DNA of 64,000 nt from positions 3,687,659 to 3,751,658 of the forward strand of contig CP091278.1 of assembly GCA_021650895.1 (NCBI GenBank). The letters are read 5' to 3'. This document shows, piece by piece, positions 1-64,000 of the stretch. Position numbers and translations under genes: made by a program. Position 1 is the first letter of the stretch. The number at the start of each line of letters is the position of its first letter. The notes under the pieces are model-generated. The model was not told the origin of the DNA. It saw nothing but the letters and a program-made list of their open reading frames with translations, and ran no database searches. The stretch comes from Candidatus Jettenia sp. GTDB lineage: Bacteria > Planctomycetota > Brocadiia > Brocadiales > Brocadiaceae.

Positions 1-1360
1 AATTCTCGGTGTATTTTATCATATCTAGTACTTTTTCGATCTCCTTTGCAATTTTTGGGGATATCAATTTTATGACATCTTTGTTATAATACGATGCAGC
101 AAACGAGATATCTTCTAAAAAGTGCGGATATACCTCCTCAAGAAACAATAAATCTTTTTCCGTGAGATAATGTAATCCCAGGAGTTCTGGCGGCAATCCG
201 ATTGAGTATAGCGATGCACAGAAAGAGATTACTCGTGGCAAGGTGACTCCTTTTACGTTTCTTGAATAACCGAAAAGGCCAATATGGAGTTTACGCATTC
301 TCCGGCGTGGAACAAATCTGGCTATGTCATTGATTAAAGGTGCTAGATTGGTAATTTGTTCCCTGTATGCTGCCGCTAGTCTTTCTGTAATATCAAGCGC
401 CTTTTCTTCCTGTATACCAGGAGGTGCTTTTCTCGTGTGATTGTTGATTTTTTCAATAGCATTTCTCACTTCTCCTTCATCATAATCATACTTGAAGGCC
501 GATTGAATAGTGAAGGTTTGAACACTAGGGTATTCAGCCAGGCATTCATCCACGCTGAACGGTGTCAGATTACCCCGGAAAGGATTAGAACCTAATCCAA
601 GAATGGGATAGATAGGTACCTTAATCCTTTCTTGCAATGCATACAATCTCTGGAGAGCAATTTTTACAACTAATATGGCCGGAAGCATACCGTAATTTAG
701 TGCAGGATCAGAACGGCCGAGAAACACCCTCTGATGCGAGAATTGTTTGTCCTTAAGATAATTCTCTACCATAGTATCTGCAGAAAGCATATAAGGAATA
801 TCCTCGAACAAAGGGATAACTTCTATCGTTTCAGGTTTAAATTCTCCGATCCATTCCTTTATGTTGATATCACTCTCAAAGCACTTCTTATGTTGTTTAC
901 CTACAACAAAATCGCGATAATAGTAATATACCCGGTTAATAGATTCTGTGCTGGTGGTCATGGGAAGAATAACTTCTGAGATAGGGGGGATATTATCATT
1001 CCCGTAAAACAAACTTGCGGTATCATATGAACGTGGTGCGCTTTCCAGTGTTTCCAAAAGGATTTTTGCCTCACTTTTTTCAACCATAGGATTAGGTACC
1101 CGTAACGTAATAAAGAGGTCTTTGCCAATCCTGTTGTTTTTGAAAAAATTATCATAACGGGATAACAGTTTTTTTATGACAAACTCATCAACTTCTTTTC
1201 CCTCACAATCCCACATTTGTTCATCACAGTGCAGATGCGAGAACACGTAATATGCCTCCTTTATTTCATCCTCACCCCGAAAGGAAGTTCCCTCCGTAAA
1301 GAACGGCATAGTGACATTATCGGGATGCTGCGTGCTCATGGTTCTTGGTATTTTCTTCAT
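1..1360 (-). CDS. ppcA: Phosphoenolpyruvate carboxylase, archaeal type (3' end outside window)
   Basis: This enzyme carboxylates PEP to oxaloacetate, an anaplerotic cytosolic reaction. The reading frame is open from an ATG at 1360 to the window edge, about 453 codons; the C-terminus is missing. The N-terminus reads MKKIPRTMSTQHPDN, and the MSTQHPDN box followed by a phosphate-loop-like stretch is the hallmark of the short archaeal-type (PpcA) family, which is normally near 500 residues, so little should be missing. It lacks the length and motifs of the roughly 900-residue bacterial enzyme. No strong ribosome site is visible before the ATG, but the start agrees with the conserved N-terminus. 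It is divergent from the GreA-like gene across an AT-rich gap. Family assignment is firm from the motif; physiological role is inferred. Confidence 0.9.
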   Translation of the reverse strand, partial: MKKIPRTMSTQHPDNVTMPFFTEGTSFRGEDEIKEAYYVFSHLHCDEQMWDCEGKEVDEFVIKKLLSRYDNFFKNNRIGKDLFITLRVPNPMVEKSEAKILLETLESAPRSYDTASLFYGNDNIPPISEVILPMTTSTESINRVYYYYRDFVVGKQHKKCFESDINIKEWIGEFKPETIEVIPLFEDIPYMLSADTMVENYLKDKQFSHQRVFLGRSDPALNYGMLPAILVVKIALQRLYALQERIKVPIYPILGLGSNPFRGNLTPFSVDECLAEYPSVQTFTIQSAFKYDYDEGEVRNAIEKINNHTRKAPPGIQEEKALDITERLAAAYREQITNLAPLINDIARFVPRRRMRKLHIGLFGYSRNVKGVTLPRVISFCASLYSIGLPPELLGLHYLTEKDLLFLEEVYPHFLEDISFAASYYNKDVIKLISPKIAKEIEKVLDMIKYTEN

Positions 1361-1820
1361 AGGGGTAATTTCTTATCTCAAAGAGATATTTTCATCCAGT
1401 ATGTATTCTTAAAGTAATAACTATAAATTTTAAATTATATAAAAAAAAAAGGTATTTTCATTAAATTAATTTAAAAAATTTTAAATTAATAAGAGATTGT
1501 AAGGCCATTTTCTTTCATTTTCTTCAGACAAAAGATGAAATATTTCTATTGCATTTTTTCACAAAGGATTTGATAATTTCATTTTTTGTAACAACTCATA
1601 GAGTTACTTATAGAATTTTATTGAATTAAGATTATGATTCGGAGATGTAGTTATTGGACTATAGATAAGTCCTAAACTATTACGATTTCTACAATAACCA
1701 TACTGCGTTGTCAAGCTCCAAAACATATTTCTTACTTCCCTTATCCATAAAATGAAGTTATAATTAATTATTGATTTTAACAAAATACTATTTTTACCGT
1801 AACAAAATAGGAGAATGAGC
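1361..1820. other. AT-rich divergent intergenic region
   Basis: About 460 bases lie between the divergent ppcA and GreA-like genes. The segment is very A/T-rich with A and T tracts around 1430-1490. Promoters of both genes probably lie here, but I cannot assign -35/-10 boxes with confidence. No coding potential or repeat was recognised. Confidence 0.4.
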
Positions 1821-4049
1821 ATGTCCAATGAGTATTTTACACATGGGAATAAGCTCGACACCAGCGAACTTATATCTCTTGTTAATACTGAACAATACGA
1901 TAGATTAGAGGAAGTATGGCTGGGAATTATCGAATCGAATAATAAAAATCTCCAAACGCTCTTCGAGGTAGTTGATTTACTTGCAAAACGGGAAGAGAAG
2001 AAACGGGCGTGCGATTTTTTGATGACACTGATTCCTCACTATAAACAAAAAGGGCTTTATGGTGATGTTTTAAAGGTCTTAAAAAGGATATTAGAACATA
2101 ACCCAAACGGGAAAGGATTAGGAAGAGAGATTACTGAGTGTTATTCAAACATTTATAAAGATAGACCCTATGCAAAAGCTATGGTTGAGAAGACGTGTGT
2201 AAAAGTAGAAACAGCATCCGATATCCATAAGGCCATAGAAAAATTGGAAAGGTACTTCTATCTGGATTGTGGTGATTATGTCTGCCACAAGAGTTGGGGT
2301 GTCGGTCAGGTAGTTTCTGTTGACATAGAAAAAGAAAAAGTAAATATCGATTTTGAGAAAAAGAGCAACCATAGCATTGCTATGGATATTGCACCAGATA
2401 TATTGCAAAAGCTGGATAAAGATGATTTATTAGTGATGATTTATGCTCAAAAAGATGCATTAAATACCATGATTGATGAAGATCCCGTATCTTTGATTAA
2501 GCTTACTCTAAAATATTTTAAAGGACGGGCTTCGGTCTCTCATATAAAAAATCGTCTCATATCGGGTGTTATACCATCTGAGAAATGGAGTAAATGGTGG
2601 ACAAGTACGAAGAAATTAATTAAAAAAGATCCTTATATAAAACTCACCGAAGGTACACCCACTACCTCATTTTTAGAATTTCGTACCTCACCTATGACAC
2701 ACCACGAGGAGATACTTGAAAGGTTAACTCAAACCAAAGATATAAGCAAAAAGGCAGAGATTGCCAAAAAGTATATTTCTGAGTTGAAAGGGAATGAACA
2801 ATGTAGTGAAACTCTGAATAAAATTATCGACATCTTTACCCAAGAGATTGATACATTATGTGCAACAAGTCCTTCTTTAGCCATTGAATGTCTTTTACTC
2901 CTTGAAGAGGCACAAGGTCTCATGAAAGGAGATACTGCAAAATATGGGAAGAACATTGAATCCCTTATCCTCTCGAATGAAAATCTCCCGGAACTCATTG
3001 ATAAGATGAACATATTGGAATACAAAAAACAGGTTCTCAGTTTAATGAAAAAGGTTAAACCGGAACAATGGCAAGAGGTTTTTGTCTCTCAGTTCTTTAT
3101 CAACGATGGTAATCTGTGGGAATTTATTATCAAGGAGCTTATTGCAGAAAACAAAGAGCATGCCCTCGAAGCAATAGCTATCAAAATATTTAATCAATTC
3201 AATGCATATCCGGAACATTATATCTGGTTCTGCAAAAATAGTATGCATGGACGCTACCCTGAATTTTATAAAAACATTGATCCTGCCACGATGTTTAATC
3301 GGTTAATAGAACTCTTGGATAATATCTGTTTTAAGATCCAGAAAGGGCGAGATGGAAATTTAAAAGCCATTATGAATAAAATCAAAAACCTCTTAGAGGA
3401 TAGAGGTACTGATTATGCCGTAAATGTTCTGAACGATGCCAATGCAGAAAGTATTTTTAACATTGTTTCTAGTAGCAAGGGTTTGGAGGATTGGTTTAAG
3501 GTTTCTATTGAAAGTGTTATTCAGGACCGTTTCCCGGATATGTTTGAAGAACAAGGTCCAGCAAAACTTGATGAAAATAAGATCTACGTTACAAAAGAAG
3601 GATTTGAGAAGAGGAAAAAAGAGTTCGATCATCTTATGAATGTGGAATTTACAGAAAATGCACGTGATCTTGGTGAGGCGATTAGCCGTGGCGATCTTCG
3701 GGAAAATGCGGAGTATAAAGCAGCACGGGAAAAACAGGCAATGCTTGTGGAAAAGGCAGAACGCATGAAGGCAGAATTGCAGAAGGTTGTTATTATTGAG
3801 CCACTCTTCATTCATCCCGATGTCGTTTCTCCTGGGACAAAAGTTACCTTGAAGCAGCAAGGGAAGATTGAATTAGAGAAGTATACCTTGTTAGGGCCCT
3901 GGGATATTGATATTGAGAAAGGCATTATTTCTTATTTATCTCCAATCGGAAAAGGATTACTCGATAAAAAGGTAGGAGATGTTGTAACAATTAAACTGCC
4001 TGAAGGAGAAGTTATTTATGATATTATTAGGGTCGAGAAGGCGTTGTAG
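1821..4049 (+). CDS. GreA/GreB-family transcript cleavage factor with long N-terminal extension
   Basis: The last 150 or so of 742 residues form a complete GreA/GreB factor, which rescues backtracked RNA polymerase by stimulating RNA cleavage. The coiled coil carries GDLRENAEYKAAREKQ, containing the Asp and Glu of the catalytic tip, followed by the FKBP-like domain. The first 580 residues are helical and repeat-like, with a segment near residues 145-190 (GDYVCHKSWGVGQVVSVD) that resembles the Tudor-like RNA-polymerase-binding fold of CarD and Mfd. Long GreA proteins of about 700 residues are known from chlamydiae and relatives. AGGAG at 1809-1813 sits 7 bases before the ATG at 1821 and too close to the ATG at 1815, so 1821 is preferred. 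It precedes mfd with a 400-base gap. Confidence 0.85.
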   Translation: MSNEYFTHGNKLDTSELISLVNTEQYDRLEEVWLGIIESNNKNLQTLFEVVDLLAKREEKKRACDFLMTLIPHYKQKGLYGDVLKVLKRILEHNPNGKGLGREITECYSNIYKDRPYAKAMVEKTCVKVETASDIHKAIEKLERYFYLDCGDYVCHKSWGVGQVVSVDIEKEKVNIDFEKKSNHSIAMDIAPDILQKLDKDDLLVMIYAQKDALNTMIDEDPVSLIKLTLKYFKGRASVSHIKNRLISGVIPSEKWSKWWTSTKKLIKKDPYIKLTEGTPTTSFLEFRTSPMTHHEEILERLTQTKDISKKAEIAKKYISELKGNEQCSETLNKIIDIFTQEIDTLCATSPSLAIECLLLLEEAQGLMKGDTAKYGKNIESLILSNENLPELIDKMNILEYKKQVLSLMKKVKPEQWQEVFVSQFFINDGNLWEFIIKELIAENKEHALEAIAIKIFNQFNAYPEHYIWFCKNSMHGRYPEFYKNIDPATMFNRLIELLDNICFKIQKGRDGNLKAIMNKIKNLLEDRGTDYAVNVLNDANAESIFNIVSSSKGLEDWFKVSIESVIQDRFPDMFEEQGPAKLDENKIYVTKEGFEKRKKEFDHLMNVEFTENARDLGEAISRGDLRENAEYKAAREKQAMLVEKAERMKAELQKVVIIEPLFIHPDVVSPGTKVTLKQQGKIELEKYTLLGPWDIDIEKGIISYLSPIGKGLLDKKVGDVVTIKLPEGEVIYDIIRVEKAL

Positions 4050-4450
4050 GAAGGATAAAGTATGTGCTAATTCAATACGAGAAGATGTTTTTGCGCCAGG
4101 ATGCAAATGCCTTTCCCCAGGATAATTAATAATTTTTTTAATAGATACCATATTGTTATACAAGGGTATATACTATGCTAAAAATCAGGTCGTAAGTGAA
4201 TTTTTGTGTAATACTCTTATTCCCAAAATTTCTCATTCCTGACTCAGGGAAAGGTATCATGAATGAGTAAGTGGATAAAAGCAGATCTGATTTTCCACTT
4301 TCTGCCCTTATGCATTTTACAACGAAACTTCATTCCTCTTCCTGTATCAAAATCCTTACCACATAGGGGCGAAGCGTTTACCCAAATTCAGCAAATACTT
4401 CGCCGATACCATTTGAACGTTTGATTTTGCATATCCTCTATTCGGGCCAT
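4050..4450. other. Intergenic region before mfd
   Basis: About 400 bases with no recognised gene, repeat or terminator. An in-frame TTG at 4421 would extend mfd by ten residues, but the downstream ATG is the more usual start. Confidence 0.4.
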
Positions 4451-7400
4451 ATGAAAAATCTTTTGAAATTATTGCATCAAAACAAGCAATACAAGGAGAT
4501 TGTTTCTCATGTATTGAGAGGGGATGATTGTTCTGTCAATGGACTATGGGGATCATCTGCAAACTTTTTTATTACAGCAATTGCCAATGAGAGACTGAAG
4601 AGAATTGAGAAACAGCCAAAGATCCTTCTTGTTGTACCCACTCTAGAAGAGGCTCAGGATGATCTTGAAGACCTGAATACCTTTCTCCAAAACCATGTCA
4701 GTTTATTTCCTGCCAATGAAAGTATCTTTCCTGAAGATTTCAGTGATAATGATATTTTGGCGCAAAGGATTCATATCCTCAAGCAGATACTCCACAGCGA
4801 TAGCAATTCCCGAAGCAAACTGGATATTATTGTATCGCCTATTCAGGCACTGTTACAACCCGTGCCGTCTCCTCAATCCCTTTCTGAAAACATCCTCTGC
4901 ATTCGGAAGAACCAGGAACACTCCCGTGATAAACTCATTCTATGGTTGCAGGATCACCATTATCAATCGGTTAGCCAGATAGAAAATGCCGGAGAATATG
5001 CCCTGCGGGGCGGTATTGTTGATATTTTTCCTTATGCCTCTGATGTTCCTTACCGTATTGAGTATTTTGGCGATGAGATAGAATCCATCCGTGGATTTAA
5101 TCTCGAATCCCAATTATCCGAACAAGATTTAGATACATGTCAAATACTTTCTCTCGATAGGATTCATCGTGTGGCACAGACACACGCTGCCGGATTGGAA
5201 TCACAAAAAACGTCACTCCTCGACTATCTTAAGAAAGATACCTGGATTATTCTCAAAGAACCTGCAAGCCTGGAAGATCGGACGAGAAAAATATTGATCG
5301 ATGTAGATAACAGAAGGACATTGCTTACCGAGGATGAAATTTTTGGACAATTAAGTACCTTTACGAAGATACACATATCGAAGCTACCCTTTGTACTTGA
5401 CAACAGTAATTATACATTTCACGTTAAATCGGTGAATGATTTTCCTCAAAATATTCAGGCAATTATACCGGAACTGAGCAAGATAACTGATATCAACACG
5501 AAAACGATCGTTTTCTGTAATAATAGTGCTGAAGAGCAACGCTTTCAGGAGATTATTCATACTCTACCCGCAAAAGAAAATGGACGATTAGAGCTCCGTA
5601 TTGGTCATCTCCACAAAGGATTTCAATTCTCTGATATAGGGATTGCTATCCTTGCACACCACGAAATCTTTCATCGTTATAGGCAGCGCCGCGAGCCGAA
5701 AAAGCCTATCCAGACCAGGGCAATTGACTCTTTTCTGGAATTGAAAAGAGGCGATTATATAGTTCACATGACTCATGGTATTGGACGCTTTCGGGGGATG
5801 GAAACGTTAGAAGAGGAAGGGCATAAGAGGGAATATCTCATAGTGGAGTTTGACGAGGGCACAAAGATATATGTGCCTGCTACTAAAATTGAGCTGGTAC
5901 AAAAGTATATCGGCAGTTCAGACCACAAACCCAGGCTTGATAAGATTGGTTCAAAATATTGGGAAGTTCGAAAAAGACGAACGGAAAATGCTGTCAAAGA
6001 TGTTGCAAGCGATTTGCTTCATATCCAGGCATTGCGCAACGCAAAGGAAGGCATTGTTTATCCGAAAGATACAGAGTGGCAGAAAGAGTTTGAAGCGGAA
6101 TTTATCTACGAGGAAACCCCCGATCAACTCCAAATTATAGAGGATATAAAGCGTGATATGGAATCGGAAAGACCTATGGACCGGCTTATTTGTGGAGACG
6201 TCGGTTATGGGAAAACAGAGATCGCCATGAGGGCGGCTTTCAAGGCTGTGATGTATGGGAAGCAAGTGGCAGTGCTGGTACCCACGACTATCCTGGCACA
6301 ACAGCACTATAGTACCTTTTCAGAACGTATGGCCGATTATCCAGTCAAAATTGAAGTGTTAAGCCGGTTTAAAACACAAAAAGAGCAAAAGGATGTCCTG
6401 GAGAAGACCTCCGCAGGTCTTACCGATATCCTTATTGGTACTCACCGGCTGTTACAAAAAGATGTCCATTTTAAAGATCTTGGCTTGGTCATTATTGATG
6501 AAGAGCAGCGGTTTGGTGTTGAACATAAAGAGCGTCTTAAGAGGTTACGGCAAATGGTAGATGTGCTTACTTTGACAGCTACGCCAATACCGAGAACGCT
6601 CCATATGTCGTTAATGGGAATCAAGGATATTTCTTCACTCAATACACCTCCATCGGGCAGACAAGCTATCCATACACAGATTATCCGATTTGATCCCGCT
6701 CGGATTCGGCAAGCCATCATGTTTGAACTCAACCGAGATGGTCAGGTGTATTTTGTTCATAACCGTGTTTATAATATCGAGAGGATCGCTCAAACCTTAT
6801 CCAGGATTGTGCCGGAGGCGCGCATTACAACCCTTCATGGGCAGATGGATGAAAGGTTTATGGAACAAAGAATGCATGAATTTGTAGAAGGTAAGGCAGA
6901 TATCCTGGTATGTACGACAATTATTGAATCAGGGCTGGATATTCCCAATGTTAACACGATATTAATCAATTGCGCTGATACGTTTGGTCTAGCAGATTTA
7001 CATCAGTTACGGGGGAGGGTGGGGCGGTACAAACACCGCGCCTATGCCTATATGATATTACCTGTTGATCGTCCTATTACTCCGGAAGCAGAAAAACGTG
7101 TAAAAGCTGTTGAGGAATTTGCAGAGCTGGGCGCAGGCTTTCGAATCGCTATGCGCGATTTGGAAATCAGAGGCTCCGGAAACATCCTTGGAACGGAACA
7201 GCATGGCCATATTGCGGCTGTAGGTTATGAGATGTATTGCCGGTTATTAGAATTAGCGGTAAAAAAGGCAAGACACGAAACTGTACATGAGCCGATCGAG
7301 GTTTCCATCGACCTTAAACTGGAATCTTTTATTCCTAAAAACTATATTCAGGAAGATACTCTGAAAATGGATATCTATCGGAGATTAAACCGTTCCGTTA

Positions 7401-7714
7401 CTCTCGAGGAAGTACAAGCTATTGCTCATGAAATAGCAGACCGTTTTGGTACTATCCCTCATCCGGTAAAAAATCTCCTTTCCGAGAGTGAACTGAGGAT
7501 TATTGCTCAGGGGGCGAGAATTCGCTCTATGGTACGGGTAGATAATATTTTAATTATGCAAGTAGCCGATTTAAAAAGGGCAGAAACAAACTTGTATAAT
7601 CTAAAAAAATATATACGGATTATTAATGAAGATACCCTGCATATGAGATTACCCAAGAAAGAAATACGGCCGGAGGATTTACTGGATTTTTTAAAAAAAT
7701 CAATTAAAATCTAA
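4451..7714 (+). CDS. mfd: Transcription-repair coupling factor Mfd
   Basis: Mfd is a DNA translocase that removes RNA polymerase stalled at lesions and recruits UvrA. At 1087 residues it has normal family length. In order there are the UvrB-like N-terminal region (to about residue 330), the CarD-like RNA-polymerase interaction domain (LKRGDYIVHMTHGIGRFRGM, near 435-500), the RecG-like helicase core with Walker A GDVGYGKTE and Walker B IIDEEQ, helicase motif VI (QLRGRVGR), and the C-terminal TRCF domain. The ATG at 4451 (MKNLLKLL) is chosen over an in-frame TTG at 4421 because it begins the family-like N-terminus. It follows the GreA-like gene in the same direction, so two factors acting on stalled polymerase are neighbours. 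Confidence 0.97.
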   Translation: MKNLLKLLHQNKQYKEIVSHVLRGDDCSVNGLWGSSANFFITAIANERLKRIEKQPKILLVVPTLEEAQDDLEDLNTFLQNHVSLFPANESIFPEDFSDNDILAQRIHILKQILHSDSNSRSKLDIIVSPIQALLQPVPSPQSLSENILCIRKNQEHSRDKLILWLQDHHYQSVSQIENAGEYALRGGIVDIFPYASDVPYRIEYFGDEIESIRGFNLESQLSEQDLDTCQILSLDRIHRVAQTHAAGLESQKTSLLDYLKKDTWIILKEPASLEDRTRKILIDVDNRRTLLTEDEIFGQLSTFTKIHISKLPFVLDNSNYTFHVKSVNDFPQNIQAIIPELSKITDINTKTIVFCNNSAEEQRFQEIIHTLPAKENGRLELRIGHLHKGFQFSDIGIAILAHHEIFHRYRQRREPKKPIQTRAIDSFLELKRGDYIVHMTHGIGRFRGMETLEEEGHKREYLIVEFDEGTKIYVPATKIELVQKYIGSSDHKPRLDKIGSKYWEVRKRRTENAVKDVASDLLHIQALRNAKEGIVYPKDTEWQKEFEAEFIYEETPDQLQIIEDIKRDMESERPMDRLICGDVGYGKTEIAMRAAFKAVMYGKQVAVLVPTTILAQQHYSTFSERMADYPVKIEVLSRFKTQKEQKDVLEKTSAGLTDILIGTHRLLQKDVHFKDLGLVIIDEEQRFGVEHKERLKRLRQMVDVLTLTATPIPRTLHMSLMGIKDISSLNTPPSGRQAIHTQIIRFDPARIRQAIMFELNRDGQVYFVHNRVYNIERIAQTLSRIVPEARITTLHGQMDERFMEQRMHEFVEGKADILVCTTIIESGLDIPNVNTILINCADTFGLADLHQLRGRVGRYKHRAYAYMILPVDRPITPEAEKRVKAVEEFAELGAGFRIAMRDLEIRGSGNILGTEQHGHIAAVGYEMYCRLLELAVKKARHETVHEPIEVSIDLKLESFIPKNYIQEDTLKMDIYRRLNRSVTLEEVQAIAHEIADRFGTIPHPVKNLLSESELRIIAQGARIRSMVRVDNILIMQVADLKRAETNLYNLKKYIRIINEDTLHMRLPKKEIRPEDLLDFLKKSIKI

Positions 7715-7820
7715 CAGGATATTTCCATATTTAGTGATATGCGACTGGGTAGGTAAGGTCGAGCAAACCGTGTAGAGGTCATCCCAAGACCTTAATTTAG
7801 TATCTGGAATCATGTGAGAC

Positions 7821-7928
7821 CTAGTACAGCGTCAAGATGATTTTTAATAATAGGTTGTGTTGTAAATAACTATTAATAAATTAGTTATAATATAATAATA
7901 GTTATAAACTATCTTGACACTGTACTAG
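7821..7928. mobile_element. Short MITE-like element, 108 bp
   Basis: The 18-bp ends CTAGTACAGCGTCAAGAT and ATCTTGACACTGTACTAG are inverted repeats of each other with one mismatch. The inside is only A/T-rich sequence with no coding capacity. The ends closely resemble those of the 192-bp element that begins within its last four bases. Outer CTAG fits the target preference described for IS630-type elements, so it is probably a non-autonomous derivative; no transposase of that type is in the window. Confidence 0.7.
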
Positions 7929-8116
7929 TACACTGTCAATATAATTCATGATAATACGATTTGTATCGGTTCAACTGCATGTGGCTGTGTCATTGCGAGG
8001 GTATTGTCCGAAGCAATCCCCTGGATATTTCAAAAGAGATTGCTTCGGGAAAATACCCCTCGCAATGACACATACGAGAGAGTCTATTATAATAAATTAA
8101 GTTGACAGTGTACTAG
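7925..8116. mobile_element. MITE, 192 bp, copy 1
   Basis: The element has perfect 15-bp terminal inverted repeats (CTAGTACACTGTCAA / TTGACAGTGTACTAG). It is nearly identical over its whole length to 39268-39459. The interior is an imperfect palindrome carrying the CATTGCGAGG ... CCTCGCAATG motif that also occurs at 16626-16752. It shares its first CTAG with the end of the preceding 108-bp element, so one element appears to have inserted at the edge of the other. It is non-coding. Confidence 0.85.
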
Positions 8117-8119
8117 TAG

Positions 8120-8285
8120 GTATAAGGAGAGAATTTTTCATGCTCTGTAAGCCCGTTCCCGGAGTGGCACTGACAAACTTTGTTTGTCAGTGTTTTGTAA
8201 TCCATATCCATGTATGTAGATAAATAAGCACGGATAAACTATCTCTGTTCAAGACATACAGGGATAGGGTTTGTCCGTGCCAGTC
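8120..8285 (+). repeat. Double-hairpin intergenic repeat, copy 1
   Basis: A leader (GTATAAGGAGAGAATTTTTC) is followed by a hairpin built on CACTGACAAA/TTTGTCAGTG and, about 100 bases on, a GACAAA-type half motif ending GTTTGTCCGTGCCA. Related copies occur at 16819-16957 (inverted) and 32251-32396. It lies immediately before the parvulin gene, so it could affect its leader; a function is not shown. The right-hand hairpin is degraded in this copy. Confidence 0.65.
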
Positions 8286-8322
8286 TGATTACTTTTAAAG
8301 TTTTATCAAAGGGTAATGAAAA

Positions 8323-9321
8323 ATGTTTATAAGATATACCATAATACTCTTATTGGTTATTTTTACCGCTTCTTCCTCTTTCTGCTCCGGGGCAATGATT
8401 GATATGGATAAAAACAGTATTAATTCAATTAGGGCTATTGTAGATGATGAGATTATTACCCATGAAGAAGTTATTAAACATGCTGCAGTAGCCATCAAAG
8501 AAGCACAAGAACGATACAGAGAGAATGAATTAATGGATAAAATTGAAGAAATACTGAGAGATACGCTGGATGAAATGATTAACAGGAAGGTACTTATTAA
8601 AGAGGCGAATCGTTTATTTAGTACCAATGAGCTTATGATGAAAGATGTAGAGAAAGATTTGGATTCCTTTGTGAAAGGTGCCGTGAAGAAAGTAGGTTCT
8701 TTATCAAAATATTATGAAATTGCTGAATCTCAGGGGATCAATCCTATCGAGAAGAGGAATGCATTAAAAGAGGATATTATGATAGACAAGATCATGAAGG
8801 AGAATGTCTATGACAGGGTTAAAATCCAGCCTAAATTATTGAGGCGTTATTACTGTGAGAATATTGATGAATTCCGTCAGAAGAAAGAAGTAAAATTACG
8901 ACATATCATGATAAAGTTCTCTGCTCATAAGGGCAATAAAGAAGAGACATTCTCTGTAGCACAACAGATTATGAGCCGTATCAAAAAGGGCGAGAGCTTC
9001 TCAGCCCTGGCTAAGCAATATTCAGAGGGTCCTAATGCAGAAAATGGTGGTTTGTGGAGCTTTGAAGAAGTTAGTGAGTTAAGAAAAGACCTTAGAGATG
9101 TCGTTTATAGTCTAAAGGATAATGAGTGCAGTAAGATTATCGAATCATCCGTTGGATATCATATTTTTAAAGTAGAACTGATAAAACCAGAAAAGATTCA
9201 GGCATTTGAAGCAGTGCAGGATGAAATTTATAAGAAAATTTATCGGGAAGAGACTACGAGGTTAAAAAATCAATATATTAATAGCTTGAAGACGGGAGTT
9301 TTTGTTCAGATTATTGATTGA
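8323..9321 (+). CDS. Periplasmic parvulin-type peptidyl-prolyl isomerase (SurA/PpiC-like)
   Basis: This is a probable exported folding chaperone that isomerises prolyl bonds in envelope proteins. Residues 1-24 (MFIRYTIILLLVIFTASSSFCSGA) form a signal peptide. Residues 30-175 make a SurA-like helical chaperone region. A single parvulin domain spans about 185-285, with VKLRHIMIKF, the GESFSALAKQYSEGPNAENGG stretch and the closing GYHIFKVE. Length of 332 fits one-domain SurA/PrsA relatives. The Cys in the signal region is not in a clear lipobox, so I call it periplasmic rather than a lipoprotein. It stands alone, 150 bases before the HD-GYP genes. Confidence 0.85.
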   Translation: MFIRYTIILLLVIFTASSSFCSGAMIDMDKNSINSIRAIVDDEIITHEEVIKHAAVAIKEAQERYRENELMDKIEEILRDTLDEMINRKVLIKEANRLFSTNELMMKDVEKDLDSFVKGAVKKVGSLSKYYEIAESQGINPIEKRNALKEDIMIDKIMKENVYDRVKIQPKLLRRYYCENIDEFRQKKEVKLRHIMIKFSAHKGNKEETFSVAQQIMSRIKKGESFSALAKQYSEGPNAENGGLWSFEEVSELRKDLRDVVYSLKDNECSKIIESSVGYHIFKVELIKPEKIQAFEAVQDEIYKKIYREETTRLKNQYINSLKTGVFVQIID

Positions 9322-9470
9322 TTCTCCTTCAAGATGAAGTCTTCTTCATTATTGTTTTCCAACTGGAGTAAAAAGAACCGGGAAACCAAAAGCTCTTTTA
9401 TGAGTAATTTGCTGGTAAATATGCCCTGCGAGATCTACAGACTCCTATTTATCATTTTATAGGAATACAG

Positions 9471-11585
9471 ATGGATGATCTTAGGAAACGTATTATTGAA
9501 TTAGAAACTGAACTCTTTAACCTCAGGGCTGAGGTTGAGAGAGCTCTAGAGCAAAATTTTGAGCTCGAGCATACAAAAAGTGCAATTCTTACTATGATGG
9601 AAGAATTACAGGATTCCCGAACAGTTATAGAAAGAGCAAAGAGTGAATTAGAGAATACCTTTGATTCCCTCCCAAATCCTATTTTTATCCACGATGAAAA
9701 ATCAAAGATTATGAGAGCAAATACCGCATATATTGAAATAGCGGGAATGCCCTTTGATCAGATTATTGGCAAACCTTACTACGAGATCTTTCCAAAAACA
9801 AAAGCTTCTTGTGAAATGTGTCTGAAGATACTGGAAACGAAAGAAAAGGTAAAAGCAGAAGAAATCTCTGTCCCGTCTTTGGGAAAGGTATTTAAGGATA
9901 CATCCTATCCAATAAAAGATAAACATGATAGGTATCTTTACTCTATTCATGTATTGGAAGATATTACCGGTTATAAAAAGGAAGTTGAGAAGACAATAAA
10001 CCAGGAGAAAGAAATAACGCGCAGTCTCCTGATGATTGCCGAAGCTACTACCTGTGCAACAGATATCGAAAAATTTATGGAGCGGGTTGTTCAGTGTGCC
10101 CAGAAGATTATGGGAAGTACTCTATGCCTTTCCTATCTCTGGGATAGTGATACCAGGATATTTAGACCCAGTCAATCAGTCGGTCTCTCTCAACACATGG
10201 TTCCTTCATTCAGAACGGAGACATTGGATGATACGATAGACTTCATCAAGAGGATACGGGAGGAGAAGAGACCAATAATCATGTATGATTCTGGATTTTA
10301 TCAATGGATTAAGGATATACAGGTGATGGCTGTTATACCGATGATAGGCAGAACAAGCTATCTTGGGCTTATTATTGTCATCTATAAGGCCCCCCGTCTG
10401 ATTACTGAAAGAGATGAGAAAATTATGGAGGGCATTTCCCATCAGGTCTCTATCGCTCTTGGAGAGGTGAAACATTACAAAGAGTCTATTCGTAAAACAA
10501 TGGAACTTTCCTATGCCATGGAAACTATCCAGGTACTCCATAAGATTGATAAGAGCATCCGTTCCTCGGTAGAACTCCAGGAAATACTGGAAACTGCCAC
10601 GCATATGATTTCAAAAATTATTTCATGCGAAAGGGTTACCATTATCCTTGTTGATAAAGAGATGAATAGATTAAGATATGCGGCCGGGTTTGGAATACCT
10701 TTTCTTTCAAAAGAGACAGGTATTTCATTCAGTGATACAGATATTACAGAGGTTATTAAAACAGGGGTACATCAGTACGTTGCTGACATAACAAAGATTG
10801 AGAGACCACGCCCCTTTGAAATAAAACTTATTGAAGAGGGGTTTCGATCCCATATAAGAGTTCCTCTGGTTGTGAGTGGTGATGTTGTCGGTGTATTAAG
10901 TATTGGTGCTAAGAGGCCGGCTGCCTTTACCCCTGCTGACTTATCTACTGTTGAGAACATAGCTACCCGGATGGCTGTAGCCATAAAGAATGCAAAATTA
11001 TTTTTTGATATGGAAGAGTTATTCCGCTTAATGATCAAATCTCTCTTCTCGATGATACATTCCGGATCTGGCTGGTTTGCTGAACATGCAAATCGGGTTG
11101 CAAGGTATGCTCTTGATATAGGGAAGGGAATGGGCCTTTCTGAAAAAGAGCTAAGGGATCTGGAGTTAAGCGGATTTCTCCATGATATAGGCAGTATAGG
11201 AACCTCCGAAGCTCTCCTGGATAAGCCAGGCAAACTCACTGATGAAGAATTAATAACAATAAGGCAGCACCCATTAAAGGGTGAAAAGATTTTAGAACCA
11301 ATAAAGCACTTAAAAGAAGCTGTCCAGGCGGTAAAATACCACCATGAGTTTTATAATGGCACTGGTTATCCTGAAGGTCTCAAGGGTGAAGCAATTCCGT
11401 TGTTTGCAAGAATTTTATCCGTTGCAGATGCCGTAGATGCAATGGGTATGGATAGACCGTACCGGAAGAGAAGATCTGCAGATGATATTGTTACTGAGTT
11501 GAAAAGATGCTCAAGAATACAGTTTGATCCAAAAGTAGTAGATACCTTTCTCAAGATGTATCCAGGCGAAAGTTACTATGGGTAA
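9471..11585 (+). CDS. PAS-GAF-GAF-HD-GYP sensor phosphodiesterase
   Basis: This is a soluble signalling protein that probably hydrolyses cyclic di-GMP under sensory control. A coiled coil (1-65) is followed by PAS (about 62-170), two GAF domains (about 180-335 and 355-515) and an HD-GYP domain (about 535-695). The HD-GYP part keeps HD (GFLHDIG), HPLKGE, HHEFYNGTGYPEGLKGE and ADAVDAMGMDRPYR. The usual HDIGKIG is HDIGSIG here, so a conserved Lys is replaced by Ser, and the D of DGTGYP is N; activity may be altered. There is no membrane segment. Its stop overlaps the start of the next HD-GYP gene by 8 bases, which implies translational coupling. Confidence 0.88.
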   Translation: MDDLRKRIIELETELFNLRAEVERALEQNFELEHTKSAILTMMEELQDSRTVIERAKSELENTFDSLPNPIFIHDEKSKIMRANTAYIEIAGMPFDQIIGKPYYEIFPKTKASCEMCLKILETKEKVKAEEISVPSLGKVFKDTSYPIKDKHDRYLYSIHVLEDITGYKKEVEKTINQEKEITRSLLMIAEATTCATDIEKFMERVVQCAQKIMGSTLCLSYLWDSDTRIFRPSQSVGLSQHMVPSFRTETLDDTIDFIKRIREEKRPIIMYDSGFYQWIKDIQVMAVIPMIGRTSYLGLIIVIYKAPRLITERDEKIMEGISHQVSIALGEVKHYKESIRKTMELSYAMETIQVLHKIDKSIRSSVELQEILETATHMISKIISCERVTIILVDKEMNRLRYAAGFGIPFLSKETGISFSDTDITEVIKTGVHQYVADITKIERPRPFEIKLIEEGFRSHIRVPLVVSGDVVGVLSIGAKRPAAFTPADLSTVENIATRMAVAIKNAKLFFDMEELFRLMIKSLFSMIHSGSGWFAEHANRVARYALDIGKGMGLSEKELRDLELSGFLHDIGSIGTSEALLDKPGKLTDEELITIRQHPLKGEKILEPIKHLKEAVQAVKYHHEFYNGTGYPEGLKGEAIPLFARILSVADAVDAMGMDRPYRKRRSADDIVTELKRCSRIQFDPKVVDTFLKMYPGESYYG

Positions 11586-14500
11586 GAATTTTACTAAAGG
11601 TATAACCTTTCAATGTATGCTTGCTCTTATTTTCATAGTAATTTTCGGTGTAGCCTCATACGTTATTTTCTCCAGGGGTATAGCGCACACAAGGGCTAAT
11701 GCTGCACAGATTAACACCGGCAGCAGTTTACGTATGCTGTCTCAACATGCAGCAATATACTCCTTGCGTTTAATTAATAGCCAGAATAAGAGTGAGAGAA
11801 AGAAGTGTCGTCAGGAGTTACTGACCATCGCGAAACATATTGAAAATTCTCACCATAGGTTAATTCATGGTAACCCAGATATGAATTTCTCTGGTAAGCT
11901 TTCACCTCACCTGCAGCTTCTATACTTTCATCCTCCCATACTCCTCGATAAACAGATACGTGACTACATTGTTGAAATTAATGCATTGGCATATGACACA
12001 GATAGCAGGCTTATTCGGAATAATCCTCATTTCCGCTATATCCTTACGGCATCTACATCCAAACTTCTTGAATCTCTCAATACGGTAATAAAAGAATATG
12101 AGAAAGAGAGTGAAGCGGGCAGTGCTTACTTGCATAGAGTAGGAATAGGGGTGTTGTGTTTTATCCTCTTTACCTTGTGTATGGGAGTGTTGTTCGTTTT
12201 TCGGCCTGTTATTTTCTGCTTCCGACGTGTTAAAAACGGAAAAGGGGTTATGAACAATCTTGCGGGAATTCAGGAAGATAGTACCGGACAAAAGCGAACG
12301 GAAGCATTATTAAGCGAAGCCAATCAAAAACTCCATGCGATTGTTCATACTTCGCCATTGGCTATCATATCCATGGATACTGATAGAAATATCAGAAGTT
12401 GGAATACGACTGCTGAGCGGATTTTTGGCTGGACTGAGCAAGAAGTGCTCGGTTTTCCTTTCCCTGGTATTTTCAGTGAAGCGTGCGAAGACTTACGTAT
12501 GTTGCAGGACCGTGTGCTCCAGGGTGGTTTATTTACGAGTACAGAGGTATGCGGAATAAGGCGGGATGGTTTACCTATTGACATGAGTATCTCGATGTCA
12601 CCATTATATGATGGCGCTGGTAATATCAACGGCGTTATGAGTTTAATTGATGATATTACTGAACGTAAGAGGGTCGTACAACGTTTCAATGTCCGGATTG
12701 AAGTGGCACGGGCATTGGCAGAATCTGCTACACCTCATGAGGCTTTTTCGAAAGCTATCCAGGCTATTTGCGAAGGTTTTACATGGGACCTGGGTGGAAT
12801 TTGGATAGTGGACCAGCAAGATACCGTTTTGCGTTGTTTGGATATCTGGCATTTGCCATCGGTGGAAGTGCGAAAATTTGAGATAGCTGCACGAGAAACT
12901 ACCTTCTCCCCTGGTGTTGATTTATTGGGACATGTCTGGGTAAGCGGGAAGTCTGTCTGGATTTCCGATATTACTAAGGATGCTTATTTCCTTAGATCAG
13001 GAATTACGGGCGAAGAGATGTTTCAGGGAGCATGTTGTTTTCCTCTTAAGAATAAGAATGAAGTCCTTGGTGTTATGGCGCTCTTTAGTTGCGAAACGAA
13101 ACAATGTGATAATGACTTATGGTGTATGATGGCTGATATTGGTAATCAAATTGGTATAGGTATTGAGCGAAAACAGGCTGAGGAAAGTATAAAAGAGGAG
13201 GCGCGGGTGAACAGTGCGCTTCTGCATGTAGCAAAGGTGATTGGTACGATTCTTAATCCGGATGAGGTACTAAGAAAAATTGTGGAGATTGTTCCCAGGG
13301 TTTCGGACATCGATAGGTGTGGTATCCTCCTCTGGGATGAAAAACAGAATGCCTTTTTGCCAGCCCAGGTCTGGGGAATTGAGAAATCGCTGATGCTGGA
13401 TTTCTATCAACTGAAATTTCAACCTGGGATACCACTGATAGACTTGCTCCTCAATGGTGAAATAGTGGTAGTTGATAACGCTATGGAAAACGCTATTCTT
13501 CCAAAGGATTTAGCAAAGACATTTGGTTCGAAGTCTATGATAGTTATCCCTATTGTAAGCAGAGATAAGGTTATTGGTGTTATAGGTGTTGATAGGGTAG
13601 GTACTTCAAGACCATTTAAGGAACGAGAAAAAGTATTCCTCCAGGGAATTTCCCATCAGTTAGCTATTGCTATAGACAATGCAAGGCTTTACCGGGAAGT
13701 AGTAGATAGATCTATAGAATTAAGCCAAAAGGTAGAAACTATCAAGATCATGCATGAGATCGAGAGAAGCATCTTGTCAGCCCTGGAAAGTGATGAGATT
13801 TTAGAGACATCGACACGGATGGTATCCAAGCTTATTCCTTCTGATAGGGTCACCATTGCGATGATTGATAAGGAAATGAATGCGTTTGTCTATAAGGCAG
13901 GATTTGGAATAAAACTGACGAAAGGTAGCAGTATTCCTTTCGAGGATACCTCGGCTACAGATATTATAAAAACGAGAAGGCCTACATTTATATCAGATAT
14001 GGCGATAAAAGAAAAGCTGTTACCGTTGGAAGAAGCGCTTCTGTATGAAGGGTATCGTTCACAAATAAGAGTTCCATTAATTGTTAAGGATGAGATAATA
14101 GGCTTGCTTAGCGTGGGAAGTAAACGGGTCGCTGCCTTTACCCCAGAACATCTTTCTATCATAGAAAGGATAGCAGATCAAATAGCTGTGGCGTTAGAGA
14201 ATGCACGGCTTGTATTAGATTTGAAAGAGATGCTTTTTGGGGCAGTAAAAACACTCTCGGTAGCTATAGATGCTAAATCTCCCTGGACTGCAGGTCATTC
14301 CGAACGTGTTACAAAATATGCTGTTGCTATAGGAAGGGAATTAGGTCTATTTGAAAATATGCTAAAAAATCTGGAGTTGGCAGGTCTTCTCCATGATATT
14401 GGTAAGATAGGAACCTACGAGATAATTCTCGATAAGCCAGGCGGGCTTACTGATGAAGAGTTAAAGATCATGCGGGAACATCCATCAAAGGGTGTAGAGA

Positions 14501-14787
14501 TTTTAGTGCCGATAAAACACTTAAGAGAAATTATTCCCGTAGTAAAGCACCATCACGAGTCTTACGATGGTACTGGTTATCCTGAAGGTCTTAAGGGTGA
14601 GAAAATTCCATTCCTTTCAAGGATATTAACCGTTGCAGATGCAATAGATGCAATGGGAGAGGACAGGCCTTATCGGAATAAAAAACCGAGAGATGATATC
14701 GTTAAGGAATTGAAAAGATGTTCAGGGAAACAATTTGATCCAAAGGTGATTGATGCTTTTTTAAAGGTTGTTCAAAAAGTAGAATAG
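11578..14787 (+). CDS. Membrane sensor HD-GYP protein (PilJ/NarX-like, PAS, three GAF)
   Basis: This is a 1069-residue membrane-anchored probable cyclic di-GMP phosphodiesterase. TM1 is at about 8-30 and TM2 at about 190-212. The periplasmic part between them begins INTGSSLRMLSQHAAIYSLRLI, which matches the PilJ/NarX-like sensor signature (N.AGSLRM.S) whose counterpart in NarX binds nitrate and nitrite. A PAS (about 250-365), three GAF domains (about 375-530, 545-700 and 720-880) and a complete HD-GYP domain (about 890-1060) follow. The last has HDIGKIGTYE, HPSKGVE, HHESYDGTGYPEGLKGE and ADAIDAMGEDRPYR. All expected metal ligands are visible. It overlaps the preceding HD-GYP gene by 8 bases. 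Nitrate or nitrite as ligand is inference only. Confidence 0.88.
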   Translation: MGKNFTKGITFQCMLALIFIVIFGVASYVIFSRGIAHTRANAAQINTGSSLRMLSQHAAIYSLRLINSQNKSERKKCRQELLTIAKHIENSHHRLIHGNPDMNFSGKLSPHLQLLYFHPPILLDKQIRDYIVEINALAYDTDSRLIRNNPHFRYILTASTSKLLESLNTVIKEYEKESEAGSAYLHRVGIGVLCFILFTLCMGVLFVFRPVIFCFRRVKNGKGVMNNLAGIQEDSTGQKRTEALLSEANQKLHAIVHTSPLAIISMDTDRNIRSWNTTAERIFGWTEQEVLGFPFPGIFSEACEDLRMLQDRVLQGGLFTSTEVCGIRRDGLPIDMSISMSPLYDGAGNINGVMSLIDDITERKRVVQRFNVRIEVARALAESATPHEAFSKAIQAICEGFTWDLGGIWIVDQQDTVLRCLDIWHLPSVEVRKFEIAARETTFSPGVDLLGHVWVSGKSVWISDITKDAYFLRSGITGEEMFQGACCFPLKNKNEVLGVMALFSCETKQCDNDLWCMMADIGNQIGIGIERKQAEESIKEEARVNSALLHVAKVIGTILNPDEVLRKIVEIVPRVSDIDRCGILLWDEKQNAFLPAQVWGIEKSLMLDFYQLKFQPGIPLIDLLLNGEIVVVDNAMENAILPKDLAKTFGSKSMIVIPIVSRDKVIGVIGVDRVGTSRPFKEREKVFLQGISHQLAIAIDNARLYREVVDRSIELSQKVETIKIMHEIERSILSALESDEILETSTRMVSKLIPSDRVTIAMIDKEMNAFVYKAGFGIKLTKGSSIPFEDTSATDIIKTRRPTFISDMAIKEKLLPLEEALLYEGYRSQIRVPLIVKDEIIGLLSVGSKRVAAFTPEHLSIIERIADQIAVALENARLVLDLKEMLFGAVKTLSVAIDAKSPWTAGHSERVTKYAVAIGRELGLFENMLKNLELAGLLHDIGKIGTYEIILDKPGGLTDEELKIMREHPSKGVEILVPIKHLREIIPVVKHHHESYDGTGYPEGLKGEKIPFLSRILTVADAIDAMGEDRPYRNKKPRDDIVKELKRCSGKQFDPKVIDAFLKVVQKVE

Positions 14788-14822
14788 GTTTTTCTTTATG
14801 AATATGCTGTAGGAAAAATGGA

Positions 14823-15632
14823 TTGAACATAAGCAAAAGGAGCATAAAATCAGGTATATTTCATGTATGTATCATTATAGGCGCCGTCTTATTTTTTGGA
14901 TTTTTTACTATAGTTGAAGCGAGACATCTGAAACTCTACGGTCCAAAAAGACCCGAAAAAGGTGTTACCTGGGTGACATACACCAATGACTTTATCCCCT
15001 CTTCTGTTGTCCCTTCATCGGCAGGGGATGTTGGCAATGTTCTGTTTCATGAAATTGAAATAGAAACAGGTATTACCGACCGATGGTCACAGTCGGTGTA
15101 TTTTGATGGTGACACTCAATTTGAAAGCCCCGATTCACACGATAACAATACCAAACTTACTCTGATAAAAACAGAGTTTAATTTTGCCGTATTTGAGTCT
15201 AACTTTTTTGATTTTCGTCTCAATAATGAATGGGCATTCAATACAGGAAATTATTCAGACCCTCTTGCAGAGGAGAAATATTCAGATAGCATCGAGTTAA
15301 GGCCTATATTCTCAAAATCTATACATTCATTTACTCTTATAGTTGGCCCGGGGTTCTTCTATCGATATACGGAAGAACCAAGAGAACTCACGTATTTCTA
15401 TGCAAATGCAATTCAGTATAGTCCTTCAGACAAAGTAACGATTGGATTAGAATTCCATGGAGATTTGGGCGGTCTGAGAACATCTTCAGAACACTCTCAT
15501 TTTCTTGTCCCCAATATCGATATTCAGCTACACGAAAAGATACTGTTGAGTATCGGTATTGGGATAGGATTAAATGACCAAAGCGAAGATTATGTATTCA
15601 GAAATTCATTACAGTTCAGTTACCAGTGGTAA
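14823..15632 (+). CDS. Putative outer-membrane beta-barrel protein
   Basis: I do not recognise a specific family. The 269-residue product has an N-terminal hydrophobic export segment (about 13-34, ending VEARHLKLYG) and then alternating hydrophobic strands rich in aromatic residues (TELRPIF-type repeats, FFYRYTEE, KVTIGLEFHGDLGG). It ends with SLQFSYQW, a terminal aromatic residue typical of outer-membrane barrels. The start is a TTG at 14823; AGGA lies about 9 bases before it, and an ATG just upstream is followed at once by a stop. It follows the HD-GYP gene by 35 bases and may be cotranscribed with it. Confidence 0.6.
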   Translation: MNISKRSIKSGIFHVCIIIGAVLFFGFFTIVEARHLKLYGPKRPEKGVTWVTYTNDFIPSSVVPSSAGDVGNVLFHEIEIETGITDRWSQSVYFDGDTQFESPDSHDNNTKLTLIKTEFNFAVFESNFFDFRLNNEWAFNTGNYSDPLAEEKYSDSIELRPIFSKSIHSFTLIVGPGFFYRYTEEPRELTYFYANAIQYSPSDKVTIGLEFHGDLGGLRTSSEHSHFLVPNIDIQLHEKILLSIGIGIGLNDQSEDYVFRNSLQFSYQW

Positions 15633-15717
15633 TTTCTTGAAGATATGAATCTATAACGGACACCGTGATAGGTTGATATACAAATGTCCTGCCTTTTTTC
15701 ATCGCATGTTCCACAAT

Positions 15718-16278
15718 TTATTGCCTTTTATATTTTCCCATCAACTGGCCCTCGGCTATGATGTGCCCTTCCATTGCCTTCAGTAATTGTTGTTTCGTAA
15801 TACCAGCGTCGAGATTAATTTCTGTATCCAGGGCATAGAGCTTGAAATAGTATCTGTGTGTACCACTGGGTGGACAGGGCCCGCCATAACCAATTTTCTT
15901 GAAATCGGTTATTCCTTGTTTAGCACCATTTTCAAAGGTCTTTTGGTGCGGCCTGTTTTCTGGTAGCCCTTGAATATTCGCCGGCAGATTAAAGAGTACC
16001 CAGTGAACCCATGTTCCCATGGGTGCATCTGGATCATCACAGATAAGAGCAAGGCTCTTTGTCCCGTTGGGAACAGAATTCCATGATAAGGGAGGTGAGA
16101 TATCCTCTCCGTCACAGGTATACTTTTGCGGTATCATGCCTCCTTCCTCGAAGGCTGGACTTTTTATTTCAATTTTCATTTTTTGTTCTCCTGTTATATT
16201 GGCATGAGATTGATTTTTGCTTTGACAAAAGCAAAGGGTAATAAGTGTGATGAACAAGCAACAAATTTTTTTAACCAT
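15718..16278 (-). CDS. Exported YbhB/YbcL-family PEBP (Raf kinase inhibitor-like)
   Basis: The protein is a phosphatidylethanolamine-binding-protein homologue; the biochemical role of bacterial YbhB/YbcL proteins is poorly defined. From the ATG at 16278 it has 186 residues. MVKKICCLFITLITLCFCQSKNQSHA is an export signal. The mature part has all family blocks: IKSPAFEEGGMIPQKYTCDGEDISPPLSW, SLALICDDPDAPMGTWVHWVLFNLP and GYGGPCPPSGTHRYYFKLYALD, containing the DPDxP and GxHR ligand-site motifs. A TTG five codons upstream (16293) is an alternative start. The gene is convergent with the beta-barrel gene and stands alone. Confidence 0.88.
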   Translation of the reverse strand: MVKKICCLFITLITLCFCQSKNQSHANITGEQKMKIEIKSPAFEEGGMIPQKYTCDGEDISPPLSWNSVPNGTKSLALICDDPDAPMGTWVHWVLFNLPANIQGLPENRPHQKTFENGAKQGITDFKKIGYGGPCPPSGTHRYYFKLYALDTEINLDAGITKQQLLKAMEGHIIAEGQLMGKYKRQ

Positions 16279-16355
16279 AGGTAATTTTCCCAATCAATGA
16301 GTGTGTTTGGATAAGGGCCTATCCGAGACTTTTATAGGTTTTCGGATAGACTCTG

Positions 16356-16485
16356 AGAGAATGTCTGAAAAGATGCTATGGTGGATTCGCTCTGATTAAT
16401 CCACCCCACCGGTAATTCTATAATGAGTAGGGTGGATTAAGGCGCTGTCTTTTGCGCTGAATCCATCACTTTTCAGACAGTCTCT
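16356..16485. repeat. MITE-like inverted-repeat element, 130 bp
   Basis: Terminal inverted repeats of about 20 bp (AGAGAATGTCTGAAAAGATG and its imperfect complement CATCACTTTTCAGACAGTCTCT at the other end) flank two internal hairpins. These are built on GGTGGATT/AATCCACC and on GCGC around 16443-16457. A separate small palindrome, CTATCCGA/TCGGATAG, lies just upstream at about 16318-16348. No other complete copy is in the window. Confidence 0.55.
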
Positions 16486-16625
16486 AAATTTCTGCGATAA
16501 ATTATAACTATCATAAATTACCCTTTATGTCAATTTATAGTATCTAATAGACGAAACCGAACATGGTGAAAGTAGAATCTTGGTTGTATGCAGGTGTATA
16601 GAACGTATGGAATCCTTAAATATGC

Positions 16626-16752
16626 CATTGCGAGGAGTGAAGCGGTTGCGAGGCGAAAGCTGAAGCAAACCCAGAGATTCCTTGCTGATACGCCCGGAAC
16701 AGGCTCCACAATCTCTGCCTTTGGGATTGCTTCGGACAATACCCTCGCAATG
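16626..16752. repeat. CATTGCGAGG palindromic repeat
   Basis: The stretch opens with CATTGCGAGGAG and closes with ACCCTCGCAATG, so it is an imperfect palindrome of 127 bp. The right half (GGGATTGCTTCGGACAATAC) matches the interior of the 192-bp MITEs at 7925 and 39268. It looks like an independent member of the family that supplied the interior of those MITEs. Confidence 0.6.
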
Positions 16753-16818
16753 ACTGGCTATAGATAAATTCAATAGAATTACGGTATACAAAGCTTACCT
16801 ATCAAGGTATTATTGAGC

Positions 16819-16957
16819 CAGGGTGGCACTGACAAACTTTGTTTGTCAGTGTATGATATTCCCCATTCGCGCGGATATGGAAACAAACATGGACAAACCA
16901 GTTTGTCCGTGCCACCCTGAGCCCGCTTGCACAAAATGAAAATTCCTGTACATCAAG
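16819..16957 (-). repeat. Double-hairpin intergenic repeat, copy 2
   Basis: This copy is inverted relative to 32251-32396. The ends CAGGGTGGCAC and GTGCCACCCTG are an 11-bp terminal inverted repeat. Inside each end sits a hairpin, one on CACTGACAAA/TTTGTCAGTG and one on GGACAAAC/GTTTGTCC. The shared leader (AGCGGG, AATTTTCAT, AGGAATTTT on the minus strand) extends the homology to 16957. Confidence 0.7.
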
Positions 16958-16972
16958 TTACTATTGAGTAAC

Positions 16973-17015
16973 AAAAGAATAATTACTGGAGTATTTCTCG
17001 CTAAGTTATCTATAG
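16973..17015. repeat. Short dispersed repeat, copy 1
   Basis: AAAAGAATAA, then ATTTCTC, then TAAGTTATCTATAG recur with the same spacing at 31023-31064. The remaining gap to the permease gene at 17126 holds nothing recognisable. Confidence 0.45.
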
Positions 17016-17125
17016 GTAGTTTTCGTTAGTTAAGGATATGTTCGGTTTCATCCTTTGGATACTATAGGAGAATAGAAGGTCAAAGGAGAATAAAATATGG
17101 ATAAAAAAGTATCGGGATAACGAGA

Positions 17126-18292
17126 CTACCTTGCCCTTAATGCTTCTACGATATTCATTTTTGATGCACGGTACGCTGGAAGAACTCCTCCGGTAAAACC
17201 CATAATCAGGGAAAAGATTATAGATTTATAGGCAATTTCCGTGGTTAAGGTAAATGAGAATGCAAGTTCCGAAAAGGTTTGCCAGTTAAGGGTTGATATA
17301 GTGAGGAATTGCATGAAAGAGGCAAAAAAGAGCCCCAGAGATCCACCGATAAAGCTCATCAACATGGACTCCATCAGAAAGGCAACCAGGATACTCATTC
17401 GTTGAAACCCGATTGCTCGTAATGTGCCAATCTCGCTGATACGATTTGCCACCGCAGCATACATGGTAATCGTTGCTCCAATCATTGCGCCAATTGAAAA
17501 TATTGCTGTTAGAGATAATCCCAATATGCTGAGAAATTTAGTCATGAGTTCTGATTGATCAGCGTAATATTTTACTTCCCGCTTCGCCTCTAGCGTCAGT
17601 CTTGGATCGTTCTCGATTCTCTCCTTAAGTTTATTAAATTCTGCATAGTCATGAAGTTTAAAGGTAATGGATGAATAGACGGGTCTACGGAATGCTTGCA
17701 TAAACTGATCGGTATCTCCCCATATCTCTGAACTAAATCCGGTATTGCCTGCACTAAATATACCCACGATAGTCCAATTCCTCATACCAAAATAGAGTTT
17801 TTCACCAATATCGCATCCCTTAAATCTCCTTGCAATGCTTTCACCTACAGCAATTTCTGATGATCCCATTTTTGGCATACGGCCTTTAACCAATTTTATC
17901 TGTTGCCTCAGGAAGAGAGACTGATTGCTAATTCCTCTAATGGTAACATTTGAAGGTTTTTCACTTCTCCTTTTCTGTAAGTTTATGATAACTACCATTT
18001 CTTTGGAGACGAGCCTTTGTCCGTTTTCTCCGATTGCGATTTCGGGCTGAGTTTCGACAACGGAGGCCTGATACCTGTCTATTCCGCTTTGTATCTCAGA
18101 ATTGGAAGCACGCCGGAGGACAATTACATTATCATACGAACCTGTATTTACGAGGGTTTTACGAAGGCCCTCAGCAAGCATGAGGGTTGTGGCAAAAACA
18201 AAGGTCACAAGCGCCATTCCCAAAGTAGTCAGAGTGGTTGTAAGACGCCTTGTACTGAGATTGCGGAGGCTATATGATACGGGTATACTCAT
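17126..18292 (-). CDS. ABC transporter permease, MacB/FtsX type (second permease)
   Basis: This is an inner-membrane permease of a MacB/LolCE-type system acting on periplasmic or envelope substrates. The 388-residue protein has one N-terminal membrane helix (about 20-42), a large periplasmic MacB-type domain, and three C-terminal helices (about 262-285, 307-333 and 350-375) in the FtsX domain. The conserved cytoplasmic stretch ANRISEIGTLRAIGFQRMSIL and the ending GGVLPAYRASKMNIVEALRAR are typical. It starts directly after the stop of the other permease gene. Substrate unknown. Confidence 0.88.
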   Translation of the reverse strand: MSIPVSYSLRNLSTRRLTTTLTTLGMALVTFVFATTLMLAEGLRKTLVNTGSYDNVIVLRRASNSEIQSGIDRYQASVVETQPEIAIGENGQRLVSKEMVVIINLQKRRSEKPSNVTIRGISNQSLFLRQQIKLVKGRMPKMGSSEIAVGESIARRFKGCDIGEKLYFGMRNWTIVGIFSAGNTGFSSEIWGDTDQFMQAFRRPVYSSITFKLHDYAEFNKLKERIENDPRLTLEAKREVKYYADQSELMTKFLSILGLSLTAIFSIGAMIGATITMYAAVANRISEIGTLRAIGFQRMSILVAFLMESMLMSFIGGSLGLFFASFMQFLTISTLNWQTFSELAFSFTLTTEIAYKSIIFSLIMGFTGGVLPAYRASKMNIVEALRAR

Positions 18293-19450
18293 TTATCCTA
18301 TTCTCCTCAAACCTTCAGCTACCCTGATTTTCACGGCATGCCACGTAGGAAAAATTGCTGCTATCAGACTAACCAGAATAGCAGCTCCTATATCAAGGAA
18401 AATGGTATTTATTGATACATGAAATACGGGGAAATAAGCGCCTATTTTAACGCCAAAGATCTTTGCGCTCGGGAATGTAAGAAGAATGCCAAGTGTACAT
18501 CCAACCATGGTGATAAAAAGGGATTCACCAAATATAAGGATTGCTAAATGCCAGCCACCAAATCCAAGTGTCTTCATGATAGCATACTCTCCTATCCGCT
18601 CACGCGCAGTCATGACCATAGTATTTGCTACCACTGCTATGATAATGATAATCACCATAAAAGAGACTAATTGGATTACCGTGACAATAGCCTCAGTCAT
18701 GGAAACGAAACTCAATTGGAAAGCTTTTTCCGTCTCGGTCATAGTTTCTGCAAGAGAATTTTTAAATGTCTTATCTATTGCCTCAGATACTTCGGGTGCC
18801 AAATTAGGATTTGTTATTCCTATTATATAAATACCTACCTGGTCAGCCCGGTTTGGCGTTGTTTTTTTTAAACTTTCATTGAGATAATCCCAATGAAAAA
18901 ACAGTTGCGTTTCGTCAGTGCTTTTTTCAGCCCCGTGGTATATGCCTCGCAAGATGAAATTCCATGTACCCGGGAAGTTGGTTCCTTTCAAGGGAATGGT
19001 ATCGCCGATCTTCCATGAGAATCTTTCTGCCACTTTTCGGCCGGCAATGGCCGCCATTCGATCACGGAGAAATGCGGCTTTTTGGTCTTCATGCAATGTA
19101 TATTCCGGATATAATTCCAGGAATGTTTTTGGATCTATGGCAAAATTCGGTATAAAGTTTTTTTCGGATATGTAGGTGCCATTAAACCATATAGCATAGG
19201 ATACATTCTTTACCCCTGGGATTCCACGGATCTTCTCTTTATAAGATAGAGGAAGAGAAAAGACAAGGGATATGGCGTTTCTCGTGATAAGGCGGGCTGA
19301 AGAGGAGGCTTCCACCCCTGAATACCATGCATTTACAAGGGTTCTCAATATGCCAAATGCCAAAATTGCAATAGTTATACCAAGTATGGTTAGACACGTG
19401 CGCAATTTATGGCGAAACGCATTTCTAAATATAAGTTTAAGCATGTACAT
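18293..19450 (-). CDS. ABC transporter permease, MacB/FtsX type (first permease)
   Basis: It resembles the adjacent permease and probably forms a heterodimer with it. Starting MYMLKLIFRNAFRHKLRT, it has an N-terminal helix, a periplasmic domain, and three C-terminal helices, with TARERIGEYAIMKTLGFGGWHLAIL and the terminal IFPTWHAVKIRVAEGLRRIG. The start overlaps the end of the ATPase gene: ATG at 19450, with AAGGG about 10 bases upstream, or ATG at 19444. A longer frame to 19468 is open, but the short overlap is more usual. Gene order is adaptor, ATPase, permease, permease on the minus strand. Confidence 0.88.
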   Translation of the reverse strand: MYMLKLIFRNAFRHKLRTCLTILGITIAILAFGILRTLVNAWYSGVEASSSARLITRNAISLVFSLPLSYKEKIRGIPGVKNVSYAIWFNGTYISEKNFIPNFAIDPKTFLELYPEYTLHEDQKAAFLRDRMAAIAGRKVAERFSWKIGDTIPLKGTNFPGTWNFILRGIYHGAEKSTDETQLFFHWDYLNESLKKTTPNRADQVGIYIIGITNPNLAPEVSEAIDKTFKNSLAETMTETEKAFQLSFVSMTEAIVTVIQLVSFMVIIIIIAVVANTMVMTARERIGEYAIMKTLGFGGWHLAILIFGESLFITMVGCTLGILLTFPSAKIFGVKIGAYFPVFHVSINTIFLDIGAAILVSLIAAIFPTWHAVKIRVAEGLRRIG

Positions 19451-20129
19451 TAAGGATACCCTTTTCAAGCCTTCTGATTATGTGTGCCTTTTCTGCTGCA
19501 TGAGGATCATGAGTAACCATGATAATTGTTTTACCGAATTCGCGGTTTAAAAGGGCCATAAGCCCTAATATGTCTCCTGCGGATGTTCTGTCAAGGTCAC
19601 CGGTTGGTTCGTCTGCTACCAGTATTGTTGGGTCAGTGACAATAGCGCGGGCTATGGCAACACGCTGCTGCTGGCCCCCGGATAACTGACCAGGATAATG
19701 AGCCATCCGGTCAGCAAGGTTAACCATGTGAAGAGCCGCTTCCACATGTTCTCGTCTTTCTTTTCGGGAAAGCCAGGTTAAAAGGAGGGGCAGTTCCACA
19801 TTCTCGAATGCAGTGAGCACGGGAATGAGATTGTAAAATTGAAAGATAAACCCTACGTTAACAGCGCGCCATCGGGTCAGATCGGTTTCTGTCAATGAGG
19901 TGATATCTATTCCGCCAACATGTATAGTGCCACTGTCAGCCTTATCAATACCTGCAATGAGATTGAGCAGGGTACTCTTACCTGATCCGGAAGGCCCCAT
20001 TAAAGCAAGGAACTCCCCTTCGGGGATGTCAAAATTGATGTTCTCCAAAACGGGTATTATCTCGGATCCACGATGGTAGGATTTTGAGAGATTTCTTATC
20101 TCAACGATTGGCTGTTTTGTGTCTTCCAT
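19437..20129 (-). CDS. ABC transporter ATPase, LolD/MacB type
   Basis: This is the 230-residue ATPase that energises the two downstream permeases. Walker A is GPSGSGKSTLL, the Q-loop FIFQFYNLIPVLTAFENVELPLLL is characteristic of the LolD/MacB class, the signature is LSGGQQQRVAIARA, and Walker B with D-loop is ILVADEPTGDLD. The switch His is in MVTHD. It overlaps the permease start, so translation is probably coupled. MacB proteins usually fuse ATPase and permease; here they are separate, as in LolCDE. It is separated from the adaptor gene by 380 bases containing a repeat. Confidence 0.93.
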   Translation of the reverse strand: MEDTKQPIVEIRNLSKSYHRGSEIIPVLENINFDIPEGEFLALMGPSGSGKSTLLNLIAGIDKADSGTIHVGGIDITSLTETDLTRWRAVNVGFIFQFYNLIPVLTAFENVELPLLLTWLSRKERREHVEAALHMVNLADRMAHYPGQLSGGQQQRVAIARAIVTDPTILVADEPTGDLDRTSAGDILGLMALLNREFGKTIIMVTHDPHAAEKAHIIRRLEKGILNVHA

Positions 20130-20220
20130 GATATTTCCTTTGCTGATTCAATTACTTTGATTAAACGTAATTACACGAAGTTACGTTGAATTGATCGAAT
20201 TGGAGAACATGCAACGTTAA

Positions 20221-20325
20221 CATTACCCACCCCTACCCCTCCCAGGAGGGGACTTTTATACTCCCCTCTTGAGAGGGGGTTGGGGGGTGTGTTTCTTCCC
20301 CTAGGAGGGAGAGGGGTGGGTAATG
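20221..20325. repeat. Inverted repeat with CATTACCCACCCCT ends, copy 1
   Basis: CATTACCCACCCCT at the left and AGGGGTGGGTAATG at the right are perfect inverted repeats. The inside carries further C-rich/G-rich palindromes (CCCCTCTTGAGAGGGG). A related copy occurs at 30893-30970. It lies between the adaptor and ATPase genes of one operon, so it may form a strong structure in that transcript. The rest of the 20130-20511 gap shows nothing else. Confidence 0.65.
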
Positions 20326-20511
20326 GCACTTATATTAGCATAGCTTTATACAATTTTGAGTAATTTACGATGGAACCAAAGTACTTAGTATGGTTACCTA
20401 ATAGCACAAGCTCAAACTCTCTGGTTCAGTTTAAGCGTATGATTCAATCGAGGACACGATTGAGCTGGCTTTCAAAACCAGAGCTTACAATTTTTGAACA
20501 TTGAATGAGCA

Positions 20512-21729
20512 TTATTTCTCTTCAATCTTAATCCTCGATCCATCTTTTAGAGTTTTCGGTGGATTTAGCACTACTTTATCCCCTGGTTTAACTCCATCTA
20601 GTACCTCTACCATATCACCAATCTGAGTACCAGTAGTCAAAGGGACTTTCGTTACATAATTATCTCTTATAAGAAAAGCGAACTTGCTGCTATTGTATGT
20701 TACAACTGTCTCAGTGTTCACTGCAGTTTTTGGTTTTTGTTCTTCTTCTGTAACAGGCCTTTCAAGAAAGGCTACCTTTGCGCTCATTTCGGGAAGGATA
20801 CGTTTATCTTTGTCTAAAAATTTAACCTTTATCATAACGGATGCTTTACTGCGGTCTGCCGTTGGAACAATCATATGTACCTTGCCGCGAAAGCGGGTTT
20901 CCGGAAGGGCATCTAACTGTATTTCGCAGGGTTGATCTACCTTTACTTTTTGTAAATTTGATTCAGAGACATCAGCTTCCACAAGAAGAGAATCCATATC
21001 TGCAATAGTCACAACCGCAGCCTTAGCGTTCGCAGCAGCTCCTAGTGGGGTGATGATATCACCAATATCGGCGTCTTTGGTTAGTACAACAGCATCGAAG
21101 GGTGCACGGATATAGGTGTAGTTTACGGCAACATCGGCGGAATGCAACGCCGCTTTATAAGCATGTATCGACGATTCTGCCGCCGATACTGCCGCCTTTG
21201 CTCTTTTGTAACGTGCTTCTGCAATATCAAATTCAGACTGTGATACAATCCCGTAAGAAAGAAGCTCCTTTTGGCGATTATAATGCAGCAGGGCATCGTT
21301 CATTTCAACCTTTGCCATCTCCAGGTTTGAAACAGCATTATCCAGGTTTGCTTTTGCCTGCTCACGAGCAGCCTTTGCATCCTTACCTTCAAGTCTTGCA
21401 ATTATTTGTCCTTTCTTTACCTGGCTTCCTTCTTCTACCCCAAGCCATTCTATTTGTCCGGTAATCTTAGATGCTACGGAAGCTTTCCGTTGTGCAACGA
21501 CATAGCCACTGGCATTTAATAAGGTAAACATTTGCGAAGGATATACTTTGGAAACGGTTGTTACTTCCACTTCAACAACAGGGTTAAAGATCAATAGATA
21601 AAGAATGAGACCTAGTATGGGAATACCTATAAAAGCCAGTATCTTGAAAAACAATTTTTTCCGTGTGCTGTGATAATACTTTACATTGGATTTATCTATT
21701 TTTAATTTTGACAGGTCTTTATTTATCAT
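20512..21729 (-). CDS. MacA/HlyD-type periplasmic adaptor protein
   Basis: This membrane-fusion protein links an inner-membrane pump to an outer-membrane channel. Its 405 residues include one N-terminal anchor helix (about 29-50, FKILAFIGIPILGLILYLLIF), a biotinyl-lipoyl domain (IEWLGVEEGSQVKKGQIIARLEG), a coiled-coil hairpin (about 115-195), the second lipoyl half (YTYIRAPFDAVVLTKDADIGDIITP), a beta-barrel and a C-terminal membrane-proximal domain (GDMVEVLDGVKPGDKVVLNPP). It is the first gene of the export operon with the ATPase and two permeases. No TolC homologue is in the window. Confidence 0.9.
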   Translation of the reverse strand: MINKDLSKLKIDKSNVKYYHSTRKKLFFKILAFIGIPILGLILYLLIFNPVVEVEVTTVSKVYPSQMFTLLNASGYVVAQRKASVASKITGQIEWLGVEEGSQVKKGQIIARLEGKDAKAAREQAKANLDNAVSNLEMAKVEMNDALLHYNRQKELLSYGIVSQSEFDIAEARYKRAKAAVSAAESSIHAYKAALHSADVAVNYTYIRAPFDAVVLTKDADIGDIITPLGAAANAKAAVVTIADMDSLLVEADVSESNLQKVKVDQPCEIQLDALPETRFRGKVHMIVPTADRSKASVMIKVKFLDKDKRILPEMSAKVAFLERPVTEEEQKPKTAVNTETVVTYNSSKFAFLIRDNYVTKVPLTTGTQIGDMVEVLDGVKPGDKVVLNPPKTLKDGSRIKIEEK

Positions 21730-22622
21730 TCATCTATCCTTAGGAGTTTAAATTTTCTATCTTTGCTTTCCATTTTTAATGAGTCATTTAGCAACTTTTA
21801 TCTCTTATTACAATGTAAGGCAAGGCTTTAGCCCATATGCATCAGGCGAAAATGTATAAACAGTGAAGAATAACAAACCACCCGTAATCCCCCTTACTCC
21901 CCCTTTAGAAACTTGTCCTTACCCACATCTTTAAATACCACAAAGAACACGAAGTACACGAAGAATAGGAGAATTCCAAATCTCAATAAATTCTTTTTAT
22001 GATCGATCCCTTCTTGAGGCAAAGCAACACACCCCTACCTCAATTGTAAAAGCGCAAAATCTTGCTTCTCTACGTTCTTCTCTCTTCGTGTACTTCGTGG
22101 TTTACCTTGCTTCTACCTTCGCTCTCTACCTAACTTGTGGGTAAGGATAAGCTTTAGAAAAGGGGGAAATCCAATCTCCCTTGATCCCCCTTTAAAAAAG
22201 GGGGAAATGGTGAATGTTTTAGAAAAGCGGGAAAAAAAGGAAGTCTCCCTTTAGAAAAGGGAGAAATTCCTCATTCCCTCTTTTCTAAACTTATCCTTCT
22301 TTCCCCCCTTTTTTAAAGGGGGGTTAGGGGGGGATTAGAGGGGAACATGGACACACATTATTCTTTTTCCAGGTAGGATACCTCCTTAATTTTATAGAAT
22401 AATATTCTTAGCTTGATGCATATGTGGCTTTAGCCTTGCTTCTCCGATTGAATATGAGCCTGGAAGTAACAACCCTAAACAGAATGAAAATTTCTCAGTA
22501 TTGAATCAGGCCGGATCATATATTTACTCTTTATTTGAGAATGCTATGTTAATATACAGAAAATTGTATATTTATAAAATATCTTTATGCAGTAGTATAT
22601 CTTACTATATAATTTAGCGTAT
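21730..22622. repeat. Nested inverted repeats in a gene-free region
   Basis: About 900 bases without a gene are built of nested inverted repeats. The outer arms are at 21819-21844 and 22414-22439 (core GCAAGGCT...CATATGCATCA). The next arms are at 21901-21928 and 22136-22166 (CTTGTCCTTACCCACA / TGTGGGTAAGGATAAG). The innermost are at about 21938-21965 and 22084-22101 (ACGAAGTACACGAAG). Between 22160 and 22345 are short G-run/C-run palindromes (CCCCTTT...AAAGGGG). Divergent promoters for the adaptor and mqnB genes should also lie in this gap but are not recognisable. Confidence 0.6.
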
Positions 22623-22731
22623 AGTAATTTTAATTCTGTAGGGGCAACCCTTTCGGGTTGCTGTCCTCTGTCCATGTTCAGATGGAGGGAAGCAAGGCTT
22701 AAAGCCTTGCCCTACATCGACTCCGTTTTTT
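22623..22731 (+). repeat. TGTAGGGGCAACCC palindromic repeat, copy 1
   Basis: AATTTTAATTCTGTAGGGGC and CAACCCTTTCGGGTTG form a left hairpin. GCAAGGCTTAAAGCCTTGC followed by CCTACATCGACTCCGTT forms the right end. A close copy occurs at 25638-25740 and a degraded one at 32418-32478. The repeat lies 50 bases before mqnB. Confidence 0.7.
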
Positions 22732-22781
22732 CATGAGTTGCTGCTAAAGGCAGCCTCAATGTATTTTGGGAATTTTAGATT

Positions 22782-23483
22782 ATGAAAATACTCATCGTTG
22801 CAGCAACCTCCTGTGAGATTAAACCACTCTTATCAGCTCTTGGACAGACGGATGACGAGGAATTTTCAACGAAAACTTTTCAATATCATCAGTTACATTT
22901 AGATGTATTAATTACTGGTGTAGGATTGATGCAAACTGCTTATTTCATGGGAAGGAGGTTTGTTAACCATACCTATGATCTGGCATTAAATTTTGGTATA
23001 GCAGGAAGTTTCAATAAAAACATTTCAATCGGCGAAGTCGCCAATGTAACTGAGGAACAAATTGCTGATTTAGGCGCTGAAGATAACGGGAATTTTTTGG
23101 ATATTATAGAATTAAAATTATTACGTCCTGATCAATTTCCATACAATTCTGGTAAATTAATAAATAAAATCCCTGATTGGGCTCAGGAAATATCCAATTT
23201 GAAGATAAAGGTAAAAGGCATTAGTGTCAATACCGTTCACGATAATCAACAGAGTATCGATAAAATTATTCAGAAATATCAACCTGATCTGGAGAGTATG
23301 GAAGGGGCTGCTTTTTTGTACGCCTGTCTGATCGAAAATATCCCCTGTCTTCAAATCAGAGCTGTTTCTAATTATGTTGAAAACCGAAACAAAGATACCT
23401 GGAATATCCCTTTAGCTATTGAAAATTTGAATAAAACTGCTATGAAAATTATCCACCATATATCCGGTAGCGTACAACTATGA
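22782..23483 (+). CDS. mqnB: Futalosine hydrolase
   Basis: The enzyme removes hypoxanthine from futalosine to give dehypoxanthine futalosine, in the futalosine route to menaquinone. The 233-residue protein has the nucleoside phosphorylase/MTAN-like fold: MKILIVAATSCEIKPLL at the N-terminus, LITGVGLMQTAYFMGR, LALNFGIAGSFN and the substrate motif PDLESMEGAAFLYACL. It overlaps mqnD by 4 bases (ATGA), so the two are coupled. This pairing supports MqnB over other nucleosidases. Genes for the other futalosine-route enzymes are not in the window. Confidence 0.9.
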   Translation: MKILIVAATSCEIKPLLSALGQTDDEEFSTKTFQYHQLHLDVLITGVGLMQTAYFMGRRFVNHTYDLALNFGIAGSFNKNISIGEVANVTEEQIADLGAEDNGNFLDIIELKLLRPDQFPYNSGKLINKIPDWAQEISNLKIKVKGISVNTVHDNQQSIDKIIQKYQPDLESMEGAAFLYACLIENIPCLQIRAVSNYVENRNKDTWNIPLAIENLNKTAMKIIHHISGSVQL

Positions 23484-24313
23484 GACTAACCCTCGGCTTC
23501 TCTCCCTGTCCCAACGATACCTTTATCTTTGATGCTCTGGTGAATAAAAAAATTGATACAGAAGGACTATCTTTTGAACTGACCATTGCGGATGTAGAGA
23601 AGCTCAATAAACTCGCTTTTCAACATTCATTGGATATTACGAAAGTCAGCTATTACGCTTATGCCTGTTTAATGCAAGACTATATAGTATTAGATGCCGG
23701 CAGTGCCTTAGGTAATAATTGTGGTCCATTATTAATCTCGAAACCCGAAAATCAGAACTCAAAAATTGAAGGCCTTACCATTGCTATTCCAGGAAAATAT
23801 ACTACCGCTAATTTTTTGTTAAGCCTGGCATTCCCTGAGGCAATGAACAAAATAGAGATGCTTTTTTCTGATATTGAAAACGCTATTTTACAAAATAATG
23901 TAGATGCAGGCCTGATTATCCATGAGAACCGATTTACGTATCAGGATAAAGGACTGATTAAAATCATTGATTTGGGAGAATACTGGGAAGCCAAAACAGG
24001 ATTGCCTATCCCCTTAGGCGGTATTGTGATAAAAAGAAGCCTACCCTCTGCGATCTCACAAAAAGTGAATCACGTTTTAAGAAAAAGCGTGGAATACGCA
24101 CTCGCAAACCCTGCTTCCTCCCGGGAATATGTTAGGCAATATGCCCAGGAGATGGCTGAAAACGTCAGAAAGCAGCATATTCAATTGTATGTAAACAATT
24201 ACAGTATTAGTTTAGGAAATACTGGCAGGAATGCTGTGAAAACACTCTTCGAATGGGCACAGAAAAATACATTAATAGCGAAAACCATGAAAGATATTTT
24301 CTTATCTTCCTGA
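23480..24313 (+). CDS. mqnD: 1,4-dihydroxy-6-naphthoate synthase
   Basis: It converts cyclic dehypoxanthine futalosine to 1,4-dihydroxy-6-naphthoate in menaquinone synthesis. The 277-residue protein starts MRLTLGFSPCPNDTFIFDALVN, the characteristic MqnD N-terminus. It keeps the periplasmic-binding-protein-like fold with LDAGSALGNNCGPLL and the DAGLIIHENRF motif, whose His is the proposed catalytic base. Length and motifs are normal. The overlapping mqnB upstream shows a two-gene unit. Confidence 0.93.
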   Translation: MRLTLGFSPCPNDTFIFDALVNKKIDTEGLSFELTIADVEKLNKLAFQHSLDITKVSYYAYACLMQDYIVLDAGSALGNNCGPLLISKPENQNSKIEGLTIAIPGKYTTANFLLSLAFPEAMNKIEMLFSDIENAILQNNVDAGLIIHENRFTYQDKGLIKIIDLGEYWEAKTGLPIPLGGIVIKRSLPSAISQKVNHVLRKSVEYALANPASSREYVRQYAQEMAENVRKQHIQLYVNNYSISLGNTGRNAVKTLFEWAQKNTLIAKTMKDIFLSS

Positions 24314-24705
24314 TTACTGTTTCCCTTTGAGATTGTCAAAATAAAACCGTGTCGTGTCACATAGTTGTATTGTCGCATGGGTGTGGCATGGCACATTGGC
24401 AATAGAACAAAGCGGAAAATGCTTCTTATACGCCTCTCTCATAACATTTGACACAACTTCCTCTTACATTAAAGGAATTTCATGAATATGAAGAAATACG
24501 ATATCACAGTATGGGGATTTCATTTCGTGTAATCAATGTGAGAATTCTTTTTGAAAAAACCCTTTATCCCTTTGGTATGAGGCTTGCTTTATTAGCTTTT
24601 AATTTCTGCCATGAAAAAAATAGTAAGATATTTTAATCATTTTCCACATTGCATGCTTCTTTATTCACTGATTAACCTGCACTAACATTTAGAAAGAGGT
24701 TAAAA
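24314..24705. other. Intergenic region after mqnD
   Basis: About 390 bases hold no gene I can support. A 62-codon frame at 24448-24636 lacks a ribosome site and any family resemblance. No terminator with a clear T-run was found. Confidence 0.35.
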
Positions 24706-25503
24706 ATGGATATAGTATTAAAACCAAAGAGTATAACCAAGTTTTTTGCCTTTATTTTTCTTCTCCTCACCTTAGCTCATATCGCCGTGAAGTCTACTTC
24801 ATTTTTTGTGGGAGATCGTCATGTAGTTGGGCTCTTCGATCTGATTAGCCTATTTGACCTTGATAAAGAGAAGAATATTCCCACATTTTGTTCTGCAGCA
24901 GCATTAGTGTTCTGTTCGGCCTTACTTGCTATTATTGCCCTTGCTAAAAAAAAGATGGAGAAAGATTACTTTTGCTGGTTAGGTTTAGCAGTTATTTTCC
25001 TGTTTTTATCCATAGATGAATTTGCCGCCATTCATGAACGTTTTGTCATACCATTACAACATGCGTTGCATACAAGTGGTATCTTTTATTTTGCATGGGT
25101 GATACCATATGGTCTTGCCCTGATTATTTTTTTATTGGCATATACAAGATTTATAATCCATCTTGCAGCGAGAACACGGTTTTTATTTATTATCGCTGGC
25201 TTAATATATATTGCAGGTGCTCTTATTTCTGAACTTGTTAGTGGACGCTACTACGAAGTACATGGTGAGAGTAGTGTAACGTATTTTATTATGATAACTA
25301 TTGAAGAATGTCTTGAGATGACAGGTATTGTAACTTTTATTTATGCGCTTACGTCGTATATAGATTTACAGTTAAAAGATATACAACTGAGGATAACATC
25401 TTCCTCTGCGAATTCACTGTTCCTTAATGGTTCGTTACCATTCATGCGGCAATCCCTATCACTAAAATCAAGTATGGAACCACCTACACAAGCTTCTAAT
25501 TAG
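24706..25503 (+). CDS. Conserved multi-pass membrane protein, function unknown
   Basis: I do not recognise this family. The 265-residue product has about six hydrophobic segments (roughly 12-33, 60-82, 94-110, 125-148, 160-182 and 195-215). Between helices lie acidic, His-containing motifs that look functional: FLSIDEFAAIHERF near residue 104 and MITIEECLEMTGI near 200. AGAGG 9 bases before the ATG supports the start. The last 40 residues are polar. It stands alone between repeats. Confidence 0.6.
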   Translation: MDIVLKPKSITKFFAFIFLLLTLAHIAVKSTSFFVGDRHVVGLFDLISLFDLDKEKNIPTFCSAAALVFCSALLAIIALAKKKMEKDYFCWLGLAVIFLFLSIDEFAAIHERFVIPLQHALHTSGIFYFAWVIPYGLALIIFLLAYTRFIIHLAARTRFLFIIAGLIYIAGALISELVSGRYYEVHGESSVTYFIMITIEECLEMTGIVTFIYALTSYIDLQLKDIQLRITSSSANSLFLNGSLPFMRQSLSLKSSMEPPTQASN

Positions 25504-25637
25504 TTCCTCTGACGCAGCAGGATATTTCACATTGAAAACATAAGAGAAAATTGATTTTGTTAGGTTGAAAGAATTCATAACTATGAGGAGCGATAGATAC
25601 CTTTATGAGCATTATGATATATCTTAGTTTAATGTTT

Positions 25638-25740
25638 AGGAATTTTAATTCCGTAGGACAACCCTTTAGGGTTGCTACCCCGGCGCATATATTCTGGCGG
25701 GGGCGGCAAGGCTAAAGCCTTGCCCTACATCGACTCCGTT
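25638..25740 (+). repeat. TGTAGGGGCAACCC palindromic repeat, copy 2
   Basis: AATTTTAATTCCGTAGG, CAACCCTTTAGGGTTG, GCAAGGCTAAAGCCTTGC and CCTACATCGACTCCGTT follow the same order as at 22623-22731. Hairpin loops differ while stems are kept. The gap 25504-25835 contains this repeat and no gene. Confidence 0.7.
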
Positions 25741-25835
25741 AAATACCGGGTAAGAGAACTATGACCAGGAGTGTTTTTCTTTAGATTATCTATAACCCCT
25801 TGATTTTATTAAGAGACATTACAGGAGGAGATGCT

Positions 25836-26447
25836 ATGGAATATGATTTTTTAGTCAAGACCTATGAAACCGAAAGAATTAAAACACTGAGTGTCTGGAG
25901 TATGTTCAGGGATGAAGATCTTTCTGTACGCCCTTGTCCACATGATAAACGGGGAAGAAATGCGCGGGAACATATGATACATCAATGTATGAGTGAGAAT
26001 ATGTGGTTTTGCAATATGCTTGGAATTGATGTCAGTGCGCCACCTCTGCCGAAACAAGAAACCCGGTTGGAATTTGTCAAACGCTATGCTGAAGATTCTG
26101 GAAAGCGCCTTGCAGCTTTACAAAAAAAGGATAAAGTCTGGTGGGAGGAGGAAACTGCATTTTTTGATGTTAAGCGTTTGCGAACCTGGATCATGACCAG
26201 AAGGATTGCCCATACAGCACATCACAGAGGCCAGCAGACAATGATGCTTCGCATGCTAAAAAGGGAAATTTATAGTACGTATGGTCCATCGGCAGATACC
26301 GGAGGCTTGATGCAATACCATGCGCCAACAATCTATCCTTATCCTACCATAGAAGCCCTTATTGAAAGTGAGATCACAGGCAGGCCCAAAGCTTCGTTAC
26401 CGGGACCCGGTGATAAACCATGCACAGAACGGCCAGATCCTGAATGA
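25836..26447 (+). CDS. DinB-like four-helix metalloprotein
   Basis: It belongs to the DinB/YfiT-like superfamily, whose members are metal-binding four-helix bundles, some acting as thiol transferases. The 203 residues include the expected His ligands in REHMIHQCMSENMWF and in TRRIAHTAHHRGQQTMMLRML. AGGAGGAG at 25823-25830 lies 5 bases before the ATG at 25836, which fixes the start; a TTG-started extension to 25800 is unlikely. The C-terminal 45 residues (TYGPSADTGGLMQYHAPTIYPY) are an extension whose role is unknown. Specific substrate cannot be read from sequence. Confidence 0.75.
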   Translation: MEYDFLVKTYETERIKTLSVWSMFRDEDLSVRPCPHDKRGRNAREHMIHQCMSENMWFCNMLGIDVSAPPLPKQETRLEFVKRYAEDSGKRLAALQKKDKVWWEEETAFFDVKRLRTWIMTRRIAHTAHHRGQQTMMLRMLKREIYSTYGPSADTGGLMQYHAPTIYPYPTIEALIESEITGRPKASLPGPGDKPCTERPDPE

Positions 26448-26524
26448 TGACCGATATGGTTTTTATATCCACGCTATGGAATTTGGTTTACAAAACAACT
26501 CCCGGACAACTTGTTAAGAGACTA

Positions 26525-26947
26525 TTATTGTTTCCGGGTTTCTGGTGTGTAATACGACTGTAGGTAGGCAATGATCTGCTTTGCATCAGCCTCCGGAATA
26601 GGAGCGCCAAACGCATTGATCATCTTGTAAACCTCATTTTTCCATGTAGCTGCTGGGAGAGGAGGTTGCATAGTGATATAAGTAGTACTATGGCAGAATC
26701 GACAGGAGATTTGGGTAGTCTCCTGGCCTTTACCAGAAATTAACGCAGGGGTAGAGAGAGGATATTCTCCCACGCTATATATCGCATCGAGCGAATGCTG
26801 CATCTGATCAGGTTGAGTAATGCTGCCCAGGGTACTTTTGAGATATTGACCGCTATAGACTAAACCGGGAAGTTTGTCTTGCGCTAGAACTGTTTCACCC
26901 AAAAGAAAGAGAAAAAGTCCACCTAAGGTAAATCTTATTTTTTTCAT
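26525..26947 (-). CDS. Monohaem c-type cytochrome, SorB-like sulfite dehydrogenase subunit
   Basis: This is probably the electron-accepting subunit of the adjacent molybdenum enzyme. The 140-residue precursor has a signal peptide (MKKIRFTLGGLFLFLLGETVLAQ) and one haem c motif, CRFCH, near residue 82. The region around it (ALISGKGQETTQISCRFCHSTTYITMQPPLPAATWKNEV) and the later PEADAKQIIAYLQSYY helix resemble SorB. It follows the sorA-like gene by 84 bases on the same strand, so they form an operon. Haem would be reduced by sulfite oxidation in the periplasm; that is inferred from SorAB. Confidence 0.78.
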   Translation of the reverse strand: MKKIRFTLGGLFLFLLGETVLAQDKLPGLVYSGQYLKSTLGSITQPDQMQHSLDAIYSVGEYPLSTPALISGKGQETTQISCRFCHSTTYITMQPPLPAATWKNEVYKMINAFGAPIPEADAKQIIAYLQSYYTPETRKQ

Positions 26948-27031
26948 CGTATGCCTCCTTATGTTCGAGTATAACTAACGATAGTTATAATTATTTATAT
27001 TTCTCCCTATCTTTCCGCCCATCGATATGCT

Positions 27032-28327
27032 TTATTGTGCAGCGCCCACAATTACTTCTTGTCGCTCAATCTTATTCCACAAATATCCTCCAGGGTTCCA
27101 GACTCCTTCATCAGGCTGAACATTTCTTTTTCCGTCTGTTGCTCGCACTGCAAGTACGTGCTTACCCATGTGTTTTGGGGTCCAGGGAATTTTCCAGGTA
27201 CGGAAAGAATAGGGACCGTAGTCTTCCCCAAGCTCAGTTTTGTGCCAGGTCACACCATCGTTCTCGGAGAATTCCACCTCAACGATTTTACCATAGCCGC
27301 TGAAGGCAATGCCTTGTACCGTTATTGGCATTTCTAAGGGAATCTTACTTGATCCATCCGGAGTAATGATAAATGAGCGTACCGGCATGGTTCCGATAGG
27401 AATCATTTTTATACGGCCATCCTTAACATCGTTAAGAGTAGTGTTGCCACGGGGTGTGTCGGGAACGCAATAAGCCTTTGCCATCCAGAAATTGGTGTCA
27501 GGTTCGGTTAATACACGAATCCAGGTTAGCGCCTTGATCCAGTATGTTGCAAACTTACCGGGAACGACCAAACGTACCGGGAAGCCATTTAGCATGGGAA
27601 GGGGTTCTCCATTCATCTCGTATGCCACGATGACTTCATCAATGACCGGATCGTTTAAGTTCAGGGATTTCTGAAATCTGTATGAGCCTTTATCCTTTGA
27701 TCCCCGGCCACGGTCTAACCCCTCAAATTGTATTTGCAATGAACCCGATTTGACTCGTGCAGCATTGAGCAAATCTTTAAGGTATACTCCTGTCATAAGG
27801 GCATTACCCATAGCTCCGTTGCCCCATTGACTGCCAGGTACACGGGGCTGGAAACGACTGCGGCTATTTCCAGAACATTGGTTAACAGCAGCAATAGTAA
27901 TCGGCTTGAATTTGTTTATGAGATCAGTCAGGGATAAGGCTAGAGGCTTTTCAATATTTCCTTCCACGAAAAGACGCCATTCAGAGAGATTCACCGTATT
28001 TGGGATGTTGTCGAGATGCCATCGTACATAAAAAGCAGCATTTAGGGTGAATGGGGTGAGAAAATAATGCCGTGGTGTCTCAAGCTGGATAGGCCGATCA
28101 GTGAGCTGAATTAATGGAAACTTTTGAGGGTAAACGACGAAGGGGCCTACCGATCCCCAGTAAGGGTTGGCATCAGGTCCTGTAAACTGAGGGAGTGGTT
28201 GTACCGTCTGATCTGATGCCTGCGTCCACGCTGAAGATAGCTTACTCAAGCCAAATCCGACTGCTACTCCACCAATTGTCTTTAGTAAGAGTCTCCGTGA
28301 TATTGATTTGAATTTTTCTCCTGTCAT
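27032..28327 (-). CDS. SorA-like sulfite dehydrogenase, molybdopterin subunit
   Basis: This periplasmic sulfite-oxidase-family enzyme probably oxidises sulfite to sulfate and passes electrons to the neighbouring cytochrome. The 431-residue precursor starts with a twin-arginine signal ([19 protein letters not shown]). The molybdopterin domain has the Mo-ligand Cys in [36 protein letters not shown]. The dimerisation domain has the Arg-rich/pocket stretch [21 protein letters not shown], and the end shows [31 protein letters not shown]. Other members of the family such as MsrP lack this C-terminal domain. Substrate is inferred from partner and motifs. Confidence 0.85.
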
Positions 28328-28419
28328 TGTATTACCGTTTTTTATGGAAGAATATTTCTCTCATTTTTATCTTTATGAAGAATCGGTAGAGAAGATGTCC
28401 GATGCTTTTATGTTTTATT

Positions 28420-30000
28420 TCATGGTACTATTTGATTTATGATTTTATCCATTTCTTTTCTTGCTTCATCAATATCGTGAGCATTTGCAGTTGATGTCTC
28501 ATCTGCACCGTTCTTTCCTATCATAACATCAGAAGCAGGTGCGCTTGATTCTGGTTTTGTATGGAGTGGTTTCGTGTTTGATTTAGAAACTGCTTTTGCG
28601 ATATCGCTGCGACTTAAGGTAAAATTTGGTATTGATTGACGCAAGGAAGAAAGAAGATATTCGACCTGCGAATCAGATAATTTTGGACTATCTTTTAAAT
28701 TATCTGGGTTTATTTCTTTTATTGTTCCATCTTCATTCAATGATTCACCAATCATACGAATAAGTTTTTCTATACTTGACTTTCTCTCAATAACTGAAAT
28801 ATTTGAATTTTTAATCTTAGCCAGCAGACCTTTAGCCTTATTGAAACTGACTGTTTGGGCTCGGGGTACTGCAGCTTCGCTCAAGATTTTTTGAATTGAG
28901 TGGAGATCTGCTGCTTTCTCCTTATCCTTATTCTCCAGGAATTCAAGCAATTCCTCAAAACTATTCTGACTCAAATCAATATCCAGTGAGCTAATATTCT
29001 TGTTGATTTCTACGACGAGATATGTGTTTTCTCTATATGGTTTGTATGGTTCGTCTGGTTTCTCCTGCCAATAAACAATTCCTTCATCCTCATCCAGTAA
29101 TAATTCATCCCAAGGTATCTGTTTTTTATTAGCTCTTTCGTTCCTGATAATGACATAGTTTCCAGCTTCAAGGATAAAATGATTTATGAGATTTTCTGAT
29201 CCTCCGCTTGGATCCAGTATCATAGAATATCTAAACTCAGTATCATCTTGATCACTATTTATTAAAGCTTGCCCTAAGCCATTTAATAAACTTAAGATAG
29301 GAGATGCCGGAGGATAAGCCATTGATCCTGCCTGAGCAACGGTAGATAACAAGGCCTTGGCTTGTTCAGAATTAACATCTAATTCAAAGATGGTAATACG
29401 AAAAGCGAGGGGTGCGCCGCTATATTTAATGGGGCCGTAAATAGGCATATTGTTGAAATTCAGGTACTGTTCCTTCAAGACGTCATCAGAGAAGAAAACG
29501 AGCCTTCCAGCCTTTGTATTTATAAAGTCTAATTCTTTACCGGTATTCATCTCAAAGGCATTTGCCACGATTGCAATTTCACCATGTGCATTATAACCTA
29601 TTCTTGTTACTGCAAGTAAAGGGTTTCTCATCTCAGCAAAGTCTTTGATATATGCCGTTCGAAGGTGGACAGAAATCGAGTCACCCTCAACAAATTTTCC
29701 CTCTTCAGATAAAGTGAAGTTCTTACAATGTAAAGGGAGCATTTTTTGATCTTTGGTATCGATTTTTTTATCCCCATCGTTAACATCGCTTGCTTTTGAT
29801 GTTGTTGGAGTTACTGTACTCGCGCTGTTCTCAGATATCTTTAGTCCCTTTTCAGCAAGATTTGTTTTTCGAAAGGTCACTACTCCTTCATTGGATATTG
29901 CGCAGCCTCCGAGGATAAGAGTAAGAACTGTTAGCGTTGATTGAATAAATTTAGGGGCAAAACACCATTGAGGATAGTGATTTCGCTCTTTATTATTCAT
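28420..30000 (-). CDS. Putative lipoprotein, function unknown
   Basis: I do not recognise this 526-residue protein. The N-terminus has a hydrophobic segment ending in the lipobox LGGCAI (Cys at about 33), so it is probably lipidated and exported. Residues 90-320 look globular and mixed (FVEGDSISVHLRTAYIKDFAEMRNPLLAVTRIGYNAHGEIAIVA). Residues 340-500 are helical and polar. KDFAEMRNPLLAVTRIGY and the loss of any catalytic signature suggest a structural role. It stands alone between sorA and DUF445, on the same strand. Confidence 0.6.
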   Translation of the reverse strand: MNNKERNHYPQWCFAPKFIQSTLTVLTLILGGCAISNEGVVTFRKTNLAEKGLKISENSASTVTPTTSKASDVNDGDKKIDTKDQKMLPLHCKNFTLSEEGKFVEGDSISVHLRTAYIKDFAEMRNPLLAVTRIGYNAHGEIAIVANAFEMNTGKELDFINTKAGRLVFFSDDVLKEQYLNFNNMPIYGPIKYSGAPLAFRITIFELDVNSEQAKALLSTVAQAGSMAYPPASPILSLLNGLGQALINSDQDDTEFRYSMILDPSGGSENLINHFILEAGNYVIIRNERANKKQIPWDELLLDEDEGIVYWQEKPDEPYKPYRENTYLVVEINKNISSLDIDLSQNSFEELLEFLENKDKEKAADLHSIQKILSEAAVPRAQTVSFNKAKGLLAKIKNSNISVIERKSSIEKLIRMIGESLNEDGTIKEINPDNLKDSPKLSDSQVEYLLSSLRQSIPNFTLSRSDIAKAVSKSNTKPLHTKPESSAPASDVMIGKNGADETSTANAHDIDEARKEMDKIINQIVP

Positions 30001-30084
30001 AAATCTCTTTTCCTTTCTTTATACAGGGTTTATGAACACTAGGGGTAAAATTGATGTAATTTTATCGTGTACTGAAAAAAGCTC

Positions 30085-30783
30085 TTAAAAGAATAAAGCG
30101 CTAATAAAACCGATTAAAGCTCCAAAAACTCCTCCCCAAACAACAAGCCAACCCAGGTGTGTGCGGATAATCTCTTCAATAATCTCTTTTACCCGATGTG
30201 GTGTAAGCTCGTTTAATCTGTTATCTACCATAGCGCTGATTTTGGACTTGAATATTCCAAAATCAGTCTCTTTTCGTAAAACTGAGGCTATATCAATATT
30301 GGATAAGATATTAGCTGTTTGTCTTTCAAATTCTGCTTCAAATGGTTTACGCAACGGCTCAAGTGCTTTTTCACCACCGAATAAGTTTAACATACCACCA
30401 AAAGATGAATTTTTAATCACTTCTATGAAACCATCGAATACCTTATCAAGGTCAATAGTATCCATTATTAATTTCGGTTGTATTTCGTGGGGTAATGTAT
30501 CCTGGGTAACTTTGATAAAGTTTTCTTCGGTGAAAAAGTTTTCCATAATTAGAGATCGGATACTTTCTTTAAATTCTTTAAACCGCAAGGAAATAATACC
30601 GGAACCATAAAGTCCTGGTATTTTCTCAAACAACATGTATACAGCTAACCAATTGGTTAATGCGCCGGATAAGGCAAAAAGGCTTGCCATTATAATAGTG
30701 TTACGGCCTGTAAACTCGTGAGTAAAATAAGCAATCCCTAAGACACCAGCAGCAATGAGGTTAGTCAATAAGCTTTTATTCAT
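30085..30783 (-). CDS. DUF445-family membrane protein
   Basis: This is a small DUF445 protein with no established function. From the ATG at 30783 it has 232 residues. AAGG lies 6 bases before that ATG but directly against the ATG at 30789, so 30783 is preferred. Two N-terminal membrane segments (about 5-22 and 28-50) carry the family motif GALTNWLAVYMLFEKIPGLYGSGIISLRFKEFKESI. A central amphipathic region and a C-terminal helix (WLVVWGGVFGALIGFISALFF) follow. Membrane location is clear; role is not. Confidence 0.8.
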   Translation of the reverse strand: MNKSLLTNLIAAGVLGIAYFTHEFTGRNTIIMASLFALSGALTNWLAVYMLFEKIPGLYGSGIISLRFKEFKESIRSLIMENFFTEENFIKVTQDTLPHEIQPKLIMDTIDLDKVFDGFIEVIKNSSFGGMLNLFGGEKALEPLRKPFEAEFERQTANILSNIDIASVLRKETDFGIFKSKISAMVDNRLNELTPHRVKEIIEEIIRTHLGWLVVWGGVFGALIGFISALFF

Positions 30784-30892
30784 AAGCATCCTTCTTTTTG
30801 TATTAAAAATTCCTTTTATAGATAAATTTATCAGATTAAAAGTCGTCGAAGGCCTAATTAAATGTTTAGGAATTTCAAAGTTTTTCGTTATG

Positions 30893-30970
30893 CCATTAAC
30901 ACACCCCTAACCCCTCTCAAGAGGGGAATTGGAAAAGTCCCCTCTTGGGAGGGGATTTAGGGGTGGGTAA
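30893..30970. repeat. Inverted repeat with ACCCACCCCT ends, copy 2
   Basis: CACCCCTAACCCCTCTCAAG and, inverted, CCCCTCTTGGGAGGGG then TTTAGGGGTGGG flank a short centre. It matches the family at 20221-20325. Confidence 0.6.
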
Positions 30971-31003
30971 AAAGTCGTTGGGTTTTGCCTTTTAAAACCC
31001 AAC
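30969..31003 (-). terminator. Probable intrinsic terminator of trpS
   Basis: Read on the minus strand, a perfect 10-bp stem (GTTGGGTTTT/AAAACCCAAC, 7-base loop) is followed after GA-C by five T residues. It lies about 100 bases past the trpS stop. The stem is A/T-rich in part, so strength is uncertain. Confidence 0.55.
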
Positions 31004-31022
31004 CAAATTTAACGTAAATAGT

Positions 31023-31064
31023 AAAAGAATAACAACGAAGCATTTCTCCTTAAGTTATCTATAG
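31023..31064. repeat. Short dispersed repeat, copy 2
   Basis: AAAAGAATAA, ATTTCTC and TAAGTTATCTATAG occur in the same order and spacing as at 16973-17015. It sits just past trpS. Confidence 0.45.
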
Positions 31065-31100
31065 ATTCTGTATCTCAGTTTTGTATATCATATTCCCATA

Positions 31101-32102
31101 TCATAGCCGGCCAATTGCTTTTCGAACCTTCTCCATGAGAGGTATAGCCAAAGACCGTGCTTTCTGACCACCTTCCTCAAGAAGGGTATCTAACTTTTGT
31201 TGATCTGCCATCATTTGATTGTATACCTCGCGATATTTTCCGAGGAAGGAATTTAACATTTCAAACAACTCCTGTTTAACATCTGCCCATGCTATACCTT
31301 TGAGATATTGGTTTCTCATAGATTCTCCCTGTTCCGGACTAGCAAATTCCTTATATATGAGAAAAAGGGTAGAAGTTGTTGGGTCCTTAGGTTCTGCCGG
31401 TGGGGTAGAATCTGTTTTAATCCTGAAGATGCGTTTGCGTAACTGTTCAGGTGAAACGAACAGGGGGATGGTATTATCATAACTTTTACTCATCTTCCTC
31501 CCGTCTAACCCTGGTAATGATGCCGTTTCTTCCTGAATAAGATATTTTGGTAATTTGAATATTTCCTGATATGTAGTATTGAAGCTTTGAGCAATATCGT
31601 TTGTAATCTCAATATGCTGTATCTGGTCTTTTCCAACAGGAACAAAGTCCGTCTGAAAGAGCAGGATATCGGCTGCCATAAGAATAGGATAATTATACAG
31701 CCCCATATTTATACCCGAATCGATATCAGAAGTTTCACTCTCAAGATTTTGAGCAATCGCTGCTTTATAAGCATGAGCGCGGTTCATTAGACCTTTCGGA
31801 GTCAGGCATGCAAGTATCCAGGTTAACTCAAAAATCTCCGGTATATCAGATTGGCGATAAAAGATTACTTTATCTGTATTCAATCCCAAAGCGATCCAGG
31901 TAGCAGCAACCTCATAACACAGGTTACGAAAGTATTTTGGTTCTTTTATGGCTGTTAGGGCGTGATAATCAGCTATAAAATACATTGATTGATATTGCTC
32001 ATCCTGTGCCAGAGCTAACGCCGGCTTTATAGCACCAAGGTAATTGCCAAGGTGAGGACTGCCTGTTGGCTTTATTCCTGTCAGCACAATCTTCTTTCTC
32101 AT
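31101..32102 (-). CDS. trpS: Tryptophan--tRNA ligase
   Basis: This class I aminoacyl-tRNA synthetase charges tRNA-Trp. At 333 residues the length is normal for bacteria. The HIGH-type signature is in GIKPTGSPHLGNYLGA, the KMSKS loop is GLDGRKMSKSYDNTI, and VGKDQIQHIEITNDIAQSFN is typical. A start at the ATG at 32102 fits the family N-terminus (MRKKIVLTGIKPTG). It is a single gene with its own probable terminator. Confidence 0.97.
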   Translation of the reverse strand: MRKKIVLTGIKPTGSPHLGNYLGAIKPALALAQDEQYQSMYFIADYHALTAIKEPKYFRNLCYEVAATWIALGLNTDKVIFYRQSDIPEIFELTWILACLTPKGLMNRAHAYKAAIAQNLESETSDIDSGINMGLYNYPILMAADILLFQTDFVPVGKDQIQHIEITNDIAQSFNTTYQEIFKLPKYLIQEETASLPGLDGRKMSKSYDNTIPLFVSPEQLRKRIFRIKTDSTPPAEPKDPTTSTLFLIYKEFASPEQGESMRNQYLKGIAWADVKQELFEMLNSFLGKYREVYNQMMADQQKLDTLLEEGGQKARSLAIPLMEKVRKAIGRL

Positions 32103-32250
32103 ATTTTTTTCTTCTCAAAATGTTTTATTCTATTATATAGACAAAGGCGGGCTAGTCAAATACTGAAATTACCCTGCAAAAGTCATCTGGTTAACATTGA
32201 AATCGCAATTACTGTTTTGATATGATACTATAAGTAAACTACTGAAATAT

Positions 32251-32396
32251 CTTGATTGTATAGGAATTTTCATTTTATGTAAGCGGGATTCAGGGTGGCA
32301 CGGACAAACTTTGTTTGTCCGTGCGCCTTGAACGGAGATATGGTTTACCCGTGGACGATAAAACACTGACAAACAGAGTTTGTCAGTGCCACCCTT
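32251..32396 (+). repeat. Double-hairpin intergenic repeat, copy 3
   Basis: The leader CTTGATTGTATAGGAATTTT leads into CAGGGTGGCAC. The left hairpin is built on CACGGACAAA/TTTGTCCGTG and the right one on CACTGACAAA/TTTGTCAGTG, ending GTGCCACCC. The two hairpin types are in swapped positions relative to copy 1 on the plus strand, consistent with the copies' orientation. Confidence 0.7.
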
Positions 32397-32417
32397 GACT
32401 AAAAAATAACTTGATAT

Positions 32418-32478
32418 TTTCCTGGTGGGGCAACCCTTTCTGGTTTTTCTCGGCAAAGCTAAAGCCTTGCCCTACACT
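32418..32478 (+). repeat. TGTAGGGGCAACCC palindromic repeat, degraded copy 3
   Basis: GTGGGGCAACCCTTTCTGG and GCTAAAGCCTTGCCCTACA keep the family ends, but the centre is mostly lost. The open frame upstream of the protease-TPR gene begins inside this repeat, which is a reason not to place that gene's start here. Confidence 0.6.
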
Positions 32479-32544
32479 TACTTAATTTTTAGCGTTGACT
32501 ATAGCTTAAATACTTTTTTATTAAAAATGATAGGATGTGAAAGT

Positions 32545-34404
32545 ATGAAAAAGTATCAGTGGCTCTTGATGCCGTGGATCTCCTTTATTTTCTGCATTGC
32601 GTTTTCTTCTTTCGTATATGCACAAGGAGATTTATCGGTAATTATCAAACAGATTCAGTCGTCTGTTGTGGTTGTTTTAGCTTATGATACAAATGGCCAA
32701 CTTCTTAACCAGGGAAATGGTTTTTTTATCAATAACGATGGTGATGTTATCACAAATATCCACATACTTCAGGGTGCGGCCAGCGCTGAAGTAAAAACGG
32801 CTTATGGGAAGATATATACCATTACCGGTGTTTTGGCACAAGATAAGGAAGGAGGCCTTATTCGGGTATCAGTTGATATTCCTCCGAGATTAGTACGCCC
32901 TTTAATGTTAAGCACCTCCCTTCCCAAACCGGATGAGCGCATTATTGTGGTTGGCAGTCCAACAAGTGTTGATCAAAAGGTTTCCGATGGTATAATCTCA
33001 GATATTTATGAGATTCCGATATTTGGAATGGTTGTTAGGATCGCCGCACCTATGCCTTTGGAATTTAGCTGCAATCCTTTAGTAAATATGCAGGGAGAAA
33101 TTATTGGGTTAGCATTTTCTCAAAGCATGAAAGATCAGAACCAAAATATTGCAATTCATAATAAGAGGGTAACAAAACTCCTGGAAGACAGAAGTGACAG
33201 CCTTACCAAATGGGTTGAAGGCGAAACAAATGAGTGGTTTTCTTCTGGGGAGGGACTTTGCAACAAAGGGGTCTTTTATCTTGCAGCAGAAGACTATGAG
33301 AATGCCCTTTTTTGTTTTGAAAAAGCGGGTAAAGAAAACCCAAGATACTCTCTTGCTTATTTCTATATCGGTTATTGTATGGATAAGCTAGGACGGTACT
33401 CAGAGGCAATTGAAGCGTACAAGCGTGCGATTCGGATCAACTCTGCTTTTCTGGAGGCGCATTATAATTTGGGAGAAGATTATGACAGATTAGGATGTTA
33501 TGGGGAAGCAATCGAGGTTTACAAGCAGATTATACGCATCCAACCCAAAAATGCAAGGATACACTATAAACTAGGCGAGGATTATTGCATACTTGAGCAT
33601 TACCCTGAAGCGATTCATGCCTTTAAAAAGGCAATCGATAGTAAGCCAGATTTTGTTGAAGCATATTCCAGTCTTGGTCTGGCCTATTTCAATCTCGGAT
33701 ATTATTCAGAAGCGATAGAGGCATACCAGCAAGCGATTAATATAAACCCTCACGATACCAAAGCTCATACCATGCTTGGCTCAGCTTATAGCAAGCAAGG
33801 ATGTTATACAGAGGCAATCGATGTCTTCAAAAAAGTAATCTATAGTAAACCCGATGATATTCATGCCCATTTCCTGCTCGGTATGGCTTATGAGAAACTT
33901 GGAAGTTACACGGAAGCTATTGATGCTTATAAACAGGCAATCTCCATCAAACCTGATGATACCGGGATGTATTATAATTTAGGAACGACTTATGAGAAAC
34001 TTGAACGCTATAGGGAAGCAATTGATACCTATAAACAAGCAATTTATCTTAAGCCGGACGATGCCAGGGCATATCGTATGCTTGGCATGGTCTATTCTAA
34101 GCTTAAAAGGTATGTGGATGCGATCGATGTCTATAAGCTGGCAATTAATATGAGACCAGATGATGCCGATATCTATTATCGTCTGGCTCTGATGTATAAT
34201 ATTCTCAACCGTTATGGGGAAGAAATAGAGGCTTATAAGCAGGCGATTCTTATTAAGCCTGATTTTGTAGAGGCATATCTCGGTTTAGGCAAGAGGTATT
34301 TAAGCCAGGGAGATAGAGATTCGGCACTGGAAGTATATAAAATTCTCAGAGATTTGAATAAGGATTCAGCCAGTGAATTATTTGATCTGATTTTCAGGCC
34401 GTAA
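32545..34404 (+). CDS. Secreted degenerate trypsin-like protease with TPR array
   Basis: The 619-residue protein has a signal peptide (about 1-27, ending SSFVYAQ), an HtrA-like trypsin fold (about 30-205) and roughly eleven TPR units (about 235-600). TPRs carry the usual A..Y..LG.Y.EAI..Y..AI...P pattern and mediate protein contacts. The protease domain keeps TNIHI, where the catalytic His would be. The Asp position reads DKEGGLI, with no Asp-Leu-Ala, and the Ser motif GNSGGP reads FSCNPL, so it is probably not an active peptidase. The ATG at 32545 begins a clean signal peptide; the longer frame to 32425 is repeat-derived. It overlaps the convergent DUF72 gene by 27 bases. Confidence 0.82.
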   Translation: MKKYQWLLMPWISFIFCIAFSSFVYAQGDLSVIIKQIQSSVVVVLAYDTNGQLLNQGNGFFINNDGDVITNIHILQGAASAEVKTAYGKIYTITGVLAQDKEGGLIRVSVDIPPRLVRPLMLSTSLPKPDERIIVVGSPTSVDQKVSDGIISDIYEIPIFGMVVRIAAPMPLEFSCNPLVNMQGEIIGLAFSQSMKDQNQNIAIHNKRVTKLLEDRSDSLTKWVEGETNEWFSSGEGLCNKGVFYLAAEDYENALFCFEKAGKENPRYSLAYFYIGYCMDKLGRYSEAIEAYKRAIRINSAFLEAHYNLGEDYDRLGCYGEAIEVYKQIIRIQPKNARIHYKLGEDYCILEHYPEAIHAFKKAIDSKPDFVEAYSSLGLAYFNLGYYSEAIEAYQQAININPHDTKAHTMLGSAYSKQGCYTEAIDVFKKVIYSKPDDIHAHFLLGMAYEKLGSYTEAIDAYKQAISIKPDDTGMYYNLGTTYEKLERYREAIDTYKQAIYLKPDDARAYRMLGMVYSKLKRYVDAIDVYKLAINMRPDDADIYYRLALMYNILNRYGEEIEAYKQAILIKPDFVEAYLGLGKRYLSQGDRDSALEVYKILRDLNKDSASELFDLIFRP

Positions 34405-35187
34405 CATAGCGATCATTTCCTTTGCGTTGATGACGGATTTTCCGTTATGACAGTTATTGAACATGATGATGGTGTTCCTGGCAGAGTTGGCTATATTTTT
34501 TATATCCGGTATAAAGGACTGCAGTTCCTCTTTTGTATAGAGATAATCATATCTTTCTGCTACTGATGCCTGGAACCAATGCGGATTCCTGCCATGGAAT
34601 CTGAAGTATCCAAGGTTGGTTGTTATCGTTGGATTATAAGGCATGAGGCTTTTGAGTTTTGGTTCATCTACAACACAGTATCCAATATGGTGCTGTTGAA
34701 GAAATATGATACTTTTTTGACTATGCCATCTGGCATTTCTAAATTCTACTACGAGAGGAATATCCTTTAACTTCTCCTTAAAGGTCTTGATATAGTCATA
34801 GTTTTCCTTTGTTGTATGAAAACTATAGGGAAACTGTGCCAGGATTGCCGTTAGTCTATTCTCTTTCCTTAAAGGTTCCAGAGAGTAGAGGAATCGCTCG
34901 AATGTCTCATTATTATCGATACGTTTTCCTGTATCTTTATCTTTTATCTCATGAGTTAGTGACTTATGTGCTTTGACGGTAAATTCAAAATCAGGGGAGG
35001 TCTTTCTTATCATACCCTCGAAAGATCTTTGGGAAGGTATGGTATAATAGGTAAAATTTATCTCGGTTATTTTAAAACCAAGTTGCTTTTCATAGTAAGG
35101 CAGCATATCTCCTTTTTTCATATCAAAAGGATAGATAGTGCCCACCCAATCCGGGAATGAAAAACCTGATGTGCCAACTTTGATCAT
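34378..35187 (-). CDS. DUF72 (YecE-like) protein
   Basis: This is a TIM-barrel-like DUF72 protein of unknown reaction. The 269 residues start MIKVGTSGFSFPDWVGTIYP, the standard family N-terminus. They keep EINFTYYTIPS, FTVKAHKSLTHE, LAQFPYSFHTT, LVVEFRNARWHS, YFRFHGRN and the C-terminal MFNNCHNGKSVINA, which correspond to the family's conserved blocks. Length is normal. Its 3' end overlaps the protease-TPR gene tail to tail. Confidence 0.9.
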   Translation of the reverse strand: MIKVGTSGFSFPDWVGTIYPFDMKKGDMLPYYEKQLGFKITEINFTYYTIPSQRSFEGMIRKTSPDFEFTVKAHKSLTHEIKDKDTGKRIDNNETFERFLYSLEPLRKENRLTAILAQFPYSFHTTKENYDYIKTFKEKLKDIPLVVEFRNARWHSQKSIIFLQQHHIGYCVVDEPKLKSLMPYNPTITTNLGYFRFHGRNPHWFQASVAERYDYLYTKEELQSFIPDIKNIANSARNTIIMFNNCHNGKSVINAKEMIAMLRPENQIK

Positions 35188-35306
35188 AGTTTTATAATAA
35201 TTTAGTCACGAATGAACATGAGTTTACAAGAGTAAGAGAAAATCGTTACATAAAAAACAGCAAAAAGTTGCATCTTTTTTGCATGGTATGAGTTTTCATG
35301 CAATAC

Positions 35307-36122
35307 CTATAATTGCTCGCCCAATTTTTTCGATTTTACGGTAGCGGCTTCAACAGCGTTTATAAGGGATGCCCTGAATCTACCCTCTTCTAATTTACTA
35401 ATTCCCTCAATAGTTGTACCACCGGGTGAGGTTACATCATCTTTTAGTTTTGCCGGATGTTGACTTGTTTCTAATACCATCTTTGCTGCACCGAGGACCG
35501 TTTGTGCTGCAAGGATAGTGGATACATCTCTGGGTAAACCCATTTTAACACCACCATCTGATAATGCCTCAATGAACATATATACATATGCAGGGCCGCT
35601 TCCGCTTAGTCCTGTTACAACGTCCAGATATTTTTCGTCTAGTTGAAATACCTTTCCAACGGCGTTAAATATCCTGGATACTAATTGTGTATCTGCCTCT
35701 GTAGCGTATTTGCCCGGGGAAAAGGCTGTTGCTGAGGTAGTAACCAAACATGGAGTATTGGGCATTACCCGGATTACCCGAACACCTGTTTGTAGCCGTG
35801 ATTCAATAAATCGTATCGGTATACCCGCTGCTATCGAAATTACTAAATGTTGTGGGGTAATATCAGTTTTCAAATCATGAAGCACTTCATTCATCATTTG
35901 TGGCTTTATGGCTAATACAATAACATTGGCAAAGGCAGTAATATCTTTATTGTTTTGTGTGGTATGTATACCGAGTTCTTTATGTAAAAATGTGCATCGC
36001 TCTGCAACAACGTCGCTCATCATGATGTTTTTCATTTCGCTCAATTGAGCATGAATAATGCCCTTGCAAAGGGCTTCTCCCATCTTCCCGCTGCCAATAA
36101 ATCCTATAGTCTCTTTTAACAT
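35307..36122 (-). CDS. proC: Pyrroline-5-carboxylate reductase
   Basis: It reduces pyrroline-5-carboxylate to proline with NAD(P)H, the last step of proline synthesis. At 271 residues it has family length. The Rossmann motif IGFIGSGKMGEALCKGI is at the N-terminus, followed by VIRVMPNTPCLV. The substrate/dimer signature is GLSGSGPAYVYMFIEALSDGGVKMGLPRD, with DDVTSPGGTTIEGI near the end. The start at the ATG at 36122 matches the family. It is monocistronic as far as can be seen. Confidence 0.96.
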   Translation of the reverse strand: MLKETIGFIGSGKMGEALCKGIIHAQLSEMKNIMMSDVVAERCTFLHKELGIHTTQNNKDITAFANVIVLAIKPQMMNEVLHDLKTDITPQHLVISIAAGIPIRFIESRLQTGVRVIRVMPNTPCLVTTSATAFSPGKYATEADTQLVSRIFNAVGKVFQLDEKYLDVVTGLSGSGPAYVYMFIEALSDGGVKMGLPRDVSTILAAQTVLGAAKMVLETSQHPAKLKDDVTSPGGTTIEGISKLEEGRFRASLINAVEAATVKSKKLGEQL

Positions 36123-36384
36123 AATACACAGTTCCTCTTAAAGGATATAATTACTCTGGTAAAAATTATAAAAAGTTGATATGTTTTTGTAAGATAATTT
36201 AGTTGCGACGATATTACCCTGTGTTATAGTATGTGTTACACAGAGAAAAAATTTTTTTCCGATTCCTGCTTTTTGTGTCATTGGAGGTAAACCGTTTCTG
36301 TTTGTGATCTATCTGTATTATTGACCATTATATGGCTAATTTTATAATATTTTCAAGGATCTTTTGCGTTATCGGCGAATAAAA

Positions 36385-36987
36385 ATGAGAAAAAGGTTTA
36401 TCTTTTTATGGATACTCTTTTTGCTTTTTGCATTTTCCAATGATTCTTATGCTGTATATTATACTCTATCAGGCGAACAAATCAGACAGGCTATTGAGTA
36501 TGGTGAGAAAAATAAGGATGCTGACCCTGTCTCATTCCTGGATGAATGGATAAGTGTGTCGGATTCGGATAATGTATATGAATGGGCGGGTTTACATACA
36601 AAATTTAGCACATTGGCTTACGAGGCAAAAAAGGCATCCCAGGTATCAAAAAACTTAACAGAAGAACAGATATCTCAGCTTCTTTCAGATAAGGAAGATA
36701 TTTTGTCATTTATTGTTATTTTGTATGGTAATTCATATAATTTTGCTCAGGATTATCATGCGGTATTATTATACAAGGATAAGCCTATCCAACCGGTCCT
36801 GGAACAAAATAATAGTTGTGGTACCGTTAGTAACCTTGAATTCAAAAGAGCTATTACCTATCGTGCTGAATGTCGCTATGAGTTCCCTAATTATTGTGTA
36901 GAACCGGATGCAGAGGTTACTCTTGTAATTCTGAATCCACTGAATAATGAGAAGAGATTCCTGTTTCGTTTAGGAGAGATGAGATGA
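36385..36987 (+). CDS. Small secreted protein of unknown function
   Basis: I do not recognise this 200-residue protein. From the ATG at 36385 it begins with a signal peptide (MRKRFIFLWILFLLFAFSNDSYA). The mature part starts VYYTLSGEQIRQAIEYGEKN and includes a Cys-containing section (NNSCGTVSNLEF, AECRYEFPNYCVEPDAEV) that could carry disulfides. A TTG-started extension to 36364 adds a poor N-terminus. It overlaps the amidase gene by 4 bases (ATGA), so the two are cotranscribed. A possible -10 (TTATAGT) lies near 36222. Confidence 0.6.
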   Translation: MRKRFIFLWILFLLFAFSNDSYAVYYTLSGEQIRQAIEYGEKNKDADPVSFLDEWISVSDSDNVYEWAGLHTKFSTLAYEAKKASQVSKNLTEEQISQLLSDKEDILSFIVILYGNSYNFAQDYHAVLLYKDKPIQPVLEQNNSCGTVSNLEFKRAITYRAECRYEFPNYCVEPDAEVTLVILNPLNNEKRFLFRLGEMR

Positions 36988-37766
36988 AGGTAGGGTTTTT
37001 ACAAACATTTCCCCTGTTTGGAAAGAAGGATAAGAATTTAGATAATGCAGTGGCAGGGATAAAACGGACAGATGCTGATTTAGTAGTCTTACCTGAATTA
37101 TTTAATACTGGCTATCAGTTTACATCAAAGAAAGAGGCTTTTGACCTTGCGGAAATAGTCCCTGAAGGACAAACGACACAGGCATTGATTAATCTATCAA
37201 GAGAAAAACATAGGTATATCGTGGCTGGCCTGTCTGAACGGGAGGGTAACTATAGTTACAACTCAGCTATATTGGTAGGCCCAAATGGCTTTATGGGTCG
37301 CTATAGGAAGCTGCATCTTTTTCATCATGAGAAGCTATGGTTTGAGCCAGGAAATGGTGCATTGAATATTTATGATATTGGTCTGGCAAGGATTGGTATT
37401 ATGATCTGTTTTGATTGGTTTTTTCCGGAGGTTACAAGATCTCTGGCATTAAAAGGGGCAGATATTATCTGTCACCCTGCTAATCTTGTGCTGCCATACT
37501 GTCCGCAAGCTATGATTACACGCTGTATTGAAAACAGAGTCTTTGCTATTACAGCTAATCGTATTGGGGCCGAGAAACGTTCAGAAGAGATGCTTACCTT
37601 TATTGGTTCCAGTCAGATTTTAGGGACAAAAGGGGAGATATTATACCGCGCCTCATCAGATAGAGAAGAATCAATGGTTGTTGAGATAAATCCAAAAAAT
37701 GCCCGTGATAAGCAAATAACCCCTACGAATCATCTTTTTTATGACCGGCGGGTTGAGTTTTTGTAA
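36984..37766 (+). CDS. Nitrilase-superfamily amidase (omega-amidase-like)
   Basis: It is a carbon-nitrogen hydrolase that probably cleaves small carboxamides. The 260-residue protein shows the full Glu-Lys-Cys triad: Glu in VVLPELFNTGY, Lys in GRYRKLHLFHHEK and Cys in IGIMICFDWFFPE. The later block ITRCIENRVFAITANRIG is also standard. It is best compared with the omega-amidase and carbamoylputrescine-amidase branches; substrate cannot be told. Its start overlaps the upstream secreted-protein gene by 4 bases, though the amidase itself has no signal. Confidence 0.85.
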   Translation: MKVGFLQTFPLFGKKDKNLDNAVAGIKRTDADLVVLPELFNTGYQFTSKKEAFDLAEIVPEGQTTQALINLSREKHRYIVAGLSEREGNYSYNSAILVGPNGFMGRYRKLHLFHHEKLWFEPGNGALNIYDIGLARIGIMICFDWFFPEVTRSLALKGADIICHPANLVLPYCPQAMITRCIENRVFAITANRIGAEKRSEEMLTFIGSSQILGTKGEILYRASSDREESMVVEINPKNARDKQITPTNHLFYDRRVEFL

Positions 37767-37770
37767 ATAT

Positions 37771-37969
37771 TTAGCCACGAATGAACACGAATTATCACGA
37801 ATAAAAAAGAGAAAATGAGAGTTGTCAGGTTTTAAGAGTACACAGAGAATACCTATCTCTATACAAGTGCTAAATAACAAGATTTACTTGATTTGGAGCA
37901 TTTTCTTACCTTCGGTAAAAACCAATAATTCGTGATAATTCGTGATAATTCGTGTTCATTCGTGGCTAA
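37771..37969. repeat. Inverted repeat with TTAGCCACGAATGAACACG ends
   Basis: TTAGCCACGAATGAACACGA and ATTATCACGAAT at the left are matched by the complementary arrangement at 37927-37969. The right arm has an extra tandem of ATTCGTGATA (three units). A single diverged arm is at 35202-35222 (TTAGTCACGAATGAACATGA). The inside is non-coding. Confidence 0.6.
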
Positions 37970-38010
37970 ATTTTACGTTTTTAAACTTTATATGATTCCG
38001 GGATTTTACC

Positions 38011-38646
38011 ATGAGTATCGTTATAGATATCGATTACCGCGAAAGAGATTCTGGGATTGCAGGGATACTACGGGCTAAAGAGAATTTTATTGTAGAAGAA
38101 AAGAAGTTATCAATTGGAGATTTTCTCATCAATAAGCATATCGCTGTTGAGAGAAAGACAACAAAGGACTTTATTATTTCCCTTATTGATGGACGGTTAT
38201 TTTCTCAGGCATCCCGATTAAGAAGACATGCTGAAGCGTAATTTATGGTAATAGAAGGTACTGACTTATTTCAAACCGGTTATAAGGTTGATCCACAGGC
38301 AATCAAAGGAGCCCTTATTTCGTTGTCTATTTCATGGCAAGTTCCTTTGATCTTTTCAAAATCTGCTCCTGGTACTGCTGAGATATTGATTATGGTAGGA
38401 GAGCAGGATGTTAAATACTGCGATGAGATATTAAAGAGAATGGGGAGAAAACCAAGGCGTGTTCAGGCACAAAAATTCTATTTTCTTCAAGGACTGCCTG
38501 GCATTGGACCAAGAATGGCAAAAAGGATATTAGAATATTTTGGGAGTGTAGAGAGGGTTATTACTGCAAATGAGCAGGAACTTGCTTGTGTGAAAGGAAT
38601 TGGCAGGAAGAAGGCATCCATGATCTGTAAGATTATTAAGGAATAA
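38011..38646 (+). pseudogene. ERCC4-type nuclease with HhH domain, split by in-frame stop
   Basis: The complete frame would encode an XPF/Mus81-like nuclease of about 211 residues. It has the ERCC4 core (IDIDYRERDSGI, LSIGDFLINKHIAVERKTTKDFIISLIDGRLFSQ), holding the RE-D-ERK catalytic residues, and a tandem helix-hairpin-helix end (LQGLPGIGPRMAKRIL, CVKGIGRKKASMI). A TAA at 38239 interrupts it after RLRRHAEA; the same frame continues at once with FMVIEGTDLFQTGYKVDP. An ATG at 38245 could restart the C-terminal part. It could be a nonsense mutation, a sequence error or two polypeptides. Its end lies 15 bases before the tRNA-like repeat. Confidence 0.75.
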
Positions 38647-38661
38647 ACCGAACTTGAATGA

Positions 38662-38704
38662 TGTTCAAGAGGTCATGGGTTCAAATCCCGCCACCCTGAC
38701 CAAT
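38662..38704 (+). other. tRNA 3'-end fragment, left copy (probable att site)
   Basis: A 43-base stretch reads as the 3' part of a tRNA: GGTCATGGGTTCAAATCCCG gives the T arm, and CCACCCTGACCA the acceptor strand, discriminator A and CCA. A 5' base C paired with G and A73 fits tRNA-Pro. The upstream half is absent, although CTTGA...TCAAG could be an anticodon-stem relic. A direct copy with one mismatch lies at 50638-50680. It is next to a recombinase remnant, as in integration into a tRNA 3' end. Confidence 0.75.
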
Positions 38705-38708
38705 AAAT

Positions 38709-38837
38709 TTAAGGGTTTCTCAAATTTGCCACATCTCGTTTTTCCTCAACTGTAGTCAAATTGTAGTCAGCCTCAAGAATTTGTACCCCATCCCTTAAAC
38801 TATCAGGGCAGTGGTATGAATAACGTTGAGTCATTCT
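38709..38837 (-). pseudogene. Tyrosine recombinase C-terminal remnant
   Basis: The last 41 codons read MTQRYSYHCPDSLRDGVQIL and onward. MTQRYSYHCPDSL matches the tyrosine-nucleophile box of phage-type integrases (usually MTxRYAHLSP). The stop is 5 bases from the tRNA-like repeat, the usual place for an integrase gene against its att site. Upstream in the same frame the sequence loses similarity and soon overlaps an MNT fragment on the other strand, so the catalytic domain is deleted. Confidence 0.68.
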
Positions 38838-38903
38838 AAGCACCTGACCATAAATTTTTGAACAATTTCTCAGAGTGTTTAACATGAGATTTTGTATTGA
38901 GAG

Positions 38904-38990
38904 CCAAAAAAGAGAAGTGATGTGGATATCCTTGTTGCGTTTGAGGAGGTACCCGACCTGTTTAAATTTCTCGAACTGGAAAGGAGTTAA
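38904..38990 (+). pseudogene. MNT-type nucleotidyltransferase fragment
   Basis: A short frame reads KRSDVDILVAFEEVPDLFKF and ends LELERS-stop. SDVDILVAFE is the metal-binding DxD motif of minimal nucleotidyltransferases (MntA class), which act as antitoxins to HEPN toxins. The start and the N-terminal GSR motif are missing, and no HEPN partner follows. Confidence 0.6.
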
Positions 38991-38992
38991 TT

Positions 38993-39091
38993 GTGAAGAC
39001 AAAAACAATATATTATGAAGAAGAGATTTTAAAGAATATACAAGATTTACCTGAGCCTATACAGGAAAAACTAGCTAAAAAGGAAGATTAA
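38993..39091 (+). pseudogene. Truncated VapB-like antitoxin stub
   Basis: AAGGAG at 38981-38986 precedes a GTG, and 32 codons read VKTKTIYYEEEILKNIQDLP then EPIQEKLAKKED. The part resembles the N-terminus of DUF2281/VapB-type antitoxins. It then runs directly into the middle of a vapC-like frame, so a deletion has fused the two genes and removed the antitoxin end and the toxin start. Confidence 0.45.
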
Positions 39092-39612
39092 AGAAATTGG
39101 TATTTATTCTTTATCTATATCCCATTGTGTATTAGCTGAATTATACTTTGGAGCATACAATTCAAAAAGAGTTGAAGAGAATTTAAAGAGAGTAGATTTG
39201 TTTAAAAAGAATCTCTCTCTTTTATCCGATAGTGAAGAATCTGCGAAACTCTTTGGAAAGATTAAAGCTAGTACACTGTCAATATAATTCATGATAATAA
39301 GATTTGTATCGGTTCAACTGCATGTGGCTGTGTCATTGCGAGGGTATTGTCCGAAGCAATCCCCTGGATATTTCAAAAGAGATTGCTTCGGGAAAATACC
39401 CCTCGCAATGACACATACGAGAGAGTCTCTTATGATAAATTAAGTTGACAGTGTACTAGTTTAAGAACCAAAGGTACAATTATCAGGATTTTGATATTTT
39501 AATTGCTAGTATAGCCATTGCTAATAACTGTATTCTAGCAACAAATGACACAAACCATTTTGAAAGGATAGAAGGTTTACACATTCAGGATTGGTTAAAA
39601 ACAAATATTTAA
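39078..39612 (+). pseudogene. vapC: vapC-type PIN toxin remnant, interrupted by a MITE
   Basis: The left part (to 39267) encodes SISHCVLAELYFGAYNSKRV and ends KLFGKIKAS. The right part (39460-39612) encodes DFDILIASIAIANNCILATN and DTNHFERIEGLHIQDWLKTN. Together these give the PIN Glu (LAELYFGA) and the Asp residues of DFDILIA and ATNDTNHF. The 192-bp MITE splits the gene at KIKAS. The two parts also differ by one reading frame just before DFDIL, and the N-terminal MLDTN part is missing. It is dead as a toxin. Confidence 0.75.
39268..39459. mobile_element. MITE, 192 bp, copy 2 (inside vapC)
   Basis: The sequence matches 7925-8116 nearly base for base, including the 15-bp perfect inverted ends. 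CTAG at both ends and the restored frame GCTAGTTTAAGAACC after removal give KIKASLRTKG, as expected in VapC. This identifies the target as CTAG, with TA or CTAG duplicated. Confidence 0.88.
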
Positions 39613-39882
39613 ACTATAATGAAAATAACGTACGATAGCGTTAAGGAAACTGTTTAACTCATTTAGTAAATTCAAACTTTTGTATAACTCATCTTAATCC
39701 AATTTATTTCATCCCTCTTCATCCCATAAAAAACGTTACGCTTAGAAAAAGGGTTTGATCGATCTCAATTGAAAATAGCATTGAAATAATTCTTTAAATA
39801 TTTTATACTCCGTGCCAATTTAAAAATAATAAACATAAAATAAAATCTTAAACTCTTCGGTTTTTCCAGAGGATTCCAAATA
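39613..39882. other. Gap before the type IIG gene
   Basis: A 12-codon frame at 39619-39657 (MKITYDSVKETV) looks like the first residues of a DUF2283 protein, another decayed accessory gene. The rest is A/T-rich without recognisable features. AGAGGA about 10 bases before the GTG at 39883 is a ribosome site for the next gene. Confidence 0.35.
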
Positions 39883-42800
39883 GTGCCTGAACAGGAAAAG
39901 CTGTTCTTTTTGAAAAACCAAAAACTCTTCTCAAACAACTACCTTGAATATCGTCTGCAATCAACCTCTTTATGGAATATAGAAAATGAAACGGTATTTG
40001 AGACTATAAAGCATGCTTATAAGTCTATCCAATCATTAAAACTTGGTCCGGGAGAAGAGGCAAATCTTGAAGATAAATTTATCAGACCGGTACTCTTATC
40101 ACTTGGTTATGAATGGGATGTCCAGCCAACCACCCAGAGAGGTACAAGAAAGAGAAGACCTGACTACGCACTCTTTAAAGACAAGGATTTCCATAAAGAA
40201 GCCCGCAAGGAAAAGGATAATCCCAAATACTTCTACTCTTATCCCCTCACCATTCTGGAAGCAAAATACTGGGGAAGAAGCTTAAACGATACCGATCCCA
40301 AAGATATCCTTGATAATCGTGACCCAACAGCCCAAATAGTAAAATACCTCGATGATGTTTATTATGCCTCCAATGGTCGCATTCAATGGGCAATATTAAC
40401 CAATGGAAAGGTATGGCGCCTCTTTTCCTATCGTGCCACTTCACGTTCCGGGAATTATTATGAAGTGGATTTAGAGGCGATTATTAACAGCAATAATCCC
40501 GATGCCTTCAAATACTTTTACCTCTTCTTCTCAAAAGATGCCTTCATTCCCGACCCAATAACAGGTAAAACATGGCTCGATCAGCATATGAAAGGCAGCG
40601 AGGATTATGCTGCAAGGGTCAGCGAAAACCTCAAAAACCTTATATTTGATAAGATCTTTGAGGGTTTAGCGAAAGGATTTATCGAGTATCGCCACAATGA
40701 ACAAAATATCAAAAAAGAGACTGAGGAAGATTTAAAAGAGATATTCAACGGGTGTCTCACCCTCCTTTATCGGCTCTTATTCTTGTTGTATGCAGAATCA
40801 AGGGCACTCTTACCGGTAAACGACCAGGATCGTTATTACAAAAAGAGTCTGAAGAGATTAAAGGAAGATATTGTCAACGAGCTTGAAATAACTATCTCTG
40901 AGGGTATGAGTCATCAAACCTATGATTACTGGTCACGCCTTGAGTCCCTTTGCAGGATCATAGATAGAGGCGATAAAGCCTTAAATATCCCTATCTATAA
41001 TGGCGGCCTTTTTGAAACTCCTCCAGAGAGTTTTTTAGCAACGAATAAAATATCCGACCCTTTCCTTATCGAGGCAATTTCACTTCTCACCGTAGACCAG
41101 CAGGGTGAATATACACCAGGTCAAAAATCCTTCATTGATTACTCATCCTTAGACGTCCGCCATCTGGGTAATATCTATGAAGGGCTCCTTGAATTCCATA
41201 TCCGGATTGCAGATGAGCCTATGGTTGAGATCAAAGAAGGTAGCAAACTACTTTGGAAAAAGGAATCAGAGATTGATGCAAATACCAGGATACAGAGAAG
41301 GAAGGGAAAGGGCGAGATTTACATTGAAAACTCAAAGCATGAGCGTAAGGCCACAGGCTCTTATTATACACCCCATTATATTGTCGAATATATTGTAAAG
41401 AATACCGTAGGTCCCGTATTGGAGACACGATTTCAAAAGGAACAGGAGATTCTTTCTGAGTTAGAAATACTTTATGAAAAACAACGGAAACAGTTGAAAA
41501 AACCAAAGGGCTGGAAGTATTGGGATCATCCGGGAGAACCACAAGGATCGCATATTGACGAGATTGTTAAGCTGGAAGACGTCCTCTTTGAGACGGTATT
41601 TGATCTCAAGGTACTCGACCCAGCTATGGGCAGTGGTCATTTCCTTGTTCATACCGTCGATTTCATAACAGACAAGATCATTGCCTTTCTTGCCAATTTT
41701 CCTGAAAATCCAGTGATAAGAAAGATAGAGAAGTTGAAACATGAGATACTTGACGGGATAAAGCGGCAAGGGGTAAGCATAGATGAAAGCAAACTTACGG
41801 AGGTAAATCTTATTAAACGAACCGTGATGAAACGGTGTATCTACGGCGTAGATCTGAATGAGATGGCTGTTGAGCTTGCAAAACTATCCTTATGGCTCGA
41901 TTCCTTTACCCTTGGCGCACCTCTTTCATTTTTGGATCATCATCTGAAGTGTGGTAATTCACTAATAGGTTCAAACCTGGAATCCTTAAAAAACGCTGTA
42001 AAAGGACAACTCTTTACCATAAATCTTGAGCCATTAAACAGGGCTATCAGGAATATGCTCTTTGTGTCCAATCTCTCAGATGCTACCTATCAGCAGGTAA
42101 AAGATTCCGAACAGAAATACAGGGATGCAGACAAAAACATTGGAGGGTATAGGATACTCCTCGACATACTCGTTTCCGAATATTTTGGTATAGAAGGCGC
42201 AAAATCATTCCTTTTGGAAAAAGGTAGTATGATAGATATGGATAACCTTAAGAAATCCATTGAGTCAATGCATAAAAAGGATAGAGAAGTAATTAAATCT
42301 ATCGAGAAGGTTGCAGAAGAAAAAAGATTTTTCCACTGGGAGATTGAGTTTCCAGAGGTCTTCTTTGAGCGTGTTGGTGCGCTTGAGCAGAAAGTTGATA
42401 AGAAAGAAAATCCTGGATTTGATTGTGTGATTGGTAATCCACCCTATGGCATTTTAAAAGAAAGAAATTATTTAAGAGAAACTTTTCCAGCAACATCTCA
42501 AACTCTCGATGCCTATTCGGCCTTTATAGAGCAGAGTCTTATTCTTTTAAAAATAAAAGGTCTCAATAGTTTCATAGTCCCAATCTCTTGGGAAACAGGT
42601 CCTTTTTATGAATCTTTACGAAGTTTTTTATTAGAAAATTATAATTTTAAAAGGGTGGTAAACTTACCTTTTAATGTATTTAGAGATGCATACATTGATA
42701 CAAATATTTTTATTTTTGAAAAAGCAACTTCACCTATTGAAAATACAAATTATGTCCTAGTTTATGAATTTCCAAAAAGTATAAGAATAGAATGTTTAGA

Positions 42801-43887
42801 CAATATTGATTACTCGTCAATAGACCAGTCTCAATGGCACATTAATAAAAACCAGATTATTTTAAATGCTAGTGCTATCTCACTCATATCTAAAATTAGC
42901 GGTAAAGGAATAGAATCGCTTTCTAACATTTCAATATCAGCAAGAGGTGTTTTGGCCAAACCTGAGCATATATCAATAGACAAAAAACCGGATTGGCAAT
43001 CTTTCTTTGATGGTGAAATGTTTAGATATGAAATAAGTTCTCCTGACAAATTTATACTATATGGTGATGCCCTGCCTGAACATCCTTCCTCATTTGATTT
43101 CTTTACAGGCCATAGAATCTTAATTAGAAGATTGGTAAACAGACAAGATCGTATTATGGCGTATCTTGCAACAGAAACATTTGTTAATAAAAAAGATATT
43201 TATATATTCAAACTTAAAAACAAGTTATCTCCGTATAGTTTGTTAGCATTACTGAACTCAAAACTAATTTCTTTTATATACCTCAGCCAAGATACTATAG
43301 CTAAAAAAGATGACTTTCGCCAAATTACTTTAGAAGGTTTAAGAAGGCTTCCTATACCTCATATTTCTTTTAGAACACCAGAGAGTAAAAAGAACGAAAT
43401 TATTAAAAGGATTCAAGACCTCTACTCATCTTGTAAATACAAACAAATTATTGAATGTGCAGAGACTTATTTACCCAATATGTCTGATGTTATTTACAAC
43501 CTTCTTGCCTACCTTGCCGAGCAGATGATTAAGATGAATAAAAAGAAGAACGAGGAAATCAAAGGTTTCCTGAAATGGTTTGAGCGAGAAATCGGCTTAG
43601 AGATCAGTGGACTCTTAAATAAGATTGTTATAAAGGAATACCACGAACACGATTTTAATCAACTCATCGAAATCCTAAAGAGGAACAGAAGCAAGCTATC
43701 AATAGATCCCTCAGACCGGAAGACACAAGAAAAACTTGAGGATCAATTTACCCAAAGTATCTCAATCCTTGAACCACTAAAAACCAAAATTACAGCTACA
43801 GATGATTTGATAGATGAAATAGTTTACAAGCTGTATGGATTAACTGAAGAAGAGATTAAGATTGTTAAAGGTGAAGTATCTACTTAA
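39883..43887 (+). CDS. Type IIG restriction-modification enzyme (Eco57I-like, single chain)
   Basis: The 1334-residue protein combines nuclease, methyltransferase and target recognition. The N-terminus has a PD-(D/E)XK nuclease: PDYALF at about 103 and YPLTILEAKYWG at about 127. The adenine methyltransferase has motif I VLDPAMGSGHFLV (about 578) and motif IV NPPYG (about 853), preceded by RKATGSYYTPHYIVEYIV. Target recognition lies at about 1000-1170, and the helical end closes with DEIVYKLYGLTEEEI. It probably methylates adenine and cuts unmethylated DNA at an unknown site. The start is a GTG with AGAGGA upstream. PglX of BREX is related but lacks this N-terminal nuclease. No specificity partner is needed. 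Confidence 0.9.
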   Translation: MPEQEKLFFLKNQKLFSNNYLEYRLQSTSLWNIENETVFETIKHAYKSIQSLKLGPGEEANLEDKFIRPVLLSLGYEWDVQPTTQRGTRKRRPDYALFKDKDFHKEARKEKDNPKYFYSYPLTILEAKYWGRSLNDTDPKDILDNRDPTAQIVKYLDDVYYASNGRIQWAILTNGKVWRLFSYRATSRSGNYYEVDLEAIINSNNPDAFKYFYLFFSKDAFIPDPITGKTWLDQHMKGSEDYAARVSENLKNLIFDKIFEGLAKGFIEYRHNEQNIKKETEEDLKEIFNGCLTLLYRLLFLLYAESRALLPVNDQDRYYKKSLKRLKEDIVNELEITISEGMSHQTYDYWSRLESLCRIIDRGDKALNIPIYNGGLFETPPESFLATNKISDPFLIEAISLLTVDQQGEYTPGQKSFIDYSSLDVRHLGNIYEGLLEFHIRIADEPMVEIKEGSKLLWKKESEIDANTRIQRRKGKGEIYIENSKHERKATGSYYTPHYIVEYIVKNTVGPVLETRFQKEQEILSELEILYEKQRKQLKKPKGWKYWDHPGEPQGSHIDEIVKLEDVLFETVFDLKVLDPAMGSGHFLVHTVDFITDKIIAFLANFPENPVIRKIEKLKHEILDGIKRQGVSIDESKLTEVNLIKRTVMKRCIYGVDLNEMAVELAKLSLWLDSFTLGAPLSFLDHHLKCGNSLIGSNLESLKNAVKGQLFTINLEPLNRAIRNMLFVSNLSDATYQQVKDSEQKYRDADKNIGGYRILLDILVSEYFGIEGAKSFLLEKGSMIDMDNLKKSIESMHKKDREVIKSIEKVAEEKRFFHWEIEFPEVFFERVGALEQKVDKKENPGFDCVIGNPPYGILKERNYLRETFPATSQTLDAYSAFIEQSLILLKIKGLNSFIVPISWETGPFYESLRSFLLENYNFKRVVNLPFNVFRDAYIDTNIFIFEKATSPIENTNYVLVYEFPKSIRIECLDNIDYSSIDQSQWHINKNQIILNASAISLISKISGKGIESLSNISISARGVLAKPEHISIDKKPDWQSFFDGEMFRYEISSPDKFILYGDALPEHPSSFDFFTGHRILIRRLVNRQDRIMAYLATETFVNKKDIYIFKLKNKLSPYSLLALLNSKLISFIYLSQDTIAKKDDFRQITLEGLRRLPIPHISFRTPESKKNEIIKRIQDLYSSCKYKQIIECAETYLPNMSDVIYNLLAYLAEQMIKMNKKKNEEIKGFLKWFEREIGLEISGLLNKIVIKEYHEHDFNQLIEILKRNRSKLSIDPSDRKTQEKLEDQFTQSISILEPLKTKITATDDLIDEIVYKLYGLTEEEIKIVKGEVST

Positions 43888-44108
43888 AACAGAGTATGTA
43901 GTATTGAACAAGAAAATCAGGAAAACCTTTCATGAAAACTTAATACAATACTTTTATTATTTAGAAAGAAATGTGGGTTTCGTTTTCCAACTCAATCTCC
44001 AAAACTCGTACAGTATATTTAGAGAACCACTTGTTTTGGAAATACAGAATCCATTAACCCTGTATTTGATAGTGGCCACCCTATCTGTTCCTCGACATTC
44101 TTCCTTTC

Positions 44109-45188
44109 TCATAGACTATGAGGGTGTATAAAAACTAAGTTTCCGCTTTTACTAAGCATTTCAATAATTTCTGATGCCAATTCCTTTTTAATACCGTCAT
44201 CAGATTTATCATAAATTAAAAAAGAAATCGGTTCCACACTGGTCGATTGAAAAGGATAACTCTTGATTTCTTCATGGTTCCAAAATTCTCCTCTAGCTTT
44301 GATAGAATAGAAAAAATTTAAATCACTTCCAATTATGACTATATAAATATCCTTATTTAAAAACGTATTGCTTTCTAAATTAAAGCAAATAGTATTAGAG
44401 GGAGATTTACTAGCGCACTTTATAGTTTTACCTAAGAATAAATCTTTATTCTTTTTTATTACTAATTCTTTTAGTTTCTTTATGACAAAATCAGGGACTT
44501 TATCAATATTTTCACTTATTGTTAAATCAATTTTAGTCCCATCTTCTAATTTAAAATCCTTTAAATACTCTACTAAAGGCTTTTTTATACTATGGTTTCT
44601 GAAAATTTCATTTAATTTGGTCTCGGAAGAATCCTGAACGAATTGTCGATCATTCGATAATATTAATACAAAATCTTCGGAAATTTGCTCATTTGGTAAC
44701 ACAGCAGAACATAGCACCAAACTATCCTCTTTTGATATTTTGGATGAAAGACAAATATCAAATGTTGGTTGTAATAAACCATTGTGAATTATATTTTTAG
44801 AATATTCTATTGAAAAGTCTTTTGTTATCTTTGAGAGTTCCTCCTCTACTTTTGTTTTAATGGTAAGTTGAATATCTTCAAATTTAACCTCAGGTGCTGA
44901 AAAATCATCTTTATATTTCAATAGAGAACTCATATTTAGAGTTCCCTCAGGTCCTTGACATTTCTTAACTAGTTCTCTAAGATAATGTTCTCTTTTTCTA
45001 ATTCCAACAAATTCAAAAATTACATAATGAGAGCTTACAAGATCAGAAAATGGACAGTTTTTTAGAAATTCAATAGTCTGAGTTAGACAAGGATAAGTTT
45101 TATCAAGTAAATAAGACAAAATCATTGTGTCTAAGTAAAAATTTATTCTAAAATTATCTATGATAGGGCTATCGCTCCACGCTTCCAT
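44109..45188 (-). CDS. PIN-like nuclease with C-terminal extension
   Basis: The 359-residue protein has PIN-domain acidic residues in order: FYLDTMILSYLLD (Asp near 19), YVIFEFVGIRKREH (Glu), ISKEDSLVLCSAV (Asp near 152) and VLILSNDRQF (Asp). This suggests a metal-dependent nuclease, more likely acting on RNA or single strands. Residues 200-359 form a second domain I do not recognise. It is the last gene of a four-gene operon, two bases after the ATPase gene. It is longer than VapC toxins (about 130 residues), and no small antitoxin gene is adjacent. Confidence 0.65.
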   Translation of the reverse strand: MEAWSDSPIIDNFRINFYLDTMILSYLLDKTYPCLTQTIEFLKNCPFSDLVSSHYVIFEFVGIRKREHYLRELVKKCQGPEGTLNMSSLLKYKDDFSAPEVKFEDIQLTIKTKVEEELSKITKDFSIEYSKNIIHNGLLQPTFDICLSSKISKEDSLVLCSAVLPNEQISEDFVLILSNDRQFVQDSSETKLNEIFRNHSIKKPLVEYLKDFKLEDGTKIDLTISENIDKVPDFVIKKLKELVIKKNKDLFLGKTIKCASKSPSNTICFNLESNTFLNKDIYIVIIGSDLNFFYSIKARGEFWNHEEIKSYPFQSTSVEPISFLIYDKSDDGIKKELASEIIEMLSKSGNLVFIHPHSL

Positions 45189-45189
45189 T

Positions 45190-46518
45190 TTATTCTATTT
45201 CTTTTGGAAGGTAATAATCAACAAATTTGTCATTAATAGTTTGTCCTTGTTGTAAACTTTCAACAGCCCTTTCAGTCAGGTAAAAGCATTTTTGAAGAAA
45301 TATTCTTGTGATCCCATCGACATCATTATTTATTTTTTCTATTCCGCTTAAATCAAAAGGAGTAACATCCTCACTTGCGTTAACCCGCGCAATATTTAAA
45401 TAATTAATAACTATTTTTTTTGCTTGTTCATTATTTAACTTGTTTAAAAATATTGAGCGATTGCTAATTCTATCCGCTAATGGTGGGGAGACACTTCTAA
45501 GTTTTTTTAAAGCGTTTCCCGTCATTGCAAATAATAAACACCATTCCCTGTGCTCATCTAACAATGTTCTCAAATTGTATACATAATTATCAACTTGGGT
45601 TTTGGATAAGCGCCCTTCTGTAATATCTTCAAATTCATCAACTAAAATATAAAAATCCGTATATTCCTGTTCTTTTACAAGCGTAACAATTGCTCTTATG
45701 ATATCAATATCTTTTCTATCTAAGCGTTTTCCACTCCCCGAGGATATCACTTCCCAAGTTTTATTAACACCAAAATCATCGGAAACCAAATCATAGAAGT
45801 ATTTAGCTAATGTTGCATCATTAAATTCACCCTTTAAAATTTCAAATAATACTCCCTGAAATGTGGCCTCAAATTCTTTCCTTGACCTATTATCATAAAT
45901 GTTTCTAAGCCAAGCGTCTAAAAAAGCTTTATAGCTAACTAGATTGACAGGGTCATATGGATCTGGATTGTTTTCAGTTAAAAGACTTTTCTTATTAAGC
46001 TTGCCAAGCCTTTCTTTATAAGTTTTTGTATTTTTTATTTTTTCGATTATTTTATTCCAAATAAATTTCTTAAAATTTTCTTCTCCTATTTTAGATATAA
46101 TTGCACCAATTAATTCAGAAAGTTTTACTCCTGGATTATCAATGTATATAACATAAGGATTTTTGTAAAATTCTTTACTTTGGGAAGTAGCATCTAGTAA
46201 GTATCTTACGTACATTAGCAATTGAGTTTTTCCAGAACCATAATCTCCTATAATTACAGCCGTAAGTAATTTATCCTTTGGAGAAGCTGAAATAGAGTAC
46301 AATGAATCATAAACATAGTCATGAACTTGCTTGTATACAGTTTCATCAACTGGTACTAAATGACCAGCATGAACGTCACTATTAATATTTGTAGTTCCTG
46401 ATTTAGGGAAAGGATTAAACTTGAGTCCCAATTTATCATATTTTTTGTCAAGAGTTTTAGTCTGTGGCTGTCGCTGAGAAATTATTTGGCTTATGATATC
46501 TTCTCGGTTTTCCATCAT
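45190..46518 (-). CDS. P-loop ATPase of an accessory four-gene operon
   Basis: The 442-residue protein is an AAA-like (ORC/Cdc6-type) ATPase. Walker A is VIIGDYGSGKTQLLMY (about 90), Walker B FYILVDEFEDI (about 297), sensor 1 LLFAMTGNALKKL, and ADRISNRSIFLNKLN fits an arginine-finger/sensor area. The C-terminal helical part may be winged-helix. LKFNPFPKSG near the start recalls ATPases of defence systems that load onto DNA. It starts at MMENR; the second ATG is equally possible. It lies between the unknown and PIN genes with 2-4 base spacing, so products are probably made together. Confidence 0.75.
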   Translation of the reverse strand: MMENREDIISQIISQRQPQTKTLDKKYDKLGLKFNPFPKSGTTNINSDVHAGHLVPVDETVYKQVHDYVYDSLYSISASPKDKLLTAVIIGDYGSGKTQLLMYVRYLLDATSQSKEFYKNPYVIYIDNPGVKLSELIGAIISKIGEENFKKFIWNKIIEKIKNTKTYKERLGKLNKKSLLTENNPDPYDPVNLVSYKAFLDAWLRNIYDNRSRKEFEATFQGVLFEILKGEFNDATLAKYFYDLVSDDFGVNKTWEVISSGSGKRLDRKDIDIIRAIVTLVKEQEYTDFYILVDEFEDITEGRLSKTQVDNYVYNLRTLLDEHREWCLLFAMTGNALKKLRSVSPPLADRISNRSIFLNKLNNEQAKKIVINYLNIARVNASEDVTPFDLSGIEKINNDVDGITRIFLQKCFYLTERAVESLQQGQTINDKFVDYYLPKEIE

Positions 46519-46522
46519 AAAT

Positions 46523-47530
46523 TTATCTTAAAAATATGTGTGATATAAATGAGTCTTTATATTTTGGGAAAAGAATTATCTCTTTTTCCTTAATTACTTC
46601 GCGTTTTATAAAAATCTCAGACGTTCTTTCTAAACTCATTAATTCTTTATTTACAAGGTACTGCCAAATTATATAGTTCTTAATTTTATCAATAGGAAAT
46701 CTATATTCCATAGCAATTTTAAATATTAGCATTGGAATATAAATATGTTTACTTTTAAAATTAGCTTTTATATAGCTAAATAAATCTAATGTAATGTCAC
46801 TTTCATTTTTAAAATAAACACAAGTAATACTTTTGTCATTATTTATTAAGCTTATATCCAATTTCTTTAAATTAAATTTTTCAATTAAATTTAATTCACT
46901 CCCCCATTTTACAAATACATCCCAAAATCGCATTAAGTGCCTCATTTGCTCATTAATGTGGTAGACATCTGTATTATCTTTTAATTCATAAATGAAGGAA
47001 TCGCTAAACCTGCCTTTACTTTGAAAAACAAATAGCGGCTTAGAATTTTCTTTTAAGTAATTTTCACAAATTACTTCTAGCCTTTTTTCTCGGTTTTGTG
47101 TACTAGAACCGATAAACCACGATATAATTTCTTTAAACCTAAAATAATTAAAAAAAATATCTTTGAATACTATCAAATCTTCTATTGATAGAGGCGCGCC
47201 TAATTCTGCATTCTGAAAGACTAATTTTTTAACATTATAATCTCTATTAATTAGTCCAAAGTTTATTAATGCATTTAATTGTTCCAATATTCTTCTATCG
47301 TCCCATTCTTTATTTTCATATCTTACATTCTTCTTTATTAAATCGTAGTATTCTTTACTATTATTGAATTGTTTATGTTTAACGATTAAATATACATCTC
47401 TTAATTCTCTTAAAAAATAAATGTTTGAGAAACTCCATCCTTTACCATCCGTGTAAATCTGTGCTTCACTATCAAGAAGGGCGGGTAGTTCATATTTTTT
47501 TGATTTTGACAAATCAATATATTTTATCAT
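46523..47530 (-). CDS. Uncharacterised protein of the four-gene operon
   Basis: I do not recognise this 335-residue protein. It starts MIKYIDLSKSKKYELPALLD, is rich in Lys, Asn, Phe and aromatic residues, and seems mostly helical. Segments such as RRILEQLNALINFGLINRDY (about 80-100) and FIKREVIKEKEI near the end could be winged-helix modules. No catalytic motif, membrane segment or signal is visible. It overlaps the methyltransferase gene by 4 bases and is 4 bases from the ATPase gene. A DNA-binding or specificity role is a guess from context. Base content is extremely low in G+C (11 of 60 at 46801-46860). Confidence 0.6.
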   Translation of the reverse strand: MIKYIDLSKSKKYELPALLDSEAQIYTDGKGWSFSNIYFLRELRDVYLIVKHKQFNNSKEYYDLIKKNVRYENKEWDDRRILEQLNALINFGLINRDYNVKKLVFQNAELGAPLSIEDLIVFKDIFFNYFRFKEIISWFIGSSTQNREKRLEVICENYLKENSKPLFVFQSKGRFSDSFIYELKDNTDVYHINEQMRHLMRFWDVFVKWGSELNLIEKFNLKKLDISLINNDKSITCVYFKNESDITLDLFSYIKANFKSKHIYIPMLIFKIAMEYRFPIDKIKNYIIWQYLVNKELMSLERTSEIFIKREVIKEKEIILFPKYKDSFISHIFLR

Positions 47531-48792
47531 TTCAGAATCAAAACATTTTCTGTTAATTCAAGGCTATGTCTATATTTCAACGACCTCCATTTTGTTCCTC
47601 TTGCCCTGATTCTATGTATTTCATACCCATTAAATCCAACATTTATAGCTATTTTGCCAAGAGTATCTGTCGTTGAAATTAATACACCATAAGGAGCGGA
47701 ATCTCCTAATATCATATATACTTTACCAAATTGTTTCAATATACGTCTTATTTCTTTTAAAACATTGTGCATATCTTGAAAATAGTAAAGCAATAATATA
47801 TCATAACTTTTCTTGCCAAGGCGATTTTTGCTTATTTCTTTTATTTCAATGGCTTTTTCAATTAAATCTTCCCCTATTGTTTTATTATTTTGGTAAAATT
47901 CTCCAGTTTTCCAATCGTGAAGGTTAAATTGATTTTCCGAATAATGGGTTGTAGCACCAATAACGAGCTTTTTTCTAACCTTATTTGTTATATCATTCCA
48001 GCTACTTGTTATACCAAAAAAATGTGAGTGTACTTTCGAAATTTCACCATAATCTAAATTATTCAGATAAGGTGGAGAAGTTATACAGATATTACAGGAT
48101 TTTTCTGTTATTTTATTATTACATTTTCTTGAGTCATGAAAATAAATTTTAGATGTCTTTTTAAAGTTTTTAAATTCTTTTGTATCTTCAAGCATTTTTA
48201 GAGATATGCGATTGAAAGTCTCCCATCCAGAGGAATCATTTATTAGCCTTTTATTTCTCGAAATATAAGGAATAGAGATAGGATGTTTAGATACTTTATG
48301 TAAGGTTTGACTTAGTGCGAGCTTAAAAAATAAGTAATAACTCCTTTCGCATTTTATCTTAGTTAGATAATCTTTAATTAAATAGAGTTCTTTTAAAATT
48401 TCATCCTCATAAAGTGTTTTTAATAGAGGATGAGCAACATTATCAATATTTGATTGCTTTATTCTTTGCTTTAAATGAATCTGTATATTCTTTAAGTGTT
48501 CATTTAATTTGTTGCCACACAGATTCCAGTTTAGTTTTGCTTGTATTACTTCGTACATAAAATTTTGCCCCTCATTTCCAACTGCAGGTATTCCCTTTTT
48601 CTGTGCTGATACTAGAGTAGTTCCGCACCCGGCAAACGGGTCAAATATTTTATGGTCGAAGTTTAAATTTTCTAAAGTAATAATCTCATCAATAAACTTG
48701 TACGAGAAGCCAGCGGTGAACTTATACCAGTTATGAACAGGACTTTTAAAATTGTCCCTCGCTGTTCCTATTTCTGTTTGTAAGTTAAACAT
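47527..48792 (-). CDS. DNA methyltransferase (SPPY type) of the four-gene operon
   Basis: The 421-residue protein has motif I IFDPFAGCGTTLVSAQ (about 53) followed much later by motif IV ITSPPYLNNLDYGE (about 240). SPPY is common in N4-cytosine enzymes, although N6-adenine remains possible. The roughly 180 residues between the two motifs are unusually long and may hold target recognition. Later blocks MHNVLKEIRRILKQFGKVYMILGDSA are motif-VI-like. An ATG at 48792 (MFNLQTEIG) is preferred over an upstream TTG at 48813. It leads the operon and may protect host DNA. Confidence 0.8.
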   Translation of the reverse strand: MFNLQTEIGTARDNFKSPVHNWYKFTAGFSYKFIDEIITLENLNFDHKIFDPFAGCGTTLVSAQKKGIPAVGNEGQNFMYEVIQAKLNWNLCGNKLNEHLKNIQIHLKQRIKQSNIDNVAHPLLKTLYEDEILKELYLIKDYLTKIKCERSYYLFFKLALSQTLHKVSKHPISIPYISRNKRLINDSSGWETFNRISLKMLEDTKEFKNFKKTSKIYFHDSRKCNNKITEKSCNICITSPPYLNNLDYGEISKVHSHFFGITSSWNDITNKVRKKLVIGATTHYSENQFNLHDWKTGEFYQNNKTIGEDLIEKAIEIKEISKNRLGKKSYDILLLYYFQDMHNVLKEIRRILKQFGKVYMILGDSAPYGVLISTTDTLGKIAINVGFNGYEIHRIRARGTKWRSLKYRHSLELTENVLILK

Positions 48793-49570
48793 TATAATAT
48801 TATTTATTACCAAATTTATTAGATAAAAATTATATCGCTTTTGTCCCGAACACCAATTGTTCTTAATAAATCAAAAATCTATGCCTGCTATATGTTATAC
48901 GTTTTCCTGACCTTCGTATGTCATTTGTTCGTTTTATTATAGGAAGTCTATCAAAGTTGTTGAGAAAAATCATTGAAAAATTCATAATAACACAAATAAG
49001 ATAAAATTTTCTATAATGTACCCCAAAAATTGGACAATAAAATAAGATTAGGACTTGCGCATTTACCAAAGGAGATAGAGATCGGATTTTTACAATTGCT
49101 GTTTGAGAAGTGAAATTCAAGGAATACCATATTTAATTATTGGATTTATTTTAAACATAATTAAGATGCGGCCATGTTGAGGATCGCTCGCACGGTAGTC
49201 CTAGAAGTACCATATCATAACCTCAACATGGAAATCACCTGCTTGAGATGTTTGACAAGTAGAATGATTTTCTTTCCAGATCGAGATTTATTGTTATTCA
49301 AAATATGAGATCAGAATACCAATTTAAATTATTTACATCCTTCAAGAGTTAGAGATGTAGAACGGAAGGTTATAGAATTAGAAATAAGCTGATGAAACTG
49401 TTCATTGACTATGATGTATACAGAGTAACCATGATTTCTTAAGGAGACAATGAGAATTTTCAAATGATATTAAGGTTGTTAAGGGAGAAGGTTTATTGAC
49501 TTTACTCAGGTAAACGGTAATAATAAAAACAGGGTTTAGATGATTAGTTCAAAATATTGGAGGTTAGGAG
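48793..49570. other. Gene-free stretch with inverted repeat and IS-end-like sequence
   Basis: This stretch must contain the promoter of the four-gene operon. TGTACCCCAAAAATTGGACA at 49016-49035 resembles an IS3/IS481-type end, but no partner end or transposase is seen. CCATGTTGAGG at 49172-49182 and CCTCAACATGG at 49221-49231 are a perfect 11-bp inverted repeat with a 38-base centre. No gene is supported. Confidence 0.45.
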
Positions 49571-49774
49571 ATGAAAATTCAAGTAATTTTAGAACCAAGT
49601 GATGAAGGTGGATATACTGCAATCGTTCCAGCACTTCCTGGCTGTATAAGCGAAGGCAATACCAAGGAAGAGGCATTGGAAAACATTAGAGAAGCTATTG
49701 AGTTATATCTTGAACCAATTGAAGATGATTTGAGGTTTAACCCAAATATACAGGTCTTAGAAATTGCCATATGA
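49571..49774 (+). CDS. hicB: HicB-family antitoxin
   Basis: The 67-residue protein is the short HicB type: MKIQVILEPSDEGGYTAIVP, ALPGCISEGNTKEEALENIR and EAIELYLEP form the RNase-H-like core that binds HicA. There is no C-terminal DNA-binding domain, as in short HicB proteins. GGAGG at 49559-49563 precedes the ATG by 7 bases. It overlaps hicA by 4 bases (ATGA), in antitoxin-first order, which is common in this subgroup. Confidence 0.9.
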   Translation: MKIQVILEPSDEGGYTAIVPALPGCISEGNTKEEALENIREAIELYLEPIEDDLRFNPNIQVLEIAI

Positions 49775-49997
49775 CAAAAGTTCCTAGTTTGAATTACGGA
49801 CAGGTCATTAACGCTTTGCATCGGGATGGATGGATAGTTGTCCGCCAAAAAGGTAGTCACATACGTTTGCAGAAACGTGCAGCAGAAAAAATACTAAAGC
49901 TCACCGTTCCAGCACACAATCCTATCAAGGATCTACGTTATCTCATATCATGAAACAGGCACATTTATCAGTAGAGGAATTTACAAAATTATTATAA
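49771..49997 (+). pseudogene. hicA: HicA-family toxin with probable frameshift near the end
   Basis: HicA is an mRNA-cleaving toxin with a dsRBD-like fold. The frame gives VPSLNYGQVINALHRDGWIV and VRQKGSHIRLQKR, including the catalytic His of GSH. It ends early at 49953 after KDLRYLIS. The expected C-terminal helix is in the next frame, where MKQAHLSVEEFTKLL ends with a stop at 49997. One base gained or lost at about 49935-49955 explains this. The 60-residue product may be inactive. It overlaps hicB by 4 bases. Confidence 0.75.
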
Positions 49998-50084
49998 ATA
50001 TTTTAAACGGGGATATCTGCAGTATACCCTTCGTCTTTTTCGCTGTAAAATATGTTAATTATGATAATCTTTCATTTTTGGTGT

Positions 50085-50186
50085 TTACTTTAATTCCATT
50101 TCTTCTTCCGCAAGATAAGTTGCATACCTCAAGGCTTTATCAATATCCTCTGCCTCAAGGTAAGGATATGCCTTAAGAATGATTCT
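50085..50186 (-). pseudogene. DUF433 C-terminal fragment
   Basis: Codons read ILKAYPYLEAEDIDKALRYA and TYLAEEEMELK, which is the end of a DUF433 antitoxin. There is no start. It lies directly behind an almost complete DUF433 gene, as if two adjacent genes were fused by a deletion or a partial duplication occurred. Confidence 0.55.
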
Positions 50187-50195
50187 TTAGTTCTT

Positions 50196-50423
50196 TTAGA
50201 GGCCAGAAGGCCTAATAAACGCGAAAGCAGCATAAAGTAAAACGGCTTGGATATCTTCAGTCTCTAATTCAGGGTAATCTTCAAGTAGTTCCTGTACCGT
50301 AATCCCAGCAGCTAATGCCTTCAAAATTTGTTCGACAGTAATTCTTAACCCTCTGATAGCTGGTTTACCAACCATTACTTCTGGATTAATGGTAATTCTG
50401 TCCAATAATTGTTTGGAATCCAT
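50196..50423 (-). CDS. DUF433 protein (probable antitoxin)
   Basis: The 75-residue protein has the DUF433 pattern: RITINPEVMVGKPAIRGLRI, TVEQILKALAAGITVQELLE and DYPELETEDIQAVLLYAA. Such proteins usually act as DNA-binding antitoxins to PIN-like (DUF5615) partners. GAAGGAAAG just before the ATG at 50423 fixes the start; an extension to 50441 is open. The last residues (FAFIRPSGL) diverge from the family, so the end may have been replaced. No toxin gene accompanies it here. Confidence 0.75.
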   Translation of the reverse strand: MDSKQLLDRITINPEVMVGKPAIRGLRITVEQILKALAAGITVQELLEDYPELETEDIQAVLLYAAFAFIRPSGL

Positions 50424-50637
50424 CTTTCCTTCTTTTTTCATTGCTTTTTGTGTAAATAGTTTGAGTGCAATTTTAACCTTAATTCTGGATTGTTATACGA
50501 CCGAACCTTAGAAAGCCACAGGAATTAACAGAAGATAAAGTAAGTTATAACCCATTCTGTTGTAATTAATTGCGGCCATAACAAACACAATATCAGTCAG
50601 TTATAAAAAACGCTAAAAATGTCCTTTTAACGAATAG

Positions 50638-50680
50638 TGTTCAAGAGGTCATGGGTTCAAATCCCGCCAACCTGACCAAT
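50638..50680 (+). other. tRNA 3'-end fragment, right copy (probable att site)
   Basis: The 43 bases equal 38662-38704 except for CCAACCTG in place of CCACCCTG. The T arm (GGGTTCAAATCCC) and ACCA end are intact, with no 5' half. Same orientation as the left copy, 12 kb away. Outside the repeat the flanks do not match. The remaining gap 50424-50745 has nothing else recognisable. Confidence 0.75.
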
Positions 50681-50745
50681 GTTAAAAAGGACACAGCGAC
50701 CATTTTATGAAGAGGATTTTCCCTTGGCTTGCCCAGCCGTAGAGC

Positions 50746-51234
50746 GTGGGTATTGTGATAAGTCCTTCAGAAATCAATTATCTGCTTCTTGCCAATGGAA
50801 AGAGTCTGGAGCCGCTCAGTGAGCAGATTCTCAGAGCGGGTTTACCGAAGAGTACGTATGCTCACCTTGATGAATCGGGATGGAAGACACAAGGGGTTTC
50901 AAAACATCTCTGGACGATCTGTACCAATACGTTTAGTTACTTTCAAATTCATCCCAGGAGAAATTTTTCTGTCGCAAATGAGCTTGTATCTTTCAATTCA
51001 TTGCTGAGAAAAAACGGTTAGTGAAGCGTTTCGATGAGATTATTTGTGTATCAACACCTTATTGATGAATTAAAGAAACGGCTCCACTTAACAGCTCAAA
51101 AGAAGAAGAAGAAACTCTTGATGTATCTCAAATACCCTGCTGTTTCCCCTGAGAATAATTGTACAGAGAGAGCGCTCAGGCATGCGGTAGTAATTTGTAA
51201 AATTAGTCATAGCGCTCGATCGGAAGATAGTTAA
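50746..51234 (+). pseudogene. IS66-family transposase remnant
   Basis: Two broken frames carry IS66 transposase blocks. AHLDESGWKTQGVSKHLWTI followed by TNTFSYFQIHPRRN corresponds to the DDE-region HxDETGW block, and KYPAVSPENNCTERALRHAV followed by ISHSARSED to the conserved NNxAERxLR end. A stop at 51019-51021 and frame loss separate them, and the N-terminal part is missing. No IS ends were found. It lies between the right att-like repeat and the chromosomal CNNM gene. Confidence 0.75.
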
Positions 51235-51267
51235 ACATTGATGGTGGCACATATTTTGAAGAGGATA

Positions 51268-52332
51268 CTAACCTTTCATTTGGTTTCTTCTCGTGCTAAC
51301 CCTTTGTTTCCAGTCTCTTTTCACTCTTCCATCGTCATCTTCGTCATAAATTTCACCTAAGACTTCTTCTACAATATCCTCCAATGTTACAATGCCCATA
51401 ATTTGATTGTCTTGACGTACGATGGCCATATGAATCCGATTTCCCTGGAAATCCTTAAGCATTTTGAGAATGGATTCATTCAGATTTACAAAGTAAGGTT
51501 TACGGAGTAAGCTGGTTAAAGAGAATTCTGTTTTGGTATCCATCATAGCGATAAATTCCTTTGTGTGAAGAATACCAATTACCTGGGGCTCGATTTCGCC
51601 TGATATGACGGGCAGTCTTGTGTGTCCGCAATCAATAATAATTTTTAATATTTCTTCCTTGCCCATAGAGTTTCGAACTGTTGTTACCCGGGAAAAGGGA
51701 ACCATGGCCTCTGATGCTTTCTTAAAGCGTAAAGTAAATAAATTCAAAATGTAATCTCTGTGAAATGAGTGCAGAGATCTTAAAGAAAGTTCTGATACCC
51801 CCGCTCCTTCTTCCGAAGAAAGGAACGAGTTAATACCTACGAGCGAAAGAAATTTTACTGTTGATTGCTCCAGGATATGGACAACAGGTGTTGCAATCTT
51901 TGTCATAATCGTTAAGAGCCGGCTAGAAGCCAAAGATACCTCTTCGGGGTAACGGATTGCGATCGCTTTCGGTATCAACTCGCCGATAATAACGGAAAAA
52001 AAGGTGAATGGGATAACGAAAAGTACAATTCCAACAAATTCAGCCGTTGTTCCGGAAATCCCTAAAAAGCCCTTCATATATGGCAGAATAGATTTTATTA
52101 CTTTGCCACCTCCAAGCGCTGCAGATAAAGCCCCAATCAGAGTAATACCTATCTGGATAACAGCAAAGGTCCTTTCCGGGCGTGCTCGTAAATCAAGGAA
52201 TATTTTGGCAGTTTTATTACCTTTAAAAGCCATATCTCTTAAAAGCGGGACATTGGTAGAGGCAAATGCCATTTCTATACATGAAAGTACACCATTAAAA
52301 AAAAGCAATATAATTACTATTATCCATTCCAT
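51268..52332 (-). CDS. CNNM/CorC-type membrane protein (DUF21 plus CBS)
   Basis: This is a hemolysin-C/CNNM-family protein, thought to act in divalent cation (magnesium or cobalt) export. The 354 residues have a DUF21 transmembrane region with four hydrophobic segments (about 1-22, 58-78, 97-125 and 135-155) and the IGELIPKAIAIRYPE motif. Two CBS domains span about 205-330 (MVPFSRVTTVRNSM, HMAIVRQDNQIMGIVTLEDIVEEVLGEI). The C-terminal transporter-associated domain is absent. It is shorter than E. coli-type CorB proteins. It stands alone. Confidence 0.88.
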   Translation of the reverse strand: MEWIIVIILLFFNGVLSCIEMAFASTNVPLLRDMAFKGNKTAKIFLDLRARPERTFAVIQIGITLIGALSAALGGGKVIKSILPYMKGFLGISGTTAEFVGIVLFVIPFTFFSVIIGELIPKAIAIRYPEEVSLASSRLLTIMTKIATPVVHILEQSTVKFLSLVGINSFLSSEEGAGVSELSLRSLHSFHRDYILNLFTLRFKKASEAMVPFSRVTTVRNSMGKEEILKIIIDCGHTRLPVISGEIEPQVIGILHTKEFIAMMDTKTEFSLTSLLRKPYFVNLNESILKMLKDFQGNRIHMAIVRQDNQIMGIVTLEDIVEEVLGEIYDEDDDGRVKRDWKQRVSTRRNQMKG

Positions 52333-52492
52333 AATTTAGATTTAGATGACTACTTAATTCAAAAATTTTATAGCTTATACAATTGAGCAAACAAATATTT
52401 TAATAATAACAGAAGATATTTTCAAATACCATTAAAGTATACGACAAACAAAAAGAGCTGTATTTGTCAGTAAATTTATTCTTAACTTCTTT

Positions 52493-53188
52493 CTATAAAT
52501 GTTTGCTTTTAAGAGATAATGAGTATTGAATGAGTTGTGTTTTAAAGGAGCGTGTTGTCTGCACAATAGTATCACTGCAAATAATTGCAGAACAAATTGC
52601 GAGGCATGATCCTCCAGCGTTTAATATATCAGAGATATTTTCAAGATTAATGCCGCCAATAGCAACAAAGGGAATAGTAATTTCTCGTTTTACCTGTTTT
52701 AAATAATCCAGACCTACAGGAGGTTCATAATCTTTTGTTCCTGTGTAAAAAATAGGCCCAACGCTTATATAATCTGCGCCTTCCCTTTGTGCCTCTCGTG
52801 CCTGAACGATAGTATGGGTAGAGATCCCTACTATTTTGCTATACCCAATGATCTTGCGTGCAGCAGAGATATTTATATCAGATTGACCAATATGCAATCC
52901 ATCTGCATCTACTTTTTTTGCAATCTCCGCTCGATCATTTACAATAAAAAGAGTTTTCGATTGGGAGGTTATTTTCTTAAACTCCTTGGCTAAAGTAAGA
53001 AATGTACTATCAGACATTGTCTTTTCCCGTAATTGTACTACATCTGCGCCGCCTTGAATAACACCTTCCAACGTTGTTAATACAGGTTTCTTGACAAGGT
53101 TAGAACTTATTATGACATAGAGCTTTATGTCTGAAAAATCTTTCAAACAATTTTGTTTAATTGTCATTTTTATTGGTTGCTGGTTCAT
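52493..53188 (-). CDS. thiE: Thiamine-phosphate synthase
   Basis: It couples HMP-pyrophosphate and the thiazole phosphate to make thiamine phosphate. The 231-residue TIM barrel has GGADVVQLREKTMSD, FIVNDRAEIAKKVDADGLHIGQSDI, GISTHTIVQAREAQREGADYISVGPIF and FVAIGGINLENI, all standard ThiE blocks. The N-terminus before KLYVIISSNL is somewhat long, and a later start is possible. No TPP riboswitch was recognised upstream, and no other thi gene is near. Confidence 0.93.
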   Translation of the reverse strand: MNQQPIKMTIKQNCLKDFSDIKLYVIISSNLVKKPVLTTLEGVIQGGADVVQLREKTMSDSTFLTLAKEFKKITSQSKTLFIVNDRAEIAKKVDADGLHIGQSDINISAARKIIGYSKIVGISTHTIVQAREAQREGADYISVGPIFYTGTKDYEPPVGLDYLKQVKREITIPFVAIGGINLENISDILNAGGSCLAICSAIICSDTIVQTTRSFKTQLIQYSLSLKSKHL

Positions 53189-53602
53189 TGATTATTGTAT
53201 TGACTCTCATTTAATGTTTGATATAATTGTTGTAGTTATTTTTCCTGCCAAATGTTATTAAAACAAATCTTATATGAGCCTGTAAATCACAAAAGGGCAT
53301 AAAAATGTGATGCCGAACTTTATAGTTGGTATGAAGCAGGTGATAAATTTCCACACGATGGGTTTTTTCGTCTCAAATAATCTTGTAAGAAAAATGTATA
53401 TGTTTTAGTAATCATTCTATAAATAGGTCGGAAACCATCCCTCTTTACACTATAAGGGGATGGAGGGATAGTGATAAGTTCGTAGACCCTGCTAGATATT
53501 GGGTAATTATCCTCTTTTTATTGTAGTTTTATACGAAAATAGATACAAGGATTATCATAATAATTCTTAAATATTTATTAAAGAAGGATAGGTTATAGAG
53601 AA
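53189..53602. other. Divergent gap between thiE and purF
   Basis: About 410 bases. A small palindrome, CCATCCC...GGGATGG, lies near 53428-53464, and a G/T stretch at 53361-53369. I see no purine or TPP riboswitch core and no clear promoter. Confidence 0.35.
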
Positions 53603-55021
53603 ATGTCAGACGCAAAAGATCATTGCGGTTTAATTGGAGTTTATGGATGTGAGGACGCTGCTGAGAGAGTTTATTATGGTTTGTATTCCTTGCAACATCG
53701 TGGAGAAGAAAGCGCTGGAATTGCTTCAACAAATGGAAAAGATATTGTTTGTCATAAAGGGATGGGTTTGGTAAGTGAGGCTATCAAGCCAGATATGCTC
53801 AAATCCTTAAAAAATCCTGTTGCTATAGGTCATGTTCGATATTCAACGATTGGTTCTAATAACATTGGTAACGCACAGCCATTATTAGTTGATTACTATA
53901 AGGGAAAAGTTGCCGTTGCCCACAATGGACAATTAACCAATGCAAAAAGATTACGCGAAGAATTTGAGGCCAATGGTTCCATATTCCATACAACCTCTGA
54001 TACAGAAGTAATTGTTCATCTCATGGCAAAACCTTTACATATGATGCAAAAGAGCTTATCGCCGGTGTTAAGCCAATTGCATGGTTCTTTTTCACTTCTG
54101 TTTTTAACGCCGGATGAGATGGTAGGGGTTCGCGATCCTCACGGTTTTAAGCCTTTAACCCTCGGAAAATTAAATCATGGTTATGTAATAGCCTCTGAAA
54201 CTTGTGCCTTGGATCAAGTAGGTGCCGAATATATTCGTGATATTAACCCTGGGGAAGCAGTCTATGTTAGCAAGAATGGGATTCGGAGTGAATACTATTG
54301 TCCCCAAAGACAAATTAAGCCTGCCTTTTGTATTTTTGAACTTATATACTTTTCCAGACCTGATAGCAAGATCTATGGAGAGAGTGTACATTTGTTTCGT
54401 AAAAGATTAGGAGCTAAACTTGCGGAAGAGTCCCCGGTAGATGCTGATGTAGTAATTTCTGTCCCTGAAGGAGGAAATTCTGCAGCAATCGGGTATTCTC
54501 ATGCCTCAGGGATACCTATCGATCGTGGATTTATCCGTAATCATTACGTAGGCAGGACGTTCATATTGCCGGAACAGGATCGGAGACACCGTGTAGTAGA
54601 ACTCAAGTTAAATCCTTTAAAAGAGACTGTAGAAGGGAAACGGGTTATCGTTATTGATGATTCCATTGTAAGAGGAACAACATCGAAATCCCGAATTGGA
54701 TTGTTGCGAAGGGCGGGTGCGAAGGAAATTCACTTGAAGATTAGCTGTCCTCCTCATCGTTATCCCTGTTATTATGGGATTGATTTCCAACATAAAGGTG
54801 AGCTTATTGCTGCACATCATACTATAGAGGAGATACAGAAGTTTTTAAATGTGGAAAGCTTGAGCTATTTGAGTGTAGATGCAATGATGAGCTGTACAAC
54901 ACAATCTCAAGAGCACTTCTGTAATGCTTGTTTTACGAGCAGATATCCCACTCCCATAGAAGAGAATACGAAGAAACTCGTTGAAAGGGAAGTTGTGAGA
55001 GAAATTAGTAAAACTAATTGA
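53603..55021 (+). CDS. purF: Amidophosphoribosyltransferase
   Basis: It makes phosphoribosylamine from PRPP and glutamine, the first committed step of purine synthesis. The 472-residue protein starts MSDAKDHCGLIGVYG; Cys8 would become the N-terminal nucleophile after propeptide removal. The glutaminase domain has HVRYSTIGSNNIGNAQP and HNGQLTN. The PRPP motif is VIVIDDSIVRGTTS. CNACFTSRYP, FCIFELIYFSRPDS and SCPPHRYPCYYG supply Cys ligands as in the B. subtilis [4Fe-4S] type. One base separates its stop from the next start, which suggests coupling with the radical-SAM gene. Confidence 0.97.
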   Translation: MSDAKDHCGLIGVYGCEDAAERVYYGLYSLQHRGEESAGIASTNGKDIVCHKGMGLVSEAIKPDMLKSLKNPVAIGHVRYSTIGSNNIGNAQPLLVDYYKGKVAVAHNGQLTNAKRLREEFEANGSIFHTTSDTEVIVHLMAKPLHMMQKSLSPVLSQLHGSFSLLFLTPDEMVGVRDPHGFKPLTLGKLNHGYVIASETCALDQVGAEYIRDINPGEAVYVSKNGIRSEYYCPQRQIKPAFCIFELIYFSRPDSKIYGESVHLFRKRLGAKLAEESPVDADVVISVPEGGNSAAIGYSHASGIPIDRGFIRNHYVGRTFILPEQDRRHRVVELKLNPLKETVEGKRVIVIDDSIVRGTTSKSRIGLLRRAGAKEIHLKISCPPHRYPCYYGIDFQHKGELIAAHHTIEEIQKFLNVESLSYLSVDAMMSCTTQSQEHFCNACFTSRYPTPIEENTKKLVEREVVREISKTN

Positions 55022-55022
55022 T

Positions 55023-56024
55023 ATGTTTGCAAACAATCTCTACCTCATAAAAGGCATCTTAGGCAGAATTTTTTATAGTATTCCTCAAAAACCAGAACGT
55101 ATCCAGCTTGAGATTACCAACCGATGTAATTACACGTGTGGTATGTGCCCCAGAGAATCCTTCCATCTGCCAGAAAAAGACATTTCATTTAACCTCTTTA
55201 CAAAAATTATTGATCGTTTAACGCAAAATAATTTTTACCATTACAACCTTACTCTTACTGGATGGGGTGAGCCCTTACTACATCCGGAGTTGATAAATAT
55301 GATTGTTTATACAAAAGGTAAAGGGCATAGCGTTGGTGTGACAACGAATGGTTTGCTGCTGGCCTCTTTTATAGAAAAATTTATCGAGATAGCGCTGGAC
55401 AAATTAACTATTTCCTTAGATAGTGTGGAGGAATATAATGAAACAGGAGAATGCCATCCCTATAATAAGATTGTGCAAAAGAATATAGAGTTACTTGTCC
55501 GATTACGGAATACCAGGAAAAAACCGTTTGTTACGGTGCAAGTAACTATGCATAACAAACAACAATGCCTGAAGACGGTTAAATTTGCTGCGGAGATAGG
55601 AGTTGATCGCGTATTTCTGGTACGATTAAATATACCCTTTGGTATGCAAAGCTTCAAAAGGCCTCATTTAAAAGAGGAATTAGAAATTTATGAAGAGGTT
55701 GATGAGATAGCCAGAAAATATGGATTACAGATCGATAACAACTATGTAGCTTTCAGCAATGGTTTGCTTCGATTGCTCTATAAACAATTACGCCCCATAA
55801 TGTATCGGTTTGATAAGTATTGTCCAAAACCGTACGACTACTTGTATATTACTATTGATGGTAAGATAACTCCATGCTGCGATCTGCCGCGATATGAAGT
55901 AGGTAATATAGTAAAACAAAATATTAACAAGATATGGCATAGTGAGAATATGCAATACTTTCGCAAGCATCAGGATGAGGTATGTGGTAAGTGTGATGCA
56001 TTGAGGTTGAAGCATTTAAATTAA
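55023..56024 (+). CDS. Radical SAM protein with SPASM-type C-terminus
   Basis: The 333-residue enzyme uses S-adenosylmethionine and a [4Fe-4S] cluster bound by CNYTCGMC (Cys at about 38, 42 and 45) in LEITNRCNYTCGMCPRESFH. The SAM-binding area LTGWGEPLLHPELI is normal. The C-terminal TIDGKITPCCDLPRYEVGNI and VCGKCDALR motif is SPASM-like, with further Cys for auxiliary clusters. The substrate cannot be inferred; relatives modify peptides or sugars. It begins one base after purF and continues towards another radical-SAM gene, and this tight spacing looks like an operon. Confidence 0.85.
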   Translation: MFANNLYLIKGILGRIFYSIPQKPERIQLEITNRCNYTCGMCPRESFHLPEKDISFNLFTKIIDRLTQNNFYHYNLTLTGWGEPLLHPELINMIVYTKGKGHSVGVTTNGLLLASFIEKFIEIALDKLTISLDSVEEYNETGECHPYNKIVQKNIELLVRLRNTRKKPFVTVQVTMHNKQQCLKTVKFAAEIGVDRVFLVRLNIPFGMQSFKRPHLKEELEIYEEVDEIARKYGLQIDNNYVAFSNGLLRLLYKQLRPIMYRFDKYCPKPYDYLYITIDGKITPCCDLPRYEVGNIVKQNINKIWHSENMQYFRKHQDEVCGKCDALRLKHLN

Positions 56025-56109
56025 AACCATTCATAATTTATGTGGATGAATAGCTAAGCGATTAAATAGTTGTCGGTTTGTTATGGAGAAACATTTTTAC
56101 GATTAGACC

Positions 56110-57531
56110 ATGAGGATTACTTTTCTCATACCACCTCCTATTGATGGAAAGATCCCTGAACGGGTTTCGGGATGTGCTTATCTGCTCTATTACGTTCCAA
56201 ATATTTTCCTTCTCAGTGCTGCTGCTATATTGGAAAAGGAAGGTTATAAGATCAGATATATTGAGAGTACTGTTAAGAAATGGGATCGAAAATATTTCCT
56301 GAATTTTTTGAAGGAAGATTTAAGCGATATATATTGCTTCTATGCTGTTAATCTATCTCAAAAGACTGATGTTCAGGCGCTAAGAGATATTCGCGATATA
56401 CGAAGAGATATACCGGTTATTTTTTTTGGTCCTGCACCCTCTGATAGACCTGCAGAATTTGTAGTAGATACAAACACCTATGTAGTTAGGGGTGAGCCTG
56501 AACATACAATGCTTGAACTAGTAAGAGCACTTGAGACCAAATCGAGTATTGAAGGTATAAAAAGTATATCCTTCAAAAACAATAATGAAATTGTTCATAA
56601 TACAAATAGAGAACCGATAGAAGATTTGGATGTATTACCCTTTCCAGCCAGACATCTCCTGGAAGAAAGGGATATTTACTATAATCCCAAATTAGGGGAG
56701 CGTCCATTTACGGCTGTTTGTACCTCAAGGGGTTGCTCGTATCGATGTATTTACTGTGTTCCATCTTCCCTGAGTTTCTCAAGGGAACTCGAATATAAAC
56801 ACCATGTAGCCAGAAAGCCACCAGTAAGAAAGAGATCCCCTGAACATATTATTGAGGAATTTAAGTTGCTAAAATCACAAGGTTACAAGGCTGTGAATGT
56901 CCAGGATGACCAGTTTGTGTGGGGTGAAGAGCGGACAATTAAGATTTGTGAAGGGATACAAGATCTGGGTATTGTGTGGGGTTGTTCTGCGAGATCAGAT
57001 CATCTGAATGAGGCAATCGTGAGTGCCATGGCATCAGCTCATTGCAAGTTTATCGATCTTGGTGTTGAATCCTTTAATCAGGAAATATTAGACTATATAA
57101 AGAAAGATATCGATGTGAGAAAGAATGAAGAGGCTATTAAACTGGTAAAAAGATATGGTATATCGGCCAAAATCAATATCATGTTTGGTGCGTCTCCAAT
57201 GGAGACATCGGCTACTATTCAAAAGAATATGGAAGAAGTGAAGCGATTGAAGGTAGATCAGGTGATGTATAACATTGCAAATCCATTTCCTGGTACAGAA
57301 TTTTATCAAATTGCCAAAGAGAATAAATTATTTGTGTATGGTGATTATAGACCTGTTAATGTGGCAAAAGAAGCTAATATTACCTATTCTCATCTTAGTA
57401 AGACAGACCTTGAAAAGGCTGTACGTCGTGCTAACTTCAAATTTTTTATAACACCTCGCTTTATTTCAAAAAATGTACGGCGGTTAGGTTCTCTCGATTC
57501 TTTGAAGGCTATGCTTAAAAAGCTTTTTTAG
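56110..57531 (+). CDS. B12-binding-type radical SAM protein
   Basis: The 473-residue protein has an N-terminal cobalamin-binding-like Rossmann domain (about 1-140, with LLSAAAILEKEGYKIRYIES and VIFFGPAPSDRPAE). The radical-SAM core follows, with CTSRGCSYRCIYC (cluster Cys at about 205, 209 and 212) and CKFIDLGVESFNQEILDYIKK. The fold resembles P-methylase, BchE and hopanoid-modifying HpnP enzymes. B12 use is likely but the His ligand (DxHxxG) is not visible, so it may be dispensable. Reaction unknown. It lies between the SPASM protein and a glycosyltransferase on one strand. Confidence 0.83.
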   Translation: MRITFLIPPPIDGKIPERVSGCAYLLYYVPNIFLLSAAAILEKEGYKIRYIESTVKKWDRKYFLNFLKEDLSDIYCFYAVNLSQKTDVQALRDIRDIRRDIPVIFFGPAPSDRPAEFVVDTNTYVVRGEPEHTMLELVRALETKSSIEGIKSISFKNNNEIVHNTNREPIEDLDVLPFPARHLLEERDIYYNPKLGERPFTAVCTSRGCSYRCIYCVPSSLSFSRELEYKHHVARKPPVRKRSPEHIIEEFKLLKSQGYKAVNVQDDQFVWGEERTIKICEGIQDLGIVWGCSARSDHLNEAIVSAMASAHCKFIDLGVESFNQEILDYIKKDIDVRKNEEAIKLVKRYGISAKINIMFGASPMETSATIQKNMEEVKRLKVDQVMYNIANPFPGTEFYQIAKENKLFVYGDYRPVNVAKEANITYSHLSKTDLEKAVRRANFKFFITPRFISKNVRRLGSLDSLKAMLKKLF

Positions 57532-57548
57532 AGACAAAAATTTATCTC

Positions 57549-58601
57549 ATGAAATTTTCTATCCTCGTTCCTGCTTACAATGAGGAGCAATCTATCGCTT
57601 CTTGTTTAAACTCCCTTATTGCACTTCCTGATAATAAGGAGATTATTGTTATTGATGATGCCTCTACTGATCTTACCGTTCAGACTATTGAGAAATTTTT
57701 AAACAGGGGTATTATTTTAGTACGAAGGGAAAGAAATGGTGGGAGAGCTGCTGCCCTGAATTCAGGATTACAAAGGTCTACAGGTGATATTATTGTTACA
57801 ACAGATGCAGATACTGTTGTACCTCCTAACTGGTTACAAAGGTTTGAATCATATTTTAAACAGCAAGGTATCGTTGCGGTAGGGGGAGCTTATCAAGCCC
57901 GTAATAAGGAGAAACCGTTAGCGAATGCAACGAGTATCTTAGACCAAATACTGAATGGAATGTTTAAAAAATCAGTTGTTCCTAATAAACTTTCCGGTGT
58001 AAATTCAGCTATCCACAGAAGTGCACTACTCAATTCAGGCGGTTTTAATGAGAGTTCCTGGTGGAGTGAGGATTCCGAATTGGGCTGGAAATTGAAGGAG
58101 ATAGGCAAGGTTATGTATGATCCTGATAATATGGTAAATACTACATATCCCGATACATGGACAGATATTTGGAAAAGGAAGTTTTATTGGGGATATGCAA
58201 TGGGTCTTAAATTTAAAAAGCAAGTTCCCTATAATATAAGATTATGGCTGCGTCCTTTGCTATTTTTGGCGCTTTTTATGAGTCTTCTGGCATTTTTGAT
58301 AACGATACCTTACGGAGTAAATGTGTATTTGGTGCCTGGCTCAATTTTTTTTATTTTATTAATTACATTAACTATCTTTTTCATTCCACTTGGTATGATT
58401 GTGATGTTAAGAAATGGTGATCGTGAATTTTTTAAAACACTATCTTTACTAGCAATCCTACCTGTATTTCGCGAGTTTGCTTATATCTATGGGATGTATT
58501 GGGGGTTTTGTAATGGCCATAGAGAAATGATAAGGTCGACATGGAAAGATGAATTACATTGCAGAGATACAAAGGACGGAGAGAAGAATATCAGTGTATA
58601 G
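57549..58601 (+). CDS. Family 2 glycosyltransferase, membrane-bound
   Basis: The 350-residue protein transfers sugars from nucleotide donors to a lipid or surface glycan. The GT-A core has SILVPAYNEEQSIASCLNSL, IIVIDDASTDLT, TDADTVVPPNW (metal-binding DxD) and SSWWSEDSELGWKLKEIG (ED-ELG acceptor-site). Three membrane helices follow (about 235-260, 266-290 and 300-325). It lies 17 bases after the B12-type gene. A role in envelope polysaccharide is inference. Confidence 0.88.
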   Translation: MKFSILVPAYNEEQSIASCLNSLIALPDNKEIIVIDDASTDLTVQTIEKFLNRGIILVRRERNGGRAAALNSGLQRSTGDIIVTTDADTVVPPNWLQRFESYFKQQGIVAVGGAYQARNKEKPLANATSILDQILNGMFKKSVVPNKLSGVNSAIHRSALLNSGGFNESSWWSEDSELGWKLKEIGKVMYDPDNMVNTTYPDTWTDIWKRKFYWGYAMGLKFKKQVPYNIRLWLRPLLFLALFMSLLAFLITIPYGVNVYLVPGSIFFILLITLTIFFIPLGMIVMLRNGDREFFKTLSLLAILPVFREFAYIYGMYWGFCNGHREMIRSTWKDELHCRDTKDGEKNISV

Positions 58602-58779
58602 AGGGAATGTTTATACCGGAAAGTTTTGGAAATTTAAAGGATGTATTTGGATTGTAGATTATCTCACTAGTTTTCTGTAACTTTCAATTTACTATTACGA
58701 TATAAAACTTTTTAACTTACTATAAAATAAAGGATTTGAGCAAGAAATCGTTTAAGATTTCATGCGCTATGGATAGTTT

Positions 58780-59846
58780 ATGGCAAAAAAAATAAAAGGA
58801 CTTACCTATAAAGAAGCAGGTGTTGATATTGATACAAAAGGTCAATTTACGACAGATATCTATACGAAAATGCGAACGACCTTTCGTCCTCAGGTAATTG
58901 AAAACCCTGATGGATTTGGTGGTTTGTTTGCTTTAAATTCACGCACCAAAAAATATCGTCAGCCGGTGCTTGTTTCCTCGACAGACGGTGTAGGCACGAA
59001 ACTAAAAATCGCCTTTATGATGAAGAAACACAGTACCATTGGAATTGACCTTGTTGCTATGTGTGTTAATGATATTGTGGTATTGGGGGCGGAACCGCTC
59101 TTTTTGCTAGACTATTTGGCTAGCAGCAGGATTGTACCGAAGGTTTTACATGAGGTATTAGATGGTATTGTAGAGGGGTGCCGTCAGGCAGGTTGTGCAC
59201 TTATCGGTGGTGAAACGCCGGAAATGCCAGGGTTCTATCATGAAGGAGAATATGATATTGCAGGCTTTGTAGTAGGCGTTGTAGAAAAGGATCGAATTAT
59301 CGATGGCAAAACAATAAAACCGGGAGATGTAGTTATTGGTTTGAGCTCAAGTGGCGTCCATAGTAATGGATTCTCTCTTGCAAGAAAAGTTTTTTTGATA
59401 AGGCGAAGATGAAGATAACCCAAAAGCTTATTAAATATGGATTAAAGACAACGTTGGGAGAAGAATTGCTGACGCCGACTAAGATTTATGTGGAGCCCAT
59501 TCTAAAGATTTTAGATAAACATAAGGCAAAAAAGATTATAAAAGGAATGGCGCATATTACCGGTGGTGGACTTTTAGAAAACATACCTCGTATCTTGCCT
59601 GATGGTTGTGCTGTTAAGTTGGAAAGAGCGAAATGGAGTGTTCCAAAGATATTTAGTATCATACAAGATTTAGGTAAGATTAAAGACGAAGAAATGTTTC
59701 ATGTATTTAATATGGGTATTGGTATGGTGCTAATTGTATCCAAGTCAGAAGTGGAATTTGTCTTACGTGATCTTAATATTTCAAGAGAAACGGGAACAAT
59801 TATCGGCGAGATTGTGGAAGGAGATAAAATTGTGCATATCATATGA
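58780..59846 (+). CDS. purM: Phosphoribosylformylglycinamidine cyclo-ligase, interrupted by a one-base slip
   Basis: PurM closes the imidazole ring (AIR synthesis) in purine biosynthesis. The first frame (58780-59412) has [68 protein letters not shown] and [16 protein letters not shown]. The second (to 59846) has [30 protein letters not shown] and [11 protein letters not shown]. The break is at a run of seven T (59390-59396). One more T, or a -1 slip on T TTT TTG, gives [10 protein letters not shown], the expected PurM sequence. Total length would be about 355, as normal. A sequence error, a mutation or slippage are all possible. Confidence 0.9.
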
Positions 59847-59905
59847 GAGAATTTTGTTTATAATTAATTTCCAACTCCTGCATATATCTATTGAATAATA
59901 GATCG

Positions 59906-60640
59906 CTATGTTGTGGAGTATTCATTTCTTCTGAGTTGCTTGCCTTTTACCACGCCATACATTGCACAAATTATTAAATAGCAGCTCAACGTCGTAGATA
60001 ATGCTAGTTCAGGGGTAATTATGAAAAATAAGATTGCTGCAGAAAACTCTAACACCATAGCCAAAATACCCTGTTTAATGCCAATCTTACCTGTGATATT
60101 GAAAAAGGGAATTTTACTAACCATAAATATACCAAGTGCGAAAGTTATAAAGGGTAAAAGTGTTATGACAATATCTGTTCCAAGTCTCGTTTGTATAAAA
60201 TGATCGAGAATAATAAGTTGTGCAACCGTCCCCCCTGAAAGTGTACTGGGTAATCCAGTGAAGAAATGTCTCGGTACATTTGCCCCTTCATCTTTTTGAG
60301 CGTTAAATCTTGCTAATCGAAAAGCGGCACACATCATAAAAAATAATCCAATACTCCATAGTATGATATGAGCGTGATCAACGCATATTTGTATCATAAG
60401 TATGGCAGGTGCAATACCAAAAGTTACTAAATCTGCCATAGAATCTAACTGGGCGCCTGTCTTGCTCGTACTTTTCATCATACGCGCTAATCTTCCATCA
60501 AAGGCATCTAATGCCATAGCTGCTATAATTAACCATGCTGCTATTTCAAATCTCTGGTTCAAAATGCACAAGATCGAAATAAACCCACATATTATATTTC
60601 CCATAGTTACTAAAGTAGGTAACATTTCTTTTATTTTCAC
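59906..60640 (-). CDS. pssA: CDP-diacylglycerol--serine O-phosphatidyltransferase
   Basis: This membrane enzyme makes phosphatidylserine, precursor of phosphatidylethanolamine. The CDP-alcohol phosphatidyltransferase signature DG(x2)AR(x8)G(x3)D(x3)D is seen in DAFDGRLARMMKSTSKTGAQLDSMAD near residue 48. Six to seven hydrophobic segments follow to the end. GTG at 60640 is preferred: AGGAG lies 7 bases upstream, and the product begins VKIKEMLPTLVTMGN. The longer frame to 60676 has no ribosome site. It is the bacillus-type integral-membrane class. Confidence 0.92.
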   Translation of the reverse strand: MKIKEMLPTLVTMGNIICGFISILCILNQRFEIAAWLIIAAMALDAFDGRLARMMKSTSKTGAQLDSMADLVTFGIAPAILMIQICVDHAHIILWSIGLFFMMCAAFRLARFNAQKDEGANVPRHFFTGLPSTLSGGTVAQLIILDHFIQTRLGTDIVITLLPFITFALGIFMVSKIPFFNITGKIGIKQGILAMVLEFSAAILFFIITPELALSTTLSCYLIICAMYGVVKGKQLRRNEYSTT

Positions 60641-61329
60641 TACAAATCTCCTGGAGAAGTCAGAAAAATAATACATAGTGCAGTAAATAAAATGGCGAAA
60701 AAATTCTTTCCTATAAACTTTGTAATCTTTCCTGCAAATTACTTAACAAAAACAGTGCCTTACTGTGATAATAAACCTAATTTATAATTAATTCCTTAAC
60801 TGATTGGTATAATTACATTTATAAAAACGATAAAATCAGACAGAATATTGATATATTACTATAATTTCTATAAGTTGCAGTATATTTACTGCGCTTATCA
60901 AATATAATTACTGCGGTAAAGAAATGCCTATAAATGATTAGAGAGCGTAATTTGGTTAGAATAAAAATATGTAATAAACAGTCTACAGTTAGCAAAATAA
61001 GGAGTATATCGTATTTAAAAAATACTAAATTTGGTACCAAAAATAACCTTGACTTTTAGAGTCTTTTTACTTGACAGTGTTATTTGATTGTGTTAGCTTG
61101 TTACAAATTTATATCTTCTTTATGGTTAAGTAAACTTGTAAATTTCTGAGAGGAGATACTTTAAAAGATATTGAAGATATATTTTAAAAAAGGATTAGGC
61201 AATTATAGATCGAATAGTATATGATATTTTGTAAACACGATCTTGTGTAGTTGTAAATAATTTCAATAAATTATCATGTTCTTGCTAAGTCTGAAAAGAA
61301 ACTTTAGTTAAATATACGGGAGAAAAAGA
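60641..61329. other. Gap between pssA and aquaporin
   Basis: Nearly 700 bases, strongly A/T-rich. No gene or repeat is seen. A promoter-like pair at 61071-61099 is listed separately. Confidence 0.4.
61071..61099 (+). promoter_or_regulatory. Candidate sigma-70-type promoter before the aquaporin gene
   Basis: TTGACA at 61071-61076, a 17-base spacer, then TAGCTT at 61094-61099. The -35 box is perfect and the -10 box weak. The start codon is 230 bases on, so a long leader would be needed. Confidence 0.35.
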
Positions 61330-62019
61330 ATGAATGCGTACAAAAAGTATATAGCCGAGTTAGTTGGAACATTTGCATTGGTATTTATTGCGGCTGGTTC
61401 TGTATGCGCCGATTTTTATTTAAGGCAGGCAGGTGGGCAAGGACTAGGTCTTTTAGGTATTTCTATAGCATTTGGTGTGGTAGTAACTGCCGTTATTTAT
61501 GCCACGAGTTATGTTTCTGGTTCTCATGTTAATCCTGCTGTTACTATATCCTTCTGGATTACGAAAAGGATGGATCCTAATACTGCAATCATGTATATAA
61601 TCTCCCAAATAGCTGGCGCAACATTAGCAGGACTTGCACTAAAAACCCTTTTCCCTGATGCAGTCAAAACCGTATATTTAGGAACATGTATGTTAGCGCC
61701 AGGAGTTTCTATCGCGCGCGGAATACTCATGGAATTCATTATCAGTTTCCTTTTGATATTTACTATTTATGGGACCCTTGTGGACAAAAGGGCTTCTGCT
61801 GGATTTGCAGGAGTAGCCATAGGGTTGGTAATACTCTTTGGAGCAATGATCGGTGGTATAATTAGTGGCGGTGCAATGAATCCCGCTCGTGTCTTTGGTC
61901 CGGCTATTGCTTCAGGCCAGTTTACTCATCATTATGTATGGTGGATCGGTCCAATATTAGGAGGGATTGTGGCTGGTTTTGTCTACGATAAACTCTTTGC
62001 TGACAGCAAAAAATCATAA
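61330..62019 (+). CDS. MIP-family aquaporin
   Basis: This inner-membrane channel probably passes water or small uncharged solutes. The 229-residue protein has six membrane helices and two half-helices with NPA motifs, HVNPAVTISFW (about 66) and GGAMNPARVFGPA (about 182). FGVVVTAVIYATSYVSG precedes the first motif. The absence of the glycerol-facilitator Asp after the second NPA (NPARVFG rather than NPARD) points to the aquaporin class. AGAAAAAG before the ATG is a modest ribosome site. It ends with a strong terminator, so it is monocistronic. Confidence 0.93.
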   Translation: MNAYKKYIAELVGTFALVFIAAGSVCADFYLRQAGGQGLGLLGISIAFGVVVTAVIYATSYVSGSHVNPAVTISFWITKRMDPNTAIMYIISQIAGATLAGLALKTLFPDAVKTVYLGTCMLAPGVSIARGILMEFIISFLLIFTIYGTLVDKRASAGFAGVAIGLVILFGAMIGGIISGGAMNPARVFGPAIASGQFTHHYVWWIGPILGGIVAGFVYDKLFADSKKS

Positions 62020-62099
62020 TTGCAATTAAAACAGGATAAAATTTATTCATAGCTGATAAAGTTATGTGAAAACACAACCCATTAGCTTAAAAAATTGAG

Positions 62100-62138
62100 C
62101 GGCAACGTGTAAGATTTACCTTACATGTTGCCGTTTTT
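62100..62138 (+). terminator. Intrinsic terminator after the aquaporin gene
   Basis: CGGCAACGTGTAAG and CTTACATGTTGCCG form a 14-bp stem with one G-T mismatch and a 6-base loop, followed by five T. It is 80 bases beyond the aquaporin stop. Confidence 0.88.
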
Positions 62139-62154
62139 ATTGAGAGTTCGATTT

Positions 62155-62802
62155 ATGTTTGATATTGATACTGTGCTGAAGCTTATTGAGCGGGAAAACA
62201 AAAAGTTTAACGTACCGGTTGTTACAATCATTTCTAAAGAACGAACTCCATTTCATGTCTTGATCTCATGTATTTTAAGCCTTAGAACAAAGGACAAGAC
62301 TACTCATGAGGCCTCTCATCGGCTCTTTGCTGTGGTTAATACCCCTGAAGATATGGCAGAGATTTCTACGGAGAAACTAGAGAAGCTTATCTATCCCGTA
62401 GGGTTCTATCGGGTAAAGGCAAAGAATATTAAAGAGATTTGCAAGGAGTTGGTAAAAACATACAGGGGTAAAGTGCCAGACGAAATTGATGAGTTATTGA
62501 AATTGAGTGGAGTGGGACGTAAGACTGCGAATTTAGTAGTAACCCTTGGGTATAAAAAACCTGGTATTTGTGTGGATACCCATGTTCATCGGATTACCAA
62601 CCGATGGGGGTATGTTAAAACAAAAAACCCGAAGGAAACCGAATTTGCACTTCGTGAAAAACTTCCAAAAGAATATTGGCTTATCATCAATGATCTTCTT
62701 GTTACATTTGGCCAAAACATCTGCGTACCAATCTCTCCCAAATGCAACTTTTGTCCTGTTAATATATATTGCCAAAAAGTAGGTGTGACAAGGCATCGTT
62801 AA
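62155..62802 (+). CDS. nth: Endonuclease III
   Basis: This bifunctional DNA glycosylase/AP lyase removes oxidised pyrimidines. The 215-residue protein has the helix-hairpin-helix with catalytic Lys (LLKLSGVGRKTANLVV), the catalytic Asp (GICVDTHVHRITNRW) and the [4Fe-4S] ligands in CVPISPKCNFCPVNIYC (C-x6-C-x2-C-x5-C). The start is the ATG at 62155 (MFDIDTVLKLIE); the in-frame ATG at 62125 lies inside the terminator stem. It follows the aquaporin terminator and so has its own promoter. Confidence 0.95.
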   Translation: MFDIDTVLKLIERENKKFNVPVVTIISKERTPFHVLISCILSLRTKDKTTHEASHRLFAVVNTPEDMAEISTEKLEKLIYPVGFYRVKAKNIKEICKELVKTYRGKVPDEIDELLKLSGVGRKTANLVVTLGYKKPGICVDTHVHRITNRWGYVKTKNPKETEFALREKLPKEYWLIINDLLVTFGQNICVPISPKCNFCPVNIYCQKVGVTRHR

Positions 62803-62924
62803 CGATTATTGTACTATTCCTGCTATGAGTATGGTCCCGGAGAATGTTTAATTCTTCAAGATATGCATCAATTCCCGTTCTTGCTGATTGTATAGTAAGG
62901 GAACGATGATCTTATGAAAATGGT

Positions 62925-63743
62925 TTATGAATTCTCAAAGGTTTTTTGGATAATCTTTAGCATATCATCGTGAACACCTTTATTAGCGGCTATGATGTTA
63001 CCAGTTTTTAGATACTGGTTACTTCCATTAAAATCTGTAACCACGCCACCTGCCTCTTCGACTAAAAGGGCTCCTGCTGCCATGTCCCATGGTGATAAAG
63101 CACATTCGAAGAAACCACCAAAGATGCCCTCCGCTGTGTATGCAAGATCAAGACAAGCAGAACCTCCTCTTCTGATGCCAGAAGCGTGCATAAATAACTC
63201 TCTAAACGATTTAAGGTAAGCATCTATAAAATCCTTTATCCGAAAAGGAAAACCCGTTGCAATCAGGGAATTATGTAAGATTTTGGGATGGGAGATACTC
63301 ATACGTTTGTTATTTTTAAAAGCCCCCCGTCTTTTAATGGCAGAATAGATAATTTCTCTCAAGGGTTCGTAAATAAGCCCAACCGTTAATTCTCCTTCAA
63401 TTTCGAGAGCAATAGAGATGGCGAAACTCGGAAGGCCATGGATATAGTTTGAAGTGCCATCCAGTGGATCTATAATCCATAAGAAAGGGGAGGAACGGGA
63501 ATGTCCTTCTGCTGATGACTCTTCTGCAAGAAAATCGTGATTGTTAAAATGAGATTTAATAATAGTTTTAATAAGTTCTTCAGATCTCTTATCTACATCA
63601 GTTACAAAATCATTCTTGGCTTTTTCATCGATCATGGAGGGGCACAACTTCCCAAAGTGTTCCTTTAAGATAATACCCGCTTGGAGAGCAGCCCCTCTTG
63701 CAATATCGAGATAGTTATCTACATCATTTGGATTTCGTACCAT
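62925..63743 (-). CDS. suhB: Inositol-1-monophosphatase family protein
   Basis: This Mg-dependent phosphatase acts on inositol phosphates or related sugar phosphates. Its 272 residues have FLAEESSAEG, the metal motif WIIDPLDGTSNYIHGLPSFAISI and the C-terminal SPWDMAAGALLVEEAGGVVTD. All metal ligands (Glu, two Asp, Asp) are present. The start at MVRNPNDVDN agrees with the family. It lies 30 bases after purC on the same strand, so the two are probably cotranscribed. A role resembling E. coli SuhB is not shown. Confidence 0.9.
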   Translation of the reverse strand: MVRNPNDVDNYLDIARGAALQAGIILKEHFGKLCPSMIDEKAKNDFVTDVDKRSEELIKTIIKSHFNNHDFLAEESSAEGHSRSSPFLWIIDPLDGTSNYIHGLPSFAISIALEIEGELTVGLIYEPLREIIYSAIKRRGAFKNNKRMSISHPKILHNSLIATGFPFRIKDFIDAYLKSFRELFMHASGIRRGGSACLDLAYTAEGIFGGFFECALSPWDMAAGALLVEEAGGVVTDFNGSNQYLKTGNIIAANKGVHDDMLKIIQKTFENS

Positions 63744-63770
63744 TTTTGCTGTTTTTATGATGAAGGTATT

Positions 63771-64000
63771 TTAAGTAAGAACTTTACCCGTAAGTGCCTT
63801 ATAAGCACTGAGATATTTTTCTGAAGTTTTTTGGATAATATCCGGAGGAAGTGTTGGCGCTGGTGGTTTCTTGTTCCATTGGAGGCTTTCGAGATAATCC
63901 CGGATAAACTGTTTATCATAGGAGGGTTGTGGTTTTCCGGGTTTATAGCCTTCTAATGGCCAGAAGCGCGAAGAATCAGGTGTGAGTACCTCATCAATAA
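63771..64000 (-). CDS. purC: SAICAR synthetase, C-terminal part (start outside window)
   Basis: PurC adds aspartate to CAIR in purine synthesis. Only the last 76 codons are inside the window: [40 protein letters not shown] and [15 protein letters not shown], then [29 protein letters not shown] and PSxDKQFxRDYL are diagnostic of the family, including the substrate-binding DSSRFW. It is followed by the inositol monophosphatase gene. Confidence 0.93.

Follow-up and report, generated by a model that had tools for sequence, protein, structure and literature searches.

The question raised by this locus is whether four short genes, encoding a DNA methyltransferase, a protein of an undescribed family, an ATPase and a nuclease, form a defence system of their own and, if so, how such a system would work. 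The locus lies in a stretch of 64,000 nucleotides, here called the window, of the 3.82-Mb complete genome of Candidatus Jettenia sp., whose gene content suggests an anammox-type planctomycete of the Brocadiales. The original prediction had described a minus-strand operon of four genes separated by overlaps or gaps of 4 bases or less, and re-checking of the open reading frames gave the same coordinates and order. Between positions 44109 and 48792, four intact frames lie head to tail in the order methyltransferase (MT), undescribed protein (UNK), ATPase (ATP) and PIN-domain nuclease (PIN), with MT and UNK overlapping by 4 bases, UNK and ATP 4 bases apart and a single base between ATP and PIN (Table 1). 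The start of MT was taken as the ATG and not as the in-frame TTG at 48813, because homologues support the ATG. A low G+C content had been predicted from counts in single lines of sequence, which were right (11 of 60 bases at 46801-46860 and 32 of 60 at 6181-6240). Over its full length the operon contains 28.7% G+C, compared to 38.6 ± 1.8% (minimum 35.0%) in 501 overlapping 4.7-kb segments outside the operon in the same 64 kb, and thus lies about 5.5 standard deviations under the other segments of this size. The G+C content of the UNK gene is 25.1%.

Table 1. Operon genes and associated features of the island, with positions in the window.
Feature	Position	Strand	Basis or remark
Left boundary repeat of the island	38656..38704	+	tRNA-Pro (GGG) 3' end, without the 5' half
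Type IIG-like restriction enzyme/methylase, 1334 aa	39883..43887	+	Convergent neighbour, outside the four-gene cassette
PIN: PIN-domain nuclease with undescribed C-terminal domain, 359 aa	44109..45188	-	Pfam, Foldseek, invariant acidic residues
ATP: ORC/Cdc6-type AAA+ ATPase of the BrxC/BrxD kind, 442 aa	45190..46518	-	PF10923, PADLOC BrxD
UNK: undescribed family, candidate DNA reader, 335 aa	46523..47530	-	AF2 fold, homologues
MT: SPPY DNA methyltransferase, 421 aa	47527..48792	-	Pfam, PADLOC, homologues
Right boundary repeat of the island	50632..50680	+	tRNA-Pro (GGG) 3' end

The gene set recurs in the same order in other phyla, as was found in searches seeded either with the ATPase or with UNK. 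The ATPase-seeded scan covered 84,980 genomes and yielded 18 loci; synthetic rows had been added to the underlying alignment for the sole purpose of directing its patterns to the Walker A and B motifs, and the matches were confirmed against the real protein. Eleven of these loci had ATPases with at least 33% identity, and all eleven carried a methylase, UNK and PIN in the order of the window. Because L009, L010, L011 and L015 are near-identical, the eleven loci were counted as eight lineages besides the host. The order MT-UNK-ATP-PIN was observed in L006, L007, L008, L009 (with L010, L011 and L015), L012, L013, L016 and L032, and full-cassette lineages beyond the host number eight (Bacteroidota, Balneolota and one Acidobacteriota MAG). 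The Acidobacteriota label of L006 is taken with caution because this locus is a MAG contig, and L012 has split frames for both ATP and PIN. In a ninth lineage, L014 (a Cytophagales MAG, at a contig end), the first gene encodes a different methylase with HEAT repeats. L032 was the one genome detected beyond the seeds in a sampled, UNK-seeded search of 394 Bacteroidota genomes. Since a search with the ATPase alone recovered loci with the same gene order, and the search with UNK added one more, the association of the four genes exceeds chance.

The cassette is rare, with one new occurrence in 392 Bacteroidota genomes, and none was detected in 198 further Acidobacteriota genomes, with UNK in 97 relatives, or with the ATPase in 293 Planctomycetota genomes. 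Viral contigs contained no match to the ATPase or UNK (single-protein patterns, and later scans with a steered probe and with real alignments), plasmids none to the ATPase, UNK or PIN in tblastn, and phages none to the ATPase. In a tree built from the concatenation of all four proteins, the locus of the window fell nearest to L007 (Bacteroidota), L008 (Balneolota) and L006; support was weak, and the placement is compatible with transfer to the host from the Bacteroidota side. A locus from Vicinamibacterales (L017), a run of four genes with relatives of the ATPase and MT and similar gene sizes in a different order, was also considered, and was left out because neither of the remaining two proteins showed detectable homology to UNK or PIN.

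The identification of the first gene as an SPPY-type DNA methyltransferase was supported by matches to N6_N4_Mtase in Pfam (9e-9) and to MTase_II in PADLOC (PDLC03306, 2e-47), which was the closest model. Motif I (DPFAGCGTT) and motif IV (TSPPY) are conserved, and the protein is 49-62% identical to the product of the first gene in nine homologous operons. The SPPY motif has an established association with N4-methylcytosine, and for this reason N4-cytosine methylation is the most likely activity of MT; one of its distant relatives is annotated as N4-cytosine methyltransferase. Distant relatives of MT belong to plain type II systems, for example in L004 together with an endonuclease of the AvaI/BsoBI family, and MT could itself be a common type II enzyme that was recruited for another purpose. 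The same pairing with plain endonucleases could be taken to mean that the whole operon is an ordinary type II restriction-modification system, with UNK as restriction endonuclease and the ATPase and PIN as passengers. We consider this very unlikely, because the four genes stay together, the invariant residues of UNK (among them K30, W32, W76, R79, E83, N86, R131, E134, R201, W203 and H331) form no recognisable PD-(D/E)XK, HNH or GIY-YIG nuclease site, and UNK co-diverges more with PIN and the ATPase than with MT. Across eight loci, the Mantel correlations among the UNK, PIN and ATPase distances were 0.86, 0.75 and 0.75 (p ≤ 0.002), whereas the correlations of MT distances with those of the other three proteins were lower (0.60, 0.48 and 0.36). 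Together with the replacement of the methylase in L014, the co-divergence of UNK, PIN and the ATPase and the looser coupling of MT suggest that UNK-ATP-PIN is a fixed core that can exchange its methylase.

UNK had been reported as unrecognised, and it remained so: UNK and the C-terminal domain of PIN represent two families that are absent from Pfam, NCBIfam and PADLOC, and a comparison of UNK with PHROGs gave matches at chance level only. Its homologues are encoded by the second gene of the operons and are 27-46% identical. The AF2 model of UNK (pLDDT 86.4, pTM 0.86) contains helices at residues 40-52, 58-68 and 78-90 with a wing, helices between residues 116 and 162 with strands, and in the C-terminal part helices between residues 250 and 293 and strands at 298-303 and 327-334. 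This predicted fold reads as three winged-helix-like modules. Several tandem winged-helix proteins were among the weak fold matches, none of which was significant, and searches of PDB and BFVD returned nothing below an E-value of 0.001. Alignments of UNK with DUF4007, BrxA and SspC by hhalign were negative, in a weak test that was also negative for the pair of DUF4007 and BrxA. As profile searches revealed no homology and PDB no significant match, the proposed role of UNK as a reader of DNA rests on the pattern of its modules.

The third protein is an ORC-like ATPase, as originally proposed, and PF10923 and PADLOC further specify it as being of the BrxC_BrxD/ORC type. It contains Walker A (GDYGSGKT, residues 91-98) and Walker B (VDEFE, residues 293-297) motifs, and the residues of both motifs as well as R350 are invariant. 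The protein encoded in the window matches PF10923 (BrxC_BrxD) with 26.3 bits, above the cut-off of 22.2, and eight of nine homologues match PF10923 and eight of nine the PADLOC model for BrxD. The NCBIfam model for BrxD gave 16.9 bits, which is under its cut-off of 350 bits; in size the ATPase is BrxD-like and shorter than BrxC. Six of nine homologues match the PADLOC model mad8 (best 1.8e-4) and one of nine weakly matches the SspC model (0.014), while hhalign against two SspC sequences gave a probability of 50% and an E-value of 1.6e-4. Judged from these profile matches, the ATPase is grouped with BrxC/BrxD and Mad8 and weakly with SspC; it appears to share a clade, though not necessarily a family, with SspC.

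For PIN, the predicted combination of a PIN-like nuclease with an unfamiliar C-terminal domain agrees with the detection of the Pfam PIN domain in three members of the homologue set (best 3.7e-8), with the modelled fold and with conserved acidic residues. The PIN domain comprises approximately residues 1-215 and is followed by a beta-rich domain of about 140 residues that belongs to no family; none of the PADLOC models matched the protein. D20, E59, D155 and D180 are invariant in nine of nine proteins, and where the usual DTN motif has asparagine, the host protein has methionine and that of L032 glutamine. The structural model (pLDDT 83.9) matches the folds of VapC toxins with a Foldseek probability of 1.00. 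As a rule, such PIN domains are RNases.

The reading that we favour, and regard as reasonably probable on the basis of analogy, is a compact defence resembling restriction-modification: the methylase would mark self, UNK and the ATPase would survey DNA and PIN would be the effector. MT would methylate a short motif in the host DNA, probably yielding N4-methylcytosine as the self mark. UNK would bind or read DNA through its three winged-helix-like modules, and the ATPase may assemble on DNA as an oligomer of the ORC/Cdc6 AAA+ type and drive, together with UNK, an ATP-dependent survey. On meeting unmodified foreign DNA, the complex of UNK and ATPase would license PIN, which may then cut DNA or RNA and thereby stop the invader or the infected cell. 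The sequences themselves establish the content and conserved order of the genes, their co-divergence, intact catalytic residues, an exchangeable methylase and the location in a mobile island; self-marking, the reader role of UNK, unmethylated DNA as trigger and PIN as effector are functions that we infer by analogy. Direct restriction by an RNase-like PIN protein would be unusual, and apart from the ATPase the cassette contains neither a helicase nor a translocase. These points speak against the defence reading, as do the negative profile and fold comparisons of UNK and the possibility that MT was recruited for another purpose.

The nature of PIN also permits an explanation by abortive infection, in which UNK and the ATPase would sense unmodified or replicating phage DNA and PIN would act as an RNase on tRNA or mRNA to shut down the cell, with MT setting a threshold or acting in an antitoxin-like manner. 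VapC toxins are the best structural matches of PIN, the endoRNase effectors listed in association with BREX and Dnd include PIN domains (PMC12839542, PMC10853773), and PIN RNases with validated roles in defence have been described (PMC13092281). However, a methylase in the core fits better to direct discrimination between self and non-self DNA, and a VapC-like specificity cannot be assigned to PIN because its C-terminal domain is undescribed. We therefore regard abortive infection as unlikely, although it carries more weight than the type II reading, and retain restriction-modification-like defence as the preferred interpretation.

The genomic setting of the operon bears on the same question. 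The statement that it sits in an island was borne out: the island is delimited by two 49-nt direct repeats that match tRNA-Pro(GGG) at its 3' end, are 94% identical to each other and enclose a 12-kb segment. The genome contains four occurrences of the repeat pattern, of which the one at 1012617 lies within an intact tRNA-Pro(GGG). Besides the operon, the island contains the convergent gene for a type IIG-like restriction enzyme, a HicAB pair and a DUF433 protein; no integrase was seen inside the 12 kb, and an Rfam search across the island gave no match. The type IIG-like protein matches Eco57I (1.7e-33), TaqI_C (2.5e-15) and HSDR_N (3.7e-6) and, in PADLOC, DrmMI/IIG; the PglX-like protein of the island is this separate gene product and not MT. 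In a genome of the same genus (G002), DNA identity across the flanks is 95-98%, a single copy of the repeat is present and about 8.3 kb of different, transposase-rich DNA lies between the flanks, and in a genome of the same family (G005) the ERCC4-type and CNNM-type flanking genes adjoin without a repeat between them. Judging from these comparisons, the 12-kb segment is evidently a horizontally acquired one at a variable tRNA-like site.

Homologous loci were likewise found beside defence genes. In L009 and its relatives, AbiEi/AbiEii are encoded upstream of MT at a distance of 13 bases, and other neighbours of this type are an AbiEii pair in L007, SIR2 and STAND proteins in L011 and L015, and PIN_8 in L013. 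The operon of L032 directly adjoins genes for a relaxase and a TraG-like coupling protein, and with the tRNA-Pro repeats at the host locus this element makes up a mobile setting. Location in an island and in an ICE, as well as rarity, would be expected for a mobile-element module of epigenetic or maintenance function that, for example, protects an integrative element or regulates its transfer. Such a function outside defence appears highly improbable to us, because the cassette is accompanied by different defence genes in several dissimilar settings and an effector-type nuclease is kept in every copy. We infer a role in defence from the architecture and context of the cassette, that is, from the island, the defence neighbours and the combination of modification, ATPase and nuclease.

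How far the cassette corresponds to known systems can be judged component by component. In line with the original prediction, no known system with the same four families is represented in PADLOC (2023), NCBIfam or Pfam, and profile searches found no helicase, restriction subunit or PglZ in the operon. The literature contained no description of the four-gene set, preprints, subscription papers and supplementary tables being outside the scope of that search. The further claim that the operon matches nothing known holds in so far as it fails the tests of the named systems, but its UNK-ATP core would function much as SspBC and BrxA/BrxC(D) of BREX do. In Ssp systems, the multi-wHTH protein SspB pairs with the ORC/Cdc6 ATPase SspC, and the two together were proposed to encircle and scan DNA (PMC10853773, PMC12707154). 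BrxA of BREX, a tandem HTH protein, binds BrxC (PMC12839542), and BrxC shows ATP-dependent DNA binding and forms heptamer-like assemblies (PMC13326643, PMC12839542). Fast-evolving proteins with two to four wHTH domains have been reported to recur beside ORC ATPases (PMC10853773). Because the cassette appears to work like these systems, we place it in the group that combines DNA modification with an ORC ATPase.

Within this group, SspABCD(E) combines the multi-wHTH protein SspB, the SspC ATPase and a DNA-modifying enzyme, to which UNK, ATP and MT would correspond here, but its mark is phosphorothioation, whereas methylation would be the mark of the cassette. An SspD-like PAPS reductase is absent from the operon of the window and from the homologous loci, the SspC model of 1053 positions is weakly matched by an ATPase of 442 aa, and, unlike in Ssp, a PIN protein is a fixed part of the cassette. 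BREX resembles the cassette in its BrxC/BrxD-type ATPase (PF10923) and in having a DNA methyltransferase, and its multi-HTH protein (BrxA, DUF4007; PMC12839542) is a possible analogue of UNK. However, the large PglX with N6-adenine motifs is replaced by a 421-aa methylase of the SPPY type, BrxB, BrxL and helicases are absent from the operon and its homologues, the nuclease is of the PIN type, and PglZ was found neither in the four genes (profiles) nor in the flanks within the window (inspection) nor beside homologous operons (inspection and profiles of selected neighbours). MADS likewise contains a methylase and an ATPase related to ours, Mad8, but none of the four proteins matched other Mad proteins in PADLOC. 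Type II restriction-modification of the AvaI/BsoBI type shares the MT family and differs by the ATPase and PIN of the cassette, in which no classical endonuclease was recognised. Neither the helicase or translocase restriction subunits of type I/III restriction-modification, DISARM and DndFGH nor DndBCDE were found in the four genes and their homologues. By its predicted protein families, the cassette lacks the defining features of BREX, Ssp, MADS, type I/III restriction-modification, DISARM and Dnd.

It is quite possible, though we propose it tentatively, that the cassette represents a self-contained, undescribed class of modification-dependent immunity with a methylase-marked genome, a winged-helix reader, an ORC-ring ATPase and a PIN executioner. 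If so, PIN would be either the first enzyme of its kind with methylation-dependent DNA restriction or the effector of a restriction system with RNA as its lethal target. Because L014 naturally carries another methylase, it can be tested directly whether the methylase or the reader determines target specificity. With four proteins encoded in 4.7 kb, the cassette would have the logical components of BREX and Ssp but no PglZ, helicase or phosphorothioation. The restriction mechanisms of BREX and Ssp are still debated, whereas the likely effector of the cassette has a known nuclease fold; its small size and this fold could therefore make it a tractable model of how DNA modification is linked to restriction through ORC/Cdc6-type ATPases.

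The 12-kb island in which the operon resides is flanked by 49-nt direct repeats of the tRNA-Pro(GGG) 3' end, and no integrase was recognised between its borders. Comparison of genomes showed that different DNA occupies the island site in the sister species, and that a genus elsewhere in the same family appears to have nothing inserted there. Remnants of an IS66-type transposase were observed immediately beyond the right repeat. In the host, an in-frame stop interrupts the flanking gene for an ERCC4-type nuclease; the counterpart of this gene in the sister genome forms one unbroken 211-aa frame.

Besides the operon, the island contains a HicB/HicA-like toxin-antitoxin pair, a DUF433 protein and a gene, convergent with the operon, for a large type IIG-like restriction enzyme/methylase, which has an HSDR_N-like N-terminus and also resembles DrmMI and PglX.

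Coordinates of the island, its neighbours and related loci in other genomes
Feature	Sequence	Position
Island	window	38656-50680
Type IIG-like gene	window	39883-43887
HicB/HicA-like pair, DUF433	window	49571-49953, 50196-50441
IS66-type remnants	window	50746-51234
ERCC4-type gene	window	38011-38646
ERCC4-type counterpart	L056 (sister genome)	1783-2418
Variant operon	L014 (Cytophagales)	3452-8203
Four-gene run	L017 (Vicinamibacterales)	6941-11200
Locus with ATPase relative	L018 (Thermoproteota)	205-1572
Locus with ATPase relative	L019 (Thermoproteota)	7345-11257

In the Cytophagales variant, a HEAT-repeat and N6_N4 methylase takes the place of the usual methylase. The compact Vicinamibacterales run combines relatives of the ATPase and the methyltransferase with two different proteins of similar sizes in another gene order, and possibly represents a sister system of the operon. 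In Thermoproteota, a protein distantly related to the ATPase (PF10923 match, 2.3e-16) is encoded immediately upstream of cas1, beside further genes that we read as cas2 and cas4; in L019 its gene follows an unassigned 235-aa gene. This relative may be an ORC-type ATPase belonging to a CRISPR adaptation module.
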